Positions 1-64,000 of a stretch of DNA of 64,000 bases are shown piece by piece (within the stretch, counting starts at the first letter, position 1; every line of letters begins with the position of its first letter). The stretch is from Rhodococcus sp. IEGM 1409 (lineage in GTDB: Bacteria > Actinomycetota > Actinomycetes > Mycobacteriales > Mycobacteriaceae). The DNA lies in contig NZ_JASHKN010000006.1 of NCBI RefSeq assembly GCF_030056735.1, positions 1 through 64,000 of the forward strand, written 5' to 3'. The notes under the pieces were generated by a model that was given only the letters and a program-made list of their open reading frames with translations, was not told the origin of the DNA and ran no database searches. The position numbers were made by a program, and so were the translations under genes.

Positions 1-26
1 ACCGTCCAGAAGGTCATGACACATGA

Positions 27-51
27 AAGTGTCCACGATGTCCTGACACTT
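27..51 (-). terminator. Weak hairpin downstream of the first SEC-C gene
   Basis: AAGTGTC (27-33) and GACACTT (45-51) form a 7-bp inverted repeat with an 11-nt loop just beyond the stop of the minus-strand gene ending at 67. There is no T-run. It could be a weak terminator or part of an element cut off by the window edge. Confidence 0.3.
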
Positions 52-66
52 CACAGGTAGTTCGCG

Positions 67-1989
67 CTACCGGAAAGGCGCACCGGCAAGGCCGCGGCTG
101 AGGAACTCCACCAGCTGACCCGGCTCAGTGTCGTCCGACTCGATCAGTTGGATCAGCTCTTTCTTGTCTTCTACCGCAAGCGGTTCGATGCCACCGAAGG
201 TGCGCATCGTGGACCCTGCCGGAAGAACACGCGCACACACGAGTGTGCCTGGCTCGAGGTTCAGCGAGCCCCACTCGTCTGTGACCTTCACCAGATGCCC
301 GTTGCGCACGTCGCTGAGGGTCACCGACTGTCCCGGCTCCGTCGAGGCAACCTTGTACACCGAGCGCGCAATCTTCAACCACTCGTCGGCCAGTTCCCGC
401 TCGTCGGAGGGCAGCAGTTCTCCGCGGCGCTCGACAAAAGCCTCGAAAATACCTGCGTCGAACAAGGCAGCATCGACGGCCAAACCGCCTTCGACGGCCA
501 GCGTCAGTGCTTCTTCGCTGTTGAACTGCTCGGCACGAATGAGCGCAAGATCGAATACGGCGTCGAAGTACTCCGGCGTGCGCGAGAACAACTGAGCCTT
601 GACGTAGAGCCAGCTGGCCCGATCGTCGAAAGACACCTCGGACTTACCGAGATGGCAAACCTTGAACTTTCGACCGGAACCGCACCAGCACTTGTCATTT
701 CGACCGAGTTCGGGGTGCTCGGCCGGTGCGTAACGCTGGAGAACTTCGTGCAGAACTTCGGACTCGCCACCCTCGATCCGGCCCAGCAAAGCCAGAGCCC
801 GCGTCACGTCGCTTCGATCGGCCGCCAGTAGCGCCAGATCGAAGATCGCGGGAGTCCAGTCGGGATCAAGATCGTGTGCTGATTCGTACGACGCCTCAGC
901 GGCAAGGATCTTGCCGAGACGGTCCGCAGCTTTGCCTGCCAGCCAATGCGCTGCCGGCTTGACTCGACGCGGCCCCTTCTCCGCGAGAGCAGTTGCAACA
1001 GAGTGCAATGCGGAATCATGATCATCGAGTTCGGACAACAGTTCCAATGCTGCCGCAGCCGCAGGCGGCTCGGCGATGCCGGCGAAGGTCTGCGGGTACT
1101 CCTTGACCTGCTTGCGCGCCCAATCCGAGACATCCTCGGCGCCTTCGGCTTTCGCGGCCATGACCACATCGACGAAGGCGATCACCGACGCGGCTTCTTC
1201 GGGGTGCAGGTTCTCTCGAATCTCGAGCATCCGAGCGCGATTCGCCAGGTGGTATGCCTCGAAATCGAAACCGTCCACCGCAACGTAATCACCGTCGCGG
1301 ACGTAACCTGCCGCCTCGAGCATCTCGCCCAGCGGGGCGGTCGGCTGACGGAACAGCGACGGCTCGTCGAGCATCAACTGCCAGACAATGGCGTCGAGGG
1401 TGTCAGCACCGATGTCGGCAAGGACCGTCGCCAGGTTCTCGCCGAATCCGGGTGCGGGATCCAGTACCTCGGGGATGGTGCAGAGCGTCAACTCACGGTC
1501 AGCGACGAACAATCCGATCAAGTCACCTGCCGAGCACTCGGCAAGGGTGTCGGTGTCGAGCAGGAAACCTTCGTCGTGAGGGAACTCGGGGTCTTCGATC
1601 CCACGATCGGCCAACAGATCGTCGTCGATCCCGCGATGCACGACGCTGATGCCGTGGATCTCGTCGTCGTCACGATCGAGGAAAACCCGCAGCATCATCA
1701 GATCCGGGTTGGCGTCGAGAACGCCGGACTTGATCTCCGCCTCGGTGAGGCGATGGGTCAACACTCGATGCTCGAACAGCGTGTCGAGTGCGGCGTACCG
1801 CTCCTCACTCAAGTATCCGAGCAGTGGGTCCTCGACGTACTCGACAAATTCGGCCATGTCCTCGGCCGTGCCGTGCCCGGCGTCAGCCAACAGGGTGCCC
1901 CAGTCCGCCGCTGTCTGCGGGCCGTGCTCACGCAACAACTCCATCGCGGCTTCGGCGATCAAGTCATTGGCATCCATCGGTTCGTTCAC
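67..1989 (-). CDS. SEC-C motif protein with TPR-like region (paralogue 1)
   Basis: This is a 640-aa soluble protein with no signal peptide or membrane segment. Around residues 428-447 it carries a SEC-C zinc motif (DKCWCGSGRKFKVCH), the metal-binding tail also found in SecA. Just before it, about residues 345-405, an Ala/Leu-rich stretch looks like TPR helices (AEASYESAHDLDPDW). The N-terminal 300 residues are acidic and I recognise no domain in them. The next gene is a full-length paralogue in the same orientation, 35 bp away, so the pair is a tandem duplication. The start is GTG at 1989; an ATG four codons later (1977) is possible. SEC-C modules often mediate protein or ribosome contacts, but the function here is unknown. 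Confidence 0.85.
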   Translation of the reverse strand: MNEPMDANDLIAEAAMELLREHGPQTAADWGTLLADAGHGTAEDMAEFVEYVEDPLLGYLSEERYAALDTLFEHRVLTHRLTEAEIKSGVLDANPDLMMLRVFLDRDDDEIHGISVVHRGIDDDLLADRGIEDPEFPHDEGFLLDTDTLAECSAGDLIGLFVADRELTLCTIPEVLDPAPGFGENLATVLADIGADTLDAIVWQLMLDEPSLFRQPTAPLGEMLEAAGYVRDGDYVAVDGFDFEAYHLANRARMLEIRENLHPEEAASVIAFVDVVMAAKAEGAEDVSDWARKQVKEYPQTFAGIAEPPAAAAALELLSELDDHDSALHSVATALAEKGPRRVKPAAHWLAGKAADRLGKILAAEASYESAHDLDPDWTPAIFDLALLAADRSDVTRALALLGRIEGGESEVLHEVLQRYAPAEHPELGRNDKCWCGSGRKFKVCHLGKSEVSFDDRASWLYVKAQLFSRTPEYFDAVFDLALIRAEQFNSEEALTLAVEGGLAVDAALFDAGIFEAFVERRGELLPSDERELADEWLKIARSVYKVASTEPGQSVTLSDVRNGHLVKVTDEWGSLNLEPGTLVCARVLPAGSTMRTFGGIEPLAVEDKKELIQLIESDDTEPGQLVEFLSRGLAGAPFR

Positions 1990-2024
1990 CTATCCAACTT
2001 TAACGGGGTCGACTCGATACATCG

Positions 2025-3920
2025 TCACCGGTCATCGGTCGAGTGATCGGCGCCTCCACGCGACTCGCGCACCAGTTCGTCGGCGTCGAGATCGTCGGAA
2101 GCAAGAACCTCGAGAACCCTCGCGGCCTGCGATTCCGAAGCCATGGCAATTACGCCCACCGCAAGCGCTCCGGTGGGGGCCGGCAGGACCCGAGCACTGA
2201 TCACATCACCGGGCTTGCCTTCGACCGAGTGAGCAACCGTGACGGTCTCCTTGGACCCACGATCGAGCAGCACGACGCCGGTGTCGGAAGTTTCGACCAC
2301 CTCGTACACCGACCTCCTGGTTCCGAGCCACTGCGCGGCTGTCACTACTTCCGTCTCCGGAAGTAGTTCGCTGCGTCTCGCCACGAAGTCGGCAAAGATC
2401 CCACCCTCGAACAGAGCCACATCCAGTGCCGAGCCGTCGAAAATCGTGGCGGCGATCAGTTCGTCCTCGGAGAGATTTTCGTTTTCGAGATCGTCGAGCC
2501 CGGTCACGGTGTCGACGAACTCGGAGGCAAAGGCAAACAGACATGCCTTCTTGTACAACCACCGACCGTCCGCCTTCACGGACTCATCAGCCTTTCCGAG
2601 ATGGCAAACCTTGTACTTGCGGCCGGAACCGCACCAACACTTGTCGTTTCGCCCGAGTTCCGGGTGATCGACTGGGACGAAGTCCTGCAGTAGGGCGTAG
2701 AGATTCTCTTCACTTCCGCCGTCGATCCGCCCGAGCAGTGACAGTGCCCGGATCGCGTCCCCGCGGTCCGACGCGAACTGAGCCAATTCGAACAAGGCAG
2801 GACCCCAACCAGATTCGGCAAGTAGCGCCTTCTCGTAGTGCGCTTCCGCATCGAGGACGCGTCCCAGGCGATCGACGGCCTTACCGGCCAGCCAATGAGC
2901 CGCCGCCCGCACCGACCGTGGCCCTCGCTCGGCCAGTTCGGCCGCAAGCGCTTCGAGAATCGCATCGGTCACCGGATCCTGATTCCGAAATCCGAGATCG
3001 AACACTGCTACCGCTGCACCCGGATCCGCGAGTGAGACAAAAGAATCCGGAGCAGCGCTCACATGACGGTGGGCCCAGTCCGCGATATCGAAATCGGCGA
3101 TGACGGCGTCGGTGTATCCGCGATCCGCCAGATCGACAAACGCGACGGCTGAGACCGCCTCGTCGTGGGTCAGGTCGTAGGTGCTCGCGACCAAGGCTGT
3201 CCGAATCTGCAGATCGTAAGCGTCGAAGTCGAATCCACGGTGAGCCAGTAATTCTCGCTCGTGTTCGTAGCCTACCGCCTCGAAGAGCTCGCCCAGTGGC
3301 GCAATGGGAATCGTGAAAAGCGACGGGTTATCGAGCAGGAGTTGCCAGCACACGGAATCCAGGGCCTCGACTCCGTCTTCCTCGAAAAGCCCGTCGAGGG
3401 CGGGAGCAAGATCGGGCTCGTCCTCGATCTCCATCAGGCGAAAAGCAAGTCTTCCGTCTTCGACAGCAAGACCGACGAGATCACCCTCGGCACACTCGCC
3501 CAGGGTTCCGGCCGGGAGAACCACGACTCGTCGACTCCGGAAGGGAGTTGCTCCGCGTTCCAGCACTGCTTCTTCCGCCGCGACCACTCGGATCGCCTCG
3601 TCCTCGCCGACGCCGAATGCCAAGATCGGTTCCAGGTCGGGGCTCGCGTCGAGGACGTCGGATGCAATCTCGAGCTCACTGAGCCGGTGAGTGAACACGA
3701 GCCCTTCGAGGACCGTGTCGAGGGCGACGTACTTTCCGTTCGGCAGGTACCCGAGCATCGGTTCGGACAGATACTCGAGCACATCGGCCAACTCGGTCGC
3801 AGTTCCGTACTCCTCGAGTTGGGTCGCCCACTCGTCGAGACTCAGCGGGCCTTGCTCACGCAGAACAGCCAAAGCAGCGGAGGCAATGGAACCAGCAGCG
3901 TCGTCGTCGAAATCAGTCAC
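2025..3920 (-). CDS. SEC-C motif protein with TPR-like region (paralogue 2)
   Basis: This 631-aa protein is alignable end to end with the preceding gene. It has the same acidic N-terminus, a TPR-like region (AEAHYEKALLAESGWGPAL) and the SEC-C motif DKCWCGSGRKYKVCH near residue 427. It starts with GTG at 3920 and ends 35 bp before its paralogue, so co-transcription is likely. The central regions have diverged more than the SEC-C core, which suggests an old duplication kept for different partners or conditions. No enzymatic motif is visible. The biological role is unknown. Confidence 0.85.
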   Translation of the reverse strand: MTDFDDDAAGSIASAALAVLREQGPLSLDEWATQLEEYGTATELADVLEYLSEPMLGYLPNGKYVALDTVLEGLVFTHRLSELEIASDVLDASPDLEPILAFGVGEDEAIRVVAAEEAVLERGATPFRSRRVVVLPAGTLGECAEGDLVGLAVEDGRLAFRLMEIEDEPDLAPALDGLFEEDGVEALDSVCWQLLLDNPSLFTIPIAPLGELFEAVGYEHERELLAHRGFDFDAYDLQIRTALVASTYDLTHDEAVSAVAFVDLADRGYTDAVIADFDIADWAHRHVSAAPDSFVSLADPGAAVAVFDLGFRNQDPVTDAILEALAAELAERGPRSVRAAAHWLAGKAVDRLGRVLDAEAHYEKALLAESGWGPALFELAQFASDRGDAIRALSLLGRIDGGSEENLYALLQDFVPVDHPELGRNDKCWCGSGRKYKVCHLGKADESVKADGRWLYKKACLFAFASEFVDTVTGLDDLENENLSEDELIAATIFDGSALDVALFEGGIFADFVARRSELLPETEVVTAAQWLGTRRSVYEVVETSDTGVVLLDRGSKETVTVAHSVEGKPGDVISARVLPAPTGALAVGVIAMASESQAARVLEVLASDDLDADELVRESRGGADHSTDDR

Positions 3921-3938
3921 CCGCCAATGGTAGGCGAC

Positions 3939-4616
3939 TTATGGCAGTCCATTGAGCCCCTCGCCCAGCACGGTAGCACCGAGGATCGCCAGGATGACCG
4001 CCATCATCACTGCGTTGTTCGCGGTCATCCATGCCTTCGCTGATGCGAGGATCTCGTCGGCTCGCTTGCCGGAGAACACCTTCACCAGGATCGGCGACGC
4101 GATGCCGACGCTGGCGATCACCGTGAAGATGACCGCCGCAGCAATCTGGTGAGCAACGACATTCGTGGCGACCGCGATAGTTGCCGCACCGGATACCGCC
4201 AGCGCAGCATTCTTGGGATTGACGGCAGCGGACAAGAACGCCAACCCGAACGCCTTCCGCGGGGTCAACCCGTCGATGCTCTTCATCCACTTCGGAACTG
4301 CCGGCTCACTCCCGCTTCGCGGACGCGCTCGCCACTGTCGGAGCGCCAAACCGAACAGCACGAGGCCCAACACGATTCGCACGACGCTCGACCACACCGA
4401 GGTCTGCGATGACTCCGACTCCGCAAACGAGTAGTCCGCGATCACGATAGTCACCGCGACAACTGCAGATATTCCGAGCACCCACCCGAGTAAAAAGGAC
4501 GCCGCCCCGCGATTCGCTCCGGCGCTGACCATCACGAGCACGATCACCGCCATGGGCATCGAGACAAAAAGCAGACCGAGGGCAAGCGGGAGTGACAGAC
4601 CGATCGCGGCTAGCAC
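3939..4616 (-). CDS. GAP-family membrane protein (Sap-like)
   Basis: This 225-aa protein is almost entirely hydrophobic, with about six transmembrane helices separated by a basic central loop (RQWRARPRSG). The architecture matches the GAP (Gap/Sap, LysE-superfamily-like) proteins of mycobacteria, where members act in export of glycopeptidolipid or sulfolipid. The frame is open much further upstream, but a GGAGG at 4623-4627 sits six bases before GTG 4616, which I take as the start. It lies 43 bp after the ThDP enzyme gene on the same strand. Substrate and direction of transport cannot be read from the sequence. Confidence 0.75.
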   Translation of the reverse strand: MLAAIGLSLPLALGLLFVSMPMAVIVLVMVSAGANRGAASFLLGWVLGISAVVAVTIVIADYSFAESESSQTSVWSSVVRIVLGLVLFGLALRQWRARPRSGSEPAVPKWMKSIDGLTPRKAFGLAFLSAAVNPKNAALAVSGAATIAVATNVVAHQIAAAVIFTVIASVGIASPILVKVFSGKRADEILASAKAWMTANNAVMMAVILAILGATVLGEGLNGLP

Positions 4617-4659
4617 CAAAAACCTCCAGTTGAATGCACGATCGTTGACCGACGCGAAA

Positions 4660-6222
4660 TCATGACGGGGGTGGCAGCATGACCTCGATGAGATGCGGAC
4701 CTGGTTCCGCCAACGCTGCGGCAAACTGCTCCGCCAACTCCTCCGCCGTGCTCGCCCGTGACGCCGGCACACCCAACCCCTCGGAGATCTTCACGTAGTC
4801 CATATTCGGAGACGACAGATCCAACATCGACTGTGCGACGACGCCGGCGCCTTCTGCACCGACTCGTTGCAGTTCGCCACGCAGGATGGCGTAAGCGCGA
4901 TTGTTGAGCAGAATCGTCGTGACGTTCAACTGCTCTCGCGCCTGCGTCCACAACGCCGTGATGGTGTACATAGCGCTTCCGTCGGCTTGGAGATTGATCA
5001 CCGGTCGCTCCGGCGCGGCAACCGCGGCGCCCGTCGCCACCGGGATGCCCTGGCCGATGGCACCTCCGGTGAGGGTAAGCACGTCGTGGCGCGGCGCTCC
5101 GGCAAGGGCGATCGGAATCGCCCAACCGGAAGTGGCAGCCTCGCCGGAGATGATGGCGTCGCCTGGCAGCAGGGCACCGATCACGTCGGCCCAATTTCGA
5201 ACGTTCAGAGGCCCACTCGGCAGCGCTGGCCGATTCGCTTCCTGCAAAACAGGTTCGACTCCCGGTGCCACGAGTTCTGCCACCGCTTCCAGAGCACCGG
5301 CAACATCGTCGCCGACGCTCGCCAGCGTTGTCACCGCGGCGCCCTCCGGTGCCAGATCGCTCGGTTTTCCGGGATATGCAAAGAACGAGACCGGCGAAAC
5401 CGCGCCGGCCAGAACCAGCTGAGTTGTTCCGCGAAGTTGTTCGGTGGCGTGCTCGGCGAAGTACCCCAATCGCTCGAATGACGGTAGCCCCGCGCCCCGT
5501 TGAAGCCTGGCCGGAAAGGTCTCGACCAGAATCTGCGCACCGGTCGCGACGGCGATACGGGAAGCGGCGCGCAGTCCGGCTTCGGAACACGCTGCGCCGC
5601 CCAGCAGTAGAGTCGCGCGGCCCTCGGCATTGAGCGCGCCTACCACCGAGTCGATCTGTGCTGCAGAAACTTCCGCCAGCGGCGGTACGTCCCGAGGCTC
5701 CGCAAGCACTCCGCCTTCGCCCCACGAGACGTCGGCAGGTAGGACCAGTGTCGCGATTCTTCCGGGCGAATCCATTGACGCGGCAACGGCGTCCGCCGCA
5801 TCGCTACCGACGGTCGCGGTGGATTCGGAACGTCGACTCCACCCCTCCAGCCACTCGGTCAGCGCATCGATGTTCGATTCGAGAGGAGCGTCGAAACCGT
5901 GGTGACAGGTCGCGTGGTCCCCGACGATGTTCACGATCGGTGTGTGGGCGCGGCGCGCGTTGTGAAGGTTCGCCAGTCCGTTCGCCATTCCGGGGCCGAG
6001 ATGGAGCAGCGTCGCGGCAGGCTTTCCGGCGATCCGTGCGTAGCCGTCCGCGGCACCGGTCACAGCGCCCTCGAACAGGCCGAGTACGGCTCGCATCTGG
6101 GGAACGGAATCGAGTGCGGCAACAAAATGCATCTCGGACGTTCCGGGATTGCCGAAGCACACCTCGACACCCGAGTCGACCAGACTCTGGATAAGTGACT
6201 GTGCACCATTCATTTCGGTCAC
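4660..6222 (-). CDS. ThDP-dependent enzyme, acetolactate synthase-like large subunit
   Basis: This 520-aa protein has the three-domain layout of the POX/AHAS/benzoylformate decarboxylase family. The cofactor-activating Glu lies in [16 protein letters not shown]. The ThDP/Mg motif [13 protein letters not shown] ending in LLNNRAY replaces the usual first Gly of GDG with Ala, as some benzaldehyde lyase or benzoylformate decarboxylase-type members do. No regulatory small subunit is nearby, so branched-chain amino acid synthesis is unlikely. Its GTG start overlaps the stop of the enoyl-CoA hydratase by four bases (GTGA). An in-frame ATG at 6213 is an alternative. The likely role is 2-keto acid decarboxylation or carboligation linked to acyl-CoA metabolism; the substrate is unknown. 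Confidence 0.8.
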
Positions 6223-6959
6223 CTCTTCTTCATGAAAGCCGCGAATGCTTCTTGCGCTTCATCGGATCGTCGCCGTCTCGCGAAATGATCCGTCTCCACG
6301 TCGATGGTTTCCAGCAGGGCGTCAAGATGCGGCCGACGGAGCAGCATCTTCGTGAGCGCTACCGATTCAGCCGGGGAGTCTGCAATGCGTACTGCACGGT
6401 CCAGCGCCACGTCGAGTGCGGTGCCAGCCTCCACGACGCGATTGATCAGACCGGCTTCTGCAGCCTCGTCGGCGTCGAACATATCTCCGAGCATCAGCAG
6501 TTCTGTTGCGCGTTTGAGACCCGCGATCTGCGGCAACAAATAGCTCGATCCGCCCTCAGGTGAGAGCCCCAGCGGAACGAACGGCAAGCGGAACCGTGTA
6601 CCTCGTCCGGCAAACGCCAGGTCGCAGTGCAACAACATCGTGGTGCCGATCCCGACTGCAAACCCTTCGACCGCTGCGACAATCGGTTTGCGCGCGGTGA
6701 CAAGTGCGATCAACAGATCCTTGGCCTCACCGCCGTCTTTCCCGGCCGTGTCCTGGAAACTTCCGATGTCGTTACCACTGGTGAAGACACCGCCGGCACC
6801 CGTCAGCACCGAAACCCGCACTGCATCGTCGCCGTCCGAATCCCGGATCGCCTCCGTGAGTTCGCGGTACGTCTTGGGGTCGAGAGCGTTGCGCCTCTCC
6901 TGGCGATCCATCGTAAGCAACCGGACTCCCGGTGCGCGCTCCTCGATCCGAACAGTCAT
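6219..6959 (-). CDS. Enoyl-CoA hydratase/isomerase family protein
   Basis: This 246-aa crotonase-fold protein carries the oxyanion-hole region ([11 protein letters not shown]) and the [15 protein letters not shown] segment. One acidic residue sits in the active-site stretch [14 protein letters not shown]. The single Glu with SPEGG looks more like the isomerase (ECI-like) branch than a classical two-Glu hydratase. It ends with a four-base overlap into the ThDP enzyme gene, so the two are translationally coupled and probably act on consecutive CoA/keto-acid intermediates. ATG start at 6959. Confidence 0.85.
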
Positions 6960-7011
6960 CCGTACCTCCGTCGTAGCCGAGAGTCTCGATTCAAGCTACT
7001 CGGTCCGGAGT

Positions 7012-8586
7012 TCAGCGTTCGTAGCCCTTGCGCATATCGTCGACAATGCGTGGCCGGTCGAGGGTCGAAGGCTCCAACTCCCGCCTCGGGCGATCGCGCG
7101 GAAACACCGACGCCGACGCCAGCGTCGGCTCGTCGAGGAACCGTAGTTCCGGCACATCAGCGGGCAGACGAAGCTCGGGCGGGGTGGATCCTGCTTGCGC
7201 GAGTACATATCCCCAATCACCGAAGCTCGGCACGAAGACGTGGTAGGGCGAGACACTCAGTCCGACAGCCGATACCGTCGACACCGTCCTCCAGTACGCG
7301 TCCGGTGTCGAGTACGGACTGCCGGACTGGACGACCATCAACCCGCCCGGATTCATCGCGGCAGCGGCAAGTCCGTAGAACTCCATGGAATACAACCGAC
7401 CCAGTGCTGGGGTGTCAGGATCCGGGAGGTCGACGATGACCGCGTCGAAACCCGGTTCCGGGCTTTCTCGCAACCACCGGAACGCGTCGTCGATAACGAC
7501 GTCCACCCGCGGATCCTCGAGTGCTCCCGCGTTCAGATCGCGAAGACGGGTGTTGGCCAACTCGATCACGGCCGGATCGAGTTCGACCTGCACGATCTGC
7601 TCGACGCTGTTCATCCGCAGCACTTCCCGTGCAGCGAGGCCGTCACCGCCGCCCAGAATCAGCACCCGCCGCGGATCCTTCACCAGTGCCGGATACACCA
7701 GCGACTCGGTATACCGATGCTCGTCGACACTGGAGAACTGCAGATCTCCGTCGAGGAACAAGCGCACGTCGTTGCCTCGCTCGGTGACGACGATTTCCTG
7801 GTACACCGACCGATCGGCGGCCACCACCGGATCGGTGTACAGCCGCTGCCTCGACGTGGTCTCGATGTCCGATGCCGCGATCAGCAGCCATCCGATCAAG
7901 CTCGCCGCCAACAGCATTGCGACGACGGCGATCAATCGTGCGCGCAGGCTGAGCTGCCACCGAAGAAGGATCAGCGCCACAACCGCCGCGGCCACGAGAT
8001 TGATCATGCCGGTGAGTGCGGCGCCGCGAATCATGCCCGCCCACGGCAACAGTACGAACGGCCACAGCAGACCACCGATCAACGCGCCGAGGTAGTCGGC
8101 GGCATTGAGGTTGGCCAGCACTTTTCCGGTGCTCTGTGCGTCGTTGTCGCTCCGACCAGATTGCAGGAGCGTCATCAGCAGAGGCACTTCAGCACCGACG
8201 AGGATGCCGATCAGCGCCGTTGCTGCCACCAGAACTGCTGCGCTGGAGCCGAAGAACGTGAAGGTCACGTACAGCGTGACGGCACTGAATCCACCGATCA
8301 GGCCGAGCAGTATCTCGACCGTCACAAACGAAACGGCAGCGTGCCCCAGCAGAGGTTTGGCGGCCAGCGCTCCGATACCCAGAGCCGCAACAAATCCCGC
8401 GACGATCAACGACGTCTGGGTGATGCCGCCGCCGGTCAGACTGACGCTGAGTGTCAACAGCGCCAGCTCGTAGATCAGGCCGCACGCCGCGCACGCGGCA
8501 ACAGCGGCAAGAAGAAGCACACGTGCACGTGAGCCGAGCATCGTCGAACGCTCGGCAACCTTCACATCGGGATCAGCGGCAACCAT
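7012..8586 (-). CDS. Membrane-anchored spermidine synthase-like aminopropyltransferase
   Basis: This 524-aa protein has two parts. The N-terminal ~220 residues hold about seven transmembrane helices. The C-terminal half is a spermidine synthase Rossmann domain with the decarboxylated-SAM site ILGGGDGLAAREVLR, an acidic VELDPAVIELA loop, DDAFRWLR and the catalytic-loop region IVDLPDPDTP. The start ATG (8584-8586) shares one base with the TGA of the DUF350 gene. It is the last gene of a five-gene overlapping operon that I recall as recurrent in actinobacteria. The membrane fusion and the neighbours suggest a polyamine-like modification at the membrane, not cytosolic polyamine synthesis; this is inference. 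Confidence 0.85.
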   Translation of the reverse strand: MVAADPDVKVAERSTMLGSRARVLLLAAVAACAACGLIYELALLTLSVSLTGGGITQTSLIVAGFVAALGIGALAAKPLLGHAAVSFVTVEILLGLIGGFSAVTLYVTFTFFGSSAAVLVAATALIGILVGAEVPLLMTLLQSGRSDNDAQSTGKVLANLNAADYLGALIGGLLWPFVLLPWAGMIRGAALTGMINLVAAAVVALILLRWQLSLRARLIAVVAMLLAASLIGWLLIAASDIETTSRQRLYTDPVVAADRSVYQEIVVTERGNDVRLFLDGDLQFSSVDEHRYTESLVYPALVKDPRRVLILGGGDGLAAREVLRMNSVEQIVQVELDPAVIELANTRLRDLNAGALEDPRVDVVIDDAFRWLRESPEPGFDAVIVDLPDPDTPALGRLYSMEFYGLAAAAMNPGGLMVVQSGSPYSTPDAYWRTVSTVSAVGLSVSPYHVFVPSFGDWGYVLAQAGSTPPELRLPADVPELRFLDEPTLASASVFPRDRPRRELEPSTLDRPRIVDDMRKGYER

Positions 8587-9089
8587 CAGGTGAGCGCTGC
8601 GGCGTTCACCAAACCGATGGACAGCAAGCTCACACCCACAGCCCACGCGGCGCCACACATCTTCGGATCTTGCACCAGCGCAACCAGCTTGCCGGGAAGG
8701 AATGCGTTCATCAAACGCAGCGCGATCGCTTGCAACACGATCGCGAACAGTCCGTACACCGCAGAGTCAGCGAGCCCCTGAGCAAAACCGTCCGAACTGG
8801 TCAGGATTGCCGTCACCACGATGATCGCCAGCGCAAGATGGTTGGAAGCCAACAGAATCGCAGCGTTCGGGTTCTTGTCGACGTAAACCTGATGGCGGAG
8901 ATTTCCGGGTGTCACGAGGTCGAGAACCAGGAAACCCGTGGCCAGGACCGCTACGCCGACGACGAAATAGGCGAGAGTGCCGAGAACGCCACCGACGAGC
9001 AGTGCCGGATCCACCGTTCCGATCTCGACGGAAGTGGATGCAAAGATGTTATTCACGCGAATCTCCCTGTCATTGAGCACTACCGTCAT
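8586..9089 (-). CDS. DUF350 four-helix membrane protein
   Basis: This 167-aa protein has about four transmembrane helices, including GGVLGTLAYFVVGVAVLATG and the paired LTSSDGFAQGLADSAVYGLF segment typical of DUF350. Its ATG overlaps the stop of the upstream lipoprotein gene (ATGA, 9086-9089), and its own stop overlaps the start of the aminopropyltransferase gene. This coupling implies coordinated stoichiometry. DUF350 proteins have no assigned reaction; proximity to a membrane aminopropyltransferase suggests they may form one complex. Confidence 0.85.
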   Translation of the reverse strand: MTVVLNDREIRVNNIFASTSVEIGTVDPALLVGGVLGTLAYFVVGVAVLATGFLVLDLVTPGNLRHQVYVDKNPNAAILLASNHLALAIIVVTAILTSSDGFAQGLADSAVYGLFAIVLQAIALRLMNAFLPGKLVALVQDPKMCGAAWAVGVSLLSIGLVNAAALT

Positions 9090-9493
9090 TTAGCACTACC
9101 CGAGCCGCCACTGCCGCTGCTTCCGCCCGCCGGGGATCCCGGGTTGAAACCCGGTCCCAGGTACGCGTATCCGCCGCTGCGATACGTGCCGTCGATGTCC
9201 TCCACTTTGATGGTGCTGCCACCGCCCGAAGCTGAACTGACAGTGACGATGTCGTCGTCGTAGCGCAGGTATTCGTTGCCGCCGTCAGCACTTCGCGCCG
9301 CCGGTTCGTCAGCGTCGACGATTCGCGACACCGTCGTCCCTACTGGATCTTTCGACGAGTACAAAACGACGTCACCGTTCTGAGACGACTTGGAATAGTT
9401 GTCCGCGATGAAGTCCTTGGCGCCACCACCGCACGCGGACAACACAATTGCGGCCGCCACCATCACCGGCGCCAACCACGTCCGCCCCCTCAC
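9086..9493 (-). CDS. DUF4247 lipoprotein
   Basis: This is a 135-aa lipoprotein. A short hydrophobic signal (APVMVAAAIVLSAC) ends in an LSAC lipobox followed by GGG. A compact domain follows, then a Gly/Ser-rich tail (GSGGSGSAK). GTG at 9493 is chosen because it overlaps the upstream stop (GTGA) and directly precedes the signal peptide; the frame is open further upstream only as a shadow. It fits the DUF4247 family. It would sit on the outer face of the cytoplasmic membrane next to the DUF350 and aminopropyltransferase products. Confidence 0.8.
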   Translation of the reverse strand: MRGRTWLAPVMVAAAIVLSACGGGAKDFIADNYSKSSQNGDVVLYSSKDPVGTTVSRIVDADEPAARSADGGNEYLRYDDDIVTVSSASGGGSTIKVEDIDGTYRSGGYAYLGPGFNPGSPAGGSSGSGGSGSAK

Positions 9494-9990
9494 GGCTGCC
9501 ACCTGCTGCGTGTCTTCACGATCACTCCTGTCCCCTCCCCCGGGTACAAATGCCAACTCTGCCAACTCCATCCCTGTCGGTCTCGCACGCCGCACAAAGC
9601 GGTCAATGCCGTGTCGTCGCCGGGAAACGATCCGCAGATCCAACCGTCCTGACCGGCGGATTCTCTCAACGACGCAGCTTCCGAATCGAATTCGGATCGG
9701 TCCAGAACCGTTGAGGAAGACTCGAACCGGTAGTTGTCCGTGGACTCCGCTGCGGGCAACGGTTCACCGCCGGCTGCAAGAGCATCACACGAAACCTGTT
9801 CGGTCAGCTTCTTTCCCGACGCCCAGGCCGTCACCACGTGCGACGCCCCGAGTACCCCCAGCGTCAACGCCGCATCGGCAGTTTCGATCACCAACTCGGC
9901 GAGGGCCGGCGGCGCAGGAGCCCCCAGTACCAATCCCAGTGCAGCGGCATCCACGTCGGTCGGTTCCACGTCGAGTAGATACAGACTCAT
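9490..9990 (-). CDS. DUF2617 family protein
   Basis: This 166-aa soluble protein starts at MSLYLLDVEPTD. Its start overlaps the DUF4178 stop by four bases (9987-9990) and its own stop overlaps the lipoprotein start. It lacks a signal peptide and obvious catalytic motifs. The composition and the ending WHLYPGEGTGVIVKTRSRW match DUF2617 proteins found in the same actinobacterial operon. Function unknown. The position between a membrane DUF4178 protein and a lipoprotein suggests a cytosolic partner of the membrane assembly. Confidence 0.75.
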   Translation of the reverse strand: MSLYLLDVEPTDVDAAALGLVLGAPAPPALAELVIETADAALTLGVLGASHVVTAWASGKKLTEQVSCDALAAGGEPLPAAESTDNYRFESSSTVLDRSEFDSEAASLRESAGQDGWICGSFPGDDTALTALCGVRDRQGWSWQSWHLYPGEGTGVIVKTRSRWQP

Positions 9991-10619
9991 TCCGGTGGGC
10001 CCGAGTGGATGACGGTGAGTTCGCTGCGCGTCACCGCTCGTCCCGTGGAAACCTCCCACGACTGTCCGCGCGCCCACTTCTCGAACGCGATCAGGCCGGT
10101 CTTGTCGGCGGTTGCGTAGTCCGCGTATTCCATCGAACCGGCAGGGGCCGTACCCGTCGTACCTTCGGCAGTGAACTTCGCCGTTCCACTTTCGATCTTG
10201 CGGTGAACCTTGTCGTCGAGAATGACGTCGCCGTTCGGGACCAGGTTGGTTCCTTCTCGACGCATCCAGAGAGTCATCTCCAGTTCTCCCTCGTCGTCCT
10301 CGACCGTCAGCCAGCGGCGACCGGTCGACCCGTCGAGAAGATGCTCACGCCAGATGTACCCCTCTTCGTCGAGCGTGATGCTCCCTCGAACAACGTGGTC
10401 GATACCCGCGTACGTGATGATGTCGCCGACCCCGATCTTGTGGGGGTCGTACACCTCGGGATAGTCGGCGAGGGGGTCGACGCGGGCATTCGGCTTGCCC
10501 TGGCGTCCACGCAGGACCACAAACGCGACGGCAGCGATCACCACAAGTATCAGGACAACTATCAGCACGTTGGTCAACGGTTTCTCCGAAATCGTCTCGG
10601 CAGGGTTGCCGCGCGCCAT
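9987..10619 (-). CDS. DUF4178 membrane-anchored protein
   Basis: This 210-aa protein is the first gene of the operon. One N-terminal transmembrane helix (LIVVLILVVIAAVAFVVL) is followed by a DUF4178 beta-rich domain with the signature IGVGDIITYAGIDHVVRGSI and a WREHLLDG segment. ATG start at 10619. All five genes down to 7012 overlap end to start, a strong sign of a single functional unit. DUF4178 has no known reaction. Confidence 0.85.
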   Translation of the reverse strand: MARGNPAETISEKPLTNVLIVVLILVVIAAVAFVVLRGRQGKPNARVDPLADYPEVYDPHKIGVGDIITYAGIDHVVRGSITLDEEGYIWREHLLDGSTGRRWLTVEDDEGELEMTLWMRREGTNLVPNGDVILDDKVHRKIESGTAKFTAEGTTGTAPAGSMEYADYATADKTGLIAFEKWARGQSWEVSTGRAVTRSELTVIHSGPPE

Positions 10620-10802
10620 ACCCTACCGATCCGTTCTCAGCCTTTTCGGATCAGACTGCCGGCCCGTCGCCGGCCGGGCAGGTCCCGAGCACGACGGACA
10701 GGTCCCTAGCGCGCCGGGCAGATCGAAAGACCGCCCCGGCGCACCTTTGCGTTTACGCTCAGCCCGAGGAACTCCGCGCGAAAGAAAGCCGGTCGACTGA
10801 CG

Positions 10803-12116
10803 ATGAGCAAGAACACGGAGCCGTCTGCCCGCACCGTCATGCACACACCACGATTCTGGTTGACACCATTGATAGTGGTCACCCTCTTGATGTCTGCGCT
10901 GGCAGCGCTCTACATGGGTGGGATACTCGACCCCAAGAAACATCTGGACCAGTTTCCGATCGCCCTCGTCAACCAGGACGAAGGCGACACCCTCCCGGGT
11001 GGTGATCCCGCCGACCGCAAGAATTTCGGAAACGACATAGTCGCCGGCCTCGAAAGCGGGATCGACCACCAGAAGATCGACCTGCAGCAGATCGGTATCG
11101 CCGAAGCGCAATCACGGCTGAACTCCGGCACGCTGTACGGCGCGATCGCGATTCCCAGTGATTTCACGAAGAGGACGATCATCCTGGCGGAGGCGAGCGT
11201 CGTCGCCGGTGATGTAGAACAACCGATCATCACGATCTACACCAATCCCCGAGCCGGTTCCGTCTCCGCATCTCTGGTCCAATCGATCGGTACTACAGCC
11301 CTCGCGTCGCTCAACAAGAACATGGGCGAGCAGCTCACCACCCTTGTCACCGCGCAGTTGGAGGCGGGAGGCACCGGAACCCAGATCTCCGGAGCGAGCC
11401 GCCTGCTGCTCAAGAATCCGGTGAACGTACTCACCGTGGCCCACGATCCGCTTCCCGACGGCACCGGATTCGGTTTGGTTGCATTCTATTTCGCGCTGCT
11501 GTTGGTCCTTGCCGGGTTCACCGGAGCAACCGTCGTCAATTCTCTGGTGGACGGCATGCTCGGTTATGCGCCCACCGAATTCGGTCCGCTCTTCGTTCAG
11601 AACGATGTTGTGGGTATCAACAGGTTTCGGACGCTGCTCGTGAAATGGGCGTTCATGATCGTGCTGTCCGGCATCGTCTCCGCGTTGTTCCAGTGGATCA
11701 GTCGCGCCCTCGGTATGCCGGTCACTCATGGGCTTGCATTGTGGGAGTACGGGGCGTTGGTCATTACTGCGGTCGGCATCACGGCAATGTCGGTGATGGC
11801 CGCGTTCGGCTCGTTGGGCATGTTGATCAACCTGTTCGTCTTCGTCATTCTCGCGCTGCCCTCTTCCGGCGGCACCATCCCCCTCGAAGCCAGCCCCAGG
11901 CTGTATGCCTGGCTTGCCCAGTTCGAGCCGATGCACCAGATTTACATGGGCACACGGTCGATCCTGTTCTTCGGTGCGCGCGGTGAGGCCGGCCTGCTGC
12001 ATGCCATCTGGATGACGTTGGTGGGTCTACTGATCGGTGTCGTACTCGGCATCGTGACCACCCGTTTCTACGACCGTAAAGGCTACGACCGTACTCATCG
12101 ACCCAAAGTGGCGTGA
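10803..12116 (+). CDS. YhgE/Pip-like (DUF3533/ABC-2 type) membrane protein
   Basis: This 437-aa membrane protein has the YhgE/Pip-type layout. One N-terminal helix (LIVVTLLMSALAALYMGG) is followed by a ~180-residue extracytoplasmic domain with the family phrase PIALVNQDEGDTLPG. Five or six C-terminal helices follow, as in ABC-2 permeases and DUF3533 proteins. No ATPase gene is adjacent. Members are implicated in envelope or secretion processes; some relatives are phage-infection proteins in Gram-positives. It is transcribed divergently from the DUF4178 operon across a 183-bp GC-rich gap. Confidence 0.8.
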   Translation: MSKNTEPSARTVMHTPRFWLTPLIVVTLLMSALAALYMGGILDPKKHLDQFPIALVNQDEGDTLPGGDPADRKNFGNDIVAGLESGIDHQKIDLQQIGIAEAQSRLNSGTLYGAIAIPSDFTKRTIILAEASVVAGDVEQPIITIYTNPRAGSVSASLVQSIGTTALASLNKNMGEQLTTLVTAQLEAGGTGTQISGASRLLLKNPVNVLTVAHDPLPDGTGFGLVAFYFALLLVLAGFTGATVVNSLVDGMLGYAPTEFGPLFVQNDVVGINRFRTLLVKWAFMIVLSGIVSALFQWISRALGMPVTHGLALWEYGALVITAVGITAMSVMAAFGSLGMLINLFVFVILALPSSGGTIPLEASPRLYAWLAQFEPMHQIYMGTRSILFFGARGEAGLLHAIWMTLVGLLIGVVLGIVTTRFYDRKGYDRTHRPKVA

Positions 12117-12215
12117 CATGGTACCCAACCGGTATGTGATCGAAACCTGTTGAGCCGATTCATTTCGATTGCGCATTTCGGGAATCTTCGAGCCCCCTCC
12201 GCACGTTGTACAACT

Positions 12216-13592
12216 ATGGCTAATTACAAAACAGTCAATCCCGCGACAGGTGAAACCGTCAGGGAATTCGATACTTTGGATGACGCCGGAGTTGAAGCCG
12301 CACTTGCGAACACGCATCGCGGCTACTTGACCTGGCGCAACAGTGCGCCACAGCAACGTGCGGCAGTCCTGAGCAAGACCGCCGAACTGTACACAGAGCG
12401 CGCCGACGAATTGGCCCGAATGATCTCGTTGGAGATGGGTAAGCCGGTCCGCGAGGCCAAGGGCGAAGTACAGCTCTCGGCCGCGATCTATCAGTGGTAC
12501 GCAGATCACGGTCCGGCGCTGCTCGAGGAAGAACGACTCGACGTTCCCGGGGCCGAGGAGTCGGTTGTGTACCGGCGACCGATCGGCGCTCTCATCGGCG
12601 TCATGCCGTGGAACTTCCCGTACTACCAAGTCGCCCGCTTCGCGGCACCGAATCTGATGCTCGGCAACACGATCATTCTCAAGCACGCATCGAACTGTCC
12701 ACAGTCGGCGTTGTTGATGGAAGAGATTCTGCGACAAGCCGGATTGCCGGACGACGCCTATGTCAACGTCTTCGCGACCAACGAGCAGATCGCGGACATG
12801 ATCGCCGATCCGCGCGTTCAAGGTGTGTCACTGACCGGCAGCGAACGCGCAGGCACCAGTGTCGCGGAAACTGCTGGACGCAATCTCAAGAAGGTAGTTC
12901 TCGAACTCGGCGGATCCGACGTGTTCATCGTCCTCGATTCCGACGACTTGGATGCCACCGTCAAGTCAGCAACCAAGGCGCGGCTGTCCAATGCCGGCCA
13001 GGCTTGCAATGCGGCCAAGCGTTTCATCGTCACCGAAGATTTCTACGAAGACTTCACCCGCAAGTTGGCGACCTCCTTCGAATCCGTCACTGCCGGTGAC
13101 CCGTTGGACGAATCCACAGTCTTGGGTCCGCTCTCTTCACAGAGCGCGGCAGACACTCTGATCGAGCAGATCGACGACGCTGTGTCCAAGGGCGCAACGC
13201 TACTGACCGGTGGAAAGAAGATCGACGGCCCTGGCGCCTACGTTCAACCGACGTTGCTCGCAGACGTGACCCCGGACATGCGGGCCTACAGCGAAGAACT
13301 GTTCGGACCTGCCGGCGTCGTCTACAAGGTCAAGTCGGCCACCGAGGCTGTGGAACTTGCCAATTCGTCGGTCTACGGACTGAGCGGATCCGTCTGGAGC
13401 AGCGATCTTGATTCCGCGCGGTCGGTCGCTGCCGATCTCGACGTGGGGATGGCTTTTGTCAACGAGCACGGTACGACGTTGCCCGGTCTGCCCTTCGGCG
13501 GAGTCAAGCGCTCCGGAGTTGGCCGTGAGCTCGGCCCGTGGGGAATGGACGAGTTCGTCAACAAGAAGCTGATCCGCGTCTCCAAGAAGTAG
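12216..13592 (+). CDS. NAD(P)-dependent succinate-semialdehyde dehydrogenase-type ALDH
   Basis: This 458-aa aldehyde dehydrogenase starts at MANYKTVNPATGE. It has the catalytic Glu in ELGGSD, the catalytic Cys in NAGQACNAAKRF, and the C-terminal LPFGGVKRSGVGRELG. Length and the NPATGE opening fit the GabD/short SSADH group. I prefer ATG 12216 over a TTG at 12150 because family members begin at this point. It is monocistronic and followed by a strong terminator at 13622. It oxidises small semialdehydes; succinate semialdehyde is the likeliest substrate but is not proven. Confidence 0.88.
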   Translation: MANYKTVNPATGETVREFDTLDDAGVEAALANTHRGYLTWRNSAPQQRAAVLSKTAELYTERADELARMISLEMGKPVREAKGEVQLSAAIYQWYADHGPALLEEERLDVPGAEESVVYRRPIGALIGVMPWNFPYYQVARFAAPNLMLGNTIILKHASNCPQSALLMEEILRQAGLPDDAYVNVFATNEQIADMIADPRVQGVSLTGSERAGTSVAETAGRNLKKVVLELGGSDVFIVLDSDDLDATVKSATKARLSNAGQACNAAKRFIVTEDFYEDFTRKLATSFESVTAGDPLDESTVLGPLSSQSAADTLIEQIDDAVSKGATLLTGGKKIDGPGAYVQPTLLADVTPDMRAYSEELFGPAGVVYKVKSATEAVELANSSVYGLSGSVWSSDLDSARSVAADLDVGMAFVNEHGTTLPGLPFGGVKRSGVGRELGPWGMDEFVNKKLIRVSKK

Positions 13593-13618
13593 CTCGACAG
13601 AGAAGTAGCTCGACACAA
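13585..13618 (+). repeat. 16-bp tandem duplication across the ALDH stop codon
   Basis: AAGTAGCTCGACAGAG (from 13587) is followed directly by AAGTAGCTCGACACAA. The unit carries the last Lys codon and the TAG stop of the dehydrogenase, so the stop context is duplicated in tandem. Confidence 0.7.
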
Positions 13619-13621
13619 AGA

Positions 13622-13653
13622 AAGGCCCTGACCTTGATGGAGGTCAGGGCCTT
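13622..13653 (+). terminator. Strong hairpin terminator after the ALDH gene
   Basis: AAGGCCCTGACCT (13622-13634) pairs perfectly with AGGTCAGGGCCTT (13641-13653) around a six-base loop. The 13-bp stem lies 30 bp past the stop of the dehydrogenase. Flanking A and T residues would let it work in both directions. Confidence 0.85.
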
Positions 13654-13693
13654 CCTGTTGCAATGCCCACCCAGATAAAACCGACCTACTGGT

Positions 13694-13977
13694 ATGGCAC
13701 TTTCACGAATTGCTCGTACCACCACGCTTGCCGCCACTCTCTGCGCGAGCGCTGCTATCTGTTCCGCGACGTCAGCGTCCGCGGAGGTCGTCGACGTCAC
13801 GATCGTTCCCTATTTCACCTTGCCGGCGGTTCTCGGCCATGCTGTCGCGCCGTGGACTCCGACTGCACCCGGTGAGCACTCTCTGATGGCCTACCAGACA
13901 TCCGCTGGCGGGCCGGTCGCAACGGTCAACGTCAATCCGGCCACCCCGATCGGCCCGGGGGCATCGTCGCGCCCTGA
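13694..13977 (+). pseudogene. Small secreted protein with probable +1 frameshift
   Basis: ATG at 13694 opens a clear Sec signal peptide (basic MALSRIAR, hydrophobic AATLCASAAICS, then SASAE for cleavage). A mature part with VDVTIVPYFTLPAVLGHAV follows. The frame then runs on without a stop deep into the convergent hydrolase gene, which is implausible. A G5 run at about 13957-13961 is a likely indel site: adding one G would give an ending PIGPGGIVAP and a TGA at 13975-13977, just before the hydrolase stop at 13987. I infer an original protein of ~94 aa. It is either a recent pseudogene or a base-call error. No family recognised. Confidence 0.5.
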
Positions 13978-13986
13978 ACACGCCCG

Positions 13987-14820
13987 TCAACTCTCCAAGA
14001 AATCGACGAGCACCCGGTTCAGTTCATCGGCGGGAACCATCGGAATGCTGTGGTGTGAAGCATCTTCCAACACCTCGACGCGTGCTACGGGAACACGCTC
14101 ACGTACTACCTTCGCCACTGTTGCCGCATCATGCACCCGCCCGCCCCGCGCGAAGACCACCAACAACTCGACATCAAGAGCGCTCAAGTCCTGCTCCGAA
14201 GGACGTCGAGGCACTACCAGATTGGGTCGGGGCAGATCCGAAGTGCCCAATTCCGCAAGTGAGAGCCAGTCGGAGTCGATGCTCAACTCGCCTGTCTCCC
14301 ACTCCAACAGTCGCCGTCGGCGTGCTCGCGACGGCTTGAGCAACAGAGGAAGCGCACGCAGAAGGTAGCCGGCCTTCATGCCGGAGAAACTCGAATTGGG
14401 ATCGAGCAGAACAAGTTTCCCGACACGATTCGGTCGATGCAGCGCAAAGGCCAACGCAATCATCGCGCCGTAGGAATGTCCGATCACATCGACGGTGTCG
14501 GCGCCGGTGTATTCGATAATCGAGTCCATCCACTCGATCAGATCGTCGACGGACTTCATCCGATCACCATTCGGAATGCTGAGTCCGGCATCGCCCAGGG
14601 TGTCGACGGCAAAAACACGCCGGGATTTCGACAGCGCCGCAACGTTGTCGAACCACACCGTCGAGGTGGCGCCTCCCCCGGACAGAAGGATCAATGGCTC
14701 CCCGTCTTCGGGTCCACAGACGTTCACATGTGTGCTGCCGAACCGACCTGCGAGATCGACACCCAGCGGTTTCTGCGGCCATTTCGTCAACACGGCGTCG
14801 TATGCCCGATTGAAGTCCAT
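13987..14820 (-). CDS. Alpha/beta hydrolase
   Basis: This is a 277-aa alpha/beta hydrolase. The oxyanion loop is LLSGGGATSTVW, the nucleophile elbow is VIGHSYGAM, and the C-terminal His lies in EDASHHSIPM. No signal peptide is present, so it is cytosolic. The ATG at 14820 marks the conserved start MDFNRAYDAV; the longer open frame upstream is antisense to the MarR gene. It is divergent from the MarR gene, with a palindromic operator between them, so MarR control is likely. Substrate unknown; an ester or lactone is typical for this group. Confidence 0.8.
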   Translation of the reverse strand: MDFNRAYDAVLTKWPQKPLGVDLAGRFGSTHVNVCGPEDGEPLILLSGGGATSTVWFDNVAALSKSRRVFAVDTLGDAGLSIPNGDRMKSVDDLIEWMDSIIEYTGADTVDVIGHSYGAMIALAFALHRPNRVGKLVLLDPNSSFSGMKAGYLLRALPLLLKPSRARRRRLLEWETGELSIDSDWLSLAELGTSDLPRPNLVVPRRPSEQDLSALDVELLVVFARGGRVHDAATVAKVVRERVPVARVEVLEDASHHSIPMVPADELNRVLVDFLES

Positions 14821-14837
14821 TCCCCACCCCCATTTTC

Positions 14838-14852
14838 TCTCGACTATCGAGA
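14838..14852. promoter_or_regulatory. Palindromic operator between hydrolase and MarR genes
   Basis: TCTCGACTATCGAGA is a perfect 6-3-6 palindrome placed between the divergent hydrolase and MarR starts. The half-site ATCGAGA recurs at 14862-14868. Size and position fit a MarR dimer site controlling both promoters. Confidence 0.6.
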
Positions 14853-14896
14853 TAATAGACAATCGAGAGACAACACACCAGGGCTGGGAGATATCC

Positions 14897-15376
14897 ATGA
14901 GCGTCGGCGATACAGAAGACGAAGCGATGGCGATCGTCCACTCGCTTCGCGCGCTGACCGTCGACTTGAACGTGGCGGTTTCCGGATTTGCGACCAAATA
15001 CACGATGCACTCCACCGACGTGCGCGCGCTGATCTGCCTTCTCGACGCCGAGCGCGCGAGCACACCGGCAACGCCGGGTTGGCTGGGCTCGCAGTTGGGT
15101 ATCAACTCGGCGTCCGTGACTGCGCTGGTTGACCGGTTGGTCAAAGCGGGCCACGTGGCGCGGGAGCGAGACTCTGCAGACCGGCGGCGGGTGCTCTTGC
15201 AGGTCACACCAGCTGCGGTCACACTCGGCGAGGACTTCTTCGGCCCACTCATTTCACGGGCGGTGAACACCGTCGGCAATTACACGGCCACCGAGCGAGC
15301 CACCATCGCGAGATTCATCGTGGCCATGCGAGCGGACGTGGAGCGGGCTCGCATCGATATGGAGCCCTCCCGGTGA
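14897..15376 (+). CDS. MarR family transcriptional regulator
   Basis: This 159-aa winged-helix regulator has the HTH in WLGSQLGINSASVTALVDRLVKAGHV, followed by the wing (RERDSADRRRVLLQVT). Both are typical of MarR proteins. Its TGA overlaps the GTG of the PxpB gene (GTGA, 15373-15376), so it is co-transcribed with pxpBC. A perfect palindrome lies 45-59 bp upstream, suggesting autoregulation and control of the divergent hydrolase. The ligand is unknown; an oxoproline- or amide-related metabolite is conceivable from context. Confidence 0.88.
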   Translation: MSVGDTEDEAMAIVHSLRALTVDLNVAVSGFATKYTMHSTDVRALICLLDAERASTPATPGWLGSQLGINSASVTALVDRLVKAGHVARERDSADRRRVLLQVTPAAVTLGEDFFGPLISRAVNTVGNYTATERATIARFIVAMRADVERARIDMEPSR

Positions 15377-16005
15377 CTGGCATACTTCCCGCAGGAGAAC
15401 GCGCCCTCCTCGTGGACCTCGATTCCGAAGCCGACGTGCTCGCGTTCACCGAAGCGCTGACGCGAAACACCCCGGTCGGGGTAGAAGATTTCCTACCCGC
15501 AGCGCGGACCGTTCTGGTCACCTGCAGCCCGACTGCAGATCTCGCGTACGTCCGGCAGTGCTTGAACGATCTGGAGCAGTCAAAGTCCGCCGCGATCGTG
15601 GACGCGCATTCCGAGACCGACCTGCTCACCATCTCCGTCAGGTACGACGGGCCCGACCTCGACGACGTCGCACAGTCACTCGGTATGACCCGATCCGAGG
15701 TGGTTGCGGCTCATACCGGGGCAATGTGGCGTTGCGCCTTCATCGGATTCGCACCCGGCTTCGCCTACCTGACTTCAGGCGACACTCGGCTCGACGTACC
15801 CCGTCGAACTCAATCACGAACCGCAGTGCCTGCCGGTTCCGTCGCCCTGGCCGCTGGATACAGCGCGGTCTACCCGCGGGCATCGCCGGGCGGCTGGCAG
15901 ATCATCGGCAGCACCGACGCCGTGATGTGGGACCTGAACGCCACACCACCGGCCACTGTTCAGCCCGGAAGACGCGTGCGCTTCGTGGACGAGGATCAAC
16001 GATGA
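15373..16005 (+). CDS. pxpB: 5-oxoprolinase subunit PxpB (KipI-like)
   Basis: This 210-aa protein is of the allophanate hydrolase subunit 1/KipI type. Diagnostic segments are CAFIGFAPGFAYL, the conserved VPRRTQSRTAVPAGSVALA, and YPRASPGGWQIIG near the C-terminus. With PxpC and PxpA it forms the ATP-dependent prokaryotic 5-oxoprolinase that hydrolyses cyclised glutamate. Its start overlaps the MarR stop and its stop overlaps the PxpC start. PxpA (LamB/YcsF) is not in the window, so it must be elsewhere or the pair acts otherwise. Confidence 0.85.
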   Translation: MTGILPAGERALLVDLDSEADVLAFTEALTRNTPVGVEDFLPAARTVLVTCSPTADLAYVRQCLNDLEQSKSAAIVDAHSETDLLTISVRYDGPDLDDVAQSLGMTRSEVVAAHTGAMWRCAFIGFAPGFAYLTSGDTRLDVPRRTQSRTAVPAGSVALAAGYSAVYPRASPGGWQIIGSTDAVMWDLNATPPATVQPGRRVRFVDEDQR

Positions 16006-16865
16006 ACGGCCTGGAGATACTCGAAACCGGACCGCTGAGCCTGATCCAGGACCTTGGACGGACCGGGCACCTTCGCTCGGGCGTCGGAGTTTCCGGTGCG
16101 GCAGACAGGCGATCGCTCAGACTCGGCAATCGGCTCGTCGGTAACAACGAGGACGCTGCAGGCGTCGAAATCCTCCTGGGTGGGCTGAGTCTTCGGGCGC
16201 AGCAACCGACAACGATCGCGTTCACCGGGGCCCCCGCACAGGCCTACCTCGACGCCATTCCGGTCGGGCATTCGAGCGTGATCGATGTTCGGCCTGGTCA
16301 GACTGTCCGCCTGAACTACGCACCGAATGGACTGCGGACGTATCTGACCGTCAGGGGCGGCATTGTGGTTCCCGAGATCCTGGGATCGCGCAGCACCGAC
16401 ACCATGTCCGGGATCGGTCCGGCGCCTGTCGAGCCTGGCGTCGTTCTCCCGATCGGACCTTTGCCGACCGTGTTCTCACTCGTCGACCTCGCACCGGTGC
16501 CGCCGATGACAAACGAGACTCTCGACATTCGAGTCGTGTTCGGTCCTCGTGCAGATCGATTCACCAACCCCGAAACACTCGTCCAGGGACGATGGGCGGT
16601 TTCGACCGACTCGGACCGCATCGGTGCACGCCTCGATCGCGTCGGCGCCAAAGAACTGCTTCGACGAACAGATGACACCGAACTGCCCACCGAAGGCGTG
16701 GCACTCGGATCGATCCAAGTCCCGCCCAGCGGCCAACCTGTTGTGTTCCTCGCCGATCACCCCATAACCGGCGGTTATCCGGTGGTCGGAGTGGTCGCGG
16801 ACGCGGATATCGACCGGCTCGGCCAAGCCCGCCCGGGTCAGCACATCCGGTTCGTCGGTGCCTGA
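16002..16865 (+). CDS. pxpC: 5-oxoprolinase subunit PxpC (biotin-dependent carboxyltransferase/KipA-like)
   Basis: This 287-aa protein of the allophanate hydrolase subunit 2/KipA family opens LEILETGPLSLIQDLGRTG. It contains GVSGAADRRSLRLGNRLVGN and ends LADHPITGGYPVVGVV followed by a GQHIRFV tail, all standard for PxpC. ATG 16002 overlaps the PxpB stop (ATGA). It is the second half of the oxoprolinase catalytic complex and ends the MarR-pxpB-pxpC operon. Confidence 0.87.
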   Translation: MNGLEILETGPLSLIQDLGRTGHLRSGVGVSGAADRRSLRLGNRLVGNNEDAAGVEILLGGLSLRAQQPTTIAFTGAPAQAYLDAIPVGHSSVIDVRPGQTVRLNYAPNGLRTYLTVRGGIVVPEILGSRSTDTMSGIGPAPVEPGVVLPIGPLPTVFSLVDLAPVPPMTNETLDIRVVFGPRADRFTNPETLVQGRWAVSTDSDRIGARLDRVGAKELLRRTDDTELPTEGVALGSIQVPPSGQPVVFLADHPITGGYPVVGVVADADIDRLGQARPGQHIRFVGA

Positions 16866-16912
16866 GCAGCGTCGAGCGTTGTCGTGTCGGACCTTGCCGT
16901 CACACTGATCCC

Positions 16913-18475
16913 GTGCGAGTTGTCCTGGTCCCCGGTAGTACGACGTCCACGGGAGCTGTGACGGCAACTGTCCTACGGACCGATCCCGGTGGAACGCCGC
17001 TTGCCGATCCCGTCGAGTATCCCGACCTGATTGCAGCGGTACGCACCATCGAGGAAGCTGAGCACCCGCGGTGGGTGTGGCCGAGTACGGCAACCGTGTA
17101 CCCACCCCTACTGCGGGCAGGCGTACGGGTGCAGCGGTGCCACGACATCTCCCTGACCCGCGCGATCCTCGGGATGCGCGTCGGCAAACCGTCACCTCCT
17201 GCCGACGAGTTCGACGACGATCGCCTCGGTCTCTTCGACACCGCCCCCGTTCTCGATCCCCTCGCTGTCGCCACCGAGTTCGCCGAGCAGCGCGCAACCA
17301 TCGGCACGGATGCGCGCTTGGATTTGTTGATCGCAGCAGAGTCGGCCGGGGCACTCAGCGCCGCGGAGATGACGCATACCGGTCTGCCGTTCTCGACCCA
17401 GAAGCACCGTGCCCTTCTCGAAGAACGGCTGGGGCCTCGCCCGACCGGCTACGACCTCCCCGCTCGTATGCAGGAACTTGCCGCCCAGATCAGTGAGGTC
17501 TTCGGGCGCACGGTCAATCCTTCGTCGTCGGTGGAAATCACCGAGGCGTTCGGGCGCCAGGGCATCGAACTGCCGTCGACGCGCAAGTGGTTTCTGCAGG
17601 AGATCGATCATCCTGCGGTGCCGTTGCTCCTGCGTCATCGCGAACTCGCCAAGCTGTACAGCACCAACGGTTGGCAGTGGATGGACAGTTGGGTACGGGG
17701 CGATCGATTCCGCCCCATCTACGTTCCCGGTGGTGTCGTCTCCGGCAGGTGGGCGAGCCGAGGCGGCGGAGCCCTGCAGATTCCTAAAACCATGCGCTCG
17801 AGCGTCGTCGCCGATCCCGGTCACGTGTTCGTCGTCGCCGACGCCGGTCAACTCGAACCCCGAATTCTGGCCGCCATGTCCGGCGACCGCCGCATGATGG
17901 CCGCCGCCGGCGACGACGATCTGTACGCGCTTGTCGGTGCCGAAGCCTTCGGCGGCGACCGCGCAAAAGCCAAGGTCGCAATCCTCGGCGTCCTGTACGG
18001 GGCGACGGCGGGTGAAGCCAAAGCACTACTCATCTTGCTGCGGAAGCGATTCCCGGTCGCCGTCGAGTACGTCGAGCAAGCTGCCAAGGCAGGCGAGCGC
18101 GGCGAGGTGGTTCGGTCACTGCTCGGCCGAGCCTGTCCCCCAACGTCTCCCGACTTCTACTCCCACGGCGACGCTCATGCCCGCGGCCGTTTCACGCGAA
18201 ACTTCGTCGTGCAGGCCACGGCATCCGAGTGGGCGCTGTGCCTCCTGGCCGACCTCAGACGCCGACTCGCCGAAGATCCGGACGGCGAATTGGTCTTCTT
18301 CCAGCACGACGAAGTGGTCGTGCATACCCGGAACCCCGAAACCGGTACCGCGCACGTGCTGGCCGCAGCTGCTTCGGCAACTCGATTGTTGTTCGGCGAC
18401 ACAGTCGTCCGTTTCCCCATGGACGTCGGCGTCAGAGAGAGTTACGGCAAGGGCAGTTCCCCTCAGGAAGAGTGA
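16913..18475 (+). CDS. Stand-alone family-A DNA polymerase (3'-5' exonuclease/polymerase-like)
   Basis: This 520-aa protein is related to the C-terminal half of DNA polymerase I. Motif A appears as VVADAGQLEPRILAAMSGD (canonical DYSQIELR, here DAGQLEPR). Motif B is the RAKAKVAILGVLYGATAGE region. Motif C is FFQHDEVVVHT, with the catalytic HDE retained. The N-terminal ~190 residues form a degenerate exonuclease-like domain and there is no 5' nuclease. Actinobacteria carry this protein as well as PolA, and its role in repair or lesion bypass is undefined. It starts with GTG at 16913, 47 bp after pxpC. Confidence 0.82.
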   Translation: MRVVLVPGSTTSTGAVTATVLRTDPGGTPLADPVEYPDLIAAVRTIEEAEHPRWVWPSTATVYPPLLRAGVRVQRCHDISLTRAILGMRVGKPSPPADEFDDDRLGLFDTAPVLDPLAVATEFAEQRATIGTDARLDLLIAAESAGALSAAEMTHTGLPFSTQKHRALLEERLGPRPTGYDLPARMQELAAQISEVFGRTVNPSSSVEITEAFGRQGIELPSTRKWFLQEIDHPAVPLLLRHRELAKLYSTNGWQWMDSWVRGDRFRPIYVPGGVVSGRWASRGGGALQIPKTMRSSVVADPGHVFVVADAGQLEPRILAAMSGDRRMMAAAGDDDLYALVGAEAFGGDRAKAKVAILGVLYGATAGEAKALLILLRKRFPVAVEYVEQAAKAGERGEVVRSLLGRACPPTSPDFYSHGDAHARGRFTRNFVVQATASEWALCLLADLRRRLAEDPDGELVFFQHDEVVVHTRNPETGTAHVLAAAASATRLLFGDTVVRFPMDVGVRESYGKGSSPQEE

Positions 18476-18476
18476 A

Positions 18477-18961
18477 ATGATGCACGCAAAGTTGCGAGAG
18501 ATGTTCCCGCACTACACGTGGGCCTCCGTCACTGCTGGTCAGTCCGGCGCATCGGTGTACCGTCTGACGCCCGAACAATCCGACGCTCCTCGGTTCTACG
18601 TCTCATCGATCTCCACGAACTCGAGAACGACTACCTGGACTGGCCCGGCGAAGAACTGCTCGCCGAACTGCACCGGACACGCCCCGTCGTCGAAGACGTG
18701 GTCGTATGTCACGGCGATCTGACACCGGAAAACATCCTGCTCGACCCGACAACCTGCCGAGTAACCGGCGTGATCGATGTGGGTCGTCTGGGCCGAGCAG
18801 ATCGACACCTCGATCTCGCCCTCACCATCCGTGAGTTGGCAATCGAGGACGAACCGTGGTTCGGCCCGAGATACGTGAAGCGGTTCACGAACCGATACGG
18901 CTCAGACCTGATCGACCCGGACCGAATTGCCTTCTACACACTCCTCGACGAGTTCTTCTGA
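18477..18961 (+). pseudogene. Broken aminoglycoside 3'-phosphotransferase (APH) gene
   Basis: The first ~42 codons (from ATG 18477, containing WASVTAGQSGASVYRL and APRFYV) match the N-lobe of APH(3')-type kinases. The reading then continues only in another frame (from about 18602). This second part gives GEELLAELHRTRPVVEDV, the catalytic HGDLTPENILLDP, the Mg-binding GVIDVGRLGRADRHLDLAL and the family C-terminus YTLLDEFF. About 80-100 codons of the N-lobe/linker are missing between the parts. A frameshifting internal deletion is the simplest explanation. Residual activity is very unlikely. ATG follows the polymerase stop by two bases. Confidence 0.75.
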
Positions 18962-19085
18962 CTTAGCTCCATCAGGTCGGACGGCGTGATCGATCAGCGC
19001 CAAGTGGTTCCACCACGCCCGTATTGCGTGTTCTACTGGAAAACGTTGCTTTGTTGGTGCTGGTCGACTGCGTTCGAGGAGAACC

Positions 19086-21311
19086 ATGACCAAGCTGGAT
19101 ACAACTGACGCAGAACGGAACGAGCGCGGAGCGGTCAAACGCCTTCGCCTGCCGATCTTCACCGTGATCGCCCTTGCGATCTTCGCCTTCGTCGCAGGCG
19201 GATTCGGTGGTTCGTTCCAAGGAAAACTCGCCGAGGTTCAAAAGAACGACAACGCCTCGTACCTCCCGAGTTCCGCCGAATCGACGATTGTCAGCAACCA
19301 ATCCGCGAACTTCCTTGCCGTCGAGACAATCCCTGGTTTTGTTCTGTTCCATCGGGATTCGGCCCTCACCGAGGCAGACAAGTCTGCAATCAACTCGGCG
19401 TACGGCGCTATTGCCGGCATCTCCGGAGTAGACGCCGACGGGATGCAGCCCACCCAGTACTCCGCCGACGGCACAACTGCGTCGATCTTCGTGCCACTCG
19501 TCGCCAAAGACGGCGACACCGCCGTGGCAGGCGATGTCCTGGCGACCACCGAACAGAACGTCATCGACGCCGCGAAGCAGGCTGCCGGTGATGTCGAGGT
19601 ACTTCCCGCCGGACCAGGTGGGCTACTCGTTGCCTTCATCGACGCCTTTGCCGGTCTGGACGGAGCACTGCTGGGTGCGGCACTTCTGGTCGTGATCCTC
19701 ATCCTGCTTGTCGTGTACCGGTCGCCTGTCCTGTGGTTCTTTCCGCTGTTCTCCGCACTCCTCGCAATCGGCTTGTCCTCGATGGTGATCTACTTCCTCG
19801 CGAAGGCCGAAGTACTCACGTTGACCGGCCAATCTCAAGGCATCCTCTTCGTCCTGGTGATCGGTGCAGGTACCGACTACGCCTTGCTCTTGATCTCGCG
19901 CTACCGCGAAGAACTACACGTGTATCCCAATCGATTCGACGCGATGATCAAGGCCTGGCGTGAATCTGCGCCCGCAATCACGGCTTCAGCTGTCACAGTA
20001 ATTCTCGGTCTGCTCTGCTTGACGTTCTCCCAGCTCAACTCCAACAAGAGCCTCGGACCCGTTGCCGCCATCGGCATCGCGTGCACTTACCTGGTGATGA
20101 TGACGTTCATGCCGGTCGCTCTGGCTGCCACCGGTCGGTGGGTCTTCTGGCCACGCAAGCCCAAGGTCGATCACGCCGCAGACCTTACGACGCACGGGTT
20201 GTGGGGCAAGATCGCCGAGGCCGTCGGCAGCAAGGACCGACCGCTGTGGATCGGTGCGACAGTTCTGCTGATCATCTTGTTCGCCGCCGGGATCGGCAGT
20301 CTCAAGACCGACGGTCTGACGTCCACCGAGAGCTTCACCAATCGTCCCGACGCCGTTGTCGGACAAGAACTCTACGACTCGAAATTTGATCCCGGAGCGG
20401 GCGCGCCGGCCGTGATCACCACAAACGCCGACCAAGCTGATGCCGTCATCAAGGCTGCCAGCGGTGTCGAAGGTATCTCGCAGGATCCCGGCGCAGTCTG
20501 CACGCAGGTGGACGTCGCGAAGGTCAGCGAGCTGATCAAGACCAACCCCGCTGCCGTTGCACAAGCCGCCGCTGCGGGTTGCGCCCCTGCAGCTTTCGCC
20601 GTTGCACCGATCGACGGCCGAACCATGATCAACGCGACCCTCGCCGACTCCTATGATTCACCGCAGGCAGTCGACACTGTCAAGCGACTGCGGACGGCGG
20701 TGCACGACGTGCCTGGTGCCGACGCTCTTGTCGGCGGCAGCACGGCCACCACCCTTGATGTCCAGGCTGCCTCGATCCGCGACAGAAACCTGATCATCCC
20801 GATCGTGCTGGTGGTGATCTTCCTGGTCTTGGCCGCTTTGCTTCGTGCTCTGTTGATCCCGGTGATTCTCATTGTCACCGTGGTGCTTTCCTTCGCGGCG
20901 ACACTCGGTGTGAGCGGATTCTTCTTCACACACGTATTCGGGTTCGCCGGGGCGGATCAATCGTTCCCGCTGTTCGCCTTCGTGTTCCTGGTCGCGTTGG
21001 GCATCGACTACAACATCTTCCTCATGACCCGAGTGCGGGAAGAGACGGGAGAATTCGGCACCCGCACAGGTGTTCTGCGCGGCCTTGCAGTGACGGGCGG
21101 TGTGATCACCTCAGCCGGAATCGTCTTGGCCGCAACATTTGCCGTACTGGGCATCCTGCCGCTGGTCTTCCTCGCCGAGATCGGTTTCGCCGTGGCCTTC
21201 GGCGTGCTGCTCGATACGATCATCGTGCGCAGCGTCCTGGTTCCGGCGCTCTCACATGACATCGGAAAACGCATCTGGTGGCCGTCCGAACTGGCCCGCG
21301 CCAAAGACTGA
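19086..21311 (+). CDS. MMPL family (RND-type) transporter
   Basis: This 741-aa membrane transporter has two repeats of one helix, a large extracytoplasmic domain and five helices. The proton-relay segments are VIGAGTDYALLLISRYREEL and VALGIDYNIFLMTRVREE. The family moves lipids and other hydrophobic molecules to the envelope in mycolata. It starts at ATG 19086 after an AGGAG. It is monocistronic and faces the alkylation-repair operon tail to tail with a four-base gap. No polyketide or lipid synthesis gene is adjacent, so the cargo is unknown. Confidence 0.9.
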   Translation: MTKLDTTDAERNERGAVKRLRLPIFTVIALAIFAFVAGGFGGSFQGKLAEVQKNDNASYLPSSAESTIVSNQSANFLAVETIPGFVLFHRDSALTEADKSAINSAYGAIAGISGVDADGMQPTQYSADGTTASIFVPLVAKDGDTAVAGDVLATTEQNVIDAAKQAAGDVEVLPAGPGGLLVAFIDAFAGLDGALLGAALLVVILILLVVYRSPVLWFFPLFSALLAIGLSSMVIYFLAKAEVLTLTGQSQGILFVLVIGAGTDYALLLISRYREELHVYPNRFDAMIKAWRESAPAITASAVTVILGLLCLTFSQLNSNKSLGPVAAIGIACTYLVMMTFMPVALAATGRWVFWPRKPKVDHAADLTTHGLWGKIAEAVGSKDRPLWIGATVLLIILFAAGIGSLKTDGLTSTESFTNRPDAVVGQELYDSKFDPGAGAPAVITTNADQADAVIKAASGVEGISQDPGAVCTQVDVAKVSELIKTNPAAVAQAAAAGCAPAAFAVAPIDGRTMINATLADSYDSPQAVDTVKRLRTAVHDVPGADALVGGSTATTLDVQAASIRDRNLIIPIVLVVIFLVLAALLRALLIPVILIVTVVLSFAATLGVSGFFFTHVFGFAGADQSFPLFAFVFLVALGIDYNIFLMTRVREETGEFGTRTGVLRGLAVTGGVITSAGIVLAATFAVLGILPLVFLAEIGFAVAFGVLLDTIIVRSVLVPALSHDIGKRIWWPSELARAKD

Positions 21312-21315
21312 TCGA

Positions 21316-22161
21316 CTACAGAAACGCTTCTTTGGTCCACAGATGAAAGAGCGCATAGGCTCGCCAGGGTCGCCATCGCTCCGACAACGCTGCGGCCTCT
21401 TTGCCTGACGAAACCCCCAATGCACGTTTCAACACAAGATCATCGGGTACGAATGCGTCGCGATCACCGAGAATTCGAACGGTGAGATAGTCGGCGGTCC
21501 ACGGCCCGATTCCCGGTAGCGCCAACAACTCTTGTCGAAATTTGACGGGATCCGCATCCCAGGTGAGTTCGAGGCCGTTCGCTGCCGCAGTTGCCAACGT
21601 GTGCACAGTTTTTGCGCGCGCGGTGGTCAATCCAACGGCTTTCTGAATGTTCTCCGGCGATTGCGCCGCCACCGCGCCCGGATGAGGGAAGGCCAGAAAC
21701 TCCCCTTCCACCGACTCCCCGAATGCGCCGACAAAGCGTCCACCGAACGTCCTCGCCGCGCCGAGCGAAACCTGTTGTCCCAGAACGGTGAGCACCGCAG
21801 TCTCGAACCCGTCCACCGAGCCGAGCACCCGCAATCCCGGACGGGCAGCCACGAGTGGGGCCAACAACTCGTCGCTGCCGAACGCTTCCTCGATAGCGGT
21901 GTGATCGGCGTCGAGGTCGAGCCAACGACGCACGGTCGCCTCGAGCACCTCGGAATCCGATTCTGGTGCATCAGCATTTACCACCACGCAGTCGTCACTC
22001 CACGACACCGACACGACTGCCCGGCCGGAAGGCAACGGTATGACCCTGGTGTGAACACCGTCGTCGTGACGCTCCAAGCCGGCGACGCAGTGAGCCCGCA
22101 ATGCGCCAGTGAGCGGTTCGACCGCATACGGTGACTGAAAGTGCAGCTTCACCTCGCTCAC
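21316..22161 (-). CDS. AlkA-like DNA-3-methyladenine glycosylase (HhH-GPD)
   Basis: This 281-aa protein has an AlkA-type N-terminal beta domain (FQSPYAVEPLTGALRAH). The HhH-GPD core follows: LGQQVSLGAARTFGGR, the hairpin LLALPGIGPWTADYL, and the catalytic-Asp region LGDRDAFVPDDLVLKR. It excises alkylated purines. It starts with GTG 22161, overlapping the upstream alkyltransferase stop (GTGA), and is the last gene of a four-gene operon. The coupled neighbours make an alkylation-damage role very likely. Confidence 0.88.
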   Translation of the reverse strand: MSEVKLHFQSPYAVEPLTGALRAHCVAGLERHDDGVHTRVIPLPSGRAVVSVSWSDDCVVVNADAPESDSEVLEATVRRWLDLDADHTAIEEAFGSDELLAPLVAARPGLRVLGSVDGFETAVLTVLGQQVSLGAARTFGGRFVGAFGESVEGEFLAFPHPGAVAAQSPENIQKAVGLTTARAKTVHTLATAAANGLELTWDADPVKFRQELLALPGIGPWTADYLTVRILGDRDAFVPDDLVLKRALGVSSGKEAAALSERWRPWRAYALFHLWTKEAFL

Positions 22162-22757
22162 CGGTTCGATTCCAGATCCAGCAGAATCGCTTTCAGTTCG
22201 GGGCCACCCGCATACTGTCCGAGGCTGCCGTCGCTGCGCACCACCCGGTGGCACGGGACCACCAACGGCAGCGGGTTCTTGGCGCATGCTGTCCCCACGG
22301 CACGCACGGCACGTGGGCTACCCGACGCTGCTGCGACCACCGAATAGCTTGCGGTGTGGCCGTATTCAATTTCGGGGAGATGGCGCAACACTTCGCGTCG
22401 GAATCCCTTCGCGAGTCGGAAATCCAAGTTCAGATCGAATTCTCTACGCACACCGGCAAAGTACTCGTCCAGCTCCCGAGCGACGTTGTCGAGCCTTCGC
22501 GGGTAATGCAGAACTCGGGGGCTGACCGTGTCGGCCAACCGTTCCAGAACCAGATCGTGCCCTTCGACGGCAAAAGCAACCCGCACCAAACCCACATCGG
22601 TCGCCGCCAGCAGTAGCTTTCCAACAGGTGAATCGACGGTTCGATACGCCACGTCGATCAATTCGGCTTCGGACGCCTGCGCAGCGAGGCGTGCGCGTAG
22701 GCGGATCAGAGCGTCGGCGTCAACGACTGGAAGTGCCCCGAACACATCGGTACTCAT
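22158..22757 (-). CDS. Methylated-DNA-[protein]-cysteine S-methyltransferase, N-terminally extended
   Basis: This 199-aa O6-alkylguanine-DNA alkyltransferase has the acceptor Cys in VVPCHRVVRSDGSLGQYAGG and the Ogt helix-turn-helix around GHTASYSVVAAASGSPRAVR. A ~40-residue N-terminal extension (ALIRLRARLAAQASEAEL) is absent from the second alkyltransferase of this operon. Its ATG overlaps the sigma-factor stop (ATGA) and its stop overlaps the AlkA-like start, so the order is alkyltransferase, sigma, alkyltransferase, glycosylase. It directly reverses O6-methylguanine. Confidence 0.88.
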   Translation of the reverse strand: MSTDVFGALPVVDADALIRLRARLAAQASEAELIDVAYRTVDSPVGKLLLAATDVGLVRVAFAVEGHDLVLERLADTVSPRVLHYPRRLDNVARELDEYFAGVRREFDLNLDFRLAKGFRREVLRHLPEIEYGHTASYSVVAAASGSPRAVRAVGTACAKNPLPLVVPCHRVVRSDGSLGQYAGGPELKAILLDLESNR

Positions 22758-23308
22758 GAGTGACTCCCTTCCGCAGCAGTCGCGGACAAGTAGGTTCTTC
22801 GTAAGGTGGCGATACCGTCGGCGCCCGCACGTCTGGCGGCCGCCGGAGTATTACCGAGGATGTCCGCGATCTCTGCGTACGGCAGCCCACCCAGAAAGTG
22901 ATAGGCAACCGCCGCGCGTTGTTTGAGCGGTAGTTGTTCGAGTGCGTCCCACAATTCGTGATCCCACGTTCCCGGTACGCCGATTCGCGTCGGCAATTCC
23001 GGAACGTCGTCTGTCGGTACGGCCACGCGGGCACGAACCCGGGTGATGTCGATCGCCTTCCGATGCGCGATGGTCACCAGCCAAGCTTCGATGTTCGCGC
23101 CCGGGTTCAGATCCGGATAGGCCCGCATCGCTGCGATGAACGTCTCGGACCACGCGTCCTCGGCGTCGACGGGGCCGACCACCGCACGGCAGACCCGAAG
23201 GACCACAGCACCGTATTCGGTCACGACGTCTTCGAACGGTTTCAGTGTCACGATCGGTAGACGTTCCCGATCACCGAATTGTGAGTCGAGCGCATCAGAA
23301 GAGGACAT
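22754..23308 (-). CDS. ECF-type RNA polymerase sigma factor in the alkylation operon
   Basis: This 184-aa sigma factor has region 2 (VDAEDAWSETFIAAMRAYP, WLVTIAHRKAIDITR) and region 4 (LEQLPLKQRAAVAYHFLGG, LPYAEIADILGNTPAAARRA). There is no region 3 and no anti-sigma gene next to it. It overlaps the upstream alkyltransferase by 14 bases and the downstream one by four. I infer that it regulates this operon or other alkylation-response genes, in the role Ada plays in E. coli; no Ada-type regulator is seen here. How its activity would be sensed is unclear. Confidence 0.85.
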   Translation of the reverse strand: MSSSDALDSQFGDRERLPIVTLKPFEDVVTEYGAVVLRVCRAVVGPVDAEDAWSETFIAAMRAYPDLNPGANIEAWLVTIAHRKAIDITRVRARVAVPTDDVPELPTRIGVPGTWDHELWDALEQLPLKQRAAVAYHFLGGLPYAEIADILGNTPAAARRAGADGIATLRRTYLSATAAEGSHS

Positions 23309-23795
23309 CCGATTCGCCGCCGTGCTCGCGGTCGAGCAGAAACCGCTTGCGCTCGAGGCCGCCGGCGAAACCGGTCAGGCTTCCGTCGCTTCCGACCACA
23401 CGATGGCAGGGAACGATGATGCTGATCGGATTCTTACCGTTTGCCGCAGCGGCCGCACGGATCACAAGTGGGTTACCCAAAGTTTGCGCGAGCTCCATGT
23501 AGGTCCAGGTTTCGCCGTACGGGATTGTTCGCAAGACATCCCACACCCGCTTCTGGAACTCCGTACCCACGGGCGCCAGCGGCACGGAGAACTCCGTGCG
23601 ATCACCCTCGAAGTACTCCGTGAGCTGCGACTCGACTTCACCGAAGACCGCCGCGGAACGATCACCGAACGTGGACTCGTCCGGCTTGTGACGATGCTCC
23701 GCCATGTACAGCCCGCAGAGGTTCTCACCTGCCGCTACCAGCGTCAACGCCCCGATCGGCGAGTCGATCACGGTATGCGTCCGGATTGCCGTCAT
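23295..23795 (-). CDS. ogt: Methylated-DNA-[protein]-cysteine S-methyltransferase (Ogt)
   Basis: This 166-aa compact alkyltransferase has a full acceptor motif, IIVPCHRVVGSDGSLTGFAGG, and the upstream helix PYGETWTYMELAQTLGNP. It is the first gene of the operon, with a GGAAGGA just before ATG 23795. The ending FLLDREHGGESDVLF overlaps the sigma gene by 14 bases. It is the standard-length Ogt, while the third gene encodes an extended paralogue. Confidence 0.9.
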   Translation of the reverse strand: MTAIRTHTVIDSPIGALTLVAAGENLCGLYMAEHRHKPDESTFGDRSAAVFGEVESQLTEYFEGDRTEFSVPLAPVGTEFQKRVWDVLRTIPYGETWTYMELAQTLGNPLVIRAAAAANGKNPISIIVPCHRVVGSDGSLTGFAGGLERKRFLLDREHGGESDVLF

Positions 23796-23939
23796 GTCTC
23801 GATCCTTCCAGGTTGCGCGGTGCAGCAGGCAGCGGGTGAATTGATTGTCCGCGCCGGCACCGACACCTCGAAGACGCCGCGCCCCTCGTGAATGTGAGAT
23901 TTACCTGTACTTTGACGTCACATCAGGCAGTATCGAGGG

Positions 23940-24485
23940 ATGGCTCTAGTTTTACCCGGAAGCTCCACCGTCGTCCGCTCCGTCGGCGACGTGGTGCACT
24001 GGTCCCTGTCCACGGCCGCTTTTGCGGTCACCCTGCCCACTCGACTCGAGGCGCTCCTCTTCGCCGTCGAGAGGTTGGTGGCACGCATCAACCAGATCGC
24101 TGACAACGTCGACCGTGTGGTCATCGGAGCCGCCGCCGTGACCGTTCGAGCGGAGACGTTGGTCGAAGCAGTCGAGCAGACCTCGGACATCGCGGGAGAA
24201 CTCCTCGAGATCTACGAGCCCATTGCGTTGCAGCTCGCGCCGCTGGCCGCCAGATTCGCCGACGACCTTTCCGAGGCGGAGGTCAGCGCCGCGATCAAAC
24301 TGATCGACCAACTGCCCGAGCTCACCGACCGAGTGGCCGCAGTGCTGCCCATCCTCGGAACCCTGGACTCCGTCTCGCCCGAGATCCACGAACTCCTCGG
24401 AGTGGTCAAGGACCTGCGGCAGGCGATTGTCGGAGTGCCAGGGTTCCACTTCTTCCGCAAGCGCGGCGAAGCCAAGCTGGATTGA
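23940..24485 (+). CDS. Conserved hypothetical actinobacterial protein
   Basis: This 181-aa, strongly helical, Ala/Leu/Val-rich protein has no signal peptide. Long amphipathic helices (LFAVERLVARINQIADNVD, ALQLAPLAARFADDLSE) suggest a coiled or bundle structure. It ends with a basic GFHFFRKRGEAKLD tail. It starts at ATG 23940, divergent from the alkylation operon across a 144-bp gap that must hold both promoters, and ends one base before the convergent SDR gene. I do not recognise a function. Confidence 0.75.
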   Translation: MALVLPGSSTVVRSVGDVVHWSLSTAAFAVTLPTRLEALLFAVERLVARINQIADNVDRVVIGAAAVTVRAETLVEAVEQTSDIAGELLEIYEPIALQLAPLAARFADDLSEAEVSAAIKLIDQLPELTDRVAAVLPILGTLDSVSPEIHELLGVVKDLRQAIVGVPGFHFFRKRGEAKLD

Positions 24486-25223
24486 TCAGGCGGAGTAGCC
24501 GTTGGTTCCGGCCCTCGTCATGACGACCTTCGGAACCACTGCTCGAGACGAGAGCTTGAGCAGTCCGTCCACCAACTCGACGATGTCGTCGACCTTGATC
24601 ATTTTGTCGGGTGTGATCCGATCGTGCGTCCACGCTGACATATCCGTGTCGACGTAGCCGGGAGCGATGGCCGTGGCGCTGACGCCGTTGCCGGATTCCT
24701 CGGCGTTGAGTGCCTCGACCATCGAAATGAGCGCAGCTTTGGTGGCTCCGTAGACGGCCAGGCCGCTCTCGGCATACACGCCGGCCATCGAGGCGAGGGC
24801 GATCACCTTTGCCCCGCCGGCGAGGTCCGCGTCCGCCGCATTGCGCAGGAGCGGCAGCGATGCTTGCAGGAGTGCGAACGGTGTCCGGAGATTGACGGCG
24901 ACGGTCTTGTCGAAACGTCGCATGGGGTAGTCCGCTACTCGCCCACTGGTTCCCACTCCGGCGTTGAGGATGAGGGCCCGCATGGAGCCGAACCGCTCGC
25001 CGTGCGTGGCCACGAGTGCTTCGGCGAAGTTCTCGTCCGCCATGTCGCCGGCGGAGACTACGACGTCCGGCGACCCGGCACGCGTAAGTTCTTCGGCGAC
25101 GACGGCGAGTCGTTCGGCGTCGCGGGCGGTGATGGTCAGCCCATACCCTTGCGACGCCAAGCGTGTTGCGATGCCAAGCCCGATTCCCTTGGAGGCACCG
25201 GTAACCAGTGCTGATCGACTCAT
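24486..25223 (-). CDS. SDR-family oxidoreductase (LvaD-like context)
   Basis: This 245-aa short-chain dehydrogenase has the nucleotide site ALVTGASKGIGLGIATRL, the NAGVG motif and the catalytic pair YGATK with an upstream Ser. ATG 25223 overlaps the stop of the kinase-like gene (ATGA); the open frame upstream is a shadow. It is the third gene of the ACAD-kinase-SDR operon. In the levulinate (lva) pathway an SDR interconverts 4-oxo- and 4-hydroxyacyl-CoA, and a similar role is inferred here from the neighbours only. Confidence 0.85.
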   Translation of the reverse strand: MSRSALVTGASKGIGLGIATRLASQGYGLTITARDAERLAVVAEELTRAGSPDVVVSAGDMADENFAEALVATHGERFGSMRALILNAGVGTSGRVADYPMRRFDKTVAVNLRTPFALLQASLPLLRNAADADLAGGAKVIALASMAGVYAESGLAVYGATKAALISMVEALNAEESGNGVSATAIAPGYVDTDMSAWTHDRITPDKMIKVDDIVELVDGLLKLSSRAVVPKVVMTRAGTNGYSA

Positions 25224-26245
25224 TCGAATTTCCCTTGCAGTGCGTTGAGCCCAGCCGAGATCAGTTCCGGCACAGAAGATCCAGCCTTGTCGAATCCTCC
25301 CCCGACGGTGGCGCCTGCTCGGAATCGGTGATCGATACCTTGCGCCACGACTGCGAGTTTGAAGAATCCGAGCGCCATATAGAAATTCCAGTGCGCCAGT
25401 TCTCGACCTGACACGACCGAATACCGTTGCGCCAGATCGACAACGGAGGGTAGCGAGAGACTGGTCCACGCGGCGGGCTCACCCAGAACCAGGTCCAACG
25501 CGGGGTGGCGGTAGACGCACATCATCGCGATGTCGGCCAGCGGATCTCCCAGCGTCGAGAGTTCCCAGTCCACCACTGCGGCAACCTTGGTGACGTCGTT
25601 CGCCGCGAGAATCGTGTTGTCGATTCGGTAGTCGCCGTGCACGATCGACGAAGCGGATTCGGCCGGAATCATGTCCGCGAGGCTCGACGCCAATCTGTCC
25701 ACGTCCGCCGAGTCCTCGGTCTTGACGCGTGACCATTGACCGGCCCACAACTTGACCTGTCGGGCCACGTAGCCGTTGGGTCGGCCGAGTTCGCCGAGAC
25801 CGACCGCGTTGTAGTCGACGTCGTGCAGGGCAGCCAGGACGCGCACCAACTCGTCAGTGCACTGCGTGACCTGCTCTGCCGGAACAGCTTCCAGTTCAGT
25901 TTTGGTCCGGATCACTTGGCCGGTGACAAATTCGACCACCGTGAACGACGCACCCATCACCGAGGCGTCCTCGCACAGCACGACAGTCGGAGCGACGGGT
26001 ACTGCAGTGTTCTGCAACGCCGAGGTGATTCGGAACTCGCGCGCGACGTCATGCGCCGACGGTGTGAGACCAGCAGTGGGTGGACGACGCAGAATCCACT
26101 TCGAGTTGTCGTCGAAGATTCCGTACGTGAGGTTGGATTTGCCGCCCGAAATCAGTTCGGCTCGCAACTCACCGCTGACAGTGACGTCGGAGGCTTGCAG
26201 ATATTTGTGCAGCGCCGCCAGATCGAGTCCTGGAAAGTCCGTCAC
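25220..26245 (-). CDS. APH-type phosphotransferase (acyl-CoA kinase, LvaA/ACAD10-11 kinase-domain-like)
   Basis: This 341-aa aminoglycoside-phosphotransferase-fold kinase has a P-loop-like SGGKSNLTYGIF, the catalytic SSIVHGDYRIDNTI and the Mg site VVDWELSTLGDPLADIA. This subfamily is known to sit next to acyl-CoA dehydrogenases or be fused to them (ACAD10/11), phosphorylating 4-hydroxyacyl-CoAs. GTG 26245 overlaps the dehydrogenase stop (GTGA), so the two are coupled. It is not a resistance enzyme: the context is acyl-CoA metabolism. Confidence 0.85.
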   Translation of the reverse strand: MTDFPGLDLAALHKYLQASDVTVSGELRAELISGGKSNLTYGIFDDNSKWILRRPPTAGLTPSAHDVAREFRITSALQNTAVPVAPTVVLCEDASVMGASFTVVEFVTGQVIRTKTELEAVPAEQVTQCTDELVRVLAALHDVDYNAVGLGELGRPNGYVARQVKLWAGQWSRVKTEDSADVDRLASSLADMIPAESASSIVHGDYRIDNTILAANDVTKVAAVVDWELSTLGDPLADIAMMCVYRHPALDLVLGEPAAWTSLSLPSVVDLAQRYSVVSGRELAHWNFYMALGFFKLAVVAQGIDHRFRAGATVGGGFDKAGSSVPELISAGLNALQGKFE

Positions 26246-27453
26246 TTCGACTCCTCCCGCGCCGCGCGCTTCGCAGCTCCGACAACACGTTTCGCAATGG
26301 CCCAGCGATGAACCTCGGACGGGCCGTCGTAGACGCGGAAGGGACGCACTTCGCGGGACAACCGCGCCAGCGGCAGATCGCCGGACACACCCATTCCGCC
26401 ACACATCTGAATGGAGCGATCGACGATCCGGAAGATCGCCTCGGCCGCATAGGTTTTGGCGATGGACGTCGCGTTGCTTGCGTGCCCACCTCGATCGAGT
26501 TCGAAGCAGGCCTGCACCAGAAGTGCGCGGCTGGCTGCGATGTCGATCTCGTTGTCAGCGACCATCTTCTGGACCATTCCGAGATCACCGAGTTTCGAGC
26601 CGAAACCTTCGCGTTCGGCAACCCTGGCCACGGCAACGTCGTGGCCGCGGCGCGCCGCACCGAGCCAGCGCATCACGTGCGTCATGCGGGCGGGGCCGAG
26701 CCGAACCTGCGCGTAGGCGAAACCCTGATCAACCTCGCCGAGAACTGCCTCGCCGGGAACGAAGAGATCTTCGAACGTGACCTCGCAGTGCCCGCCGATC
26801 ATGGCCTTGTCGAGGGTGTCGATGTGTCGACCCACGATCAGGCCTGCAGTGTCCGTCGGCGCCAGGAACATGGTCGCTCCGCCGCGCTGCCCTGGTTCGC
26901 CGGAGGTGCGCGCCATGATGATGAAGAATCCGGCACCGTCGGCGCCGGTGATGAACCATTTCTTACCGTTGATCTTCCAGCCGCCGGGAACCTTCTCCGC
27001 GCGGGTGTTCAAGGCCGAGGGATCGGATCCGGCTCCGGGCGCGGGTTCGGTCATGGCGAATGCCGACCGCATGTCCCCGCTCGCGAGCGGCGCGAGGAAC
27101 TGCTGTTTCTGCGCTTCGTTCGCGACGTGCGCAAGCATGTGAACATTGCCCTCGTCCGGCGCAGCGATGTTGAGCGCCGTCGGCCCGAAGAGCGAGTAGC
27201 CGGCTTCCTCGAAGACCGGCGCGCGGTCACTCATGTTGAGTCCGTGACCGCCGTACTCGATCGGCGCATGCGGAGCGAAGACACCGGCTTCTTTTGCCGC
27301 AGCCTGCATCTCGATGCGGATGCTATCGCCACCCGCAACCGCGATGTCTCCGGCATGTTCGTCTTCGATAGGGAGCACTACGTTGCGAGTGAAGTCGCGC
27401 GTCTTCTCGATCAGCGCCACCACCTCGGGCGCGTACGTCAGATCGATTGCCAC
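26242..27453 (-). CDS. Acyl-CoA dehydrogenase, ACAD10/11-LvaC type
   Basis: This 403-aa flavoprotein dehydrogenase has the FAD-binding AMTEPAPGAGSDPSALNT and the C-terminal signature RVYDGPSEVHRWAIAKRVV. The DGPSEVH form replaces the EGTSEIQ of ordinary fatty acyl-CoA dehydrogenases and is typical of the ACAD10/11 group. GTG 27453 has a GGAGG six bases upstream. It is first in the operon with the APH-type kinase and the SDR. Inferred role: eliminating phosphate from phospho-hydroxyacyl-CoA or oxidising its product. A perfect 18-bp palindrome lies just upstream. Confidence 0.87.
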   Translation of the reverse strand: MAIDLTYAPEVVALIEKTRDFTRNVVLPIEDEHAGDIAVAGGDSIRIEMQAAAKEAGVFAPHAPIEYGGHGLNMSDRAPVFEEAGYSLFGPTALNIAAPDEGNVHMLAHVANEAQKQQFLAPLASGDMRSAFAMTEPAPGAGSDPSALNTRAEKVPGGWKINGKKWFITGADGAGFFIIMARTSGEPGQRGGATMFLAPTDTAGLIVGRHIDTLDKAMIGGHCEVTFEDLFVPGEAVLGEVDQGFAYAQVRLGPARMTHVMRWLGAARRGHDVAVARVAEREGFGSKLGDLGMVQKMVADNEIDIAASRALLVQACFELDRGGHASNATSIAKTYAAEAIFRIVDRSIQMCGGMGVSGDLPLARLSREVRPFRVYDGPSEVHRWAIAKRVVGAAKRAAREESK

Positions 27454-27478
27454 CAGCCACCTCCGAAAGAACATCCCG

Positions 27479-27496
27479 ACCGAGCGATCGCTCGGT
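27479..27496. promoter_or_regulatory. 18-bp perfect palindrome upstream of the ACAD operon
   Basis: ACCGAGCGATCGCTCGGT is a perfect palindrome lying 26 bp before the GTG of the dehydrogenase gene, in the short gap to the ABC transporter gene. Its size and symmetry fit a TetR-family operator. No TetR gene is adjacent to this operon, so the regulator would act from elsewhere. Confidence 0.6.
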
Positions 27497-27528
27497 ACGA
27501 GCACTCTCGCACACGCCGACGCGTCGGG

Positions 27529-29307
27529 TCAACAATCCTCCAGCATTGCCTCGCCCTGATCGAGCCGGCCGGCAACCACCATGTCGCGGTACAGATCGTC
27601 CTTGTCCATGAGCTCGTCATGGTTGCCGATGTTCCGAATCCGCCCGTCTTCCATCACCACGATCCAGTCTGCGTCGCGCACGGTCGAAAGCCGGTGAGCG
27701 ATGGTCACCACAGCCCCGGTGCGTGCACGTTCGTTGATCGCGTCGACTATCGCGGCTTCGGTGAGCGTGTCGACCTGGGCAGTGGCTTCGTCGAGCAGAA
27801 GTAGCGCGCTCGGCCGCAGAACTGCGCGCGCCATCGCGATCCGCTGACGTTGGCCGCCCGACAGCGAGGTGGCCGTCAGAGCGGTGTCGAGTCCGTTGGG
27901 CAGGGCCTCGATCGCGTCGTCGAGCCGGAGCAAGCGCAAAACAGACTGCACTTCTTCGTCCGTTGCGTCGGGGTGACTGAAGACGACGTTCTCCCGAATA
28001 GTTCCGGGTACCACCGGTGTCTCCTGCTCCACGTACGCGAGACTCTCGCGTACGGCGCGGTGATCGAGCGCGTCGTAACCAACTCCGTGCAGGAGAACCT
28101 CACCCGAGCTCGGTTCGACGAATCGCAGCACCGTCGAGAGCAACGTCGTCTTGCCCGCGCCCGACGGGCCGACGATGGCCATGTGCCCGCGCTCCGGAAT
28201 GACGAGCGAGACATCACGCAACGCCGGCCGGTTCGAGCCGTGGTAGCTCACGGTGACGTCGCGCAACTCGACGAGTGGCGCGGCAGCGTTCGTGTTCTCG
28301 ACGACGTTCACGACCTCGTCGTACTGCTCGGTGGGCAACGACTGCATCTCGCGGATCCGAATCGCAGCCGCAATTCCTGACTGAACGGAGGTCACGTTCT
28401 GCGCAAGCTCCGACACCGGCCCCATCAGGGTGAAGGCGTAGAGCAGAAACGCGATGAGTGTCGAGACTGCCATTTCGCCGTCGGCGACTCGCCAAGCACC
28501 GAAGCCGAGGATGGCAATGATCGAGCCTTGAATGGCGGTCCACGCGACAGTCCACGCGGTTGCCGACACGCGCACCGCCGTGATCGCATGCTTTTTCGCA
28601 TCGGACGCATTGTTCGTCACCAGAGCGCCGACGCGATCCTCGGCGAGGGAAACCTTGACCGTCCGGATCGCACGCAAGCCACCCTCGAGAACGCCGCCGA
28701 GCTGACCGAGCGATTCCTGAGTTCGCGCTTCGGCTGCGGAGATCCGGGGCATCAGAACGGCAAAGAGTACGGAGGCGAACACGATTGCCACCATGGTCAC
28801 GCCCAACAACGGCAGATCCAGAACGCCCATCAGAACAATCGTCCCGATGGTCAACGCGGCTGCGTTCAAAATATTCACCGCGGCCGACGACGCCGCCTCC
28901 CGCAGCAGCAAGGTGTCCGACGTGACCCGGGTGACCAATTCACCGACCGACCGCGATTGCAGCGAAGGTACGGTCGCGGCGAGGAATCGCCTCACCAGCG
29001 AAGATCGGGCGTCGAACACAACCTTCTCAGCGGCGGTTCCGAGAACGATCCACTGAGCACAGCCGAGCACCGCACCGACGACCAGAAGAACGACGAGCGT
29101 GAGGATCGGCCCTTGCAGCGACGCACCGGTATCGAGCGTGTCGAGAACCCACTTGGTGACCATCGGCGTTGCCAGCGTTGCCGCGGAGCCGCACAGAGCC
29201 AAGACCAACCCGAGCAGGAGAGAGGGCAGATGAGGACGAGCGAACTCCGAGAGGACGCGGAGATTGCTCCATTTCGGCGCGGGCTGAGGAGCATCGGATT
29301 CAAGCAT
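27529..29307 (-). CDS. ABC exporter (fused permease and ATPase)
   Basis: This 592-aa half-transporter has six transmembrane helices in residues ~1-320, then an ATPase domain. Walker A is GPSGAGKTT, the Q-loop is YVEQETPVVPG, the signature is SLSGGQRQRIAMARA, Walker B is ALLLLDEATAQVD and the H-loop is VVTIAHRLS. It would work as a homodimer exporting drugs or lipids. ATG 29307 (MLESDAPQPAP) lies immediately after a 26-bp inverted repeat, and a TetR gene is divergent, so de-repression by the exported compound is likely. Confidence 0.88.
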   Translation of the reverse strand: MLESDAPQPAPKWSNLRVLSEFARPHLPSLLLGLVLALCGSAATLATPMVTKWVLDTLDTGASLQGPILTLVVLLVVGAVLGCAQWIVLGTAAEKVVFDARSSLVRRFLAATVPSLQSRSVGELVTRVTSDTLLLREAASSAAVNILNAAALTIGTIVLMGVLDLPLLGVTMVAIVFASVLFAVLMPRISAAEARTQESLGQLGGVLEGGLRAIRTVKVSLAEDRVGALVTNNASDAKKHAITAVRVSATAWTVAWTAIQGSIIAILGFGAWRVADGEMAVSTLIAFLLYAFTLMGPVSELAQNVTSVQSGIAAAIRIREMQSLPTEQYDEVVNVVENTNAAAPLVELRDVTVSYHGSNRPALRDVSLVIPERGHMAIVGPSGAGKTTLLSTVLRFVEPSSGEVLLHGVGYDALDHRAVRESLAYVEQETPVVPGTIRENVVFSHPDATDEEVQSVLRLLRLDDAIEALPNGLDTALTATSLSGGQRQRIAMARAVLRPSALLLLDEATAQVDTLTEAAIVDAINERARTGAVVTIAHRLSTVRDADWIVVMEDGRIRNIGNHDELMDKDDLYRDMVVAGRLDQGEAMLEDC

Positions 29308-29310
29308 GAA

Positions 29311-29336
29311 TTTATGGAACACGAATGTTCCATAAA
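29311..29336. promoter_or_regulatory. TetR operator between exporter and regulator
   Basis: TTTATGGAAC (29311-29320) and GTTCCATAAA (29327-29336) are perfect 10-bp inverted arms with a six-base spacer. The site abuts the start codon of the ABC exporter and lies 67 bp before the TetR gene. It is the only strong dyad in the gap. Confidence 0.75.
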
Positions 29337-29402
29337 GGGCAAGAGGAATTCCGATACGGAAACACTGGATACCGAAACCGGACCCGGCTACGCTTCGAAT
29401 TC

Positions 29403-29990
29403 GTGACAACGATCCACAGCGCACCAGAACAAAGCGCGACCCGCGAGCGCACCCGGAAGGCCATCCTCGATGCTGCCGTTTCGGTGTTCGCATCCAAGCC
29501 TGCCGCGACGCTCAGCGAGATCGCTTCGGCCGCGAAGGTCGGCCGCACCACTTTGCACCGCTACTTTCCCGAACGGTCAGACCTGGTCGACGCAGTCGCC
29601 GCCGAGGCCACCCGCGCCGTCGGTGAGGCCGCAGCGGCGGCGCGACTCGGTGAGGGCACCGGAGCCGAGGCACTGGTTCGCCTGTGCCACGAGTACTTCG
29701 AACTGGCCGACCTTTTGACGGTCCTGTTCTTCACTCCCGGCGTGTATCAAGAAGATTCGTTTGCCGAGTCCGCGTCGAACGACGACGAAGTCACCGACGC
29801 CATCGAGCGCGGACACTCCGACGGGTCCATCGACCCCGACATGGGTTCGGACTGGGTGCAGAACCTTCTGTGGTCACTGCTCTACACGTCCATGGACTAC
29901 GTGAACCGCGGTTCCGGGACGCGACTACAGGCCTTGGACCTGACGGTTCGCAGCCTCCGCCGCGGAATCGCGCCCGATCCCGCGGTCTAG
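29403..29990 (+). CDS. TetR family regulator of the ABC exporter
   Basis: This 195-aa regulator has the N-terminal HTH TLSEIASAAKVGRTTLHRYFPERSD, clearly TetR type, and an all-helical ligand domain. It starts with GTG 29403. Divergence from the exporter gene and the 26-bp dyad between them suggest local control. Its 3' end overlaps the remnant of a LuxR gene on the other strand, so the last codons (APDPAV) may have been altered by the deletion that created the scar. Confidence 0.85.
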   Translation: MTTIHSAPEQSATRERTRKAILDAAVSVFASKPAATLSEIASAAKVGRTTLHRYFPERSDLVDAVAAEATRAVGEAAAAARLGEGTGAEALVRLCHEYFELADLLTVLFFTPGVYQEDSFAESASNDDEVTDAIERGHSDGSIDPDMGSDWVQNLLWSLLYTSMDYVNRGSGTRLQALDLTVRSLRRGIAPDPAV

Positions 29991-30170
29991 GTTGTCGGCT
30001 GCTTGAACAGCGGCGCGCCTTTTGGTCACACCCAATTTGCGGTAGATCGAGCGAATATGTGTCTTCACGGTGCGATAGGCAATGCCGAGATGCGCAGCGA
30101 TCTCGTCTGCAGTCATCGTGGTGCGCAGAAAGATGAGGATTTCGTTCTCACGTTCCGTCAGGACTCCGGC
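29925..30170 (-). pseudogene. Truncated LuxR-family regulator (C-terminal HTH only)
   Basis: On the minus strand an isolated LuxR/GerE DNA-binding domain is readable: LTERENEILIFLRTTMTADE, then HLGIAYRTVKTHIRSIYRKL and AAVQAADNL. Upstream of LTEREN the frame has no regulator sequence and is antisense to a phosphatase remnant. The normal stop after AADNL is lost and the frame runs into the TetR 3' end. The MalT-like N-terminal part (usually >700 residues) is absent. Interpreted as a deletion scar. Confidence 0.65.
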
Positions 30171-30178
30171 GAGTGGGG

Positions 30179-30614
30179 CAGAGAGCTGGCTCGACGCACT
30201 CGCCGACAATGCCCAAAATGCTGCGGCCACCGGACTACTCATGACGGACCCGGTCGCGTACGTCGAGACCGTCAGCGGCGGCCGTGGGATCGCACAGATG
30301 GAAGAAGCGAACCGCAACTTCGTCAGCCTGCCGGCCGCACTCGACGCCCGACTATCTGGAGACGGAATACCGATCTGGCTCCCATGACGGAACCTATACT
30401 CGACTTCGCCGCCAGCAAAGGCGTTGACGCAGAACTGCTACGACCCCTCCGCGGAGTCCGTGACAGCTACTTCGACGCCGCTCTCGACGAAATGCGCACG
30501 CACTTCGGCACAGTCGAAGGCTACGCAATCAACGGACTGAAGCTCACCGCAGAACAACTCACCGCGCTTCGCGAGCGGTTCACATCCCGATCGGGCTTCG
30601 TCAGCGCGACGTGA
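30179..30614 (+). pseudogene. Deleted tyrosine/serine protein phosphatase (PtpB-like) remnant
   Basis: Frame 1 from about 30179 reads WLDALADNAQNAAATG and QMEEANRNFVSLPAALDA, matching the region before the catalytic loop of PtpB-type phosphatases. It then jumps at about 30350 to the C-terminal part. DYLE appears in one frame and NTDLAPMTEPILDFAASKG in another, implying a one-base insertion (about 30364). This runs on to LRERFTSRSGF. The catalytic HCxxGKDR loop is missing. The gene is therefore inactive, with an internal deletion and an extra indel. Confidence 0.65.
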
Positions 30615-31578
30615 TCGGAGTTCTGACCGGGCAGGAATCCGTACTCTCGCCCCGCTTCTTCGAGCGATTGTCCACCCTCGTGACCACGACGACAGCAAGG
30701 ATGCCCACCGCCAAGCCGAGCGCGGTGAACGGAGTGAAGGATTCTCCGAACATCAACGCGCCCCAGACCGCGGTGACGGGGGCGATCAAGAACATCAACG
30801 TGTTGACGGACGTGATGCCGATGCGACGGAGCAATAACCAGTACAGCCCGTAACCGCCGAAGGTGGACAGCACGACTAACCAGAGCAATGCAATCCAGAA
30901 TGCGTTGACGCTTGGCGGTACGGCGACACCTGAGGCCACCGCCAGTGTCGTGAAAACTATTGCACTGGTCGAGCAGTGGATGGCCAGAGCCTGCAGAGGT
31001 GGCGTGGACGTGGGAGCGCGTTGCTGGACGAAGGTGGATGCAACCAGGCTCACCATCCCCAGGAACGGAATCGCGTACGCCCACCACGGCGCCGATGTAC
31101 CAGCTCCGGCGTCGGCTGCCGTGACCATCGCGACGCCGCCCAGTCCGATCGCCAATCCGATCCACTGCATCCGCGGGACTGCGACACCGAGGACCGGACC
31201 GAGCAGCGCGGCTGCCACCAGCGGCTGAATACCGTCGATCAACGCAGTTGTCCCGGTGTTCACGCCCAGATCGACTGCCCAGTACACCGACAACAGGTAG
31301 CCGCTCTGAGAGAGCATCCCGATCACCACCTGCCTGCCGAGAGCCCGCGGTGTCGGCACCATGTTCCGGCGCCGGGCGGACAGCCAGACAATCGGGACGA
31401 GTACCGCCGCGAGCGGAAGGAACCGCCACATCAGCAACGTGGGGATCTCGGCACTGCCGGCCCCGAGTTTGGCTCCGATGAAACCCGAGCTCCAGCACGC
31501 GACGAACAGGACCGACAAGGTAGCCGTCACGGCAGATCTCGAGGTGACGATCCGAGGTATACCGATCTGTTTACTCAT
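30601..31578 (-). CDS. EamA/DMT-family exporter
   Basis: This 325-aa protein has ten predicted transmembrane helices in two EamA repeats (SVLFVACWSSGFIGAKLGAG and FVQQRAPTSTPPLQALAI with following helices). The ATG 31578 start (MSKQIGIPRI) is preferred over upstream codons because the TetR-gene operators and divergent promoter lie there. Members export amino acids, metabolites or drugs. It is divergent from a TetR gene with two matching operator-like sequences, one overlapping its own first codons. Confidence 0.85.
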   Translation of the reverse strand: MSKQIGIPRIVTSRSAVTATLSVLFVACWSSGFIGAKLGAGSAEIPTLLMWRFLPLAAVLVPIVWLSARRRNMVPTPRALGRQVVIGMLSQSGYLLSVYWAVDLGVNTGTTALIDGIQPLVAAALLGPVLGVAVPRMQWIGLAIGLGGVAMVTAADAGAGTSAPWWAYAIPFLGMVSLVASTFVQQRAPTSTPPLQALAIHCSTSAIVFTTLAVASGVAVPPSVNAFWIALLWLVVLSTFGGYGLYWLLLRRIGITSVNTLMFLIAPVTAVWGALMFGESFTPFTALGLAVGILAVVVVTRVDNRSKKRGESTDSCPVRTPITSR

Positions 31579-31604
31579 GGACTCGACTATACAGATCGGT
31601 ATAC
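31557..31604. promoter_or_regulatory. Paired TetR operator half-elements, one inside the transporter gene
   Basis: GTATACCGATCTGT (31557-31570) and ACAGATCGGTATAC (31591-31604) are exact 14-bp inverted copies. The second also forms its own dyad TATACAGATCGGTATA with one mismatch and sits 9 bp before the TetR ATG. The first covers codons ~3-7 of the EamA gene. Two dimers could bind and block both divergent promoters. Confidence 0.65.
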
Positions 31605-31612
31605 TTTTGTCC

Positions 31613-32191
31613 ATGGCAGAAGAATCCGTACCCGAATTGACGCCGAAAGCGCGTCGCATCCTGGAGTCTGCGTCGAAGTTGTTCTACGAAAAGGGTATTC
31701 ACGCCGTAGGCGTGGATACCCTCGCACTGGACGCCGGGGTCACTAAGAAAACTCTGTACGAGCGGTTCGGATCGAAGGACGGTCTCGTCGTGGAGTACCT
31801 GAAGGACCGAGATCGGCGGTGGCGAGCCTTTCGCGACAAGAAGATCGAATCAGCCGGAGAAAGTCGCGCCGAACAGTTGAGTGCGGTATTCGATGCTTCC
31901 GCCTCCTGGTCTGGGGCGAGCGGAGGCAAGGGGTGCAGCATGATCAACGCCCACGCCGAGTTCAGTGATCGTTCACATCAGGTGTTCGCTGTCATCGCCG
32001 AACAGAAGCGGGAGATGTTGGACCTTTTTCGGCGCATTCTGGCGACGGAAGGGCAAACCGACGAACGTCTCGTCGAGGCAATAATGCTGCTTCACGAAGG
32101 TGCCCTCGTCGCAGACGGGATCGGTATCGGCACCGACCCCTTCGACGTCGGCCGGGACGCAGCCCTCGAATTGCTGAAGAACTCCGCGTGA
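31613..32191 (+). CDS. TetR family regulator of the EamA exporter
   Basis: This 192-aa regulator has the HTH VGVDTLALDAGVTKKTLYERF and a C-terminal domain with GGKGCSMINAHAEF, as in TetR_C proteins controlling transporters. ATG 31613 lies 8 bp after the dyad at 31588-31603. The gene is followed by 286 bp without a gene. It probably represses both itself and the divergent exporter. Confidence 0.87.
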   Translation: MAEESVPELTPKARRILESASKLFYEKGIHAVGVDTLALDAGVTKKTLYERFGSKDGLVVEYLKDRDRRWRAFRDKKIESAGESRAEQLSAVFDASASWSGASGGKGCSMINAHAEFSDRSHQVFAVIAEQKREMLDLFRRILATEGQTDERLVEAIMLLHEGALVADGIGIGTDPFDVGRDAALELLKNSA

Positions 32192-32477
32192 TCCCCCTAC
32201 GCACATTCCGGCAGACCGTTCGACGGAATCTGCACCTGGCATCGCGACGATTCCTCGCAAGCGCTACCGATTGATCTTCAGTCCAAGCGATCAGAATCGA
32301 AGTCCATAGGCTCCATATTGATCATTCGCTGTTTTCGTTTGATCACAATAGATGTACGATTGGGTCGCGGCCACACCGGTGCGCCAGCCGCGGCCCGGGA
32401 CCCCACGGCGTCGCTCTCTGTTCAGGCCCCGGCAACGAACATCGCATTGCTACAAGCAGAACTTGAAGGAGTCTCTA
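32192..32477. other. Intergenic region with DeoR-like motifs
   Basis: This 286-bp gap holds the sequence TTGATCATTCG at 32318-32328 and a second TTTGATCA at 32338-32345. The same TTGATCATTCG occurs upstream of the DeoR-type regulator gene (34311-34321). No coding sequence is convincing here. It is likely the promoter region of the HAD gene. Confidence 0.55.
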
Positions 32478-33065
32478 GTGCCCACATATTTGATCGACTA
32501 CGGCGAGGTCATCTCTCAACCCCAGGATCCACGATCCATCGACGAACTGATCGCCGTCACAGGAATGGATCGAATCGACTTCACTGCCAACTACTGGGCT
32601 TTTCGCCCGGCGTATGACGCGGGCCAGTCCGCACACGGATACTGGAAAAATGTTCTAGCGCAATCAGTTCCAATCGATCCGAACACATTGAAAACTCTTG
32701 TGGAGATCGATATCGCAGGGTGGATGCACTTCGATCGAGATAGCGTCGCATGGATCGAGAATCAACACCGCCGCGGCTCGAAACTACATCTACTGTCGAA
32801 CGCGCCAAACGAATTGGCCTCAGCGATTGCAGGTTCCGAGCTAGCCCGATTCTTCGATCAACTCATCTTCAGCGCGAGCCTGAAGATGGTCAAACCCAAC
32901 CTGGAAATCTTCTCGCAGGCACACACCGCAATAGGCGGCTGCGCGGAAGACATCATCTTCATCGATGATAGAGCTGAAAATATATCTGCTGCAAAGCAAT
33001 ACGGGATGCAAGCTCACCTGTACATCGGAAAATCCACCTTTGCGAACCTTGCCGACCGCAATTAA
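32478..33065 (+). CDS. HAD-superfamily phosphatase-like hydrolase
   Basis: This 195-aa HAD-fold protein has four motifs. Motif I is YLIDYGEVIS (nucleophile Asp present, but the second acid replaced, as in the D-Y-G subgroup). Motif II is LHLLSNAPNE, motif III Lys is in LKMVKPNLEIF, and motif IV is IIFIDDRAENI. The cap is helical and small. GTG 32478 follows a GAAGGAG at good spacing. Codon use is slightly more A/T-rich than its neighbours. A DeoR motif shared with the nearby regulator suggests a sugar-phosphate-related substrate; this is inference. Confidence 0.8.
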   Translation: MPTYLIDYGEVISQPQDPRSIDELIAVTGMDRIDFTANYWAFRPAYDAGQSAHGYWKNVLAQSVPIDPNTLKTLVEIDIAGWMHFDRDSVAWIENQHRRGSKLHLLSNAPNELASAIAGSELARFFDQLIFSASLKMVKPNLEIFSQAHTAIGGCAEDIIFIDDRAENISAAKQYGMQAHLYIGKSTFANLADRN

Positions 33066-33152
33066 AGCTCGCCACCGAAGGAGGATCAACTAGGAAGTTG
33101 CGCACACCCATAACCGTGCCACAGAAACAGTGATCAACCCGAACGGGAGCCG

Positions 33153-33419
33153 TCAGCGGCGCTTAGAGCTCGTTGCGGCCGCCAAACGCAAACCAACCAG
33201 AAACGCTCGTTCCTCCGTATACACATTCGAGCCTGCGAGATCGAGCACAGCGTCGATATCCGCGCCCTCATCTACGCCGACGAAGTCACCCAACTCACGC
33301 AGCAGATTTCGTACGCGCTCGTTGTTGGCACGCCGCAGAGCTACGCGAATGCGGAAAACCAAAAATCGTTCACTGAACCGGTCCACGATCACCACGCCGC
33401 CACCTCCGCCAAAGAACAT
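33153..33419 (-). CDS. Possible small hypothetical protein
   Basis: An 88-codon frame in the 466-bp gap between the HAD and DeoR genes has protein-like composition: FSERFLVFRIRVALRRANN, then LLRELGDFVGVDEGADIDAV. No clear ribosome site precedes ATG 33419 and no domain is recognised. Codon third positions are only moderately GC-rich. It may be real or a degraded fragment. The rest of the gap holds nothing I can identify. Confidence 0.4.
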   Translation of the reverse strand: MFFGGGGGVVIVDRFSERFLVFRIRVALRRANNERVRNLLRELGDFVGVDEGADIDAVLDLAGSNVYTEERAFLVGLRLAAATSSKRR

Positions 33420-33531
33420 TGGATTTGTTTCACCACAAGATAATTCGACGTCTCTTCGAAGGTCAGGTTAGGCCCGCCGACTCCACGATGCGCCCAGTCA
33501 GTCGGCATCCAGCTTCAATACAGTCCGATAC

Positions 33532-34290
33532 TCAGACACAGAGAACCTGGATCCCCTCGTCCCTCAACTCTGCCACCACGTCCTGAGGAGCCCCGACATC
33601 TGTGACCAACACGTCGATCCGATCGAGCGCACAAACGACCGCCAGTGCGGTACGAGTGAACTTGCTCGAATCGGCCATGGCGATCACTCGCGTAGACGAC
33701 GCCAGAGCAGCCCGTTTGACCGCCGCATCCTGCATGTCGTAGGCAGTAACCCCGCTCTTTCGACTCAGTCCGCAGCAGGTCAGCAAGACTGTGTCGAATC
33801 TCAGCGTAGCGAGGTTCTGCTCCACCATCGGACCCACCATGGAGGTCTCCCCACTACGGACCGTTCCCCCAGGCAGTAACAATCTCACCGTTGCAGCCTC
33901 CAAGAGAACGGGAATCGCGTGCGCCGCCAACGGCATCACGGTGACATTGCGGGACGACAACTCGTGGGCTGCTGCCAGCCCCGTCGTACCACCGTCGAGC
34001 AGCACTGCTTCACCATCGGCAATCAAATTGACTGCGGTGGCCGCGATTCGCGCCTTCTCCGCCGCCCCCTCCATCTCACGCAGGACGAACGGAAGCTCGT
34101 CACCACGCAACACTGCACTAACCGCACCACCGCGTACCCTTCGGAGCAGCCCGGCAGTTTCCAATTCGGCGAGATCTCGACGGATTGTGACCTCGGAAGT
34201 ATTCAGATCGCGTGCCAGATCTGCCACCGACACAGACTCGGAGGCCTTCAGAGCTCGCACTATCTCGACCTGTCTACCGTCAATCACCAT
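33532..34290 (-). CDS. DeoR/GlpR-family transcriptional regulator
   Basis: This 252-aa regulator has the DeoR HTH (VSVADLARDLNTSEVTIRRD, LETAGLLRRVRGGAV) and a sugar-phosphate sensing domain (DGEAVLLDGGTTGLAAAHEL). ATG 34290 is chosen (MVIDGRQVEIV); an ATG-like codon 15 bases upstream is less likely. Its promoter region carries TGATCATT repeats, and the same motif precedes the HAD gene 2 kb away. Probable role: repressor of sugar or polyol genes, released by a phosphorylated sugar. Confidence 0.87.
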   Translation of the reverse strand: MVIDGRQVEIVRALKASESVSVADLARDLNTSEVTIRRDLAELETAGLLRRVRGGAVSAVLRGDELPFVLREMEGAAEKARIAATAVNLIADGEAVLLDGGTTGLAAAHELSSRNVTVMPLAAHAIPVLLEAATVRLLLPGGTVRSGETSMVGPMVEQNLATLRFDTVLLTCCGLSRKSGVTAYDMQDAAVKRAALASSTRVIAMADSSKFTRTALAVVCALDRIDVLVTDVGAPQDVVAELRDEGIQVLCV

Positions 34291-34303
34291 GAGCGAATGA
34301 TAC

Positions 34304-34341
34304 ATTGATTTTGATCATTCGAACATCAAAGCTGATCATTT
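34304..34341. promoter_or_regulatory. Repeated TGATCATT operator of the DeoR gene
   Basis: TTTGATCATTCG (34310-34321) and GCTGATCATTT (34331-34341) are direct copies of a TGATCATT core 21 bp apart, with ATCAAAG between them. They lie just upstream of the DeoR start, as expected for an autoregulatory site. Confidence 0.55.
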
Positions 34342-34378
34342 ACCTTTCGTAGTCAGGCAAACGCAGGGAGCCCGCACA

Positions 34379-35278
34379 TCACCCCGCCTGGAGATCGGGG
34401 TTCCTGGCGACAATCTCATGCAAGGCATCGGTTATCGCCCGCACACGGGCCAATCTGATCAGCTCACGCGGGACAACGAGCCAGTACGACCTCCGAATTA
34501 CGAACTCGTCACGCAGCACCGGCACGAGGTCATCGTCGGTCGCGCCGATGTACGTCGGCAAGGGCGCGATTCCCACACCGTGCTTGACCGCCTCATAGTG
34601 ACCAGCGATGTTATTAGTCTGGATCTGCGCTCGCCCGGTGGGCAGTATCCGATCGAGAATACGCAGAGGTTCGACATCCAAGAACGCGTCCACATACCAG
34701 ACGAGCGTGTGATGTCGTAGGTCGTCCACCGACGAGATCGACTCGTGCGTCTCCAGATACCGACGCGAGGCGTAAAGCCGCAAGTTGTAGTCCGCAAGTT
34801 TGCTGACGACCACAGATCGGGGAGAGGGACGCTCCAATGTGACGGCGACGTCGAAATCCCGCCCGGTCAACACATCGTGGGTAGTCGAAGTCAGCACTTC
34901 GGTGAACAGATCCGGGTGCCGGGCACGGACAGAGCGCAGGCCTGGAACCAATACAAAGGCACCGAAGCCGTCTGGGGTCAGGATCCGGACAGTCCCGTTG
35001 AGGCTCGGCGACGCCGAGGCGGTCGTCTCACCGAGCGCAGAAAGAAGCGTCGACTCGATGCTCTCCGCATAGGGAACCAATCGCCTACCCGCCTCGGTCA
35101 GCTGCCAACCCGAGACGCCTCGATCGAAAAGTCTTGCACCCATGTCTTTTTCAAGCCTGGAGATCCTCCTGGAGACAGTGGTCTGATCGACCCCCAGCCG
35201 CTTCGACGTATCCGAGATACGTCCCGTGCGTGACAGTTCCAGCAAAAAGCGCAGGTTGTCAGAAGTGAACATCGCCAT
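34379..35278 (-). CDS. LysR family transcriptional regulator
   Basis: This 299-aa LysR protein has the N-terminal HTH DTSKRLGVDQTTVSRRISRL and a periplasmic-binding-like effector domain ending in SYWLVVPRELIRLARVRA. ATG 35278 (MAMFTSDNL) is favoured, with ATG 35272 two codons later as an alternative. It is divergent from the semialdehyde dehydrogenase/alcohol dehydrogenase pair, with a TGCAA-TTGCA dyad in the 108-bp gap, so it probably activates that operon when its substrate appears. Confidence 0.88.
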   Translation of the reverse strand: MAMFTSDNLRFLLELSRTGRISDTSKRLGVDQTTVSRRISRLEKDMGARLFDRGVSGWQLTEAGRRLVPYAESIESTLLSALGETTASASPSLNGTVRILTPDGFGAFVLVPGLRSVRARHPDLFTEVLTSTTHDVLTGRDFDVAVTLERPSPRSVVVSKLADYNLRLYASRRYLETHESISSVDDLRHHTLVWYVDAFLDVEPLRILDRILPTGRAQIQTNNIAGHYEAVKHGVGIAPLPTYIGATDDDLVPVLRDEFVIRRSYWLVVPRELIRLARVRAITDALHEIVARNPDLQAG

Positions 35279-35291
35279 CCCCGTTCTTAGC

Positions 35292-35303
35292 TGCAATTTT
35301 GCA
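35292..35303. promoter_or_regulatory. LysR-type box between lysR and mmsA
   Basis: TGCAATTTTGCA is a perfect 5-2-5 dyad (T-N10-A type), 14 bp upstream of the LysR start and 84 bp before the mmsA ATG. It is the clearest dyad in the divergent gap. Confidence 0.5.
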
Positions 35304-35386
35304 TTGAGTACTGCGATCTTACTTGTTGACGACGGCAATTCTGCGGCACAGACTCGAAGCAACCCCAGCCTCAGGAGTGAATAGTC

Positions 35387-36877
35387 ATGACTGTCATCGC
35401 ACATTGGATCGACAACAAGATCGCCCCCGGTTCGAGCGGAAACTCCGCTCCGGTCACGAACCCTGCGACGGGCGCCGTCACCGGCAGCGTCGCGCTCGCC
35501 AGCATGCATGACGCACGCGCCGTTATCGACGCTGCCGCTGCTGCGTTTCCCGATTGGCGCGACAGTTCGCTCGCCAAGCGCACCGCAGTCCTCTTCGCGT
35601 TCCGCGAACTGCTCAATGACCGCAAGCACGAACTCGCAGAGATCATCACCGCTGAGCACGGCAAGGTACTCTCCGACGCACTCGGTGAGGTGTCAAGGGG
35701 CCAGGAAGTCGTCGAATTCGCTTGTGGCATCGCGCACCTGCTCAAAGGCGGTATGACCGAGAATGCCTCGACGAACGTCGACGTCACCTCGATCCGTCAA
35801 CCACTCGGCCCCGTCGCGATAATCTCGCCGTTCAATTTCCCTGCGATGGTCCCGATGTGGTTTTTCCCCATCGCGATCGCCACCGGAAACACGGTCGTAC
35901 TCAAGCCGTCCGAAAAAGTTCCATCTGCTTCGCTGTGGATCGCGGCGCTCTGGGCCGAGGCAGGACTTCCGGCGGGCGTGTTCAACGTCCTGCAAGGCGA
36001 CAAGACAGCTGTCGACGAACTTCTGACCAACCCTGCGATCAAGGCCGTTTCGTTTGTCGGTTCAACCCCCATAGCCCAGTACGTCTACAGCACCGGCACC
36101 AGCCACGGAAAGCGCGTTCAGGCTCTCGGAGGAGCGAAGAACCACGCGATCGTCTTGCCTGACGCAGACCTCGATCTGGCGGCCGACGCCATGGTCAACG
36201 CCGGATTCGGCTCGGCCGGCGAGCGCTGCATGGCGATCTCGGCACTGGTCGCCGTCGGCGACATCGCCGATGAACTCGTTGGCAAGATCGCCGAGCGGAC
36301 CCGCACCCTGAAAACCGGTGACGGCACTAAGAACTCAGACATGGGTCCTCTGGTAACCAAGGCCCACCGCGACAAGGTCGCCTCCTACGTCGACGCCGGT
36401 GAGGCCGCCGGCGCGACGCTCGTCGTCGATGGCAGGCAAGTGCAGGCGAACGGTGGCGAGGGCGGATTCTGGCTCGGCCCGACCCTGATCGACCACGTCA
36501 CCACCGACATGAGCGTCTACACAGACGAAATCTTCGGCCCTGTGCTCTCGGTCGTGCGGGTGAACTCCTACGACGAAGCACTCGACCTGGTGAATTCGAG
36601 TGCATTCGGGAATGGCACCGCGATCTTCACCAATGACGGTGGCGCAGCACGTCGCTTCCAGAACGAGATCGAGGTCGGCATGGTCGGGATCAACGTCCCC
36701 ATTCCCGTCCCCATGGCCTACTACAGCTTCGGCGGTTGGAAGAACAGCCTGTTCGGCGACACGCACGCTCACGGTACCGAAGGTGTCCACTTCTTCACCC
36801 GTGGGAAGGTCGTCACTACCCGCTGGCTCGATCCCAGCCACGGCGGTATCAACCTCGGCTTTCCCGAAAACAGCTGA
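35387..36877 (+). CDS. mmsA: CoA-acylating (methyl)malonate-semialdehyde dehydrogenase
   Basis: This 496-aa aldehyde dehydrogenase is of the MmsA/IolA type. The CoA-dependent group is marked by ISPFNFPAMVPMWFFPIAIA, the catalytic Cys in GSAGERCMAISALVAV and a C-terminal YSFGGWKNSLFGD. It converts malonate or methylmalonate semialdehyde to acetyl- or propionyl-CoA, the last step of inositol, valine or beta-alanine breakdown. AGGAG precedes ATG 35387. It forms an operon with the Fe-alcohol dehydrogenase 45 bp downstream, under the divergent LysR regulator. Confidence 0.9.
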   Translation: MTVIAHWIDNKIAPGSSGNSAPVTNPATGAVTGSVALASMHDARAVIDAAAAAFPDWRDSSLAKRTAVLFAFRELLNDRKHELAEIITAEHGKVLSDALGEVSRGQEVVEFACGIAHLLKGGMTENASTNVDVTSIRQPLGPVAIISPFNFPAMVPMWFFPIAIATGNTVVLKPSEKVPSASLWIAALWAEAGLPAGVFNVLQGDKTAVDELLTNPAIKAVSFVGSTPIAQYVYSTGTSHGKRVQALGGAKNHAIVLPDADLDLAADAMVNAGFGSAGERCMAISALVAVGDIADELVGKIAERTRTLKTGDGTKNSDMGPLVTKAHRDKVASYVDAGEAAGATLVVDGRQVQANGGEGGFWLGPTLIDHVTTDMSVYTDEIFGPVLSVVRVNSYDEALDLVNSSAFGNGTAIFTNDGGAARRFQNEIEVGMVGINVPIPVPMAYYSFGGWKNSLFGDTHAHGTEGVHFFTRGKVVTTRWLDPSHGGINLGFPENS

Positions 36878-36922
36878 GAAATACTGGCAAAGAGACATAT
36901 TCACACCATTCGAAGGGCAGTC

Positions 36923-38086
36923 ATGGTCGCCAACATTTCATTTCCCCGGTTCTTGAAACTTGGTCCCGGGTCCGTCGAGAGTCTCGGCGAGGTGCTGACG
37001 GATCTGAACATCGAGCGTCCGCTTCTTGTCACCGACGCGTTCATGGTCAGCAACGGTTCAGCCGATCGATTGCTGAAGATCGTTGCAGCAGCAGGAAAGA
37101 AGGCCGCTCTCTTCTCCGAGACGGTTCCCGACCCCACTACCGATTCTCTACAGGCTGGTCTCGACGCTCTGACCGCCCACGATGCCGACTCGATCATCGG
37201 CTTCGGCGGCGGCAGCCCGATGGACACGGCAAAAGCACTTGCCGTCTTGTTCAAGCAGGGCGGCGCCATGCGCGATTTCAAAGCCCCTCGGGTGTACGCG
37301 GGGCCGGCGCTTCCGATCATCGCCATCCCGACGACGGCAGGAAGTGGCTCGGAAGCAACACAATTCACGATCATCACTGATGTTGCCACCGACGAGAAGA
37401 TGCTATGCCCCGGGCTTGCATTTCTTCCGATCGCCTCGATCGTCGATTCCGACCTCACGATGTCGATGCCGCCGAGACTGACGGCCGACACAGGTGTCGA
37501 CGCACTTACACACGCGATCGAGGCCTACGTCAGCAAGAAGGCAAACCCCATCTCGGACGGGCTCGCACTGTCTGCGATGAAGACAATCGGGGCCTACCTC
37601 TTGCGCGCGTACCGTGACGGCTCAGATCAAGAGGCACGCGAACAGATGATGCATGCTTCCACTCAGGCGGGTATGGCATTCTCCAATGCGAGCGTGTGTT
37701 TGGTACACGGGATGAGTCGTCCGATCGGCGCACATTTCCATGTGGCGCATGGACTTTCCAATGCGATGCTGCTTCCGGCGATCACCGCGTTCTCCATACC
37801 CGGGGCGCGTGATCGATACGCTGATTGCGCCAGGCAGCTGGGCGCGGCCGATCGCGGCGACTCAGACGAGGCGGCCTCGCACAAGCTGGTCGACTTCATC
37901 GATACTTTGTGCGTCGACGTAGAGGTACCCAGTCCGCGCACCTTCGGCATCGACGAGACCCGCTGGGAGGAGCTCATTCCACTGATGGCAGAACAGGCGT
38001 TGGCGTCGGGTTCTCCGTCGAACAACCCGGTGGTGCCCAGCGCACAGGAAATCGCCGAACTGTACCGGAAAGTCTATCGATCCTGA
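36923..38086 (+). CDS. Iron-containing (class III) alcohol dehydrogenase
   Basis: This 387-aa group III dehydrogenase has the NAD-binding GFGGGSPMDTAKALAV, the metal ligands in GVDALTHAIEAYVS (Asp and His) and two further His in the region GMSRPIGAHFHVAHGLSNA. Partnered with MmsA, it could oxidise a 3-hydroxyacid or 1,3-diol to malonate semialdehyde, or act on lactaldehyde-like products; the substrate is inferred from the neighbour only. The gene ends just before a strong bidirectional hairpin. Confidence 0.88.
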   Translation: MVANISFPRFLKLGPGSVESLGEVLTDLNIERPLLVTDAFMVSNGSADRLLKIVAAAGKKAALFSETVPDPTTDSLQAGLDALTAHDADSIIGFGGGSPMDTAKALAVLFKQGGAMRDFKAPRVYAGPALPIIAIPTTAGSGSEATQFTIITDVATDEKMLCPGLAFLPIASIVDSDLTMSMPPRLTADTGVDALTHAIEAYVSKKANPISDGLALSAMKTIGAYLLRAYRDGSDQEAREQMMHASTQAGMAFSNASVCLVHGMSRPIGAHFHVAHGLSNAMLLPAITAFSIPGARDRYADCARQLGAADRGDSDEAASHKLVDFIDTLCVDVEVPSPRTFGIDETRWEELIPLMAEQALASGSPSNNPVVPSAQEIAELYRKVYRS

Positions 38087-38093
38087 CCACTTC

Positions 38094-38136
38094 GGCCCGG
38101 TCAGCGTGGTCTCGTTCAGACTGTGCTGACCGGGCC
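38094..38136. terminator. Bidirectional hairpin between the Fe-ADH and LacI genes
   Basis: GGCCCGGTCAGC (38094-38105) pairs with GCTGACCGGGCC (38125-38136) over a 19-base loop. The right arm lies inside the last codons of the convergent LacI gene (…TGPV…), and its stop codon is in the loop, so coding and termination sequences overlap. Confidence 0.8.
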
Positions 38137-39171
38137 TGTCGAGTTTCGGACGATCAGCTTGGTTTTGAAGATTTTCTGCCTCCGCTTGGCGCCGTCGATA
38201 TTGTCGAGCAGCATGGAGGCTGCGGCGCGCCCCTTCTCCACCAGCGGTTGACGCACAGTGGTCAGATCCATGAGTTCGGCGATGGGGGCATCGTCGAATC
38301 CGACAACCGAAACAACCTCAGGTACTGGGATATTCATGCTACGGAGCACGCTCAAGGCAGCGACGGCAAAGACATCTGACGTCGTGGCTATTGCGGTCGG
38401 ATTCAGTTTCTCGACCATCGAGCGAACAGCACGGACGCCGCTGTCACGATCGATACCTGAAGCCTCGTAAACCTCGATCGAGATACCGGCATCTCCCCGT
38501 GCAGTTGCAGCATCGAAGTACCCGAGGATCCGATCTCGCTGGACCCGCTCGGAAGAGTGTTCGACAACTGCCTTGGAGATCGACCCGTCGGTGCCACCGA
38601 TGTTCAAACGTTCGCAGACCACACCGATTCTTCGGTGCCCGAGATCCAAGAGATGGGCCATCTGCTTGAATCCCGCAGCGCGATCATCGATTCCGATGAA
38701 CGGCAAGCCGCAGTCCGCGGGCGAATCGATCGCAACTGCCGGCGTCCCGGAGTGAATCAGGGCCGCAATGATCGGATGGGTAGGAGTCACATTGTGCAGG
38801 ACTACTCCGTCAACCAAACCTCTGACCGCGGGAGAATTGAATCCTTCTTCCCTACTGGAGACTAACGGCAACAAAGTGAGGGCAACGTCGGCGAGTTCGT
38901 TGACTTCGACTACCCCCTTCATCAACAGCATGGTCGACGGGTCTTCCAGGGCGTGCCCCAACGACTCCATCACCATGATGCCTACCGCTCCGACTCGGCC
39001 GGAACGGAGGCTACTGCCGACGATGTTCGGCCCGGCATAGGACAGAGACTGAGCGACTGCGTAGATGTGATCACGCTGCGATGCAGAAACTTTCGGAGAG
39101 TTACTGAACGCGTATGAGACAGCAGCTTGCGAAACACCTGCTGCCCGCGCCACGTCCTTCATCGTAACCAC
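38116..39171 (-). CDS. LacI family transcriptional regulator
   Basis: This 351-aa regulator begins with MKDVARAAGVSQAAVSYAFS, the LacI HTH with the YAF hinge helix region, followed by a sugar-binding domain (VVSVVGFDDAPIAELMDLTT). I chose GTG 39171, which has GGGGAG nine bases upstream and puts the HTH near the N-terminus; a longer form from 39204 is possible. It is convergent with the Fe-ADH gene. Its likely targets are the sugar-catabolism operons in this region; a 16-bp palindrome lies 105 bp upstream. Confidence 0.87.
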   Translation of the reverse strand: MVTMKDVARAAGVSQAAVSYAFSNSPKVSASQRDHIYAVAQSLSYAGPNIVGSSLRSGRVGAVGIMVMESLGHALEDPSTMLLMKGVVEVNELADVALTLLPLVSSREEGFNSPAVRGLVDGVVLHNVTPTHPIIAALIHSGTPAVAIDSPADCGLPFIGIDDRAAGFKQMAHLLDLGHRRIGVVCERLNIGGTDGSISKAVVEHSSERVQRDRILGYFDAATARGDAGISIEVYEASGIDRDSGVRAVRSMVEKLNPTAIATTSDVFAVAALSVLRSMNIPVPEVVSVVGFDDAPIAELMDLTTVRQPLVEKGRAAASMLLDNIDGAKRRQKIFKTKLIVRNSTGPVSTV

Positions 39172-39275
39172 TGAAGCCGACTCCCCTTGCTCCTGACACA
39201 TCACCCCGACATGACCCTTGACGGTCTCACGAATTCTATCGTGGTCCTATTTCAACTGAGTGTTGGCTTCGGTTG

Positions 39276-39291
39276 AACTGTGATCACAGTT
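39276..39291. promoter_or_regulatory. 16-bp palindrome upstream of the LacI gene
   Basis: AACTGTGATCACAGTT is a perfect dyad in the gap upstream of lacI. A second weaker dyad TTCAAC (39251-39256) and GTTGAA (39272-39277) overlaps it. Either could be the LacI operator. Confidence 0.5.
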
Positions 39292-39562
39292 GGTGGTGTT
39301 CACACAATCGCCCGCACTGGACTGCATGCCTCCAAGTCCGGCGGATCCCGCGGATGAATTCGATTGGGTACGGCGCCTTCGCGTTCCGCCCCAAACAGTT
39401 GGTGTCGAGCTGGCCGCAGAGATGACATCGAGCTTGTGCGCCTACCGTTTCGAACACTTGGGGCATTGGCAACGAGGAACCGATATGGCGACACGTGACA
39501 CAGATGTAACCCGCTTCGTCCACAATGCGATGGCCAGTCATTTTTCGTCCGAATCCTGTCAT
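39284..39562 (-). CDS. Possible small zinc-ribbon protein
   Basis: A 92-codon frame with two CxxC knuckles (YICVTCRHIGSS and ARCHLCGQLDTNC) spaced like a zinc ribbon. It lies in the 592-bp gap between the LacI and PucR genes. There is no clear ribosome site at ATG 39560-39562, and the 3' end runs over the lacI upstream dyad. It could be real, a remnant, or chance. The remaining part of this gap (39563-39763) is A/T-richer and holds no gene I can support. Confidence 0.35.
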   Translation of the reverse strand: MTGFGRKMTGHRIVDEAGYICVTCRHIGSSLPMPQVFETVGAQARCHLCGQLDTNCLGRNAKAPYPIEFIRGIRRTWRHAVQCGRLCEHHQL

Positions 39563-39763
39563 ACCCGCGAGGCTCGCCTTCTCGACACACGCCGAGAACG
39601 GCCTCGAGTTCAGTTTCTTTCAGCGTAGGACCTGGTCAAATCATGCGCGATGTGCACCAAGGGCATTTCACTCCGCCATATGTGCACACAGTGAGCATTG
39701 CAAAATCTTCAAATATCCTTCGACTTAGGTCGATACGGACAGATGTCGATTGTCGGTTCTCAT

Positions 39764-41305
39764 TCAGCGCCTCTTCGAGAATCTGGACGAGCTGACTGCC
39801 GAGCCCTCTAGCAATTCAAGCCCCTTGACCGCCAAAAGAAGGCGCTGACGCGTTTCCGGCTCGTCGAGGGATTTGCCGAGAATCTTCGAGATCCGCTCCA
39901 GCCTGTTGTACAAAGTTCTGCGCTGGACGTAAAGCTTGTCCGCCGCTTCAGTCTTACGTCCGTCGACGCTGAGAAATGCACGCAGCGTTGGCAACAGAGC
40001 ACTCGCCGACTGCGCGTCTTTCGTCAACAACGGACCCAGCTCGTCCTCTACGAAGTTCGCTAGTTCGGGCCCCTGCGCAAGGGTCACCAAGATTCTCTCG
40101 ACTCCGAGTTCGTCGAAGTAGAGGACGCTGCCGGATGCACGGGCGACCGCCGCCGCGCTGCGCGCTTGAGTGAGCGCGACCGCGACCATGTCGCGTGAAA
40201 CCGCCCGACTCACACCAACACCGGCGTTGACGACACCGACCAGATCCTCGATGTCAGGAGGGGAACTACTTACTTCTGGTGCCACGGTGACGATGTAATC
40301 CCCCATGTCGGCACTGATGGCGTTGGGGCTGGTCTTACGCTTCGGTCGGTTGCCGGTAGAATCATCACGAATGTTCTTGTTGGCAACGAACACTCGCATC
40401 AGGCCAGATCCGAGCCGATACCCCAGACGACTGGCCTGCTTCACGAACTCATCGCCGGAAATTTCTCCCAGCATCAGGTGTGTCATCAATGCGGTACTGC
40501 GCTGATCGTCACGCGCCTCGCGGCTACGATCGGTGAGAAGCGAGATCGCGATCGCTGCTGCTGCCCGCTCCGCCGCGAATTCAGCAGAGACCTGCACGTT
40601 CGGCGACTGGCCCTGGAGCACGTGTATCCACCCCCACGGTTGACCACGCATGACGACGGGCCTTCGGACACAATCAGTTTCATTGTCGTGGGATACTCTG
40701 GCGTGACGATTCCACTCGTCGTCGTCGAACTCGACGCCGTCGATCGAAAAGTACACGGTCACTCTGTGGGCGATATTTTCCAGGACCACCGTACTGTCAG
40801 TCAGCCCCGCCAGCGTCTCGACGATTGCAAGATGATCTGCGCCATCGAGCAACAGTCCGGAGAACGTTGCTTCTACCTCACGCTCGCGAGTTAGGCTTCG
40901 TAGTCGAGTTTCGGTCAGAATCTCGTGCACTTGTGCCGACACCCCGGCAAACGACACTTCGCGAGCCAAGGCGATTACCGGAAGCAGCATTTGCTGGGCT
41001 TCCTGCACAACAGCTTCAGGAACTCGATCGAACATGCGACCGGATTCTTCGATCACCAGTGCTGCCGCACCGGCTCGAGAAACCGCCTTCACGTAAGCGC
41101 GCTGCTCAGCTTCTGTTTCCCCTATACCGAGGCCCGCCGTCAGCAACAATTCGCCGCCGCTGAGAAATCCTGCGATATCGGGAATCTCGGACGAGTGAAC
41201 CCATCGGACTTCGCGTTGATCCAGATCCGTTCCGTTGGTGAGTACGTGAGGACCGGCCGCGCGGATCAGTGAGAGTTCCAGAGCGTCCGCAACCGTGAAA
41301 GACAT
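39764..41305 (-). CDS. PucR family transcriptional regulator
   Basis: This 513-aa PucR-type regulator has an N-terminal PucR domain (SFTVADALELSLIRAAGPHV, GFLSGGELLLTAGLGIG), a central GGDEF-like/CdaR region, and the C-terminal HTH_30 (FLSVDGRKTEAADKLYVQRR, TLYNRLERISKILGKSLDEP). ATG 41305 is used (MSFTVADAL). It is divergent from the sugar ABC transporter operon and is the best candidate for its specific regulator. Inducer unknown. Confidence 0.88.
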   Translation of the reverse strand: MSFTVADALELSLIRAAGPHVLTNGTDLDQREVRWVHSSEIPDIAGFLSGGELLLTAGLGIGETEAEQRAYVKAVSRAGAAALVIEESGRMFDRVPEAVVQEAQQMLLPVIALAREVSFAGVSAQVHEILTETRLRSLTREREVEATFSGLLLDGADHLAIVETLAGLTDSTVVLENIAHRVTVYFSIDGVEFDDDEWNRHARVSHDNETDCVRRPVVMRGQPWGWIHVLQGQSPNVQVSAEFAAERAAAAIAISLLTDRSREARDDQRSTALMTHLMLGEISGDEFVKQASRLGYRLGSGLMRVFVANKNIRDDSTGNRPKRKTSPNAISADMGDYIVTVAPEVSSSPPDIEDLVGVVNAGVGVSRAVSRDMVAVALTQARSAAAVARASGSVLYFDELGVERILVTLAQGPELANFVEDELGPLLTKDAQSASALLPTLRAFLSVDGRKTEAADKLYVQRRTLYNRLERISKILGKSLDEPETRQRLLLAVKGLELLEGSAVSSSRFSKRR

Positions 41306-41652
41306 GTCAAAGACACTACACAAAACGTGTCGTCCAGCCGAGACATCTTTCCCGCCTTGCGTCTAGCTGTGAATGCAGTCACAGGACAGTATTTCTACAA
41401 CCCCAGGGCTTCGCCAGGGGTCGTCAAACAGAGTTGAGACACATGGCGCTCCCGCTTCCTACCTGTCCGAAGATTTGTTTCAGCGCCCATATACGCCCGG
41501 CCCACCGTCCGAGTCATCGCTACCGGTTCACGAACCGAACGCGAACTGCAGGGCACCGATCCGAATCTCGACACGCACAACGCCGTGCGCCCGGACGAGC
41601 TGATTCCGCTCTTTCGACCGAACACCGACACACCCTTTTCGAGGAGTCCTCA
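41306..41652. other. Divergent promoter region of the PucR and ABC importer genes
   Basis: This 347-bp gap contains GACAC...GTGTC half-sites near the PucR start (41312-41328) and a perfect CRP-type site (separate entry). No protein-coding frame in it looks real. The importer start has AGGAG at 41642-41646. Confidence 0.6.
41368..41383. promoter_or_regulatory. CRP/GlxR-type binding site upstream of the sugar importer
   Basis: TGTGAATGCAGTCACA fits the TGTGA-N6-TCACA consensus of CRP/GlxR-family regulators exactly and extends by one more base pair on each side (C...G). It lies 270 bp before the permease ATG, in the promoter region shared with the PucR gene. This suggests carbon-catabolite control. 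Confidence 0.65.
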
Positions 41653-42732
41653 ATGCCCCTGACCGAAGACCAGCAGAAACGGCCGCCAAGCGCGGGAATC
41701 TCTGTCGATGACGTCGGCCGTTCCACTCGTTCCGCGGCACCCCAGCCGCCCCACGCCTCCTCGCAGGAATGGCTACCCGCTCTGCTCAAACGCATTGTGC
41801 CGAGCACACCGTCGCAGGTCGTTCAGCGGGTGATGCTGACTGTACTGGTCGCATCGGTGGTGATTCTGTGCATCGCCAACCCGATCTTCCGGCAGTCGGA
41901 CAACCTGCTCAACGTGCTGCAACAGGCGGCGATGGTCGGAATCATTGCCGGCGGTATGCAACTGATGATTATCTCAGGTGGCTTCGATCTCTCGGTCGGA
42001 ATCGTGGCGGCGGCAGCCGGATGCGCGGCAGCGTACGTCAGTCTCCAGCACGGTATAGCCATCGGAATTCTCGTCGGGTTAGTCGCCGGTTTACTCGTCG
42101 GCTTCGTTAACGGCATCCTCGTAGCCAAGATCGGCATCAACCCATTCGTGGCCACGTTCGGTACACAAGCTGTCGTCACCGGACTGCTGTACGCCGCAAC
42201 GGGCGCCACCCCGATCGCTCCTCTTCCTTCCGGATGGACCGATCTGGGCTTGAAGAACATCGCCGGCATCTCCTTTGCCAGTCTCACATTCATCGTGGTC
42301 GTCCTGATTCTGTTGTTCGTCTTACGATGCACGCTCTTCGGCCAGCACATCTACGCCGTCGGGAGCAACAAGGAAGGCTCGCGTCGCGCCGGAATCCATG
42401 TCGATCGGGTTCTGATTGCCGTCTATGCCATCGGCGGACTGTGCGCTGCCATCGCCGGAATTCTTCTCGTCTCGATCTCGGGAATCGGGAGTCCGGCAAC
42501 AGGTACACAGTGGGCACTTCTCGCCATCGCCGCCGTCATCATCGGCGGCACACCACTCACCGGCGGAGTCGGCGGCATCAGCTCCGCGGTGATCGGCATC
42601 CTGTCGCTCACCGTCCTCACAAACGCACTGAACCTGTACAGCGTGTCCGCTTACTGGCAGCCGGCGCTGACGGGTACGGCCGTTCTGCTCGCAGTCGGCT
42701 TCGAAGCGTTCCGCAGCGCCCGCAAACGCTGA
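41653..42732 (+). CDS. Sugar/polyol ABC transporter permease (RbsC/CUT2-like)
   Basis: This 359-aa permease has eight to ten helices after a ~60-residue cytoplasmic N-terminus rich in Pro/Ser. Family segments are IISGGFDLSVGIVAAAAGC, the EAA-like loop YAVGSNKEGSRRAGIHVDRV and the C-terminal GVGGISSAVIGILSL. ATG 41653 follows AGGAG. It is the first gene of a permease, binding protein, ATPase operon. The CUT2 group carries ribose, inositol, fructose or similar monosaccharides. Confidence 0.9.
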   Translation: MPLTEDQQKRPPSAGISVDDVGRSTRSAAPQPPHASSQEWLPALLKRIVPSTPSQVVQRVMLTVLVASVVILCIANPIFRQSDNLLNVLQQAAMVGIIAGGMQLMIISGGFDLSVGIVAAAAGCAAAYVSLQHGIAIGILVGLVAGLLVGFVNGILVAKIGINPFVATFGTQAVVTGLLYAATGATPIAPLPSGWTDLGLKNIAGISFASLTFIVVVLILLFVLRCTLFGQHIYAVGSNKEGSRRAGIHVDRVLIAVYAIGGLCAAIAGILLVSISGIGSPATGTQWALLAIAAVIIGGTPLTGGVGGISSAVIGILSLTVLTNALNLYSVSAYWQPALTGTAVLLAVGFEAFRSARKR

Positions 42733-42780
42733 TACGTCCGATTCCCCTCGCAGCCAACCACATTCCAGGAGTGACAACAT

Positions 42781-43749
42781 ATGACCGTAAGAAGAACTTC
42801 CCGAACGATCAAAACCGCATTTGCCCTTTGTCTGGCTGCGTTCGTCGCCGTCGCACTCACGGCCTGCGGAACCGCACCTTCCTCGGGTGCAAACAAGACA
42901 CTGGGCTTCGTGGTGTACGACATCGGCGTCGACCCGTGGATGAACGTAGCCATCTCGACTGTGCAAGAAGAAGCTGAAGCTGCGGGATACAAGCTCAGTG
43001 TTGTCAACGGGCACAACGACATCGCTCAGATGAGCAGCGGAATGGACCAGCTCGTCGCGCAGAAGGTCGACGCAATTCTCCTCGCCCCCAGCGACCAGGA
43101 CAGCATGACGCCGTCCATCAAACGCGCCGAGGCAGCCGGAATCCCGGTCATCGCATTCTCCATGGCACTGTCCGAAGACGCCCCGATCTCCTCATTCGTC
43201 GGAACAGACGACGTTCAGGTCGGACGCGAGCAAGCGAAGATGGTCGCAGGAGCAATAGGCAATCGGGGAAACGTCGCCTTGATGACCGGCATCCTCGGCA
43301 GTGGGCCGCAGATCGGTCGGTCGGAAGGATTCCGTGCCGAACTGCAGGAGAACTTCCCCGACGTCAAGCTCGTCGAAGAGCAGCCGAACAACTGGGCGAA
43401 CGACAAGACCATCAGCCTGACCCAGGACTGGCTCGCCAAGTATCCGGCAGGGCAGATCAACGCCGTTGTCGCGCAAGGACCCGAATTGGCTGCGGGCGCC
43501 CGCCTGGCCAAGTCGATGGGCCGAAGCGAAATCGTCTTCGTCGGCAACGACTATCCGGAAGAGATGCGCGAGAGCATCCTCGCGGGAGACACGTACGGAA
43601 CAATCAACGGCGATCCCAAAGAGATGGCGCGAGAAGCTGTCGCCGCCATGCTGACCCTTTTGGACGGCGGCACGGTGCAACCGAAGATCTTCGTCCCGAT
43701 CCCGCCCGTCACATCCGCCAACGTCGCCGACTCCCCCGCAGCGTACTGA
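42781..43749 (+). CDS. Sugar/polyol-binding lipoprotein (CUT2)
   Basis: This is a 322-aa periplasmic-binding-type lipoprotein. The signal peptide AFALCLAAFVAVALTAC ends in a lipobox (LTAC). Next come a CUT2 fold opening GFVVYDIGVDPWMNVAISTV and ligand-pocket stretches (ILLAPSDQDSMTPSIKRAEA, VPVIAF-like IPVIAFSMAL). It lies 48 bp after the permease. Ligand identity cannot be read off; inositol- or ribose-type binders are the nearest by layout. Confidence 0.9.
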   Translation: MTVRRTSRTIKTAFALCLAAFVAVALTACGTAPSSGANKTLGFVVYDIGVDPWMNVAISTVQEEAEAAGYKLSVVNGHNDIAQMSSGMDQLVAQKVDAILLAPSDQDSMTPSIKRAEAAGIPVIAFSMALSEDAPISSFVGTDDVQVGREQAKMVAGAIGNRGNVALMTGILGSGPQIGRSEGFRAELQENFPDVKLVEEQPNNWANDKTISLTQDWLAKYPAGQINAVVAQGPELAAGARLAKSMGRSEIVFVGNDYPEEMRESILAGDTYGTINGDPKEMAREAVAAMLTLLDGGTVQPKIFVPIPPVTSANVADSPAAY

Positions 43750-43781
43750 TTCGAGACGACCCCCAGATCGGAACCACCTCA

Positions 43782-44561
43782 ATGAGTACTATCACCAACA
43801 CCACCGAGCCTCTTCTCCAGACCACGAACCTCTCAAAGTTCTATGGCGGCGTCAAAGCGTTGCAAGGCGCCTCCATCAGCGTCGGACACGGTGAGCACAT
43901 CGCCATCATGGGCGACAACGGCGCAGGCAAGTCCACCTTCGTCAAGATCCTTTCCGGCGCACAACCGTCGAGTGATGGCACCATCCGATTCGACGGTACC
44001 GACTGTGAATTCCAAAGCCCGATCGATGCACGCGAAGCCGGGATCGAAACCGTCTATCAGGATCTTTCACTCGCAGACGACCTCGACGTCCTGACCAACC
44101 TGTTCCTCGGGCGTGAAGAGAAGCTGATCAACCTGGGCGACTTGAGCGTGCTCAACAGACGCAAGATGGCCAAGCGTGCAACCGAATTGCTCACGGAGAT
44201 CGGAGTGAACGTGCCCGAGGTACACCGGACCGTTCGGGGTCTCTCCGGTGGCCAGCGCCAAGGTATCGCCATCGCCCGCGCATCCGGTTGGGGCTCGAAG
44301 CTCATAATCATGGACGAACCCACAGCGGCATTGGGCCTGCAGGAGACCGCCCACGTCCACGACATCATCAAACGCCTCAAACAACGCGGAGTCGCGGTCA
44401 TCATCGTCAGCCACAACATGCAACAGGTGCTGGAACTGACCGACCGGGTGTACGTTTTCCGGCGAGGCCAGGTCGTCGGGTGCCGAAACACCAAGGAAAC
44501 CACCGCCGACGAGATCGTCTCGATGATCACCGGCGCCCGACCAGCAGAAGCCGTCACGTAA
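43782..44561 (+). CDS. Sugar ABC transporter ATPase, single domain (FrcA-like)
   Basis: This 259-aa ATPase has Walker A GDNGAGKSTFVKIL, the signature GLSGGQRQGIAIARA, Walker B LIIMDEPTAALG and the H-loop VIIVSHNMQQVLEL. It has one nucleotide-binding domain, unlike the duplicated RbsA, and so must dimerise like FrcA. It ends the three-gene importer operon, 195 bp before a strong terminator. Confidence 0.9.
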   Translation: MSTITNTTEPLLQTTNLSKFYGGVKALQGASISVGHGEHIAIMGDNGAGKSTFVKILSGAQPSSDGTIRFDGTDCEFQSPIDAREAGIETVYQDLSLADDLDVLTNLFLGREEKLINLGDLSVLNRRKMAKRATELLTEIGVNVPEVHRTVRGLSGGQRQGIAIARASGWGSKLIIMDEPTAALGLQETAHVHDIIKRLKQRGVAVIIVSHNMQQVLELTDRVYVFRRGQVVGCRNTKETTADEIVSMITGARPAEAVT

Positions 44562-44589
44562 GCAGCTGTAGCTGCAAGCAGATCGACGT

Positions 44590-44630
44590 ACAGGCCCGTC
44601 TGAAGTCACCACGACTGTCGACGGGCCTGT
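44590..44630 (+). terminator. First hairpin after the importer operon
   Basis: ACAGGCCCGTC (44590-44600) pairs with GACGGGCCTGT (44620-44630), an 11-bp stem with a 19-base loop, 28 bp after the ATPase stop. No T-run follows. Confidence 0.6.
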
Positions 44631-44755
44631 TCGTGTCGCGGATCCGAGACTCACTGTCTCACCGTCACCGTCGGCGTCGGACATCCGAGACCCTTTCCAT
44701 CACCCATCTGGCCCCCACCGCCCCAGACGAGGCAGAACTACAGCCGCCGAGACGA

Positions 44756-44799
44756 AAAGTGCTCGGGCCCAACCTGATGAGGTTGGGCCCGAGCACTTT
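44756..44799. terminator. Strong bidirectional terminator between importer and catabolic operon
   Basis: A perfect 20-bp stem (arms 44756-44775 and 44780-44799) with a four-base GATG loop starts AAAG and ends CTTT, so it has A and T tracts for both strands. It separates the plus-strand importer from the convergent minus-strand isomerase gene that ends at 44810. Confidence 0.9.
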
Positions 44800-44809
44800 C
44801 GGTGTTCGG

Positions 44810-45661
44810 TTAGTTGATCTGTATTCGGCCGTCGACGGCTTCGATCAATCCGCTGAGGTGGGTGTAGCTCTTCTTCGCGGCGTCGAGCGTGCCGCACTCC
44901 ACCGACAAGACGACGTCGTGGTCGGCCGCGGCGAGTGTGTCGACGATGCGCTTCCAGTCGATGACGCCTTCACCGCATGCGCATCCCAGCATGCCTCGCA
45001 CTTTTCCGCGTAGACGTTTCGCGTCGTCTAACGCAATGTCCTTGGCGTGCAGGTGCGTGACCTGACCGATGATGGCTTCGAGCCACTCGTGCGGATCGTT
45101 CTCACTCAGGTAGCTGTTTCCGGTATCGAGGTTGATCGTCAGGGCAGGACTGTCGACCAATTTCATGATCTTGTCGAGGCGCTCCGGAGTCGCGGTGTAC
45201 GGCCCGTGGGTCTCGATTGCGATCTTGATACCCCGGGGTTCCGCGACCAGCGCTGCTTCCTTCAGGGTGTACCGCATGAGCGTGTAGTTCTCTTCCTCCG
45301 TGGTCCAAGACGGGGTGGGTCCATCGTCGACCATGATCATCGGAGAACCTGCCTCCGCGGCGTAGCGGATGGCCTGGCGGAAGTACTCCACTGCCACCTC
45401 CGGCTTGGCGAGTGGCGCGTGGCTCGACAGCGACGAGATGCTGAGACCGCGATCTTCGGCCGCATTCCGTAGGATCAACGGATCGTCGAGCATGGAACGA
45501 CTGTGGAAATATCCTGCTGCACTGAGCAGTTCACGACCCCAGTGCACCATCGGCTCGACGTACTTGTAGCCGATCTCAGCAGCTTGGTCCATGGCCCAAT
45601 CGAAAGAGCCGTTCTCGTATCGCGCGAACTCCAGATTAAGTCCGAGTTTGATGTTGCCCAT
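44810..45661 (-). CDS. TIM-barrel sugar isomerase/epimerase (IolE/IolH-like superfamily)
   Basis: This 283-aa protein of the AP-endonuclease-2/xylose-isomerase-like TIM-barrel superfamily has barrel and metal-site segments IAIETHGPYT, TINLDTGNSYLSE, VTHLHAKDIALDD and VVLSVECGTLD. Glu, Asp, His and Glu side chains give the usual divalent-metal site. It is the last gene of the minus-strand row, 31 bp after the IolD-like gene. In inositol breakdown the analogous enzyme IolE dehydrates a keto-cyclitol; an equivalent step is inferred, not shown. Confidence 0.85.
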   Translation of the reverse strand: MGNIKLGLNLEFARYENGSFDWAMDQAAEIGYKYVEPMVHWGRELLSAAGYFHSRSMLDDPLILRNAAEDRGLSISSLSSHAPLAKPEVAVEYFRQAIRYAAEAGSPMIMVDDGPTPSWTTEEENYTLMRYTLKEAALVAEPRGIKIAIETHGPYTATPERLDKIMKLVDSPALTINLDTGNSYLSENDPHEWLEAIIGQVTHLHAKDIALDDAKRLRGKVRGMLGCACGEGVIDWKRIVDTLAAADHDVVLSVECGTLDAAKKSYTHLSGLIEAVDGRIQIN

Positions 45662-45692
45662 GACTTACAACTACTTTCCGGTGAGGGGTGGG

Positions 45693-47492
45693 TCAGAAGC
45701 CGCGCTGGTTCACGTAGTCGTCTCGAACTTCGCCGTGGTAGGCCGGTACGGTGATGTCCCACCAACCCATTGCATGCATCTCGGTCCAGGGCAGCTCGCG
45801 AGCACTGATCGCCTCGATGACTACGGGGCCCTCGGTCTCGAATGCGCGCTGAACAGCGGCGCCGAGCTTTGCCGGATCCTCGACACGCTCGGACTTGCAT
45901 CCGAGGGACTGGGCGAACGCAGTGATATCGGCGAAGTACGGGGATCCATCCGGCAACTTCCAGCCTGAGATGATTTCCCGTTCCGCGCCGAAGAGATTGA
46001 TCTGAAGGTCCTTGATTGCTTCCCAGCCACCGTTGTTCAGAACGACGAAGACGACATTGACGCCGCTCATGGCGGCAGCTGCGATCTCCGTGCCGGTCTG
46101 TAGGAACGCGCCATCGCCGACGAGCGCGAGAACCGGCTTGTCCGGTGCGCCGATCGCGGCGCCGATCGCGGCAGGTACACCGAATCCGATTCCGGAGAAT
46201 CCGCCGGCAACGATGTTGCTCTTCGGCTCGTAGATCGGGAATTCGTTGAACGCCTGGTTTGCCGGGTTGCTGGAATCGGTGACCAGAATTCCGTTACGCG
46301 GAAGAACCTTTCGGATCTCGACCATTGCCCGCGAGTTGGTCATCGGCAAGTAGTCGGTCTCACGCATAGGGCGCAGGTGCTCGTCCCACTGCGCCTTCAA
46401 GTCCTGAAGTTCGGCGTAGTAGTCGGTTGCTCGGAAGTCGTAATCCGCTGCCGGTGCGCCGAGTTCGTCGATCAGAGACGCGAGCGAGGTCTTGGCGTCG
46501 CCGACGATCCCGACCTCGACCGGGTAGTTGCGGCCGATCTCGAATCCGTCGATGTCTATGTGAACGAGTTTCGTGTTAGGGATGTCGAATGTGACTCCCG
46601 GGCGGTACGAGGACGTGATGCGATCGCTGAACCGGCAACCCACTGCAAGAATGACGTCGGCGGTCTTGGTGACTCCGTTACCCGGAATCGATCCCATGTC
46701 GCCGCACGGCCACGCGTACAGATCGTGGTCTGCAGGGAATGCGCCTTTGCCTTGGAAGGAGTGCGTCACGGGAGCGCCGAGACGTTCCGCCAGTGTGAGG
46801 AGTTCCGCACCGGCCTCGGCTGCGATGACGCCACCGCCTGCGAGGATCACCGGACGCTTAGCCCCCGCCAGTAGCTTGGCCGCCTCGGCGATGGCGACGG
46901 GATCACCAGTCGCCCGGGTCTGAGCTCGGCGCGAGTACAACTCCGGAACATAGTCGCCGTACTCAGCCTGCAGATCCTGCGGGATATCCACCAGGACAGG
47001 CCCTCTGCGCCCTTCGAGCATCGTGTTGAAAGCCTGAGCCATCGCGGAAGGTAGCTGCTCCAGTCGACCGGGCTGCCACCAGCGCTTGACGACCGGCTCG
47101 ACCATCCGTGGGAAATTGTTCCCGTGCGGGCGATCGATCTCCTGGAGTACACCGCGGTTCTCCATGTACGTGTGAACGGCGCCGGTGATCAGAATCATCG
47201 GCTGCGAGTCCGCGAACGCAGTCGCGATTCCGGTTACGGTGTTGGTCGCTCCCGGTCCGATGGAAGTACAGACGGCCGCGATCTTGCCCGATGCGCGGTA
47301 GTAGCCGTCGGCCATGTGTGCGGCGCCCTGCTCGTGGATGGCGGGAACCAACTCGATTTCATCCGACCGGTCGACGAACGCATCGAGCAACGCCGTATTG
47401 CCGTGTCCCGGGATAGCGAATACCTTTTCAACTCCTTCACGGATCAGTATGTCGACCACCATCTGGCCACCGGTGAGCTTTTGCACAGTCAT
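45693..47492 (-). CDS. IolD-like ThDP-dependent hydrolase/lyase
   Basis: This is a 599-aa ThDP enzyme. The Glu motif is VPAIHEQGAAHMADGYYRAS and the ThDP motif is LVGDGAFLQTGTEIA followed by VVLNNGGWEA. Features that recall IolD (trihydroxycyclohexanedione hydrolase) rather than acetolactate synthase are FAIPGHGNTALLDA, CTSIGPGATNTVTG, LVDIPQDLQAEYGDY and the C-terminal GWWDITVPAYHGEVRDDY. IolD is slightly longer (~610-640 aa). ATG 47492 opens MTVQKLTGGQM. It lies between the GMC oxidoreductase and the TIM-barrel isomerase, suggesting C-C cleavage of a diketone made by them. Confidence 0.82.
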   Translation of the reverse strand: MTVQKLTGGQMVVDILIREGVEKVFAIPGHGNTALLDAFVDRSDEIELVPAIHEQGAAHMADGYYRASGKIAAVCTSIGPGATNTVTGIATAFADSQPMILITGAVHTYMENRGVLQEIDRPHGNNFPRMVEPVVKRWWQPGRLEQLPSAMAQAFNTMLEGRRGPVLVDIPQDLQAEYGDYVPELYSRRAQTRATGDPVAIAEAAKLLAGAKRPVILAGGGVIAAEAGAELLTLAERLGAPVTHSFQGKGAFPADHDLYAWPCGDMGSIPGNGVTKTADVILAVGCRFSDRITSSYRPGVTFDIPNTKLVHIDIDGFEIGRNYPVEVGIVGDAKTSLASLIDELGAPAADYDFRATDYYAELQDLKAQWDEHLRPMRETDYLPMTNSRAMVEIRKVLPRNGILVTDSSNPANQAFNEFPIYEPKSNIVAGGFSGIGFGVPAAIGAAIGAPDKPVLALVGDGAFLQTGTEIAAAAMSGVNVVFVVLNNGGWEAIKDLQINLFGAEREIISGWKLPDGSPYFADITAFAQSLGCKSERVEDPAKLGAAVQRAFETEGPVVIEAISARELPWTEMHAMGWWDITVPAYHGEVRDDYVNQRGF

Positions 47493-47533
47493 GTTCTTCA
47501 CTTTCGAATCGAAAAGAATTGGGGGTGAGCGAT

Positions 47534-49120
47534 TTATGCAGGGATCGACGAGCCGTGCGATACACCCGCCGCGGAGTCGCCGCTTCGAGCGATGATCGAA
47601 TCTGCAACACGCAACGCGTTCGCCGCGATCGACAGCGCCGGATTCATCACCGGGAGCGATGGAAAGAAGGAGGAGTCGACGACATACAGGTTGTCGACAT
47701 CGTGTGCCTGGCAACTTGGATCGAGGACCGATGTAGCCGGGTCGGTACCGAGCCGAACGGTTCCGGCCTGATGCGAGTTGACCTCTATCCCTGTTCCTTC
47801 ACTGATGACCACCGGAAATCCGATCTTGCGAAGCATTTTTCGCGTCTCGCGAACCAGAACCTCGTGCGCCCGGACGTTATTCGGTTCCCACGCGATCTGG
47901 ATACGCCCTCCGGGAGTCAGCGTGACACGATTTTCAGGGTTGGGCAGATCCTCCGTGAACAGCCACCAATCGGTACTACGGTTCGTGGCAAGGCTCAACG
48001 CCCATTTGGGGATGTAGGGCCGTTGCCCCTTGATCATCTCCGCCTGGAGCTTCCCGATCAGTTGCACGTGACCTAGCGGATACGGATGATCGTCAGTGCC
48101 GCGCAGGTAGAAGTCGTTGAAGTACAACGTCTTTTGAAACTCGGACTTGTTCTTCTTGAGTGGGTCGATGGCCACCATGATCGAGTTCATATGCACCATG
48201 TAGTTACGACCGACCATTCCGGAGGAATTTGCAAGCCCGTCAGGATGGACAGACGTGGCCGAACGTAGCAGCAGCGCTGCAGAATTGACCGCGCCGCAGG
48301 AGATGACGACCGTATCCGCCCGTACTGTCGAGGTGACGCCACGATGAGTCACTTCGACGCCGGATGCTCGACGTCCGGAATCGTCGGTCAGCACCTTCTC
48401 CACGTACCCGTTTGTGACGATTTCGACGTTGCCCGAATCGAGTGCGGGTCTCACGCAACAGACATCGGCATCCGATTTCGCCAAGGTACGGCAAGGGAAC
48501 CCGTCGCATGTCTTGCATCGAATGCATGCCCCACCCTGCCGTAGGTCGACTCCGAGAGGGAGATTGGAAGGGGTGAAACCCGCCTTACGCATGTCGTCGG
48601 CGACCTGCTGTATCGCCGGCTCGTGCCCTACGGGAGGGTACGGAAACGGTTCGTCGCGTGGCAACGTCGGGTCGTCGGTGTGGTCGCCGTGAACCTTGTA
48701 CACCTGCTCGGCACGTGCGTAGTAGGGTTCGAGATCGTCGTACGAGAACGGCCATGCCGGCGATTCACCGTCGTGATGCCGTGAGGACTGAAAATCCTCT
48801 CTCCTGAACCTGACCAGCGAGCCACCGTAGAATTTGGTGTTTCCGCCGACGTAATAGTAGGTGCCGGGGGCGAACTCCCGCCCTTCGGTGTCGACCCATT
48901 TTTCGGCGTTCTTGTACCGATCTTTCTCGAACACCGCTCGGGGGTCCCAATTCTGACGTTCCTGTGGAAGGAAGTCTCCCCTCTCGATCAAGAGCACATC
49001 GAGGCCGGAATCCTTGAGAGCGTATGCCATCGTTCCACCCCCCATTCCGCTTCCCACGACGATGACGTCGTAGTTGCTCTTACAGGGGGGATGACTGTCC
49101 ATTCGTGTCTTTTCGAACAT
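47534..49120 (-). CDS. GMC-family FAD oxidoreductase (sugar/polyol dehydrogenase)
   Basis: This 528-aa flavoenzyme has the dinucleotide fold DVIVVGSGMGGGTMAYALKD, the GMC glycine-rich YYVGGNTKFYGGSL, and the catalytic C-terminus NSHQAGTVRLGTD with SFFPSLPVMNPALSIAANAL (His/Asn pair). A Cys-rich stretch (GGACIRCKTCDGFPCRTL) matches bacterial pyranose/polyol GMC enzymes. No signal peptide is present, so it is cytosolic. ATG 49120 has GGAG upstream. It probably oxidises a sugar or cyclitol hydroxyl to a ketone as the first step of the pathway. A promoter with an overlapping operator lies ~110 bp upstream. Confidence 0.85.
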   Translation of the reverse strand: MFEKTRMDSHPPCKSNYDVIVVGSGMGGGTMAYALKDSGLDVLLIERGDFLPQERQNWDPRAVFEKDRYKNAEKWVDTEGREFAPGTYYYVGGNTKFYGGSLVRFRREDFQSSRHHDGESPAWPFSYDDLEPYYARAEQVYKVHGDHTDDPTLPRDEPFPYPPVGHEPAIQQVADDMRKAGFTPSNLPLGVDLRQGGACIRCKTCDGFPCRTLAKSDADVCCVRPALDSGNVEIVTNGYVEKVLTDDSGRRASGVEVTHRGVTSTVRADTVVISCGAVNSAALLLRSATSVHPDGLANSSGMVGRNYMVHMNSIMVAIDPLKKNKSEFQKTLYFNDFYLRGTDDHPYPLGHVQLIGKLQAEMIKGQRPYIPKWALSLATNRSTDWWLFTEDLPNPENRVTLTPGGRIQIAWEPNNVRAHEVLVRETRKMLRKIGFPVVISEGTGIEVNSHQAGTVRLGTDPATSVLDPSCQAHDVDNLYVVDSSFFPSLPVMNPALSIAANALRVADSIIARSGDSAAGVSHGSSIPA

Positions 49121-49218
49121 GGTTTCCGTCTCCTGGCTGGCTTGACGCTGTACGTCCTTGAACCGTGCCGACTCAGCTTCTGTCAATCCTGACGCAACAG
49201 GACTGCAAGTAGTTATAC

Positions 49219-49256
49219 GTATCACTAAACGATACCGCCCACATGTGCGGTGTCAA
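49219..49256 (-). promoter_or_regulatory. Sigma-A-like promoter with overlapping operator before the GMC gene
   Basis: On the minus strand TTGACA (49256-49251) and TATCGT (49234-49229) are 16 bp apart. The palindrome GTATC-N7-GATAC (49219-49235) covers the -10. This would start a transcript for the GMC, IolD-like and isomerase genes, repressible at the -10 site. Confidence 0.6.
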
Positions 49257-49273
49257 CCGCCCTGAAGACCTGG

Positions 49274-50707
49274 TCAGGTCGACGGGACGAGCGGATCGAA
49301 ATCGGGAGCCGACACGATCGCAGTTCGTGCCAAATTCACAGGCTCCATGATCGCGTCCAGATCCTCCTTGCCCAACAACCCGCGTTCGAGCACCAACTCC
49401 ACGACGGTACGACCGGAAGCAAGCGCGTCCGCCGCCAATTCCGTCGCGGCTGTGTAGCCGATGTAGGGATTGAGCGCGGTCACGACACCGATCGAAGCCG
49501 CGACCGTTCGTTCGAGATGCTCGACGTTGGCGGTAATGCCGATCACGCATCGCTCGCGCAACACAGTGCAGCCCCGCGTGAGGAGTTCTGCAGTCTCGAA
49601 CAAGCTGTGTGCAATGACCGGTTCGAATGCGTTGAGCTGCAGTTGACCCGCCTCGGCAGCCATGGTGATGGTCAGATCGTTTCCCACCACCCGGTAGGCA
49701 ATCTGATTGACCACTTCGGGAATGACCGGATTGACCTTGCCGGGCATGATCGACGAACCCGCCTGCACCGCAGGTAAATTGATCTCACCCAGCCCTGCTC
49801 GTGGGCCCGAGGACAGCAATCTCAGATCGTTGCAGATCTTGGACAGCTTGACCGCGGTGCGCTTGAGCACTCCCGACAGCTGGACGAAGGCCCCGACGTC
49901 CTGGGTTGCTTCGATGAGATCCGATGCCGTCGAGATGTCGAGACCGGTGATCGACACCAGATGCTCACGCACACGTCTGGCGTACTTCGGGTGCGCATTG
50001 AGACCGGTACCTATCGCCGTCCCTCCCAGGTTGATCTCCGAGATCAACCGAGCGGCCTCTTCCAGTCTCTGAGAGTCCTCCTTGATCATCACGGCAAACG
50101 TGACGATCTCTTGACCGAGAGTCATCGGGACCGCGTCTTGCAATTGTGTCCGCCCGACTTTGAGCACGTGGGAGAACTCGGCTGCTTTCTCCGCGAATGC
50201 GTCTGCAAGTTCGTCCATCGCACCTCGAAGCCTGGTGACCGCACCTTGCAAGCCGATTTTGATCGCGGTGGGGTAGACGTCGTTGGTGCTCTGACTCATG
50301 TTGACGTGTTCGAGCGGATGGAGGAATTGGTACTGCCCCCGCTCGCGGCCGAGCATTTCGAGCGCGCGGTTCGCGACCACTTCGTTGGCGTTCATGTTCG
50401 AGGACGTGCCGGCACCTCCCTGAATGACGTCGACGACGAACTGGTCGGCGAACCTGCCCGCGCGAATCTCCTCGCAAGCTTGCTCGATCGCTGCTGCATG
50501 CTCCGGCGAGAGGATTCCGAGGTCGGCGTTCGCCCGAGCAGCGGCCTGCTTGACCGCGGCCAACGCCGATACCATGTCCGGGTGGACCGAGAGAGGAATA
50601 CCGGTGATCGGGAAGTTCTCCAGTGCCCTCAGCGTATGGATGCCGTAGTAGGCCTCCGCAGGCACTTCACGATCACCGAGTAAGTCGTGCTCGATGCGCA
50701 TCGTCAT
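49274..50707 (-). CDS. aspA: Aspartate ammonia-lyase
   Basis: This 477-aa fumarase/aspartase family enzyme has the signature GSSIMPGKVNPVIPEVVNQ, the substrate-binding GGAGTSSNMNANEVVANRAL and HVNMSQSTNDVYPT. The opening IEHDLLGDREVPAEAYYG is typical of AspA rather than FumC. ATG 50707 overlaps the stop of the dehydrogenase gene (ATGA). It would release ammonia and fumarate from aspartate. Its place in a sugar-type operon is odd and may indicate a nitrogen-containing substrate. Confidence 0.85.
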   Translation of the reverse strand: MTMRIEHDLLGDREVPAEAYYGIHTLRALENFPITGIPLSVHPDMVSALAAVKQAAARANADLGILSPEHAAAIEQACEEIRAGRFADQFVVDVIQGGAGTSSNMNANEVVANRALEMLGRERGQYQFLHPLEHVNMSQSTNDVYPTAIKIGLQGAVTRLRGAMDELADAFAEKAAEFSHVLKVGRTQLQDAVPMTLGQEIVTFAVMIKEDSQRLEEAARLISEINLGGTAIGTGLNAHPKYARRVREHLVSITGLDISTASDLIEATQDVGAFVQLSGVLKRTAVKLSKICNDLRLLSSGPRAGLGEINLPAVQAGSSIMPGKVNPVIPEVVNQIAYRVVGNDLTITMAAEAGQLQLNAFEPVIAHSLFETAELLTRGCTVLRERCVIGITANVEHLERTVAASIGVVTALNPYIGYTAATELAADALASGRTVVELVLERGLLGKEDLDAIMEPVNLARTAIVSAPDFDPLVPST

Positions 50708-52026
50708 TTGAGGTTTGCCGCCACCGGGATCTCGCCCCACGGCAGTTCGGCTCCACCGAACTTCGCCGCACGCAGGTCACCCGAACGGGCGTGCCCTTCG
50801 AAGCGTTCCAATCGGGACAGTCGCGCAGCGATCTCGCCGATCCTGGCACTCGCCGCCGGGTCGCGCACCTCCTGGAAAGTGAGGGTTTTGAGGAACTTCC
50901 CTACCCAGAGTCCTCCGGTGTAGCGCGCAGCGCCAAGAGTAGGAAGTACATGGTTGGTCCCGATCACTTTGTCGCCGTAAGGAACACACGTTCCTTCCCC
51001 GAGGAAAAGGGCACCGTAGTTGCTCATGTTGTAGAGCGCTTCACGAGGATTCTGCGTGAGGATCTGTACGTGCTCGGAGGCAAACTTGTCCGCGAGTTCG
51101 TATGCTTCGGAGAGAGTCTCGACAACGTGGATCTGTCCGTGGTCGCGCCAGGCGGGCCCGGCGATCGCGTTCGTCTCCAGACCGGGTAGCAATGCGTCGA
51201 TGTGTTTGATCACCTCGTTGCCCACAGCCTCGGACGTCGTGATCAACACACACGGTGAATCCGGACCGTGCTCCGCCTGGCTGAGTAGATCCACTGCGAT
51301 AGTGAACGGGTCGGCGTACTCGTCGGCAACAATCAGTGTTTCGGTGGGGCCTGCAAAGAGATCGATTCCGACCTCACCGAAGAGTTGACGCTTCGCCTCT
51401 GCAACGTATGCGTTGCCCGGCCCCGTGAGGATCGAGACAGGATCGATCGTCTCGGTACCGAGAGCCAGCGCTGCGATCGCCTGCACGCCACCGAGCACAA
51501 AGATCTCGTCGGCCCCGGCGAGATGCATTGCGGTGATGCTGATCTGGGGCGGCAGCCCGTCGTTCGGGGGCGTCGTGGCCGCGACGCGTTCGACGCCTGC
51601 GACCTTCGCGGTCAGCACCGTCATGTGCGCCGACGCCGTCAGCGGGTACCTGCCACCCGGAACGTAGGCTGCGGCCGCGTCGATCGGAACGTTCCGGTGC
51701 CCCAAGAACACGCCGGGCAGGGTCTCGACCTCGAGGTCTGTGATGGTATCGCGCTGTGCCTGCGCGAAGTCGCGAATCTGGCGCTGCGCGAACTGCAGGT
51801 CTTCGAGGACCGTTGTCGGAACGGACTTCACGATCTCGCGGATCTGATCTTCGTCGAGCCGGAACGAATCCGGTGACCACCGGTCGAAACGGTCAGAGTA
51901 CTTGCGGACAGCGTCGTCACCGTTGGCACGAATGTCTGCGATCACACCCGCGACAGTGTCGACCACCGCCGGATTGCTGGCACGCTGCGCTGGTTCGCCG
52001 ACTGCTGCTTTGAGAACGAACGACAT
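50704..52026 (-). CDS. Histidinol dehydrogenase-like enzyme, HpsN (sulfopropanediol dehydrogenase) type
   Basis: This 440-aa protein of the HisD fold has NAD and metal-site segments (YVPGGRYPLTASAHMTVL, LTGPGNAYVAEAKRQLFG, GIDLFAGPTETLIVAD, SQAEHGPDSPCVLIT). The features VFLGHRNVPIDAAAAYVPGG and the ending GTNHVLPTLGAARYTGGLWV resemble the HpsN branch, which oxidises a terminal hydroxyl of sulfopropanediol, rather than biosynthetic HisD. No other his gene is present. GAAGGAG precedes ATG 52026. Substrate unassigned; a 1,2-diol or hydroxyacid is likely. Confidence 0.78.
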   Translation of the reverse strand: MSFVLKAAVGEPAQRASNPAVVDTVAGVIADIRANGDDAVRKYSDRFDRWSPDSFRLDEDQIREIVKSVPTTVLEDLQFAQRQIRDFAQAQRDTITDLEVETLPGVFLGHRNVPIDAAAAYVPGGRYPLTASAHMTVLTAKVAGVERVAATTPPNDGLPPQISITAMHLAGADEIFVLGGVQAIAALALGTETIDPVSILTGPGNAYVAEAKRQLFGEVGIDLFAGPTETLIVADEYADPFTIAVDLLSQAEHGPDSPCVLITTSEAVGNEVIKHIDALLPGLETNAIAGPAWRDHGQIHVVETLSEAYELADKFASEHVQILTQNPREALYNMSNYGALFLGEGTCVPYGDKVIGTNHVLPTLGAARYTGGLWVGKFLKTLTFQEVRDPAASARIGEIAARLSRLERFEGHARSGDLRAAKFGGAELPWGEIPVAANLK

Positions 52027-52387
52027 TGGCGGGTTACTCCTTCGAGGTGAGGCATGAAATCAAACTGATAGCCCTAGCTTTCCTGCGAAGTGATCCAGCG
52101 AACAGACACATAGAGGGAAGCACTTCTGTCAAATTCTGCCCAATCCGTGCATGATGTGCAGGTCGTTCGAAAGCTCACGGCCAGAGCAGGTTCAACACTC
52201 GCACCTGCTCACACTGGTCGATCAGCAGCTCACGCTTGCACGTTTTGGCGCTGTTGATATTCATCGCCACTTCGTAGGGTTGACCTACCAGATTTCATCC
52301 GCGCCGAACTCCTGACGTCGAGTCGGCCAATACCCGGAGCCGTCGCTGTCTATTCGACATCGTCGATGCCCGAGAAGGAATACTTCG
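52027..52387. other. Divergent promoter region (HpsN-like vs Gfo/Idh/MocA)
   Basis: This 361-bp gap separates divergent start codons. It is A/T-richer than the surroundings. It has ribosome sites at each end (AGAAGGAA for the plus gene) but no convincing dyad or frame. It likely holds promoters for both operons. Confidence 0.5.
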
Positions 52388-53398
52388 ATGAGCGAACAAC
52401 CGCATCTGGTCTGGGGAATCGTCGGTGCGAGTGACATCGCCGAAACGCGAATGATTCCCGCACTGCGAAGGACCGGCCACCACATCAGTTCCGTGTACAG
52501 CGGAAATGCGGACCACGCCGAGCAGTACGCACAGCGGAACGAGATATCGAACCGAACGAACAACCTGAACGATCTGCTCAGCGATTCCCTCATCGATGCG
52601 GTCTACATCTCCAGTGCAAATGATCACCATCTCGAGCAGGTGTGCGCGGCGGCAGCAGCCGGAAAACACGTTCTCTGCGAGAAGCCGCTGTCGACGAGCA
52701 TCGACAATGCGCGGAAGATGACCGCCGCTTGCGAATCCGCCGGCATAGTCCTAGGTGTCAACCACCACCTGCCCGCCGCAGGTACGCACCAGGCAATTCG
52801 ACGCACAGTGGCGCGCGGCGACATCGGCCGCATCTTGTCGGTCAGTGTTCGCCACACGTCGCTCCTACCCGAACGGTTGCGAGGGTGGCGACTCGGTAGC
52901 GCGCCGGGATCAGGCGCCGTCATGGATCTTTCCTGCCACAACGCCTCAGTCGTGAATCCGCTACTCGGTACCAGAGCACTGACGGCGAGCGCGATCACTG
53001 TGACTCAAGGAGATTGGGTGACCGAAGCCGAAGATGCAGCCTCCTCGTCGATTCTCTACGAGAACAACGTCCTCGTACGATTCCACGACACTTTCACTAC
53101 ACCCTTCGCACCCACGTATCTGGAGGTGCACGGGACAGACGGCAGCCTTCATGCTGCCGACGTCATGACTCCGGAACCCATCGGCTCGGTCGTTCTGCAC
53201 GATGGCCGGGGATCGCACGAGATCGACGTCGAAGACCGCCGGCACACGTACGACATCACTCTGGAACACTTCACCCGTGCCACGCGCGGTGACGGCCGAC
53301 CCGTCGTCGACGGACTCGACGCGACCAACGCACTGGCAGTGAGCATCTCGATACTCGAGTCGGCCAGGACTGGCAGCCGGGTCACAGTCGACTTCTGA
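52388..53398 (+). CDS. Gfo/Idh/MocA family oxidoreductase (IolG-like fold)
   Basis: This 336-aa NAD(P)-dependent dehydrogenase has the Rossmann motif WGIVGASDIAETRMIPALRR, the family EKPL in VLCEKPLSTS and the catalytic region GSGAVMDLSCHNASVV, where Asp and His-like residues replace the canonical DxGxH with DLSCH. The C-terminal domain binds sugar or cyclitol. ATG 52388 follows AGAAGGAA. The family includes inositol dehydrogenase (IolG); this gene is divergent from the catabolic row, so a redox step on the same compound is plausible. Confidence 0.85.
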   Translation: MSEQPHLVWGIVGASDIAETRMIPALRRTGHHISSVYSGNADHAEQYAQRNEISNRTNNLNDLLSDSLIDAVYISSANDHHLEQVCAAAAAGKHVLCEKPLSTSIDNARKMTAACESAGIVLGVNHHLPAAGTHQAIRRTVARGDIGRILSVSVRHTSLLPERLRGWRLGSAPGSGAVMDLSCHNASVVNPLLGTRALTASAITVTQGDWVTEAEDAASSSILYENNVLVRFHDTFTTPFAPTYLEVHGTDGSLHAADVMTPEPIGSVVLHDGRGSHEIDVEDRRHTYDITLEHFTRATRGDGRPVVDGLDATNALAVSISILESARTGSRVTVDF

Positions 53399-53449
53399 GG
53401 ACAGTAACCGTTCACAATTCACACTCGGAGCTGGTTCGATCCAAGGTAG

Positions 53450-54064
53450 ATGTTCATGAAACGTCCCACTGAGCATGACGAAAATACGGATTGGAATAGA
53501 TTCGCCATCCCACAATTCGTGGAACTTCTGCGGTCTGGTTCAGTTGGGCGCGGCCCGGCAATCGTAGGGATCGACGGGAGGGGTGGTTCCGGCAAGTCGA
53601 CGCTGGCCGCACTGTTGTCGGCAAACTGCACTGGGGTGGTCATCGTGCACACAGATGACATCGCGTGCAGTCGAACATTCTTTGGCTGGGACACCTTGCT
53701 CGCCAAGGAATTACTTGAACCGATAAGGCGAACTGGGCTTCCATTCACCTTCCAGCCGAACCACGACAAGCCTCGCGATATCGCGGTCCCTGACCAGACG
53801 ACGTTGCTGCTCGTGGAAGGTGCCGGGTCGATCCGCCGTTCATTGCGGATGTTGTACGACGCGACAGTGTGGGTCGACACCGCACCGGAGACAGCGCGAC
53901 AACGATTGGTCGAGCTCGGCGAGGATCCACAGGGCTATCACGACGACAGGATGATCGAAGAGAATGCGTTGCTGAACTCGGACCGCCCTTGGGCGCACGC
54001 AATGTTTCACGTGTCTGGAACCAACTCTGCGACCAACGGCACAGTCCTGGTGCGCCGAACATAA
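53450..54064 (+). CDS. Uridine kinase-like P-loop protein
   Basis: This 204-aa protein has Walker A GIDGRGGSGKSTLAALL and the phosphate-acceptor region VIVHTDDIACSRTFFGWDTL. The C-terminal half carries the RQRLVELGEDPQGY lid-like segment of small nucleoside kinases. ATG 53450 or 53456 could be the start. It follows the Gfo/Idh/MocA gene by 51 bp. Nucleoside/uridine-kinase-like proteins of this size are often annotated without known substrate. It could phosphorylate a sugar or nucleoside. Confidence 0.75.
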   Translation: MFMKRPTEHDENTDWNRFAIPQFVELLRSGSVGRGPAIVGIDGRGGSGKSTLAALLSANCTGVVIVHTDDIACSRTFFGWDTLLAKELLEPIRRTGLPFTFQPNHDKPRDIAVPDQTTLLLVEGAGSIRRSLRMLYDATVWVDTAPETARQRLVELGEDPQGYHDDRMIEENALLNSDRPWAHAMFHVSGTNSATNGTVLVRRT

Positions 54065-54214
54065 CCGCGTCGACCTCGAACGGCATTGGCATCACGAGTC
54101 GTCCACGGGGTTGTCTACGACGGGTCGCTGCCCAGTTACGGCATATTCTCCTGTGCAGAGGGTCGGTGTCGCCAGCAATCGCGCGGCCTGATTCTGTACG
54201 AGTAGCAACCTGGA

Positions 54215-54718
54215 TCAATCCGAGCCGAAACACACTACCTGGCACGGCGACCCGCAACGAAGGGTGAGATCGAGTCTCTCGGCGATGTCGTGAGGCGCGA
54301 AAAGGGCCAAACCCGAATAGTTCTCGATCTCTTCCAGAGTCCACCATCTGAAACCGTGTAGGTGCTCATCGCGCAATTCTGCATCGGTCAATGCCCCTCG
54401 TGGTTCGAATCCATGAACTCGAACCAGGAAATAGAAATTGTCGACGCCGCTGAATCCGGGAAAGTGCTCTGGATCGATGATCGTTTGGCGCCAGACGAGC
54501 GGCTGCGTCGTGCGCAGTTCGATCCCTACCTCTTCTCGAAGCTCTCGCTCGAGTGTGCCGCTTGGGGTCTCGCGTTCTTCACAACGGCCACCAGGCGTGA
54601 TCCAATAGGTTTCATCGGATCTAGATCGATACTTGCACAACAGTATTCGATACGAATGATCCACTATCAGCGCTCGCGCAGAACGTCTGATCGACTCCGA
54701 AGGTCCGCCAGTGCTCAT
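54215..54718 (-). CDS. Nudix hydrolase
   Basis: This 167-aa protein has a full Nudix box. Gly and Glu of GGRCEERETPSG are followed by LERELREEVGIEL, so the RExxEE core is intact. It cleaves nucleoside-diphosphate-X compounds with Mg. It begins MSTGGPSESIRR at ATG 54718 and is convergent with the small kinase. Substrate cannot be assigned. Confidence 0.85.
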   Translation of the reverse strand: MSTGGPSESIRRSARALIVDHSYRILLCKYRSRSDETYWITPGGRCEERETPSGTLERELREEVGIELRTTQPLVWRQTIIDPEHFPGFSGVDNFYFLVRVHGFEPRGALTDAELRDEHLHGFRWWTLEEIENYSGLALFAPHDIAERLDLTLRCGSPCQVVCFGSD

Positions 54719-54825
54719 CCTGTTTCTTCCTCAAATCCCGAACAGAATTTCCTTCCGTTCAGTGACACCAGTGCGAGTACACCGGATTTCGATGTACTCG
54801 CACGTGGGCCACTCCTTGTTCGACC

Positions 54826-56118
54826 TCAGTGGGAGACCGTGTGATGCTCCGGCTTCGGAGCATTTCCCGTACGTTCCGTTTCCGAGTATCGCGGAACGGT
54901 TTTCATCAATACAGGACCGCCGACGGCGATGAGCAGGAGCAAGATTGCCGGCAGCGCCGGCATCCAGCCGATTCCGAATCCGTCGACGATGAGCGTGATC
55001 GCAGCCGGCCCGACGAGCATGCCGACGTAGCCGATCGCATTGACAATTCCGATGTTTCTTCCGGCGTTCTCGGGGTCACGACGGCCGGCAGCAGAGAGCA
55101 TCAGCGGAGCCATGCATGCCAGCCCGAGCCCCAGGAGAACGAATCCCACCAGGGCGAACGGAGCTGACGCACCCCCGATCGCAAGCAAGGCGCCGACGAA
55201 TCCGATTACACCACTGACGGCCACGATGACGCGCGCACCGAAGTACTCGGCGAGCCGGTCACCGAAGAGGCGCCCCACGAATTGCGCGCCGGAGTAGAAG
55301 GTCACAGCTGTCGCAGCCATACCAGCGCTCGTATCGGCATGGCGCCGGACGAACTCCTGTCCCCAGTCCAGAATTGCGCCTTCGCTGAGCATCGATGCCA
55401 GCATCAAGAGGCCGAATCCGGCCATGATCAGCAAAGTCGTCGTCGACGCCGATCTCCCGGTTGTCGATTGCTTCCCGATCGCGACTGCGGCGTCCGGGGG
55501 AAGCAGCTCATCGCGAGTCAACAGCCAGCGACCGAACACAGCTCCGAGAACCGACATGGTGACACCGATCGAGATGTAGGCCACGGCGGGGCTCTCGACA
55601 TAGTGACGGGCGATTGCACTGGCCACCAGGCCGATGACGAATCCGCCTGCCGGATAGGCCGCGTGGAACGCAGACATGATGGGCCTGCCGTAGTAACGCT
55701 CCACCTGCACACCGTGTGTGTTGAAGGCGGTATCGAAGGCACCTCTCAACAAGCCAATCATCACGCCGAGGAACATTGCGCTGGCAATACCCTGTAAGAA
55801 CGCGAACGGGATATACATCAACGGGTAGATGATCATCGTCGGCATACAGGTGGCTCGCGGACCGTACCTGTCGACGAACGGCCCGATGAGGAAGCAGCCG
55901 ACTGCAGCGCCGACGCCGATCGCCAATGCCACCAGCCCGAAATTCGAGTCGCCGCCCTCCCCCTGCCACCCCAGATGAGCACGGAGCGCAGTGGTGTTCG
56001 TCGACCACGTGAGCATGACCGCTCCCAATTGTGCGAATCCGAAGAATGTCGCAACCCGGGCAAGCCGAATTCGCTGGAGGCTCAGCGCCCGCGGGTCTTC
56101 CGAAATGTTCGTAGTCAT
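54826..56118 (-). CDS. MFS transporter
   Basis: This 430-aa, twelve-helix major facilitator protein has the loop motif IGPFVDRYGPRATCMPTMII between helices 2 and 3 and a second-half repeat (LIGAAAVG-like, FGDRLAEYFGARVIVAVSGV). The N-terminal helices and size fit the sugar/organic acid MFS groups. It is divergent from the GH3 gene. A carbohydrate or glycoside substrate is plausible from the neighbour, but it could be a drug efflux pump. Confidence 0.85.
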   Translation of the reverse strand: MTTNISEDPRALSLQRIRLARVATFFGFAQLGAVMLTWSTNTTALRAHLGWQGEGGDSNFGLVALAIGVGAAVGCFLIGPFVDRYGPRATCMPTMIIYPLMYIPFAFLQGIASAMFLGVMIGLLRGAFDTAFNTHGVQVERYYGRPIMSAFHAAYPAGGFVIGLVASAIARHYVESPAVAYISIGVTMSVLGAVFGRWLLTRDELLPPDAAVAIGKQSTTGRSASTTTLLIMAGFGLLMLASMLSEGAILDWGQEFVRRHADTSAGMAATAVTFYSGAQFVGRLFGDRLAEYFGARVIVAVSGVIGFVGALLAIGGASAPFALVGFVLLGLGLACMAPLMLSAAGRRDPENAGRNIGIVNAIGYVGMLVGPAAITLIVDGFGIGWMPALPAILLLLIAVGGPVLMKTVPRYSETERTGNAPKPEHHTVSH

Positions 56119-56554
56119 TGTGAGTCCTCAATCTGCACACGCGTGCCCCTCAATAGGGTTGCGAGGCACGTCATGTACTGCAATCAGCGTTGTCCAAATC
56201 ACGTTACGGAGTCACCATCACAACAACGATGCACAGTGCGAGCACTATTTCACCATAAATATGCACACATCGTGTACATCGCAGGCCAAACAGTCCACGC
56301 AGTCGCACGCCCGCCAGGTCCACACTGCACACTGCATCATTGCGCGTACCGATACCGGGGGATACCATCCACCATGCTCGTGCGGTTAAACGTATCACCG
56401 CACGTGGAAGAGTCAATAGGGCAAGAATCAGCGCACTGGGAAACGATCGACCGAGCCGTACGCCCGAAGGCGCGCCCCGCGCCGGTGCAGACGTAGCTGG
56501 TGCGAGCCCTGCACTGCTTTGAACAGCCAGCAGCAAGCACCCCTGTGTGCGGAA
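56119..56554. other. Divergent promoter region (MFS vs GH3), A/T-rich part
   Basis: This 436-bp gap between the MFS start and the GH3 start has a locally A/T-richer stretch (56215-56280) with several short CACA/TGTG elements. No gene or clear dyad operator is supported. The TTG-started extension of the GH3 frame (56519-56554) is not needed for the domain. Confidence 0.45.
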
Positions 56555-57613
56555 ATGGGCATTTCGATGTCAAACCACTCAGCTTTCGAGCGCGACGCGC
56601 ACGCCGTCATGTTCCCAGCGTTCGATGCGGTCCACGTCGATAGTTGGCTCGCCGACCTACTCCGCGCCGGAACCGTTGCGGTCATACTCGGCGAATCCCG
56701 TGAAGAGTACGTCGCGCGCAGGATGACACCAGCCCGTCGCGAGAGAGAAACCAGTCGGTCACTCCGCGGGCTCACCAGCGCCCTGGAGGCGAGCACTGAC
56801 ACGCCGTTGCTCGTCGCGGTCGATCAGGAACCCTGGGGTATCCAGCGCCTCCATGCGCTCGTTCCCCAGTTCCCCGCAGCCGACGCACTGACGAAAATGA
56901 CCGATACGGACATCGAAAATGTTGCCCGATCAGTGGCGTCCGCCGCCCGCGAGATGGGCGTGAATGCATTCTTGTCGCCCGTACTCGATCGCCTCGAAGG
57001 CAACAATCCCTGGTTGTTCGAACGCACACTCGACCTACCGCCTTCGGAAATCGCTCGCATCGCAGCGGCCTTCGTTCACGGCGTCCAGACCACTGGAGTC
57101 GCGGCAATCGCAAAACACTTCCCAGGGTTCCCTGCACTCGAACACGACCCCGCAGTGAAGGACACAGCCGTCGCCGCAAAGGACTGGAGCGCAGAAACTC
57201 TCACACCGTTCAGGGCTGTCGTCAACGCCGGCGTTTCCGGCATGATGGTCGGACCGGCCATCGTCGAAGCTGTCGATCCAACCGCTCCGGCGACGACCTC
57301 GAGCATCACGGTCCGAGCACTGCGACAGGACCTGGGCTTCCGCGGCGTCGTCGTGAGTGACGATCTGGATTCCCCTGCAACGACGCGTGGGCGGTCACTC
57401 GAAGAGACCGCACTTGCAAGCCTCCTGGCGGGCTCCGACCTCCTACTGATACCCGGCGGCGATGAAGTCACCACTGTTGCACAGTCATTGGCCGCCGAGG
57501 CCGTCCGGAATCCGATCGCTGCAGAACGCCTTCGCAACGCAGCAAACCGTGTCCGCGCGCTGGTGAATGCGACCGACCTAGGCACTATCCAAGGCAAACA
57601 AAAGCGAGGTTGA
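56555..57613 (+). CDS. Glycoside hydrolase family 3 (NagZ-like, divergent motif)
   Basis: This 352-aa single-domain GH3 protein has VAVDQEPWGIQRL, the hexosaminidase segment AIAKHFPGFPALEHD (the NagZ KHFPGHGDT motif with changed residues after FPG) and the catalytic-nucleophile region GVVVSDDLDSPATTRGRSLE. It lacks a signal peptide. The altered loop means beta-N-acetylglucosaminidase activity is uncertain. ATG 56555 is preferred over an upstream TTG. It may recycle peptidoglycan or cleave an imported glycoside. Confidence 0.8.
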   Translation: MGISMSNHSAFERDAHAVMFPAFDAVHVDSWLADLLRAGTVAVILGESREEYVARRMTPARRERETSRSLRGLTSALEASTDTPLLVAVDQEPWGIQRLHALVPQFPAADALTKMTDTDIENVARSVASAAREMGVNAFLSPVLDRLEGNNPWLFERTLDLPPSEIARIAAAFVHGVQTTGVAAIAKHFPGFPALEHDPAVKDTAVAAKDWSAETLTPFRAVVNAGVSGMMVGPAIVEAVDPTAPATTSSITVRALRQDLGFRGVVVSDDLDSPATTRGRSLEETALASLLAGSDLLLIPGGDEVTTVAQSLAAEAVRNPIAAERLRNAANRVRALVNATDLGTIQGKQKRG

Positions 57614-57720
57614 ACGCGTCGTGTACCGCAGACCCACGTAAAGACGTCTATTTCCACTTGGCCGTCGATGCCGATACCAAACGCTGGCGAGCGCCTACCG
57701 CAACACTGTGCACACAGCAG

Positions 57721-57778
57721 TCACTCCCCCACCCACTTCGCCCCCACCATCACTCCCCCACCCGCGTCGCCCCCACCA
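57721..57778. repeat. 29-bp tandem duplication at a TetR gene 3' end
   Basis: 57721-57749 and 57750-57778 are copies of a C-rich 29-bp unit with two or three differences. The right copy holds the final nine codons and stop of the minus-strand TetR gene; the left copy repeats them, stop included, downstream. Confidence 0.8.
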
Positions 57779-58376
57779 TGCGCCTCGCTATCCCCAGATA
57801 CCTCTCCACCAACTCGTCCGGAGACAGCTCACCGTCCGGTCGGTACCACACAGCCACGGCGACGCACATCGTCACCACGGCCCGGCTGGCATCCTCGGGA
57901 TGGTCGGCCTCGAACACTCCCGAACCGACGCCGTCGAGGACGATCCGGTCCACCTGCTTCTGCTGTTCGTCGCGCTGCGCGATGTAGCTCGCCCGACTGT
58001 CGGGCTCCATGCTGCGGATCTCGGACGAAGCGACGAACGACTGCTCGCGTCGAAACATATGGAACCGCAACAGAGATTCGATCACCGCGTCGAAGCGGTC
58101 CGAAGGATCGCCACCGGCGTCGAGTTCGGCGGCGCGGCTACGCTCCAACAACTCCGTCATCACGACGGTCGCCAAACCGATCAGCAGAGCCTGCTTGGAC
58201 GGGTAATGGTGGTAGAGCCCCGGCACAGACAAGCCGGACCGCGACGCAACGTCACGGATTGACGTCCCGTGATAGCCCTGCTCGACGAACGCCTCCAGTG
58301 CCGCGGCGAGCGGTTTCGGTAGTCCCAGGTCTTCGTAATCGCGCCAGGACCCGCGTACCGGAAGCTCGTTCGTCAT
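57750..58376 (-). CDS. TetR family regulator
   Basis: This 208-aa regulator has the HTH TSIRDVASRSGLSVPGLYHHYPSK and a ligand domain with RREQSFVASSEIRSME, as in regulators of fatty-acid genes. ATG 58376 (MTNELPV) is used. It is divergent from the SRPBCC gene, 89 bp apart. It ends GATRVGE inside the second copy of a 29-bp tandem repeat. Confidence 0.87.
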   Translation of the reverse strand: MTNELPVRGSWRDYEDLGLPKPLAAALEAFVEQGYHGTSIRDVASRSGLSVPGLYHHYPSKQALLIGLATVVMTELLERSRAAELDAGGDPSDRFDAVIESLLRFHMFRREQSFVASSEIRSMEPDSRASYIAQRDEQQKQVDRIVLDGVGSGVFEADHPEDASRAVVTMCVAVAVWYRPDGELSPDELVERYLGIARRMVGATRVGE

Positions 58377-58465
58377 ACCGATACCGTAGATCGCTCTTGC
58401 GCCGCCGCCGAACACGTCGGCGCCATTGGTTACAGTCGATGTTCACCGAAAGACAGGGACCAGTC

Positions 58466-58927
58466 ATGATCCATGTTCGCCACACCGCGGTTGCTGCCGT
58501 GCCGGTTGATGTCGCCTTCGACTACATCGACAACTACCGCAACGTCCCCACGTGGATGTTCGGTGTTTCCGAGTTCACCCCGTTCGGAGAGTTCGATCAG
58601 GGGCTCGGCGCCACGTTCGACGCGGCCATGCAGATCGGGCCAAGCACGCTGCGCTCCAAGCTCGAGGTCACCGAGTGGGAGAAGAATCGCATCATCAAGC
58701 TGTCTTCGCTCGGTGGTGTATCCAACTCCTCCACGTGGGAGTTCGCCGCGATCGACGATTCCAAGACCCAGCTCTCCGTCGACTTCGCCTACAAACTCCC
58801 CGGCGGCATTGCCGGCAAAGCACTCGGCCGCTTGATCGGGCCGTTCGTCGAAAACGCCGTCAAGAACAGCGAGGAGACATTGCGCCACAGCCTCGAGGAG
58901 CAGTTCGCTGCCCGCGGCGAAGGCTGA
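58466..58927 (+). CDS. SRPBCC (START/polyketide cyclase-like) family protein
   Basis: This 153-aa protein has the helix-grip fold opening MIHVRHTAVAAVPVDVAFDY, a hydrophobic ligand cavity, and the C-terminal helix AVKNSEETLRHSLEEQFAAR. It likely binds a lipid or aromatic molecule. ATG 58466 is preceded by AGACAGGGA. It is tail to tail with the next TetR gene, two bases apart. No enzymatic residues stand out. Confidence 0.82.
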   Translation: MIHVRHTAVAAVPVDVAFDYIDNYRNVPTWMFGVSEFTPFGEFDQGLGATFDAAMQIGPSTLRSKLEVTEWEKNRIIKLSSLGGVSNSSTWEFAAIDDSKTQLSVDFAYKLPGGIAGKALGRLIGPFVENAVKNSEETLRHSLEEQFAARGEG

Positions 58928-58929
58928 AA

Positions 58930-59631
58930 CTACCCGCGGTCGCCTTCGAGGCCCAGGGCGTTGGCCCACACCTGAGTAGCTGTCTTGACTACGTCCTCGA
59001 ACGGGACAGGGTTACCGTCGGCGCCAGGTTCCTCCGAGACGAACGAACTGTAGGCAAGACGGCTTACCATCGCCGACAATGCTCGCGATGCCAGCAGCGG
59101 ATCCAACGAGCTGTCTGCCTTGTCAGCCGCTTGCAAGCGTTCGATGGCTCGGGCATTACGCGAAATGAAGGTCTCGGCTCGGTCCCGACGCAATTTCGCG
59201 AACGCCGGATCGATGTGCGAAACCTGCTCGAGCAGACCCATCAGTTTGGCGTTGCGGCGAAACGCGGTCAGGTAGGCACGGTTACTCGATTCGAGAACCG
59301 CATACGGATTCTCGACGTCGCGAACCCGACCCATGCCGGGGTGCAGCATGTCTTCCTGCGCAACTTCGAGAACTGCGGCGAAGATCTGCTCTTTGTTGTC
59401 GAAATAGGTGTAGAACGTGCCGGTGGAGCAGTTCGCTTCCTTGGTGATATCCGTCAGACGGGCGTCGAGATACCCGGCGCGCTCGAACACCGTTCGAGCC
59501 GCTGCAACCAGAGAAGCCCTGGTGCGGACGCCACGGGCAGTCACCGGCAGGTCACGCAGAAGCTCCGTCGCAGCCATGGATGGTGGCGGACGGTCTTCCC
59601 AGTTCTCCTGAGGTTCGGCGCGAGAGGTCAC
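58930..59631 (-). CDS. TetR family regulator (leaderless start)
   Basis: This 233-aa regulator has the HTH DITKEANCSTGTFYTYFDNKEQ. GTG 59631 is the first codon; a TATAAG -10 element six bases upstream suggests a leaderless transcript. It lies 43 bp downstream of the SDR gene on the same strand, so it may also be co-transcribed with it. The ligand domain resembles fatty-acid-type regulators. Alternative ATG at 59577. Confidence 0.85.
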   Translation of the reverse strand: MTSRAEPQENWEDRPPPSMAATELLRDLPVTARGVRTRASLVAAARTVFERAGYLDARLTDITKEANCSTGTFYTYFDNKEQIFAAVLEVAQEDMLHPGMGRVRDVENPYAVLESSNRAYLTAFRRNAKLMGLLEQVSHIDPAFAKLRRDRAETFISRNARAIERLQAADKADSSLDPLLASRALSAMVSRLAYSSFVSEEPGADGNPVPFEDVVKTATQVWANALGLEGDRG

Positions 59632-59637
59632 CAGCTA

Positions 59638-59643
59638 CTTATA
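59638..59643 (-). promoter_or_regulatory. -10 element for leaderless TetR transcript
   Basis: TATAAG on the minus strand ends six bases before GTG 59631. This spacing places the transcription start at the start codon, the leaderless pattern common in actinobacteria. Confidence 0.5.
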
Positions 59644-59674
59644 CGGCAAAGCCGTCGACATCTCGGCATCGGCG

Positions 59675-60436
59675 TCAGGTGATGGTGATTCCTCCGTCGA
59701 CGGCGATGGTCTGGCCCGTGACGTATCCGCCTGCCTCGGATGCGAGCCACACCATGGTGGCCGCGAGCTCTTCCGGATCGCCCATCCGTCCGAGGATCAG
59801 GCGCGGAGCCATCGCGTCCAAGTAGCCGTCGTTGTATTGGTCGGTCATTTCCGACTTGAAGAAGCCGGGCGCGATCGCGTTGACACGAATGCCCTTGCGA
59901 GTTCCCCACTGCTGTGCGAGGTCGCGGGTCAATCCGACGACGCCTGCCTTGCTCGCCGCGTAGGCGGCCTGTGGCAGTCCAGCGGTCGTCAGTCCGAGAA
60001 TGCTCGATATGTTGACGATGGAGCTGCCCGGGAGCATGACGCGGCCGCAGGCCTGCGCTGCCCAGTACGACCCGTTGAGGTTGATGTCGATGACGGCGCG
60101 GAACTGGTCCGGGGTCTCGCGGGTTGCCGGAACGGCGGTTCCGACGCCGGCGTTGTTGACCAGGACGTCCACGCGGCCGAACTTCTCCATCGCTGCGTCC
60201 ACCATGTTCTGAACCTGTGCCGGATCGACGATGTCGGTGGCCACGCACAACGCTTCGCGGCCGGCGTCACGCACGAGCTTGGCGGTGTCTTCGAGCTTGT
60301 CGACGCGGCGAGCTGCGAGGACGACGTCCGCGCCGGCCTCTGCTGCGGCTTTCGCAAACGCCACCCCGAGGCCCGACGACGCACCGGTCACGATGACCAC
60401 TCGATCGGTCAGAGAGAACTTGTCGAGAACAGACAT
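59675..60436 (-). CDS. SDR-family oxidoreductase
   Basis: This 253-aa classical short-chain dehydrogenase has the cofactor site VIVTGASSGLGVAFAKAAAE, NNAGVG, the catalytic Tyr/Lys in AYAASKAGVVGLTRD and Ser in NISSILGLT, and the C-terminal GYVTGQTIAVDGGITIT. ATG 60436. It is 78 bp downstream of the acyl-CoA dehydrogenase on the same strand and probably forms an operon with it. Likely 3-hydroxyacyl-CoA or alcohol dehydrogenase; substrate unknown. Confidence 0.87.
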   Translation of the reverse strand: MSVLDKFSLTDRVVIVTGASSGLGVAFAKAAAEAGADVVLAARRVDKLEDTAKLVRDAGREALCVATDIVDPAQVQNMVDAAMEKFGRVDVLVNNAGVGTAVPATRETPDQFRAVIDINLNGSYWAAQACGRVMLPGSSIVNISSILGLTTAGLPQAAYAASKAGVVGLTRDLAQQWGTRKGIRVNAIAPGFFKSEMTDQYNDGYLDAMAPRLILGRMGDPEELAATMVWLASEAGGYVTGQTIAVDGGITIT

Positions 60437-60470
60437 GCGCGGTGATGCTCCTGTGTCGTCGGGTTCGGGA

Positions 60471-60502
60471 AGTGACGTATGGACTTCAGTGACGTATCGA
60501 CT
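60471..60502. repeat. 15-bp direct repeat between SDR and ACAD genes
   Basis: AGTGACGTATGGACT (60471-60485) and AGTGACGTATCGACT (60488-60502) differ at one base with a 17-bp period. Function unknown; the TGACGTA cores could be a protein-binding site. Confidence 0.5.
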
Positions 60503-60514
60503 GCAGTTGCGAAA

Positions 60515-61660
60515 TTACAGGCCGAGATCGCGGCCGATGAGTTCCTTCATGATCTCGTTGGATCCGGCCCAGATCTTGGTGACGCGGGCGTCCATCCACG
60601 CGCGGGCGGCGCGGTACTCGGTCATGAAGCCGTAGCCGCCGTGCAGCTGGACGCAGTGATCGAGGACCTCGTTCTGTACCTGCGCGGTCCACCACTTCGC
60701 CTTGGCCGCGTCGATGGCGGTCAGCTCGCCGGCCGCGTGTGCTGCGACGCAGTTGTCGACGTAGGCCTGAGTGACCTCGATGCGGGTCACGAGATCCGCG
60801 AGAAGGAATTTGTTCCACTGCAGCGACCCGATCGGCTGACCGAAAGCCTTGCGGTCCTTGGCATATTGCAGCGTCTCTTCGAGGATCGGAGCAGCGTGCG
60901 CGATGTTGGACACTGCAGCGCCGACGCGCTCCTGCGGCAGCATTTCCATCATGTGGATAAAGCCGCGGTCGATCTCACCGATGATGTTGGTGGACGGCAC
61001 GCGAACGTTCTCGAAGAACAGTTCGGCGGTATCGGACTCGTGCTGGCCGACCTTGTCGAGCTTGCGTCCGCGCTCGAAACCTTCCATGCCGGTTTCGACG
61101 GCAAAGAGCGTGATGCCCTTGGACTTCTTCTCGGGACTGGTCCGCGCCGCCACGATCACGAGATCAGCGTTGTAGCCGTTGGTGATGAAGGTCTTGGAGC
61201 CGTTGATGATCCAGTCGTCACCGTCCTTGACCGCAGTGGTCTTGAGCGAGGCGAGGTCGGATCCACCGGAAGGCTCGGTCATGCCGATGGCCGTCAACAT
61301 CTCACCGGTGCAGAACTTCGGTAGCCAACGCTGCTTCTGCTCCTCGGTGGTGAGCTGAACGAGGTACGGAGCAACAACGTCGGCGTGAATGCCGAAGCTC
61401 GAGGCAACAGCTGCACTGGCACGCGAGAGCTCTTCGGCCAGAACCGCGTTGAAGCGGTAGTCACCGGCTTCGCTTCCGCCGTACGCCTCCGGAACCTCGA
61501 GACCGAGGAAGCCGTTACGTCCCGCTTCGAGCCAGATTTCACGATCGATGAAGCGCTGGTCGATCAGCTTCTCTGCGACCGGAAGGATGTTCCGGTTGAC
61601 GAATTCGCGGGCAGATTCGCGAAATGCCTCGTGATCGGGTCCGTACAGAGTGCGACGCAT
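60515..61660 (-). CDS. Acyl-CoA dehydrogenase
   Basis: This 381-aa dehydrogenase has the FAD-binding GMTEPSGGSDLASLKTT and the C-terminal VQLHGGYGFMTEYRAARAWM with WAGSNEIMKELIGRDL, where the EGTxEI motif has become AGSNEI. The catalytic base is the Glu in the YGFMTEYRAARAW region. ATG 61660 is chosen over an upstream codon; GAAAGGAAG precedes it. It is divergent from a TetR gene, with two identical operator dyads between. Likely beta-oxidation of a branched or aromatic acid CoA. Confidence 0.88.
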   Translation of the reverse strand: MRRTLYGPDHEAFRESAREFVNRNILPVAEKLIDQRFIDREIWLEAGRNGFLGLEVPEAYGGSEAGDYRFNAVLAEELSRASAAVASSFGIHADVVAPYLVQLTTEEQKQRWLPKFCTGEMLTAIGMTEPSGGSDLASLKTTAVKDGDDWIINGSKTFITNGYNADLVIVAARTSPEKKSKGITLFAVETGMEGFERGRKLDKVGQHESDTAELFFENVRVPSTNIIGEIDRGFIHMMEMLPQERVGAAVSNIAHAAPILEETLQYAKDRKAFGQPIGSLQWNKFLLADLVTRIEVTQAYVDNCVAAHAAGELTAIDAAKAKWWTAQVQNEVLDHCVQLHGGYGFMTEYRAARAWMDARVTKIWAGSNEIMKELIGRDLGL

Positions 61661-61708
61661 GACGAGTTGCTTCCTTTCGGCGTGGCAATGCCACACGTAA
61701 CGATGTTC

Positions 61709-61743
61709 CTAAGCATCCGCTTAGAATCTAAGCATCTGCTTAT
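61709..61743. promoter_or_regulatory. Double TetR operator between ACAD and TetR genes
   Basis: CTAAGCATCCGCTTAG (61709-61724) and CTAAGCATCTGCTTAT (61728-61743) are two copies of the dyad CTAAGC-N4-GCTTAG, 19 bp apart. They lie in the divergent gap, 49 bp from the dehydrogenase start. Two dimers on one helical face fit the spacing. Confidence 0.75.
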
Positions 61744-61800
61744 AGTGAATCGAGAGCGGGATATTGTCAACATCGAAATCCGTCACACCTGGAGGAAACC

Positions 61801-62400
61801 GTGCGCGATTCACCTGACGTGGTGATCAGCCCCTCCAAAGCCGCGGCCCGTATCCGCGCGGCAGCCGTGGACGCTTTTGCCTCTGCCGGCTACGGCGGCA
61901 CTACCACCCGTGACATCGCTGCGCGACTCGACATGAGTCCCGCCGCCATGTACCCGCACTACCGCTCGAAAGAAGAGCTGCTTTTCGCGATCAGCTTCGA
62001 AGGCCACACCGAAGCGTTGAAAGTGGTCGAGGGCGCCGACCGACCGGGCGAAGAACCGTCCATTCGCTTGCAGGAACTGATCAGCACCTTCGCCAGTTGG
62101 CAGGCCGGGCACCATTCACTCGCTCGCGTTGTCCAGTACGAACTCACTGCACTCACACCCGAGCACTACCGAACTGTCGTCGCGCTTCGCCGCAGCACGA
62201 CGCGGGTGGTTCGGGAGGTAGTCGACGCTGGCGTCCAGTCGGGTGATTTCACGATCCCCGACGCCGAAGGCGTCACTCTTGCCTTGATGTCTCTGTGCGT
62301 CGACGTGTGCCGATGGTTCCCAGCCGGCAACTACACGGAGCCGGAAGACATCGGAAAACTGTACGGAGACCTGGCATTGAGGATGGTGGGCGCCGCCTGA
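61801..62400 (+). CDS. TetR family regulator of the ACAD/SDR operon
   Basis: This 199-aa regulator has the HTH TTTRDIAARLDMSPAAMYPHYRS and a helical domain (LARVVQYELTALTPEHYRTV) seen in acyl-CoA-sensing TetR proteins. GGAGG lies immediately upstream of GTG 61801. It is divergent from the dehydrogenase gene with the double CTAAGC dyad between them, so it likely represses that operon and itself. Confidence 0.88.
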   Translation: MRDSPDVVISPSKAAARIRAAAVDAFASAGYGGTTTRDIAARLDMSPAAMYPHYRSKEELLFAISFEGHTEALKVVEGADRPGEEPSIRLQELISTFASWQAGHHSLARVVQYELTALTPEHYRTVVALRRSTTRVVREVVDAGVQSGDFTIPDAEGVTLALMSLCVDVCRWFPAGNYTEPEDIGKLYGDLALRMVGAA

Positions 62401-62435
62401 ATCAGGTGGCGCCGACCGCAGAAAGGAATCGGCCA

Positions 62436-63014
62436 GTGGCCAACCGCACCTATCTCTACACCACCCCTGTTGCCCCGTATGAGAATCCGGCTGCTGCTCG
62501 TGCCCGGGGCCTCAAGGGAGTCTCGGAGTGGTCGTACGCGATACCGCTGGTCCCCAGGATCCTTGTGTCCGTGAATCCCTTCGCTCACCAGTCGATCATC
62601 TGGGACGACGCTCCCGACCTGATCGCGGTTACCGCGCCGTGCGGTCCTGGCATCGCCCGGCTCGAAGACTTCCTCGGCCGCATCGACCACCCCGAACTCG
62701 GCGCGATGGCCGGTGAAGCGCTGCGCTTCTTGCGCAGCCACACCGAGCCCGACCACTACTTCGTCCTCGAGTGCGGCGAGATCTTCGACATGGACGACGA
62801 ACCGTTCGCCGAACAGAGCAGGGCGCTGATGGCCGGTCTGGCGACCATCGACGCCGAGATGGAAGCGGCTTTGGCCACGCTCGCACCCGTCAAGCCGAGC
62901 TTCTGGGAGCGGCTGTTCACGCCGACTCAGGAGAGCATCGAGGAACCGCTACGCGAGCTCGGCCTCGGCTATTGGTCCGAGATCCTGTACTTCGATCTCG
63001 ACGTCCCGCGATAG
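62436..63014 (+). CDS. Conserved hypothetical protein
   Basis: This 192-aa soluble protein has no signal peptide or membrane helix. Conserved-looking stretches are [40 protein letters not shown] and [20 protein letters not shown]. It starts with GTG 62436 after GAAAGGAAT and may share a transcript with the TetR gene (35 bp). I do not recognise a function. Many actinobacteria carry such proteins. Confidence 0.75.
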
Positions 63015-63076
63015 GCGAACCGGCGCAACCAAAGGTTCCAGACCGGGTGGTCCGCAAACAGGTACCCTCGGATTTC

Positions 63077-64000
63077 GTGTCCGACAACGCCACCGATCTG
63101 CCAATCATTGCGCCCACCGTCCTCGGCGGTTGGGGTCGCACAGCCCGAACGACCTCGCACGTCGTTTCGACCCCTGATGTAGAGGCGATCGCGAAGGCCG
63201 TCGCCCGCGTCGCAGACGACAATGCAGACAAGCCGTTGCACCTCCGACGCGGAGTCATCGCCCGCGGTCTGGGTCGGTCTTACGGAGACAACGCGCAGAA
63301 CACCGGCGGCTTGGTAGTCGACATGACTGCCTTCCGTCGAATTCACAAGATCGATGCCGAGACCCGACTGGTGGAGATGGACGCCGGAGTTTCCCTCGAT
63401 CAGCTGATGCGAGCGGCACTACCGTTCGGCCTCTGGGTCCCGGTGCTCCCCGGAACACGCCAGGTAACCATCGGCGGAGCGATCGCCTGCGATATCCACG
63501 GCAAGAACCACCACACCGAAGGCAGCTTCGGAAATCATGTCCGCTCGATGGATCTGCTCACTGCCGACGGCAGTATCCGAACGCTGGCGCCGCAAGGCCC
63601 GACATCCGAGCTTTTCTGGGCTACCGTCGGCGGAATCGGACTGACCGGGATCATCCTGCGCGTCACCCTCGCGATGACGCCGACCGAAACGGCGTATTTC
63701 GTCAACGACGGCGCTCTGACCGCGAGTCTGGATGAAACCGTCGCTTTTCACAGCGACGGCAGCGAAGCCGACTACACATATTCGAGCGCCTGGTTCGACG
63801 CGGTCAGTGCGCCGCCGAAGCTCGGCCGGGCCTCGATCACGCGTGGTTCGTTGGCGACCGTCGACCAGCTTCCACTGAAGTTGCAGAAAAATCCGTTGAA
63901 GTTCGATGCGCCACAACTGTTCACGACGCCGGACGTGTTCCCCAACGGCTTGATGAACAAGCTTTCGGCCTCTGCGATCGGCGAGTTCTACTACCGCACC
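63077..64000 (+). CDS. dprE1: DprE1, decaprenylphosphoryl-beta-D-ribofuranose 2-oxidase (5' part, cut by window end)
   Basis: 308 codons are open to the window edge from GTG 63077. The protein begins [14 protein letters not shown] and carries the FAD-binding [39 protein letters not shown] and [20 protein letters not shown], then [18 protein letters not shown], strongly DprE1-like. It oxidises decaprenylphosphoryl ribose in the epimerisation that supplies arabinose for the cell wall of mycolata. The C-terminal third, with the inhibitor-reactive Cys position, is outside the window. Confidence 0.93.

Follow-up and report, generated by a model that had tools for sequence, protein, structure and literature searches.

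The window analyzed here, a stretch of 64,000 nucleotides from the genome of the soil bacterium Rhodococcus sp. IEGM 1409, carries a row of genes for a HisD-like dehydrogenase, an aspartase-like lyase (AspA), a GMC flavoprotein, a ThDP enzyme and a xylose-isomerase-like TIM-barrel protein, which on balance probably forms an operon for the oxidative catabolism, without phosphorylation, of a sugar or cyclitol different from myo-inositol. The row is not a chance association, since it recurs in other Actinomycetota and on plasmids of Ensifer and Priestia, the latter carrying the same gene set in a different order. The sequence shows its gene content and conservation as well as a ThDP enzyme clade which has members in inositol (iol) operons, whereas the reactions are proposed from these.

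Gene content and layout of the locus

Profile scans of the window show that all genes named in the earlier note are open frames of the stated families, whereas the HisD-like, AspA-like and iron-containing alcohol dehydrogenase (Fe-ADH) genes had been overlooked. The row runs on the minus strand in the order HisD-AspA-GMC-ThDP-TIM and converges on a CUT2-type importer on the plus strand, an arrangement claimed before for the GMC, ThDP and TIM-barrel genes and confirmed by open frames and family models. The first gene, encoding the HisD-like dehydrogenase (50704..52026), is joined to the AspA gene (49274..50707) by an ATGA overlap of its stop with the AspA start codon. The genes of the GMC flavoprotein (47534..49120; PF00732/PF05199), the ThDP enzyme (45693..47492) and the TIM-barrel protein (44810..45661; PF01261 at 110.1 bits) follow, with start codons picked by inspection. 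Divergent from the HisD gene, a Gfo/Idh/MocA oxidoreductase is encoded on the plus strand (52388..53398; 106 bits on the Gfo6 D-xylose dehydrogenase model, cut-off 350).

The importer consists of a permease (41653..42732, plus strand, ATG start), a sugar-binding protein (42781..43749, plus strand) and a single-domain ATPase of 259 aa (43782..44561, plus strand; assigned by profile models), resembling ribose/arabinose systems at family level, as all components stay under equivalog cut-offs (permease 188.4 bits on AraH, cut-off 378, with other CUT2 permease models lower; binding protein 105.9 bits on RbsB, cut-off 337). ATPase relatives of like size are found in Ensifer (L017) and Leucobacter (L027). 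Between the converging operons, a terminator-like inverted repeat with a long perfect repeat (44756..44799, no strand assigned) is predicted to terminate transcription. No operator common to the promoters was found, the sequence holding single palindromes and weak partial repeats at most, and an Rfam scan of positions 34000-60000 gave no family above gathering score.

A PucR-type regulator (39764..41323, minus strand; PF07905, PF13556), present in 9 of the 15 close loci compared below, is encoded divergently from the importer, and a LacI-type regulator (38116..39204, minus strand; Pfam) is present in 6 of them. The Fe-ADH gene (36923..38086, plus strand; PF00465/PF25137) lies beside that of an MmsA-type CoA-acylating semialdehyde dehydrogenase (35387..36877, plus strand). 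The presence of such an MmsA/IolA-type enzyme had been proposed and is borne out by a score of 678.9 bits on TIGR01722 (cut-off 448.5), a subfamily model not separating IolA from MmsA; its distance to the importer start is 4.8 kb instead of the 6 kb given before.

Placement of the ThDP enzyme in a third clade beside IolD and ALS

The ThDP enzyme is assigned by models, trees, motifs and the genomic context of its relatives to a third clade of IolD/ALS-type enzymes, two members of which hold the place of IolD in inositol operons. With 321.6 bits on the IolD model (cut-off 715) and 383 bits on the acetolactate synthase (ALS) model (cut-off 538.35), it is below both cut-offs, and the ALS score is the higher one, as it is in 5/5 other clade members read in frame, for two of which the IolD model was unlisted at the limit used. 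Where the source gives any name to the listed clade members, it is acetolactate synthase or thiamine pyrophosphate-binding protein. In the phylogenetic tree, however, the clade (18 rows, 96/92) stands apart from both IolD and ALS. As a first tree contained one long IolD branch, it was rebuilt with eight additional IolD rows, and its rooting is unsure because, according to a warning of the tree program, the long IolD and ALS-like branches meet; among the ALS-like rows, the own-genome row, L033 and L044 were checked against the models. Clustering with ALS, named beforehand as the outcome that would speak against an IolD-like enzyme, is thus not what the tree gives, and the window protein is neither above the ALS cut-off nor inside the ALS-like clade.

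The IolD-like character claimed earlier is, moreover, supported by sequence motifs and by the genomic context of the clade. The [PF]GHG motif is present in 24/24 third-clade members and 15/15 IolD but in 0/21 ALS-like sequences, and WWD in 23/24, 15/15 and 0/21, respectively, with the 24 clade members including near-copies from related rhodococci. In two Bacillota (L029 and L030), a clade member stands in IolD's position within an iol operon, flanked on one side by IolG (370.8 and 374.2 bits, cut-off 355) and a LacI gene and on the other by an IolE-like gene (289.3 and 283.9 bits, cut-off 290) followed by IolC (341.9 and 342.4 bits, cut-off 300); a profile search of these two genomes detected no IolD above cut-off. 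In two haloarchaea, IolM (513.1 and 555.2 bits, cut-off 450) is encoded near ThDP relatives, and a haloarchaeal third-clade member lies near IolM. Hence, although profile scores favor ALS, clade, motifs, IolD slot and IolM neighbor make IolD-like ring cutting the interpretation that suits the ThDP enzyme best. Compared to IolD itself (3D-(3,5/4)-trihydroxycyclohexane-1,2-dione hydrolase), the window enzyme shares the family as well as the [PF]GHG and WWD motifs, whereas it scores far under the IolD cut-off, belongs to a separate clade and is only 29% identical to the IolD encoded in its own genome.

Alternatively, the enzyme might act without hydrolysis, as a lyase or carboligase of a transketolase-, glyoxylate-carboligase- or ALS-like type, and split an alpha-hydroxy-ketone made by the GMC flavoprotein, its IolD likeness reflecting ancestry only. 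Such a function would be in line with the consistently higher ALS scores and with the closest solved structures, which are BbmA and ALS chains, but it appears rather improbable to us in view of a clade apart from ALS, of motifs absent in the 21 ALS-like sequences and of the two iol operons in which a clade member takes the place of IolD. Should the enzymes of the window act as proposed, IolD-like ring cutting would extend beyond inositol.

Relation to the myo-inositol pathway

In a whole-genome profile search, IolD (915.5 bits), IolB (284.5 bits) and IolC (394 bits), all above their cut-offs, were located on another contig (C22), which is the only place of IolB and of an IolC above cut-off; neither is encoded in the window, as had been stated. 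Likewise, when four actinobacterial genomes sharing this ThDP gene were tested, 4/4 possessed an IolD above cut-off elsewhere. Since these functions lie elsewhere in the genome, the substrate is possibly other than myo-inositol, in agreement with the reservation already made in the earlier note. The IolE role, on the other hand, is not covered by model as had been supposed: the TIM-barrel protein matches IolE weakly (51.2 bits, cut-off 290). The nearby Gfo/Idh/MocA protein is likewise not an IolG by model, reaching 104.9 bits (cut-off 355), its gene being linked in just 1 of the 15 close loci. From the previous iol-like interpretation, an IolD-like ThDP enzyme and a substrate that may not be myo-inositol are retained, while the IolE role is not supported.

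Likeness to the iol pathway is found in the proposed order of oxidation, dehydration and ThDP-dependent ring opening, in an MmsA-type enzyme and in the ThDP clade members of the two Bacillota iol operons. In contrast, the window has a GMC enzyme instead of IolG and a TIM barrel scoring far too low for IolE, and the models detect none of IolB, IolC and IolD in it. It also has additional HisD-like and AspA genes, which are not known to take part in the iol pathway and whose presence argues for a pathway end unlike iol. A second, rearranged pathway for myo-inositol or a plain inositol isomer would explain the joint presence of IolD-like, TIM-barrel, MmsA and Gfo/Idh genes and the clade members in iol operons, and the C22 locus is indeed devoid of an IolE (candidates at 156.8 and 138.7 bits) or IolG above cut-off. 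Nevertheless, we consider it unlikely and set it aside, as IolD, IolB and IolC are provided by C22 and the two additional genes are not known from the iol pathway.

Conservation of the gene row

Among the 15 close loci, GMC is present in 14, HisD in 14, TIM in 11, AspA in 9 and Fe-ADH in 9, whereas MmsA is linked in 6 and the importer in 2. In the nine loci of a second group, GMC is conserved in 9/9 and the HisD-like gene in 6/9. By contrast, 70 distant ThDP loci show HisD once and GMC, TIM, AspA, Fe-ADH and MmsA not at all, though some of these control loci are short (minimum 3.2 kb, median 18.2 kb) and could miss neighbors. The counts leave out the window itself, G321 (whose contig is as long as that of L021), G300 and L185; second copies in G299 and G303 were counted within their first-group loci, those of G304 and G321 remaining uncounted. 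As some loci are incomplete, numbers of missing genes are upper bounds on true absence: a 40% TIM-barrel relative is missing from 4/15 close and 9/9 second-group loci, with a different TIM barrel in 3/9 of the latter, and AspA from 6/15 and 6/9, respectively. Two Rhizobium loci with a HisD-ThDP pair and no annotated AspA encode a PIG-L deacetylase and an aminotransferase-family protein instead, and an amino acid permease occurs in three loci (L018 by annotation, L026 by Pfam, L028 by similarity to that of L026).

The row might also not represent one pathway but a set of sugar 3-dehydrogenase and isomerase genes acting on glycosides, next to which HisD, AspA and ThDP genes are unrelated neighbors. 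ThuA and GH3 genes recurring in second-group loci would fit such separate sets, as would HisD-like relatives that occur without an annotated ThDP gene in the stretch viewed. However, the ATGA-coupled HisD-AspA pair, the single strand of the row and a linkage repeated across several phyla, against the 70 distant ThDP loci, leave little probability for this explanation.

HisD-like dehydrogenase and aspartase-like lyase

The HisD-like protein passes TIGR00069 (439.9 bits, cut-off 243.8), a model which does not separate HpsN-type proteins from HisD. Its nearest solved chain is HpsN (8v35, 385.8 bits), the best true HisD reaching 252.7 bits. Where the genome's own HisD (L166) has GGNAVY and GDY, the window protein has GGRYPL and GDK, so that its substrate-motif residues differ from those of the housekeeping HisD. 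HpsN, the DHPS 3-dehydrogenase, is characterized by a G-R-Y-A/S-H motif and a lysine contacting the sulfonate (PMC11382572). Family, zinc ligands, Glu-His pair and the GDK-loop lysine are common to both proteins, whereas the signature histidine (His126 of HpsN) is replaced by leucine in the window enzyme and by leucine or methionine in 21/21 HisD-like sequences. The retained lysine together with leucine in place of His126 fits an anionic substrate other than sulfonate. Degradation of a sulfonate (sulfosugar or dihydroxypropanesulfonate) with the HisD-like protein acting as HpsN is accordingly rejected as highly improbable, despite HpsN being the closest solved relative and sharing the lysine, due to the motif mismatch (GRYPL) and because no scanned window gene passes a sulfonate-specific model.

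The lyase encoded next scores 741.5 bits on PRK12273 (cut-off 510) and, at 679.3 bits, is 1.9 bits under the cut-off of the equivalog model TIGR00839 (681.2). In line with its predicted aspartase (L-aspartate ammonia-lyase) activity, the active-site stretches match those of the E. coli enzyme, whereas relatives in Thalassospira and Paracoccus have an altered active site.

Proposed pathway

From these genes, we infer the reactions, their order and the kind of substrate of an oxidative pathway as follows. After uptake by the CUT2 importer, a ring hydroxyl would be oxidized to the ketone by the GMC flavoprotein, a probable sugar or cyclitol dehydrogenase whose nearest solved chains are those of FAD glucose dehydrogenase, at 124.9 bits, and of fructose dehydrogenase, at 102.6 bits. 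In the iol pathway, IolE removes water and IolD hydrolyzes the bond between the two carbonyls of a cyclic dione. Similarly, the TIM-barrel protein, a putative dehydratase or isomerase whose residues E149, D178, H204 and E254 do not vary among 50 aligned sequences, might eliminate water to give a cyclic 1,2-dione, which the ThDP enzyme would hydrolyze between the carbonyls to an acid and an aldehyde, leaving a CH2 beside the acid. A pyranose could thereby yield a C4 deoxy acid with a CHX-CH2OH end, and four-electron oxidation of this end by the HisD-like enzyme would result in a C4 dicarboxylate; with OH as X this would be L-malate, with NH2 L-aspartate. The latter might be converted to fumarate by the aspartase-like enzyme, while MmsA and Fe-ADH could process a C3 semialdehyde by-product. 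That the route ends in a C4 dicarboxylate is argued on chemical grounds only.

A malate fragment would leave the lyase superfluous. More tentatively, the substrate may bear nitrogen (amino sugar or aminocyclitol), in line with the deacetylase, aminotransferase-family and amino acid permease genes of the loci named above, which would amount to an undescribed pathway of flavoprotein ring oxidation, IolD-like cutting, HisD-like oxidation to L-aspartate and its cleavage to fumarate and ammonia by aspartase. Literature searches retrieved papers on HpsN, but among the papers listed none dealt with this pathway, judging by titles. Provided that the window enzymes act as proposed, the HisD subfamily with the motif GG[RK]YP[LM] would have a catabolic role.

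Outlying genes

Downstream of the Gfo/Idh/MocA gene, a NagZ-like single-domain GH3 protein is encoded (56519..57613, plus strand; PF00933 at 134 bits), whose link to the row is uncertain, relatives of at least 40% being present in 0/15 close and 3/9 second-group loci. An ordinary NagZ is rejected, as the alignment shows it to be without the Asp-Ser-His of solved relatives. An MFS transporter (54826..56118, minus strand) has 73-74% relatives in L129, L130, L133, L135, L138 and L139, and in related rhodococci the MFS relatives adjoin PucR.

Gene Layout and Conservation

The genes at 52026–44810 form a real catabolic row that is conserved and includes an IolD-like enzyme; no description of it was found in the literature searched. 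Transcribed leftward (–), they encode a HisD-like dehydrogenase, an aspartase-like lyase (AspA), a GMC flavoprotein, a ThDP enzyme and a TIM barrel, and face rightward (+) importer genes (41653–44561), with a long terminator-like inverted repeat (44756–44799) in between. The HisD-like and aspartase-like genes heading the row, coupled by an ATGA overlap, were both absent from the gene list of the earlier note. A nearby Gfo/Idh gene is divergent from HisD, and further neighbors are PucR and LacI regulators, MmsA and an iron alcohol dehydrogenase (Fe-ADH). Palindromes between PucR and the importer (41367–41384) and upstream of LacI (39275–39292) are candidate operators. Besides, the window encodes a small kinase-like P-loop protein (53450–54064; a relative adjoins an MFS gene in locus L133, a weaker one in L135), a single-domain GH3 protein without the Asp-Ser-His of its solved relatives (56519–57613; relatives near three second-group ThDP loci) and another ThDP-family gene (4660–6213, –), of which one match stretch has an internal TGA and the other lies in open frame.

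At a linkage threshold of 40% identity and 40% query coverage, fifteen close loci with ThDP relatives, counted without the window itself, show GMC (14/15), HisD (14/15), TIM (11/15), AspA (9/15), Fe-ADH (9/15), PucR (9/15), MmsA (6/15), LacI (6/15), importer (2/15) and Gfo/Idh (1/15). In L016, the one close locus lacking such a GMC, a different GMC gene is present. Second-group loci bear GMC (9/9), HisD (6/9), ThuA (5/9), AspA (3/9) and GH3 (3/9); a TIM barrel of the window kind is found in 0/9, another one in three of them. Among 70 distant ThDP loci serving as control (at least 3.2 kb long, with a median of 18.2 kb), HisD is linked once and the others never. The row is patchy in distribution, as the ThDP enzyme occurs at E 1e-150 or better in 8 of 28 genomes of the genus and at 1e-130 in 2 of 296 of the class sample (four candidates scored per genome), own genome included in both. 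Five large-genome rhodococci (L129, L130, L132, L134, L139) possess a second GMC-ThDP-ThuA set, about 12 kb from the first in three, with a ThDP enzyme about 45% identical to the window's. A conserved protein of about 231 aa is also linked to ThDP/HisD loci (L119:9183–9878, L017:13844–14542, L016:3374–4072), the L119 and L017 copies giving no Pfam match.

ThDP Enzyme and Inositol Catabolism

Two ThDP trees were built (34, then 35 rows). The second, comprising nine IolD, eight acetolactate synthase (ALS)-like and eighteen rows including the window enzyme, resolves three groups with support of 100/100, 100/100 and 96/92, respectively; hence, the clustering with acetolactate synthases that the earlier note had named as contrary evidence is not observed. 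Model checks on the ALS-like side cover the genome's own synthase (1083.4 versus a cut-off of 881) and two rows above the TIGR00118 cut-off (L033, 813.6; L044, 849). The tree is not taken to show the window clade as sister to IolD, as long branches meet there. The [PF]GHG motif is present in 24/24 clade members and 15/15 IolD and the WWD motif in 23/24 (stricter form 22/24) and 15/15, whereas both are found in 0/21 ALS-like sequences. Counting against this IolD-like motif evidence, the window enzyme scores higher on the ALS than on the IolD model (383 versus 321.6), as do 5/5 other clade members read in frame, albeit always below cut-off.

The row is not this genome's inositol pathway. The ThDP enzyme, TIM barrel and Gfo/Idh gene all miss the models for IolD (321.6 versus 715), IolE (51.2 versus 290) and IolG (104.9 versus 355), while another contig, C22, bears IolD (915.5), IolB (284.5) and IolC (394) above cut-off, along with MmsA (684.7). 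The C22 locus is canonical for IolD, IolB and IolC only, since its IolG-like gene (312.6 versus 540) and the IolE candidates on this contig (156.8 and 138.7 versus 290) stay below. As the earlier note had it, IolB and IolC lie outside the window; in the whole genome, no IolB and no IolC above cut-off was found outside C22. All four actinobacterial genomes examined that share this ThDP gene (L022, L025, L026, L027) likewise encode IolD above cut-off.

The strongest functional clue to the window ThDP enzyme is the iol context of two Bacillota clade members, L029 and L030 (48 and 47% identical), both ordered IolG, LacI, ThDP, IolE-like, IolB, IolC. IolB was model-scanned in L029 only (291 versus 205), and the IolE-like genes are barely under the cut-off of 290 (289.3 and 283.9). 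No IolD above cut-off was found in either whole genome (completeness not stated), the top-scoring hits (311 and 306.2 bits) being these clade ThDP genes themselves, which occupy the IolD slot of the operons. Moreover, four of five fetched haloarchaeal loci bear IolM, by model in L020 and L178 (513.1 and 555.2 versus 450) and by annotation in L176 and L179, with none seen in L177; L178 also has an annotated MmsA. Of these haloarchaeal loci, only L020 is represented in the trees.

HisD-Like Enzyme and Proposed Reactions

The solved chain nearest to the HisD-like protein is the DHPS 3-dehydrogenase HpsN (385.8 bits; best HisD 252.7). According to PMC11382572, the HpsN motif is G-R-Y-A/S-H, and His126 and Lys353 contact the sulfonate. 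The window protein reads GRYPL instead but, like HpsN, keeps the GDK lysine; GG[RK]YP[LM] and GDK are present in 21/21 HisD-like rows compared, window included, and absent from housekeeping HisD. This HisD-like subfamily is also found in stretches lacking an annotated ThDP gene, frequently with an SDR gene as direct or next-but-one neighbor and once with Fe-ADH and MmsA; hence, its substrate may be an intermediate common to several pathways. A Metabacillus plasmid module (L122:6288–11813) combines Fe-ADH, MmsA, HisD-like and GntP permease genes.

The genes, their order, conservation, clade and motifs are observed; the reactions are our inference, with those of IolE and IolD as templates. GMC would form a ketone, TIM would catalyze a dehydration and the ThDP enzyme a dione hydrolysis, while the HisD-like enzyme would oxidize a CHX-CH2OH end and AspA catalyze an elimination. 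By our own reasoning, (S)-3,4-dihydroxybutanoate matches R-DHPS stereochemically and would give L-malate. An amine replacing the hydroxyl of this fragment would explain the aspartase in the row, and two Rhizobium loci that carry deacetylase and aminotransferase-family genes weakly hint at an amine-bearing substrate. The window AspA-like protein retains the stretches GGAGTSSNMN, QSTND and GSSIMPGKVNP, in which its Thalassospira and Paracoccus relatives deviate.
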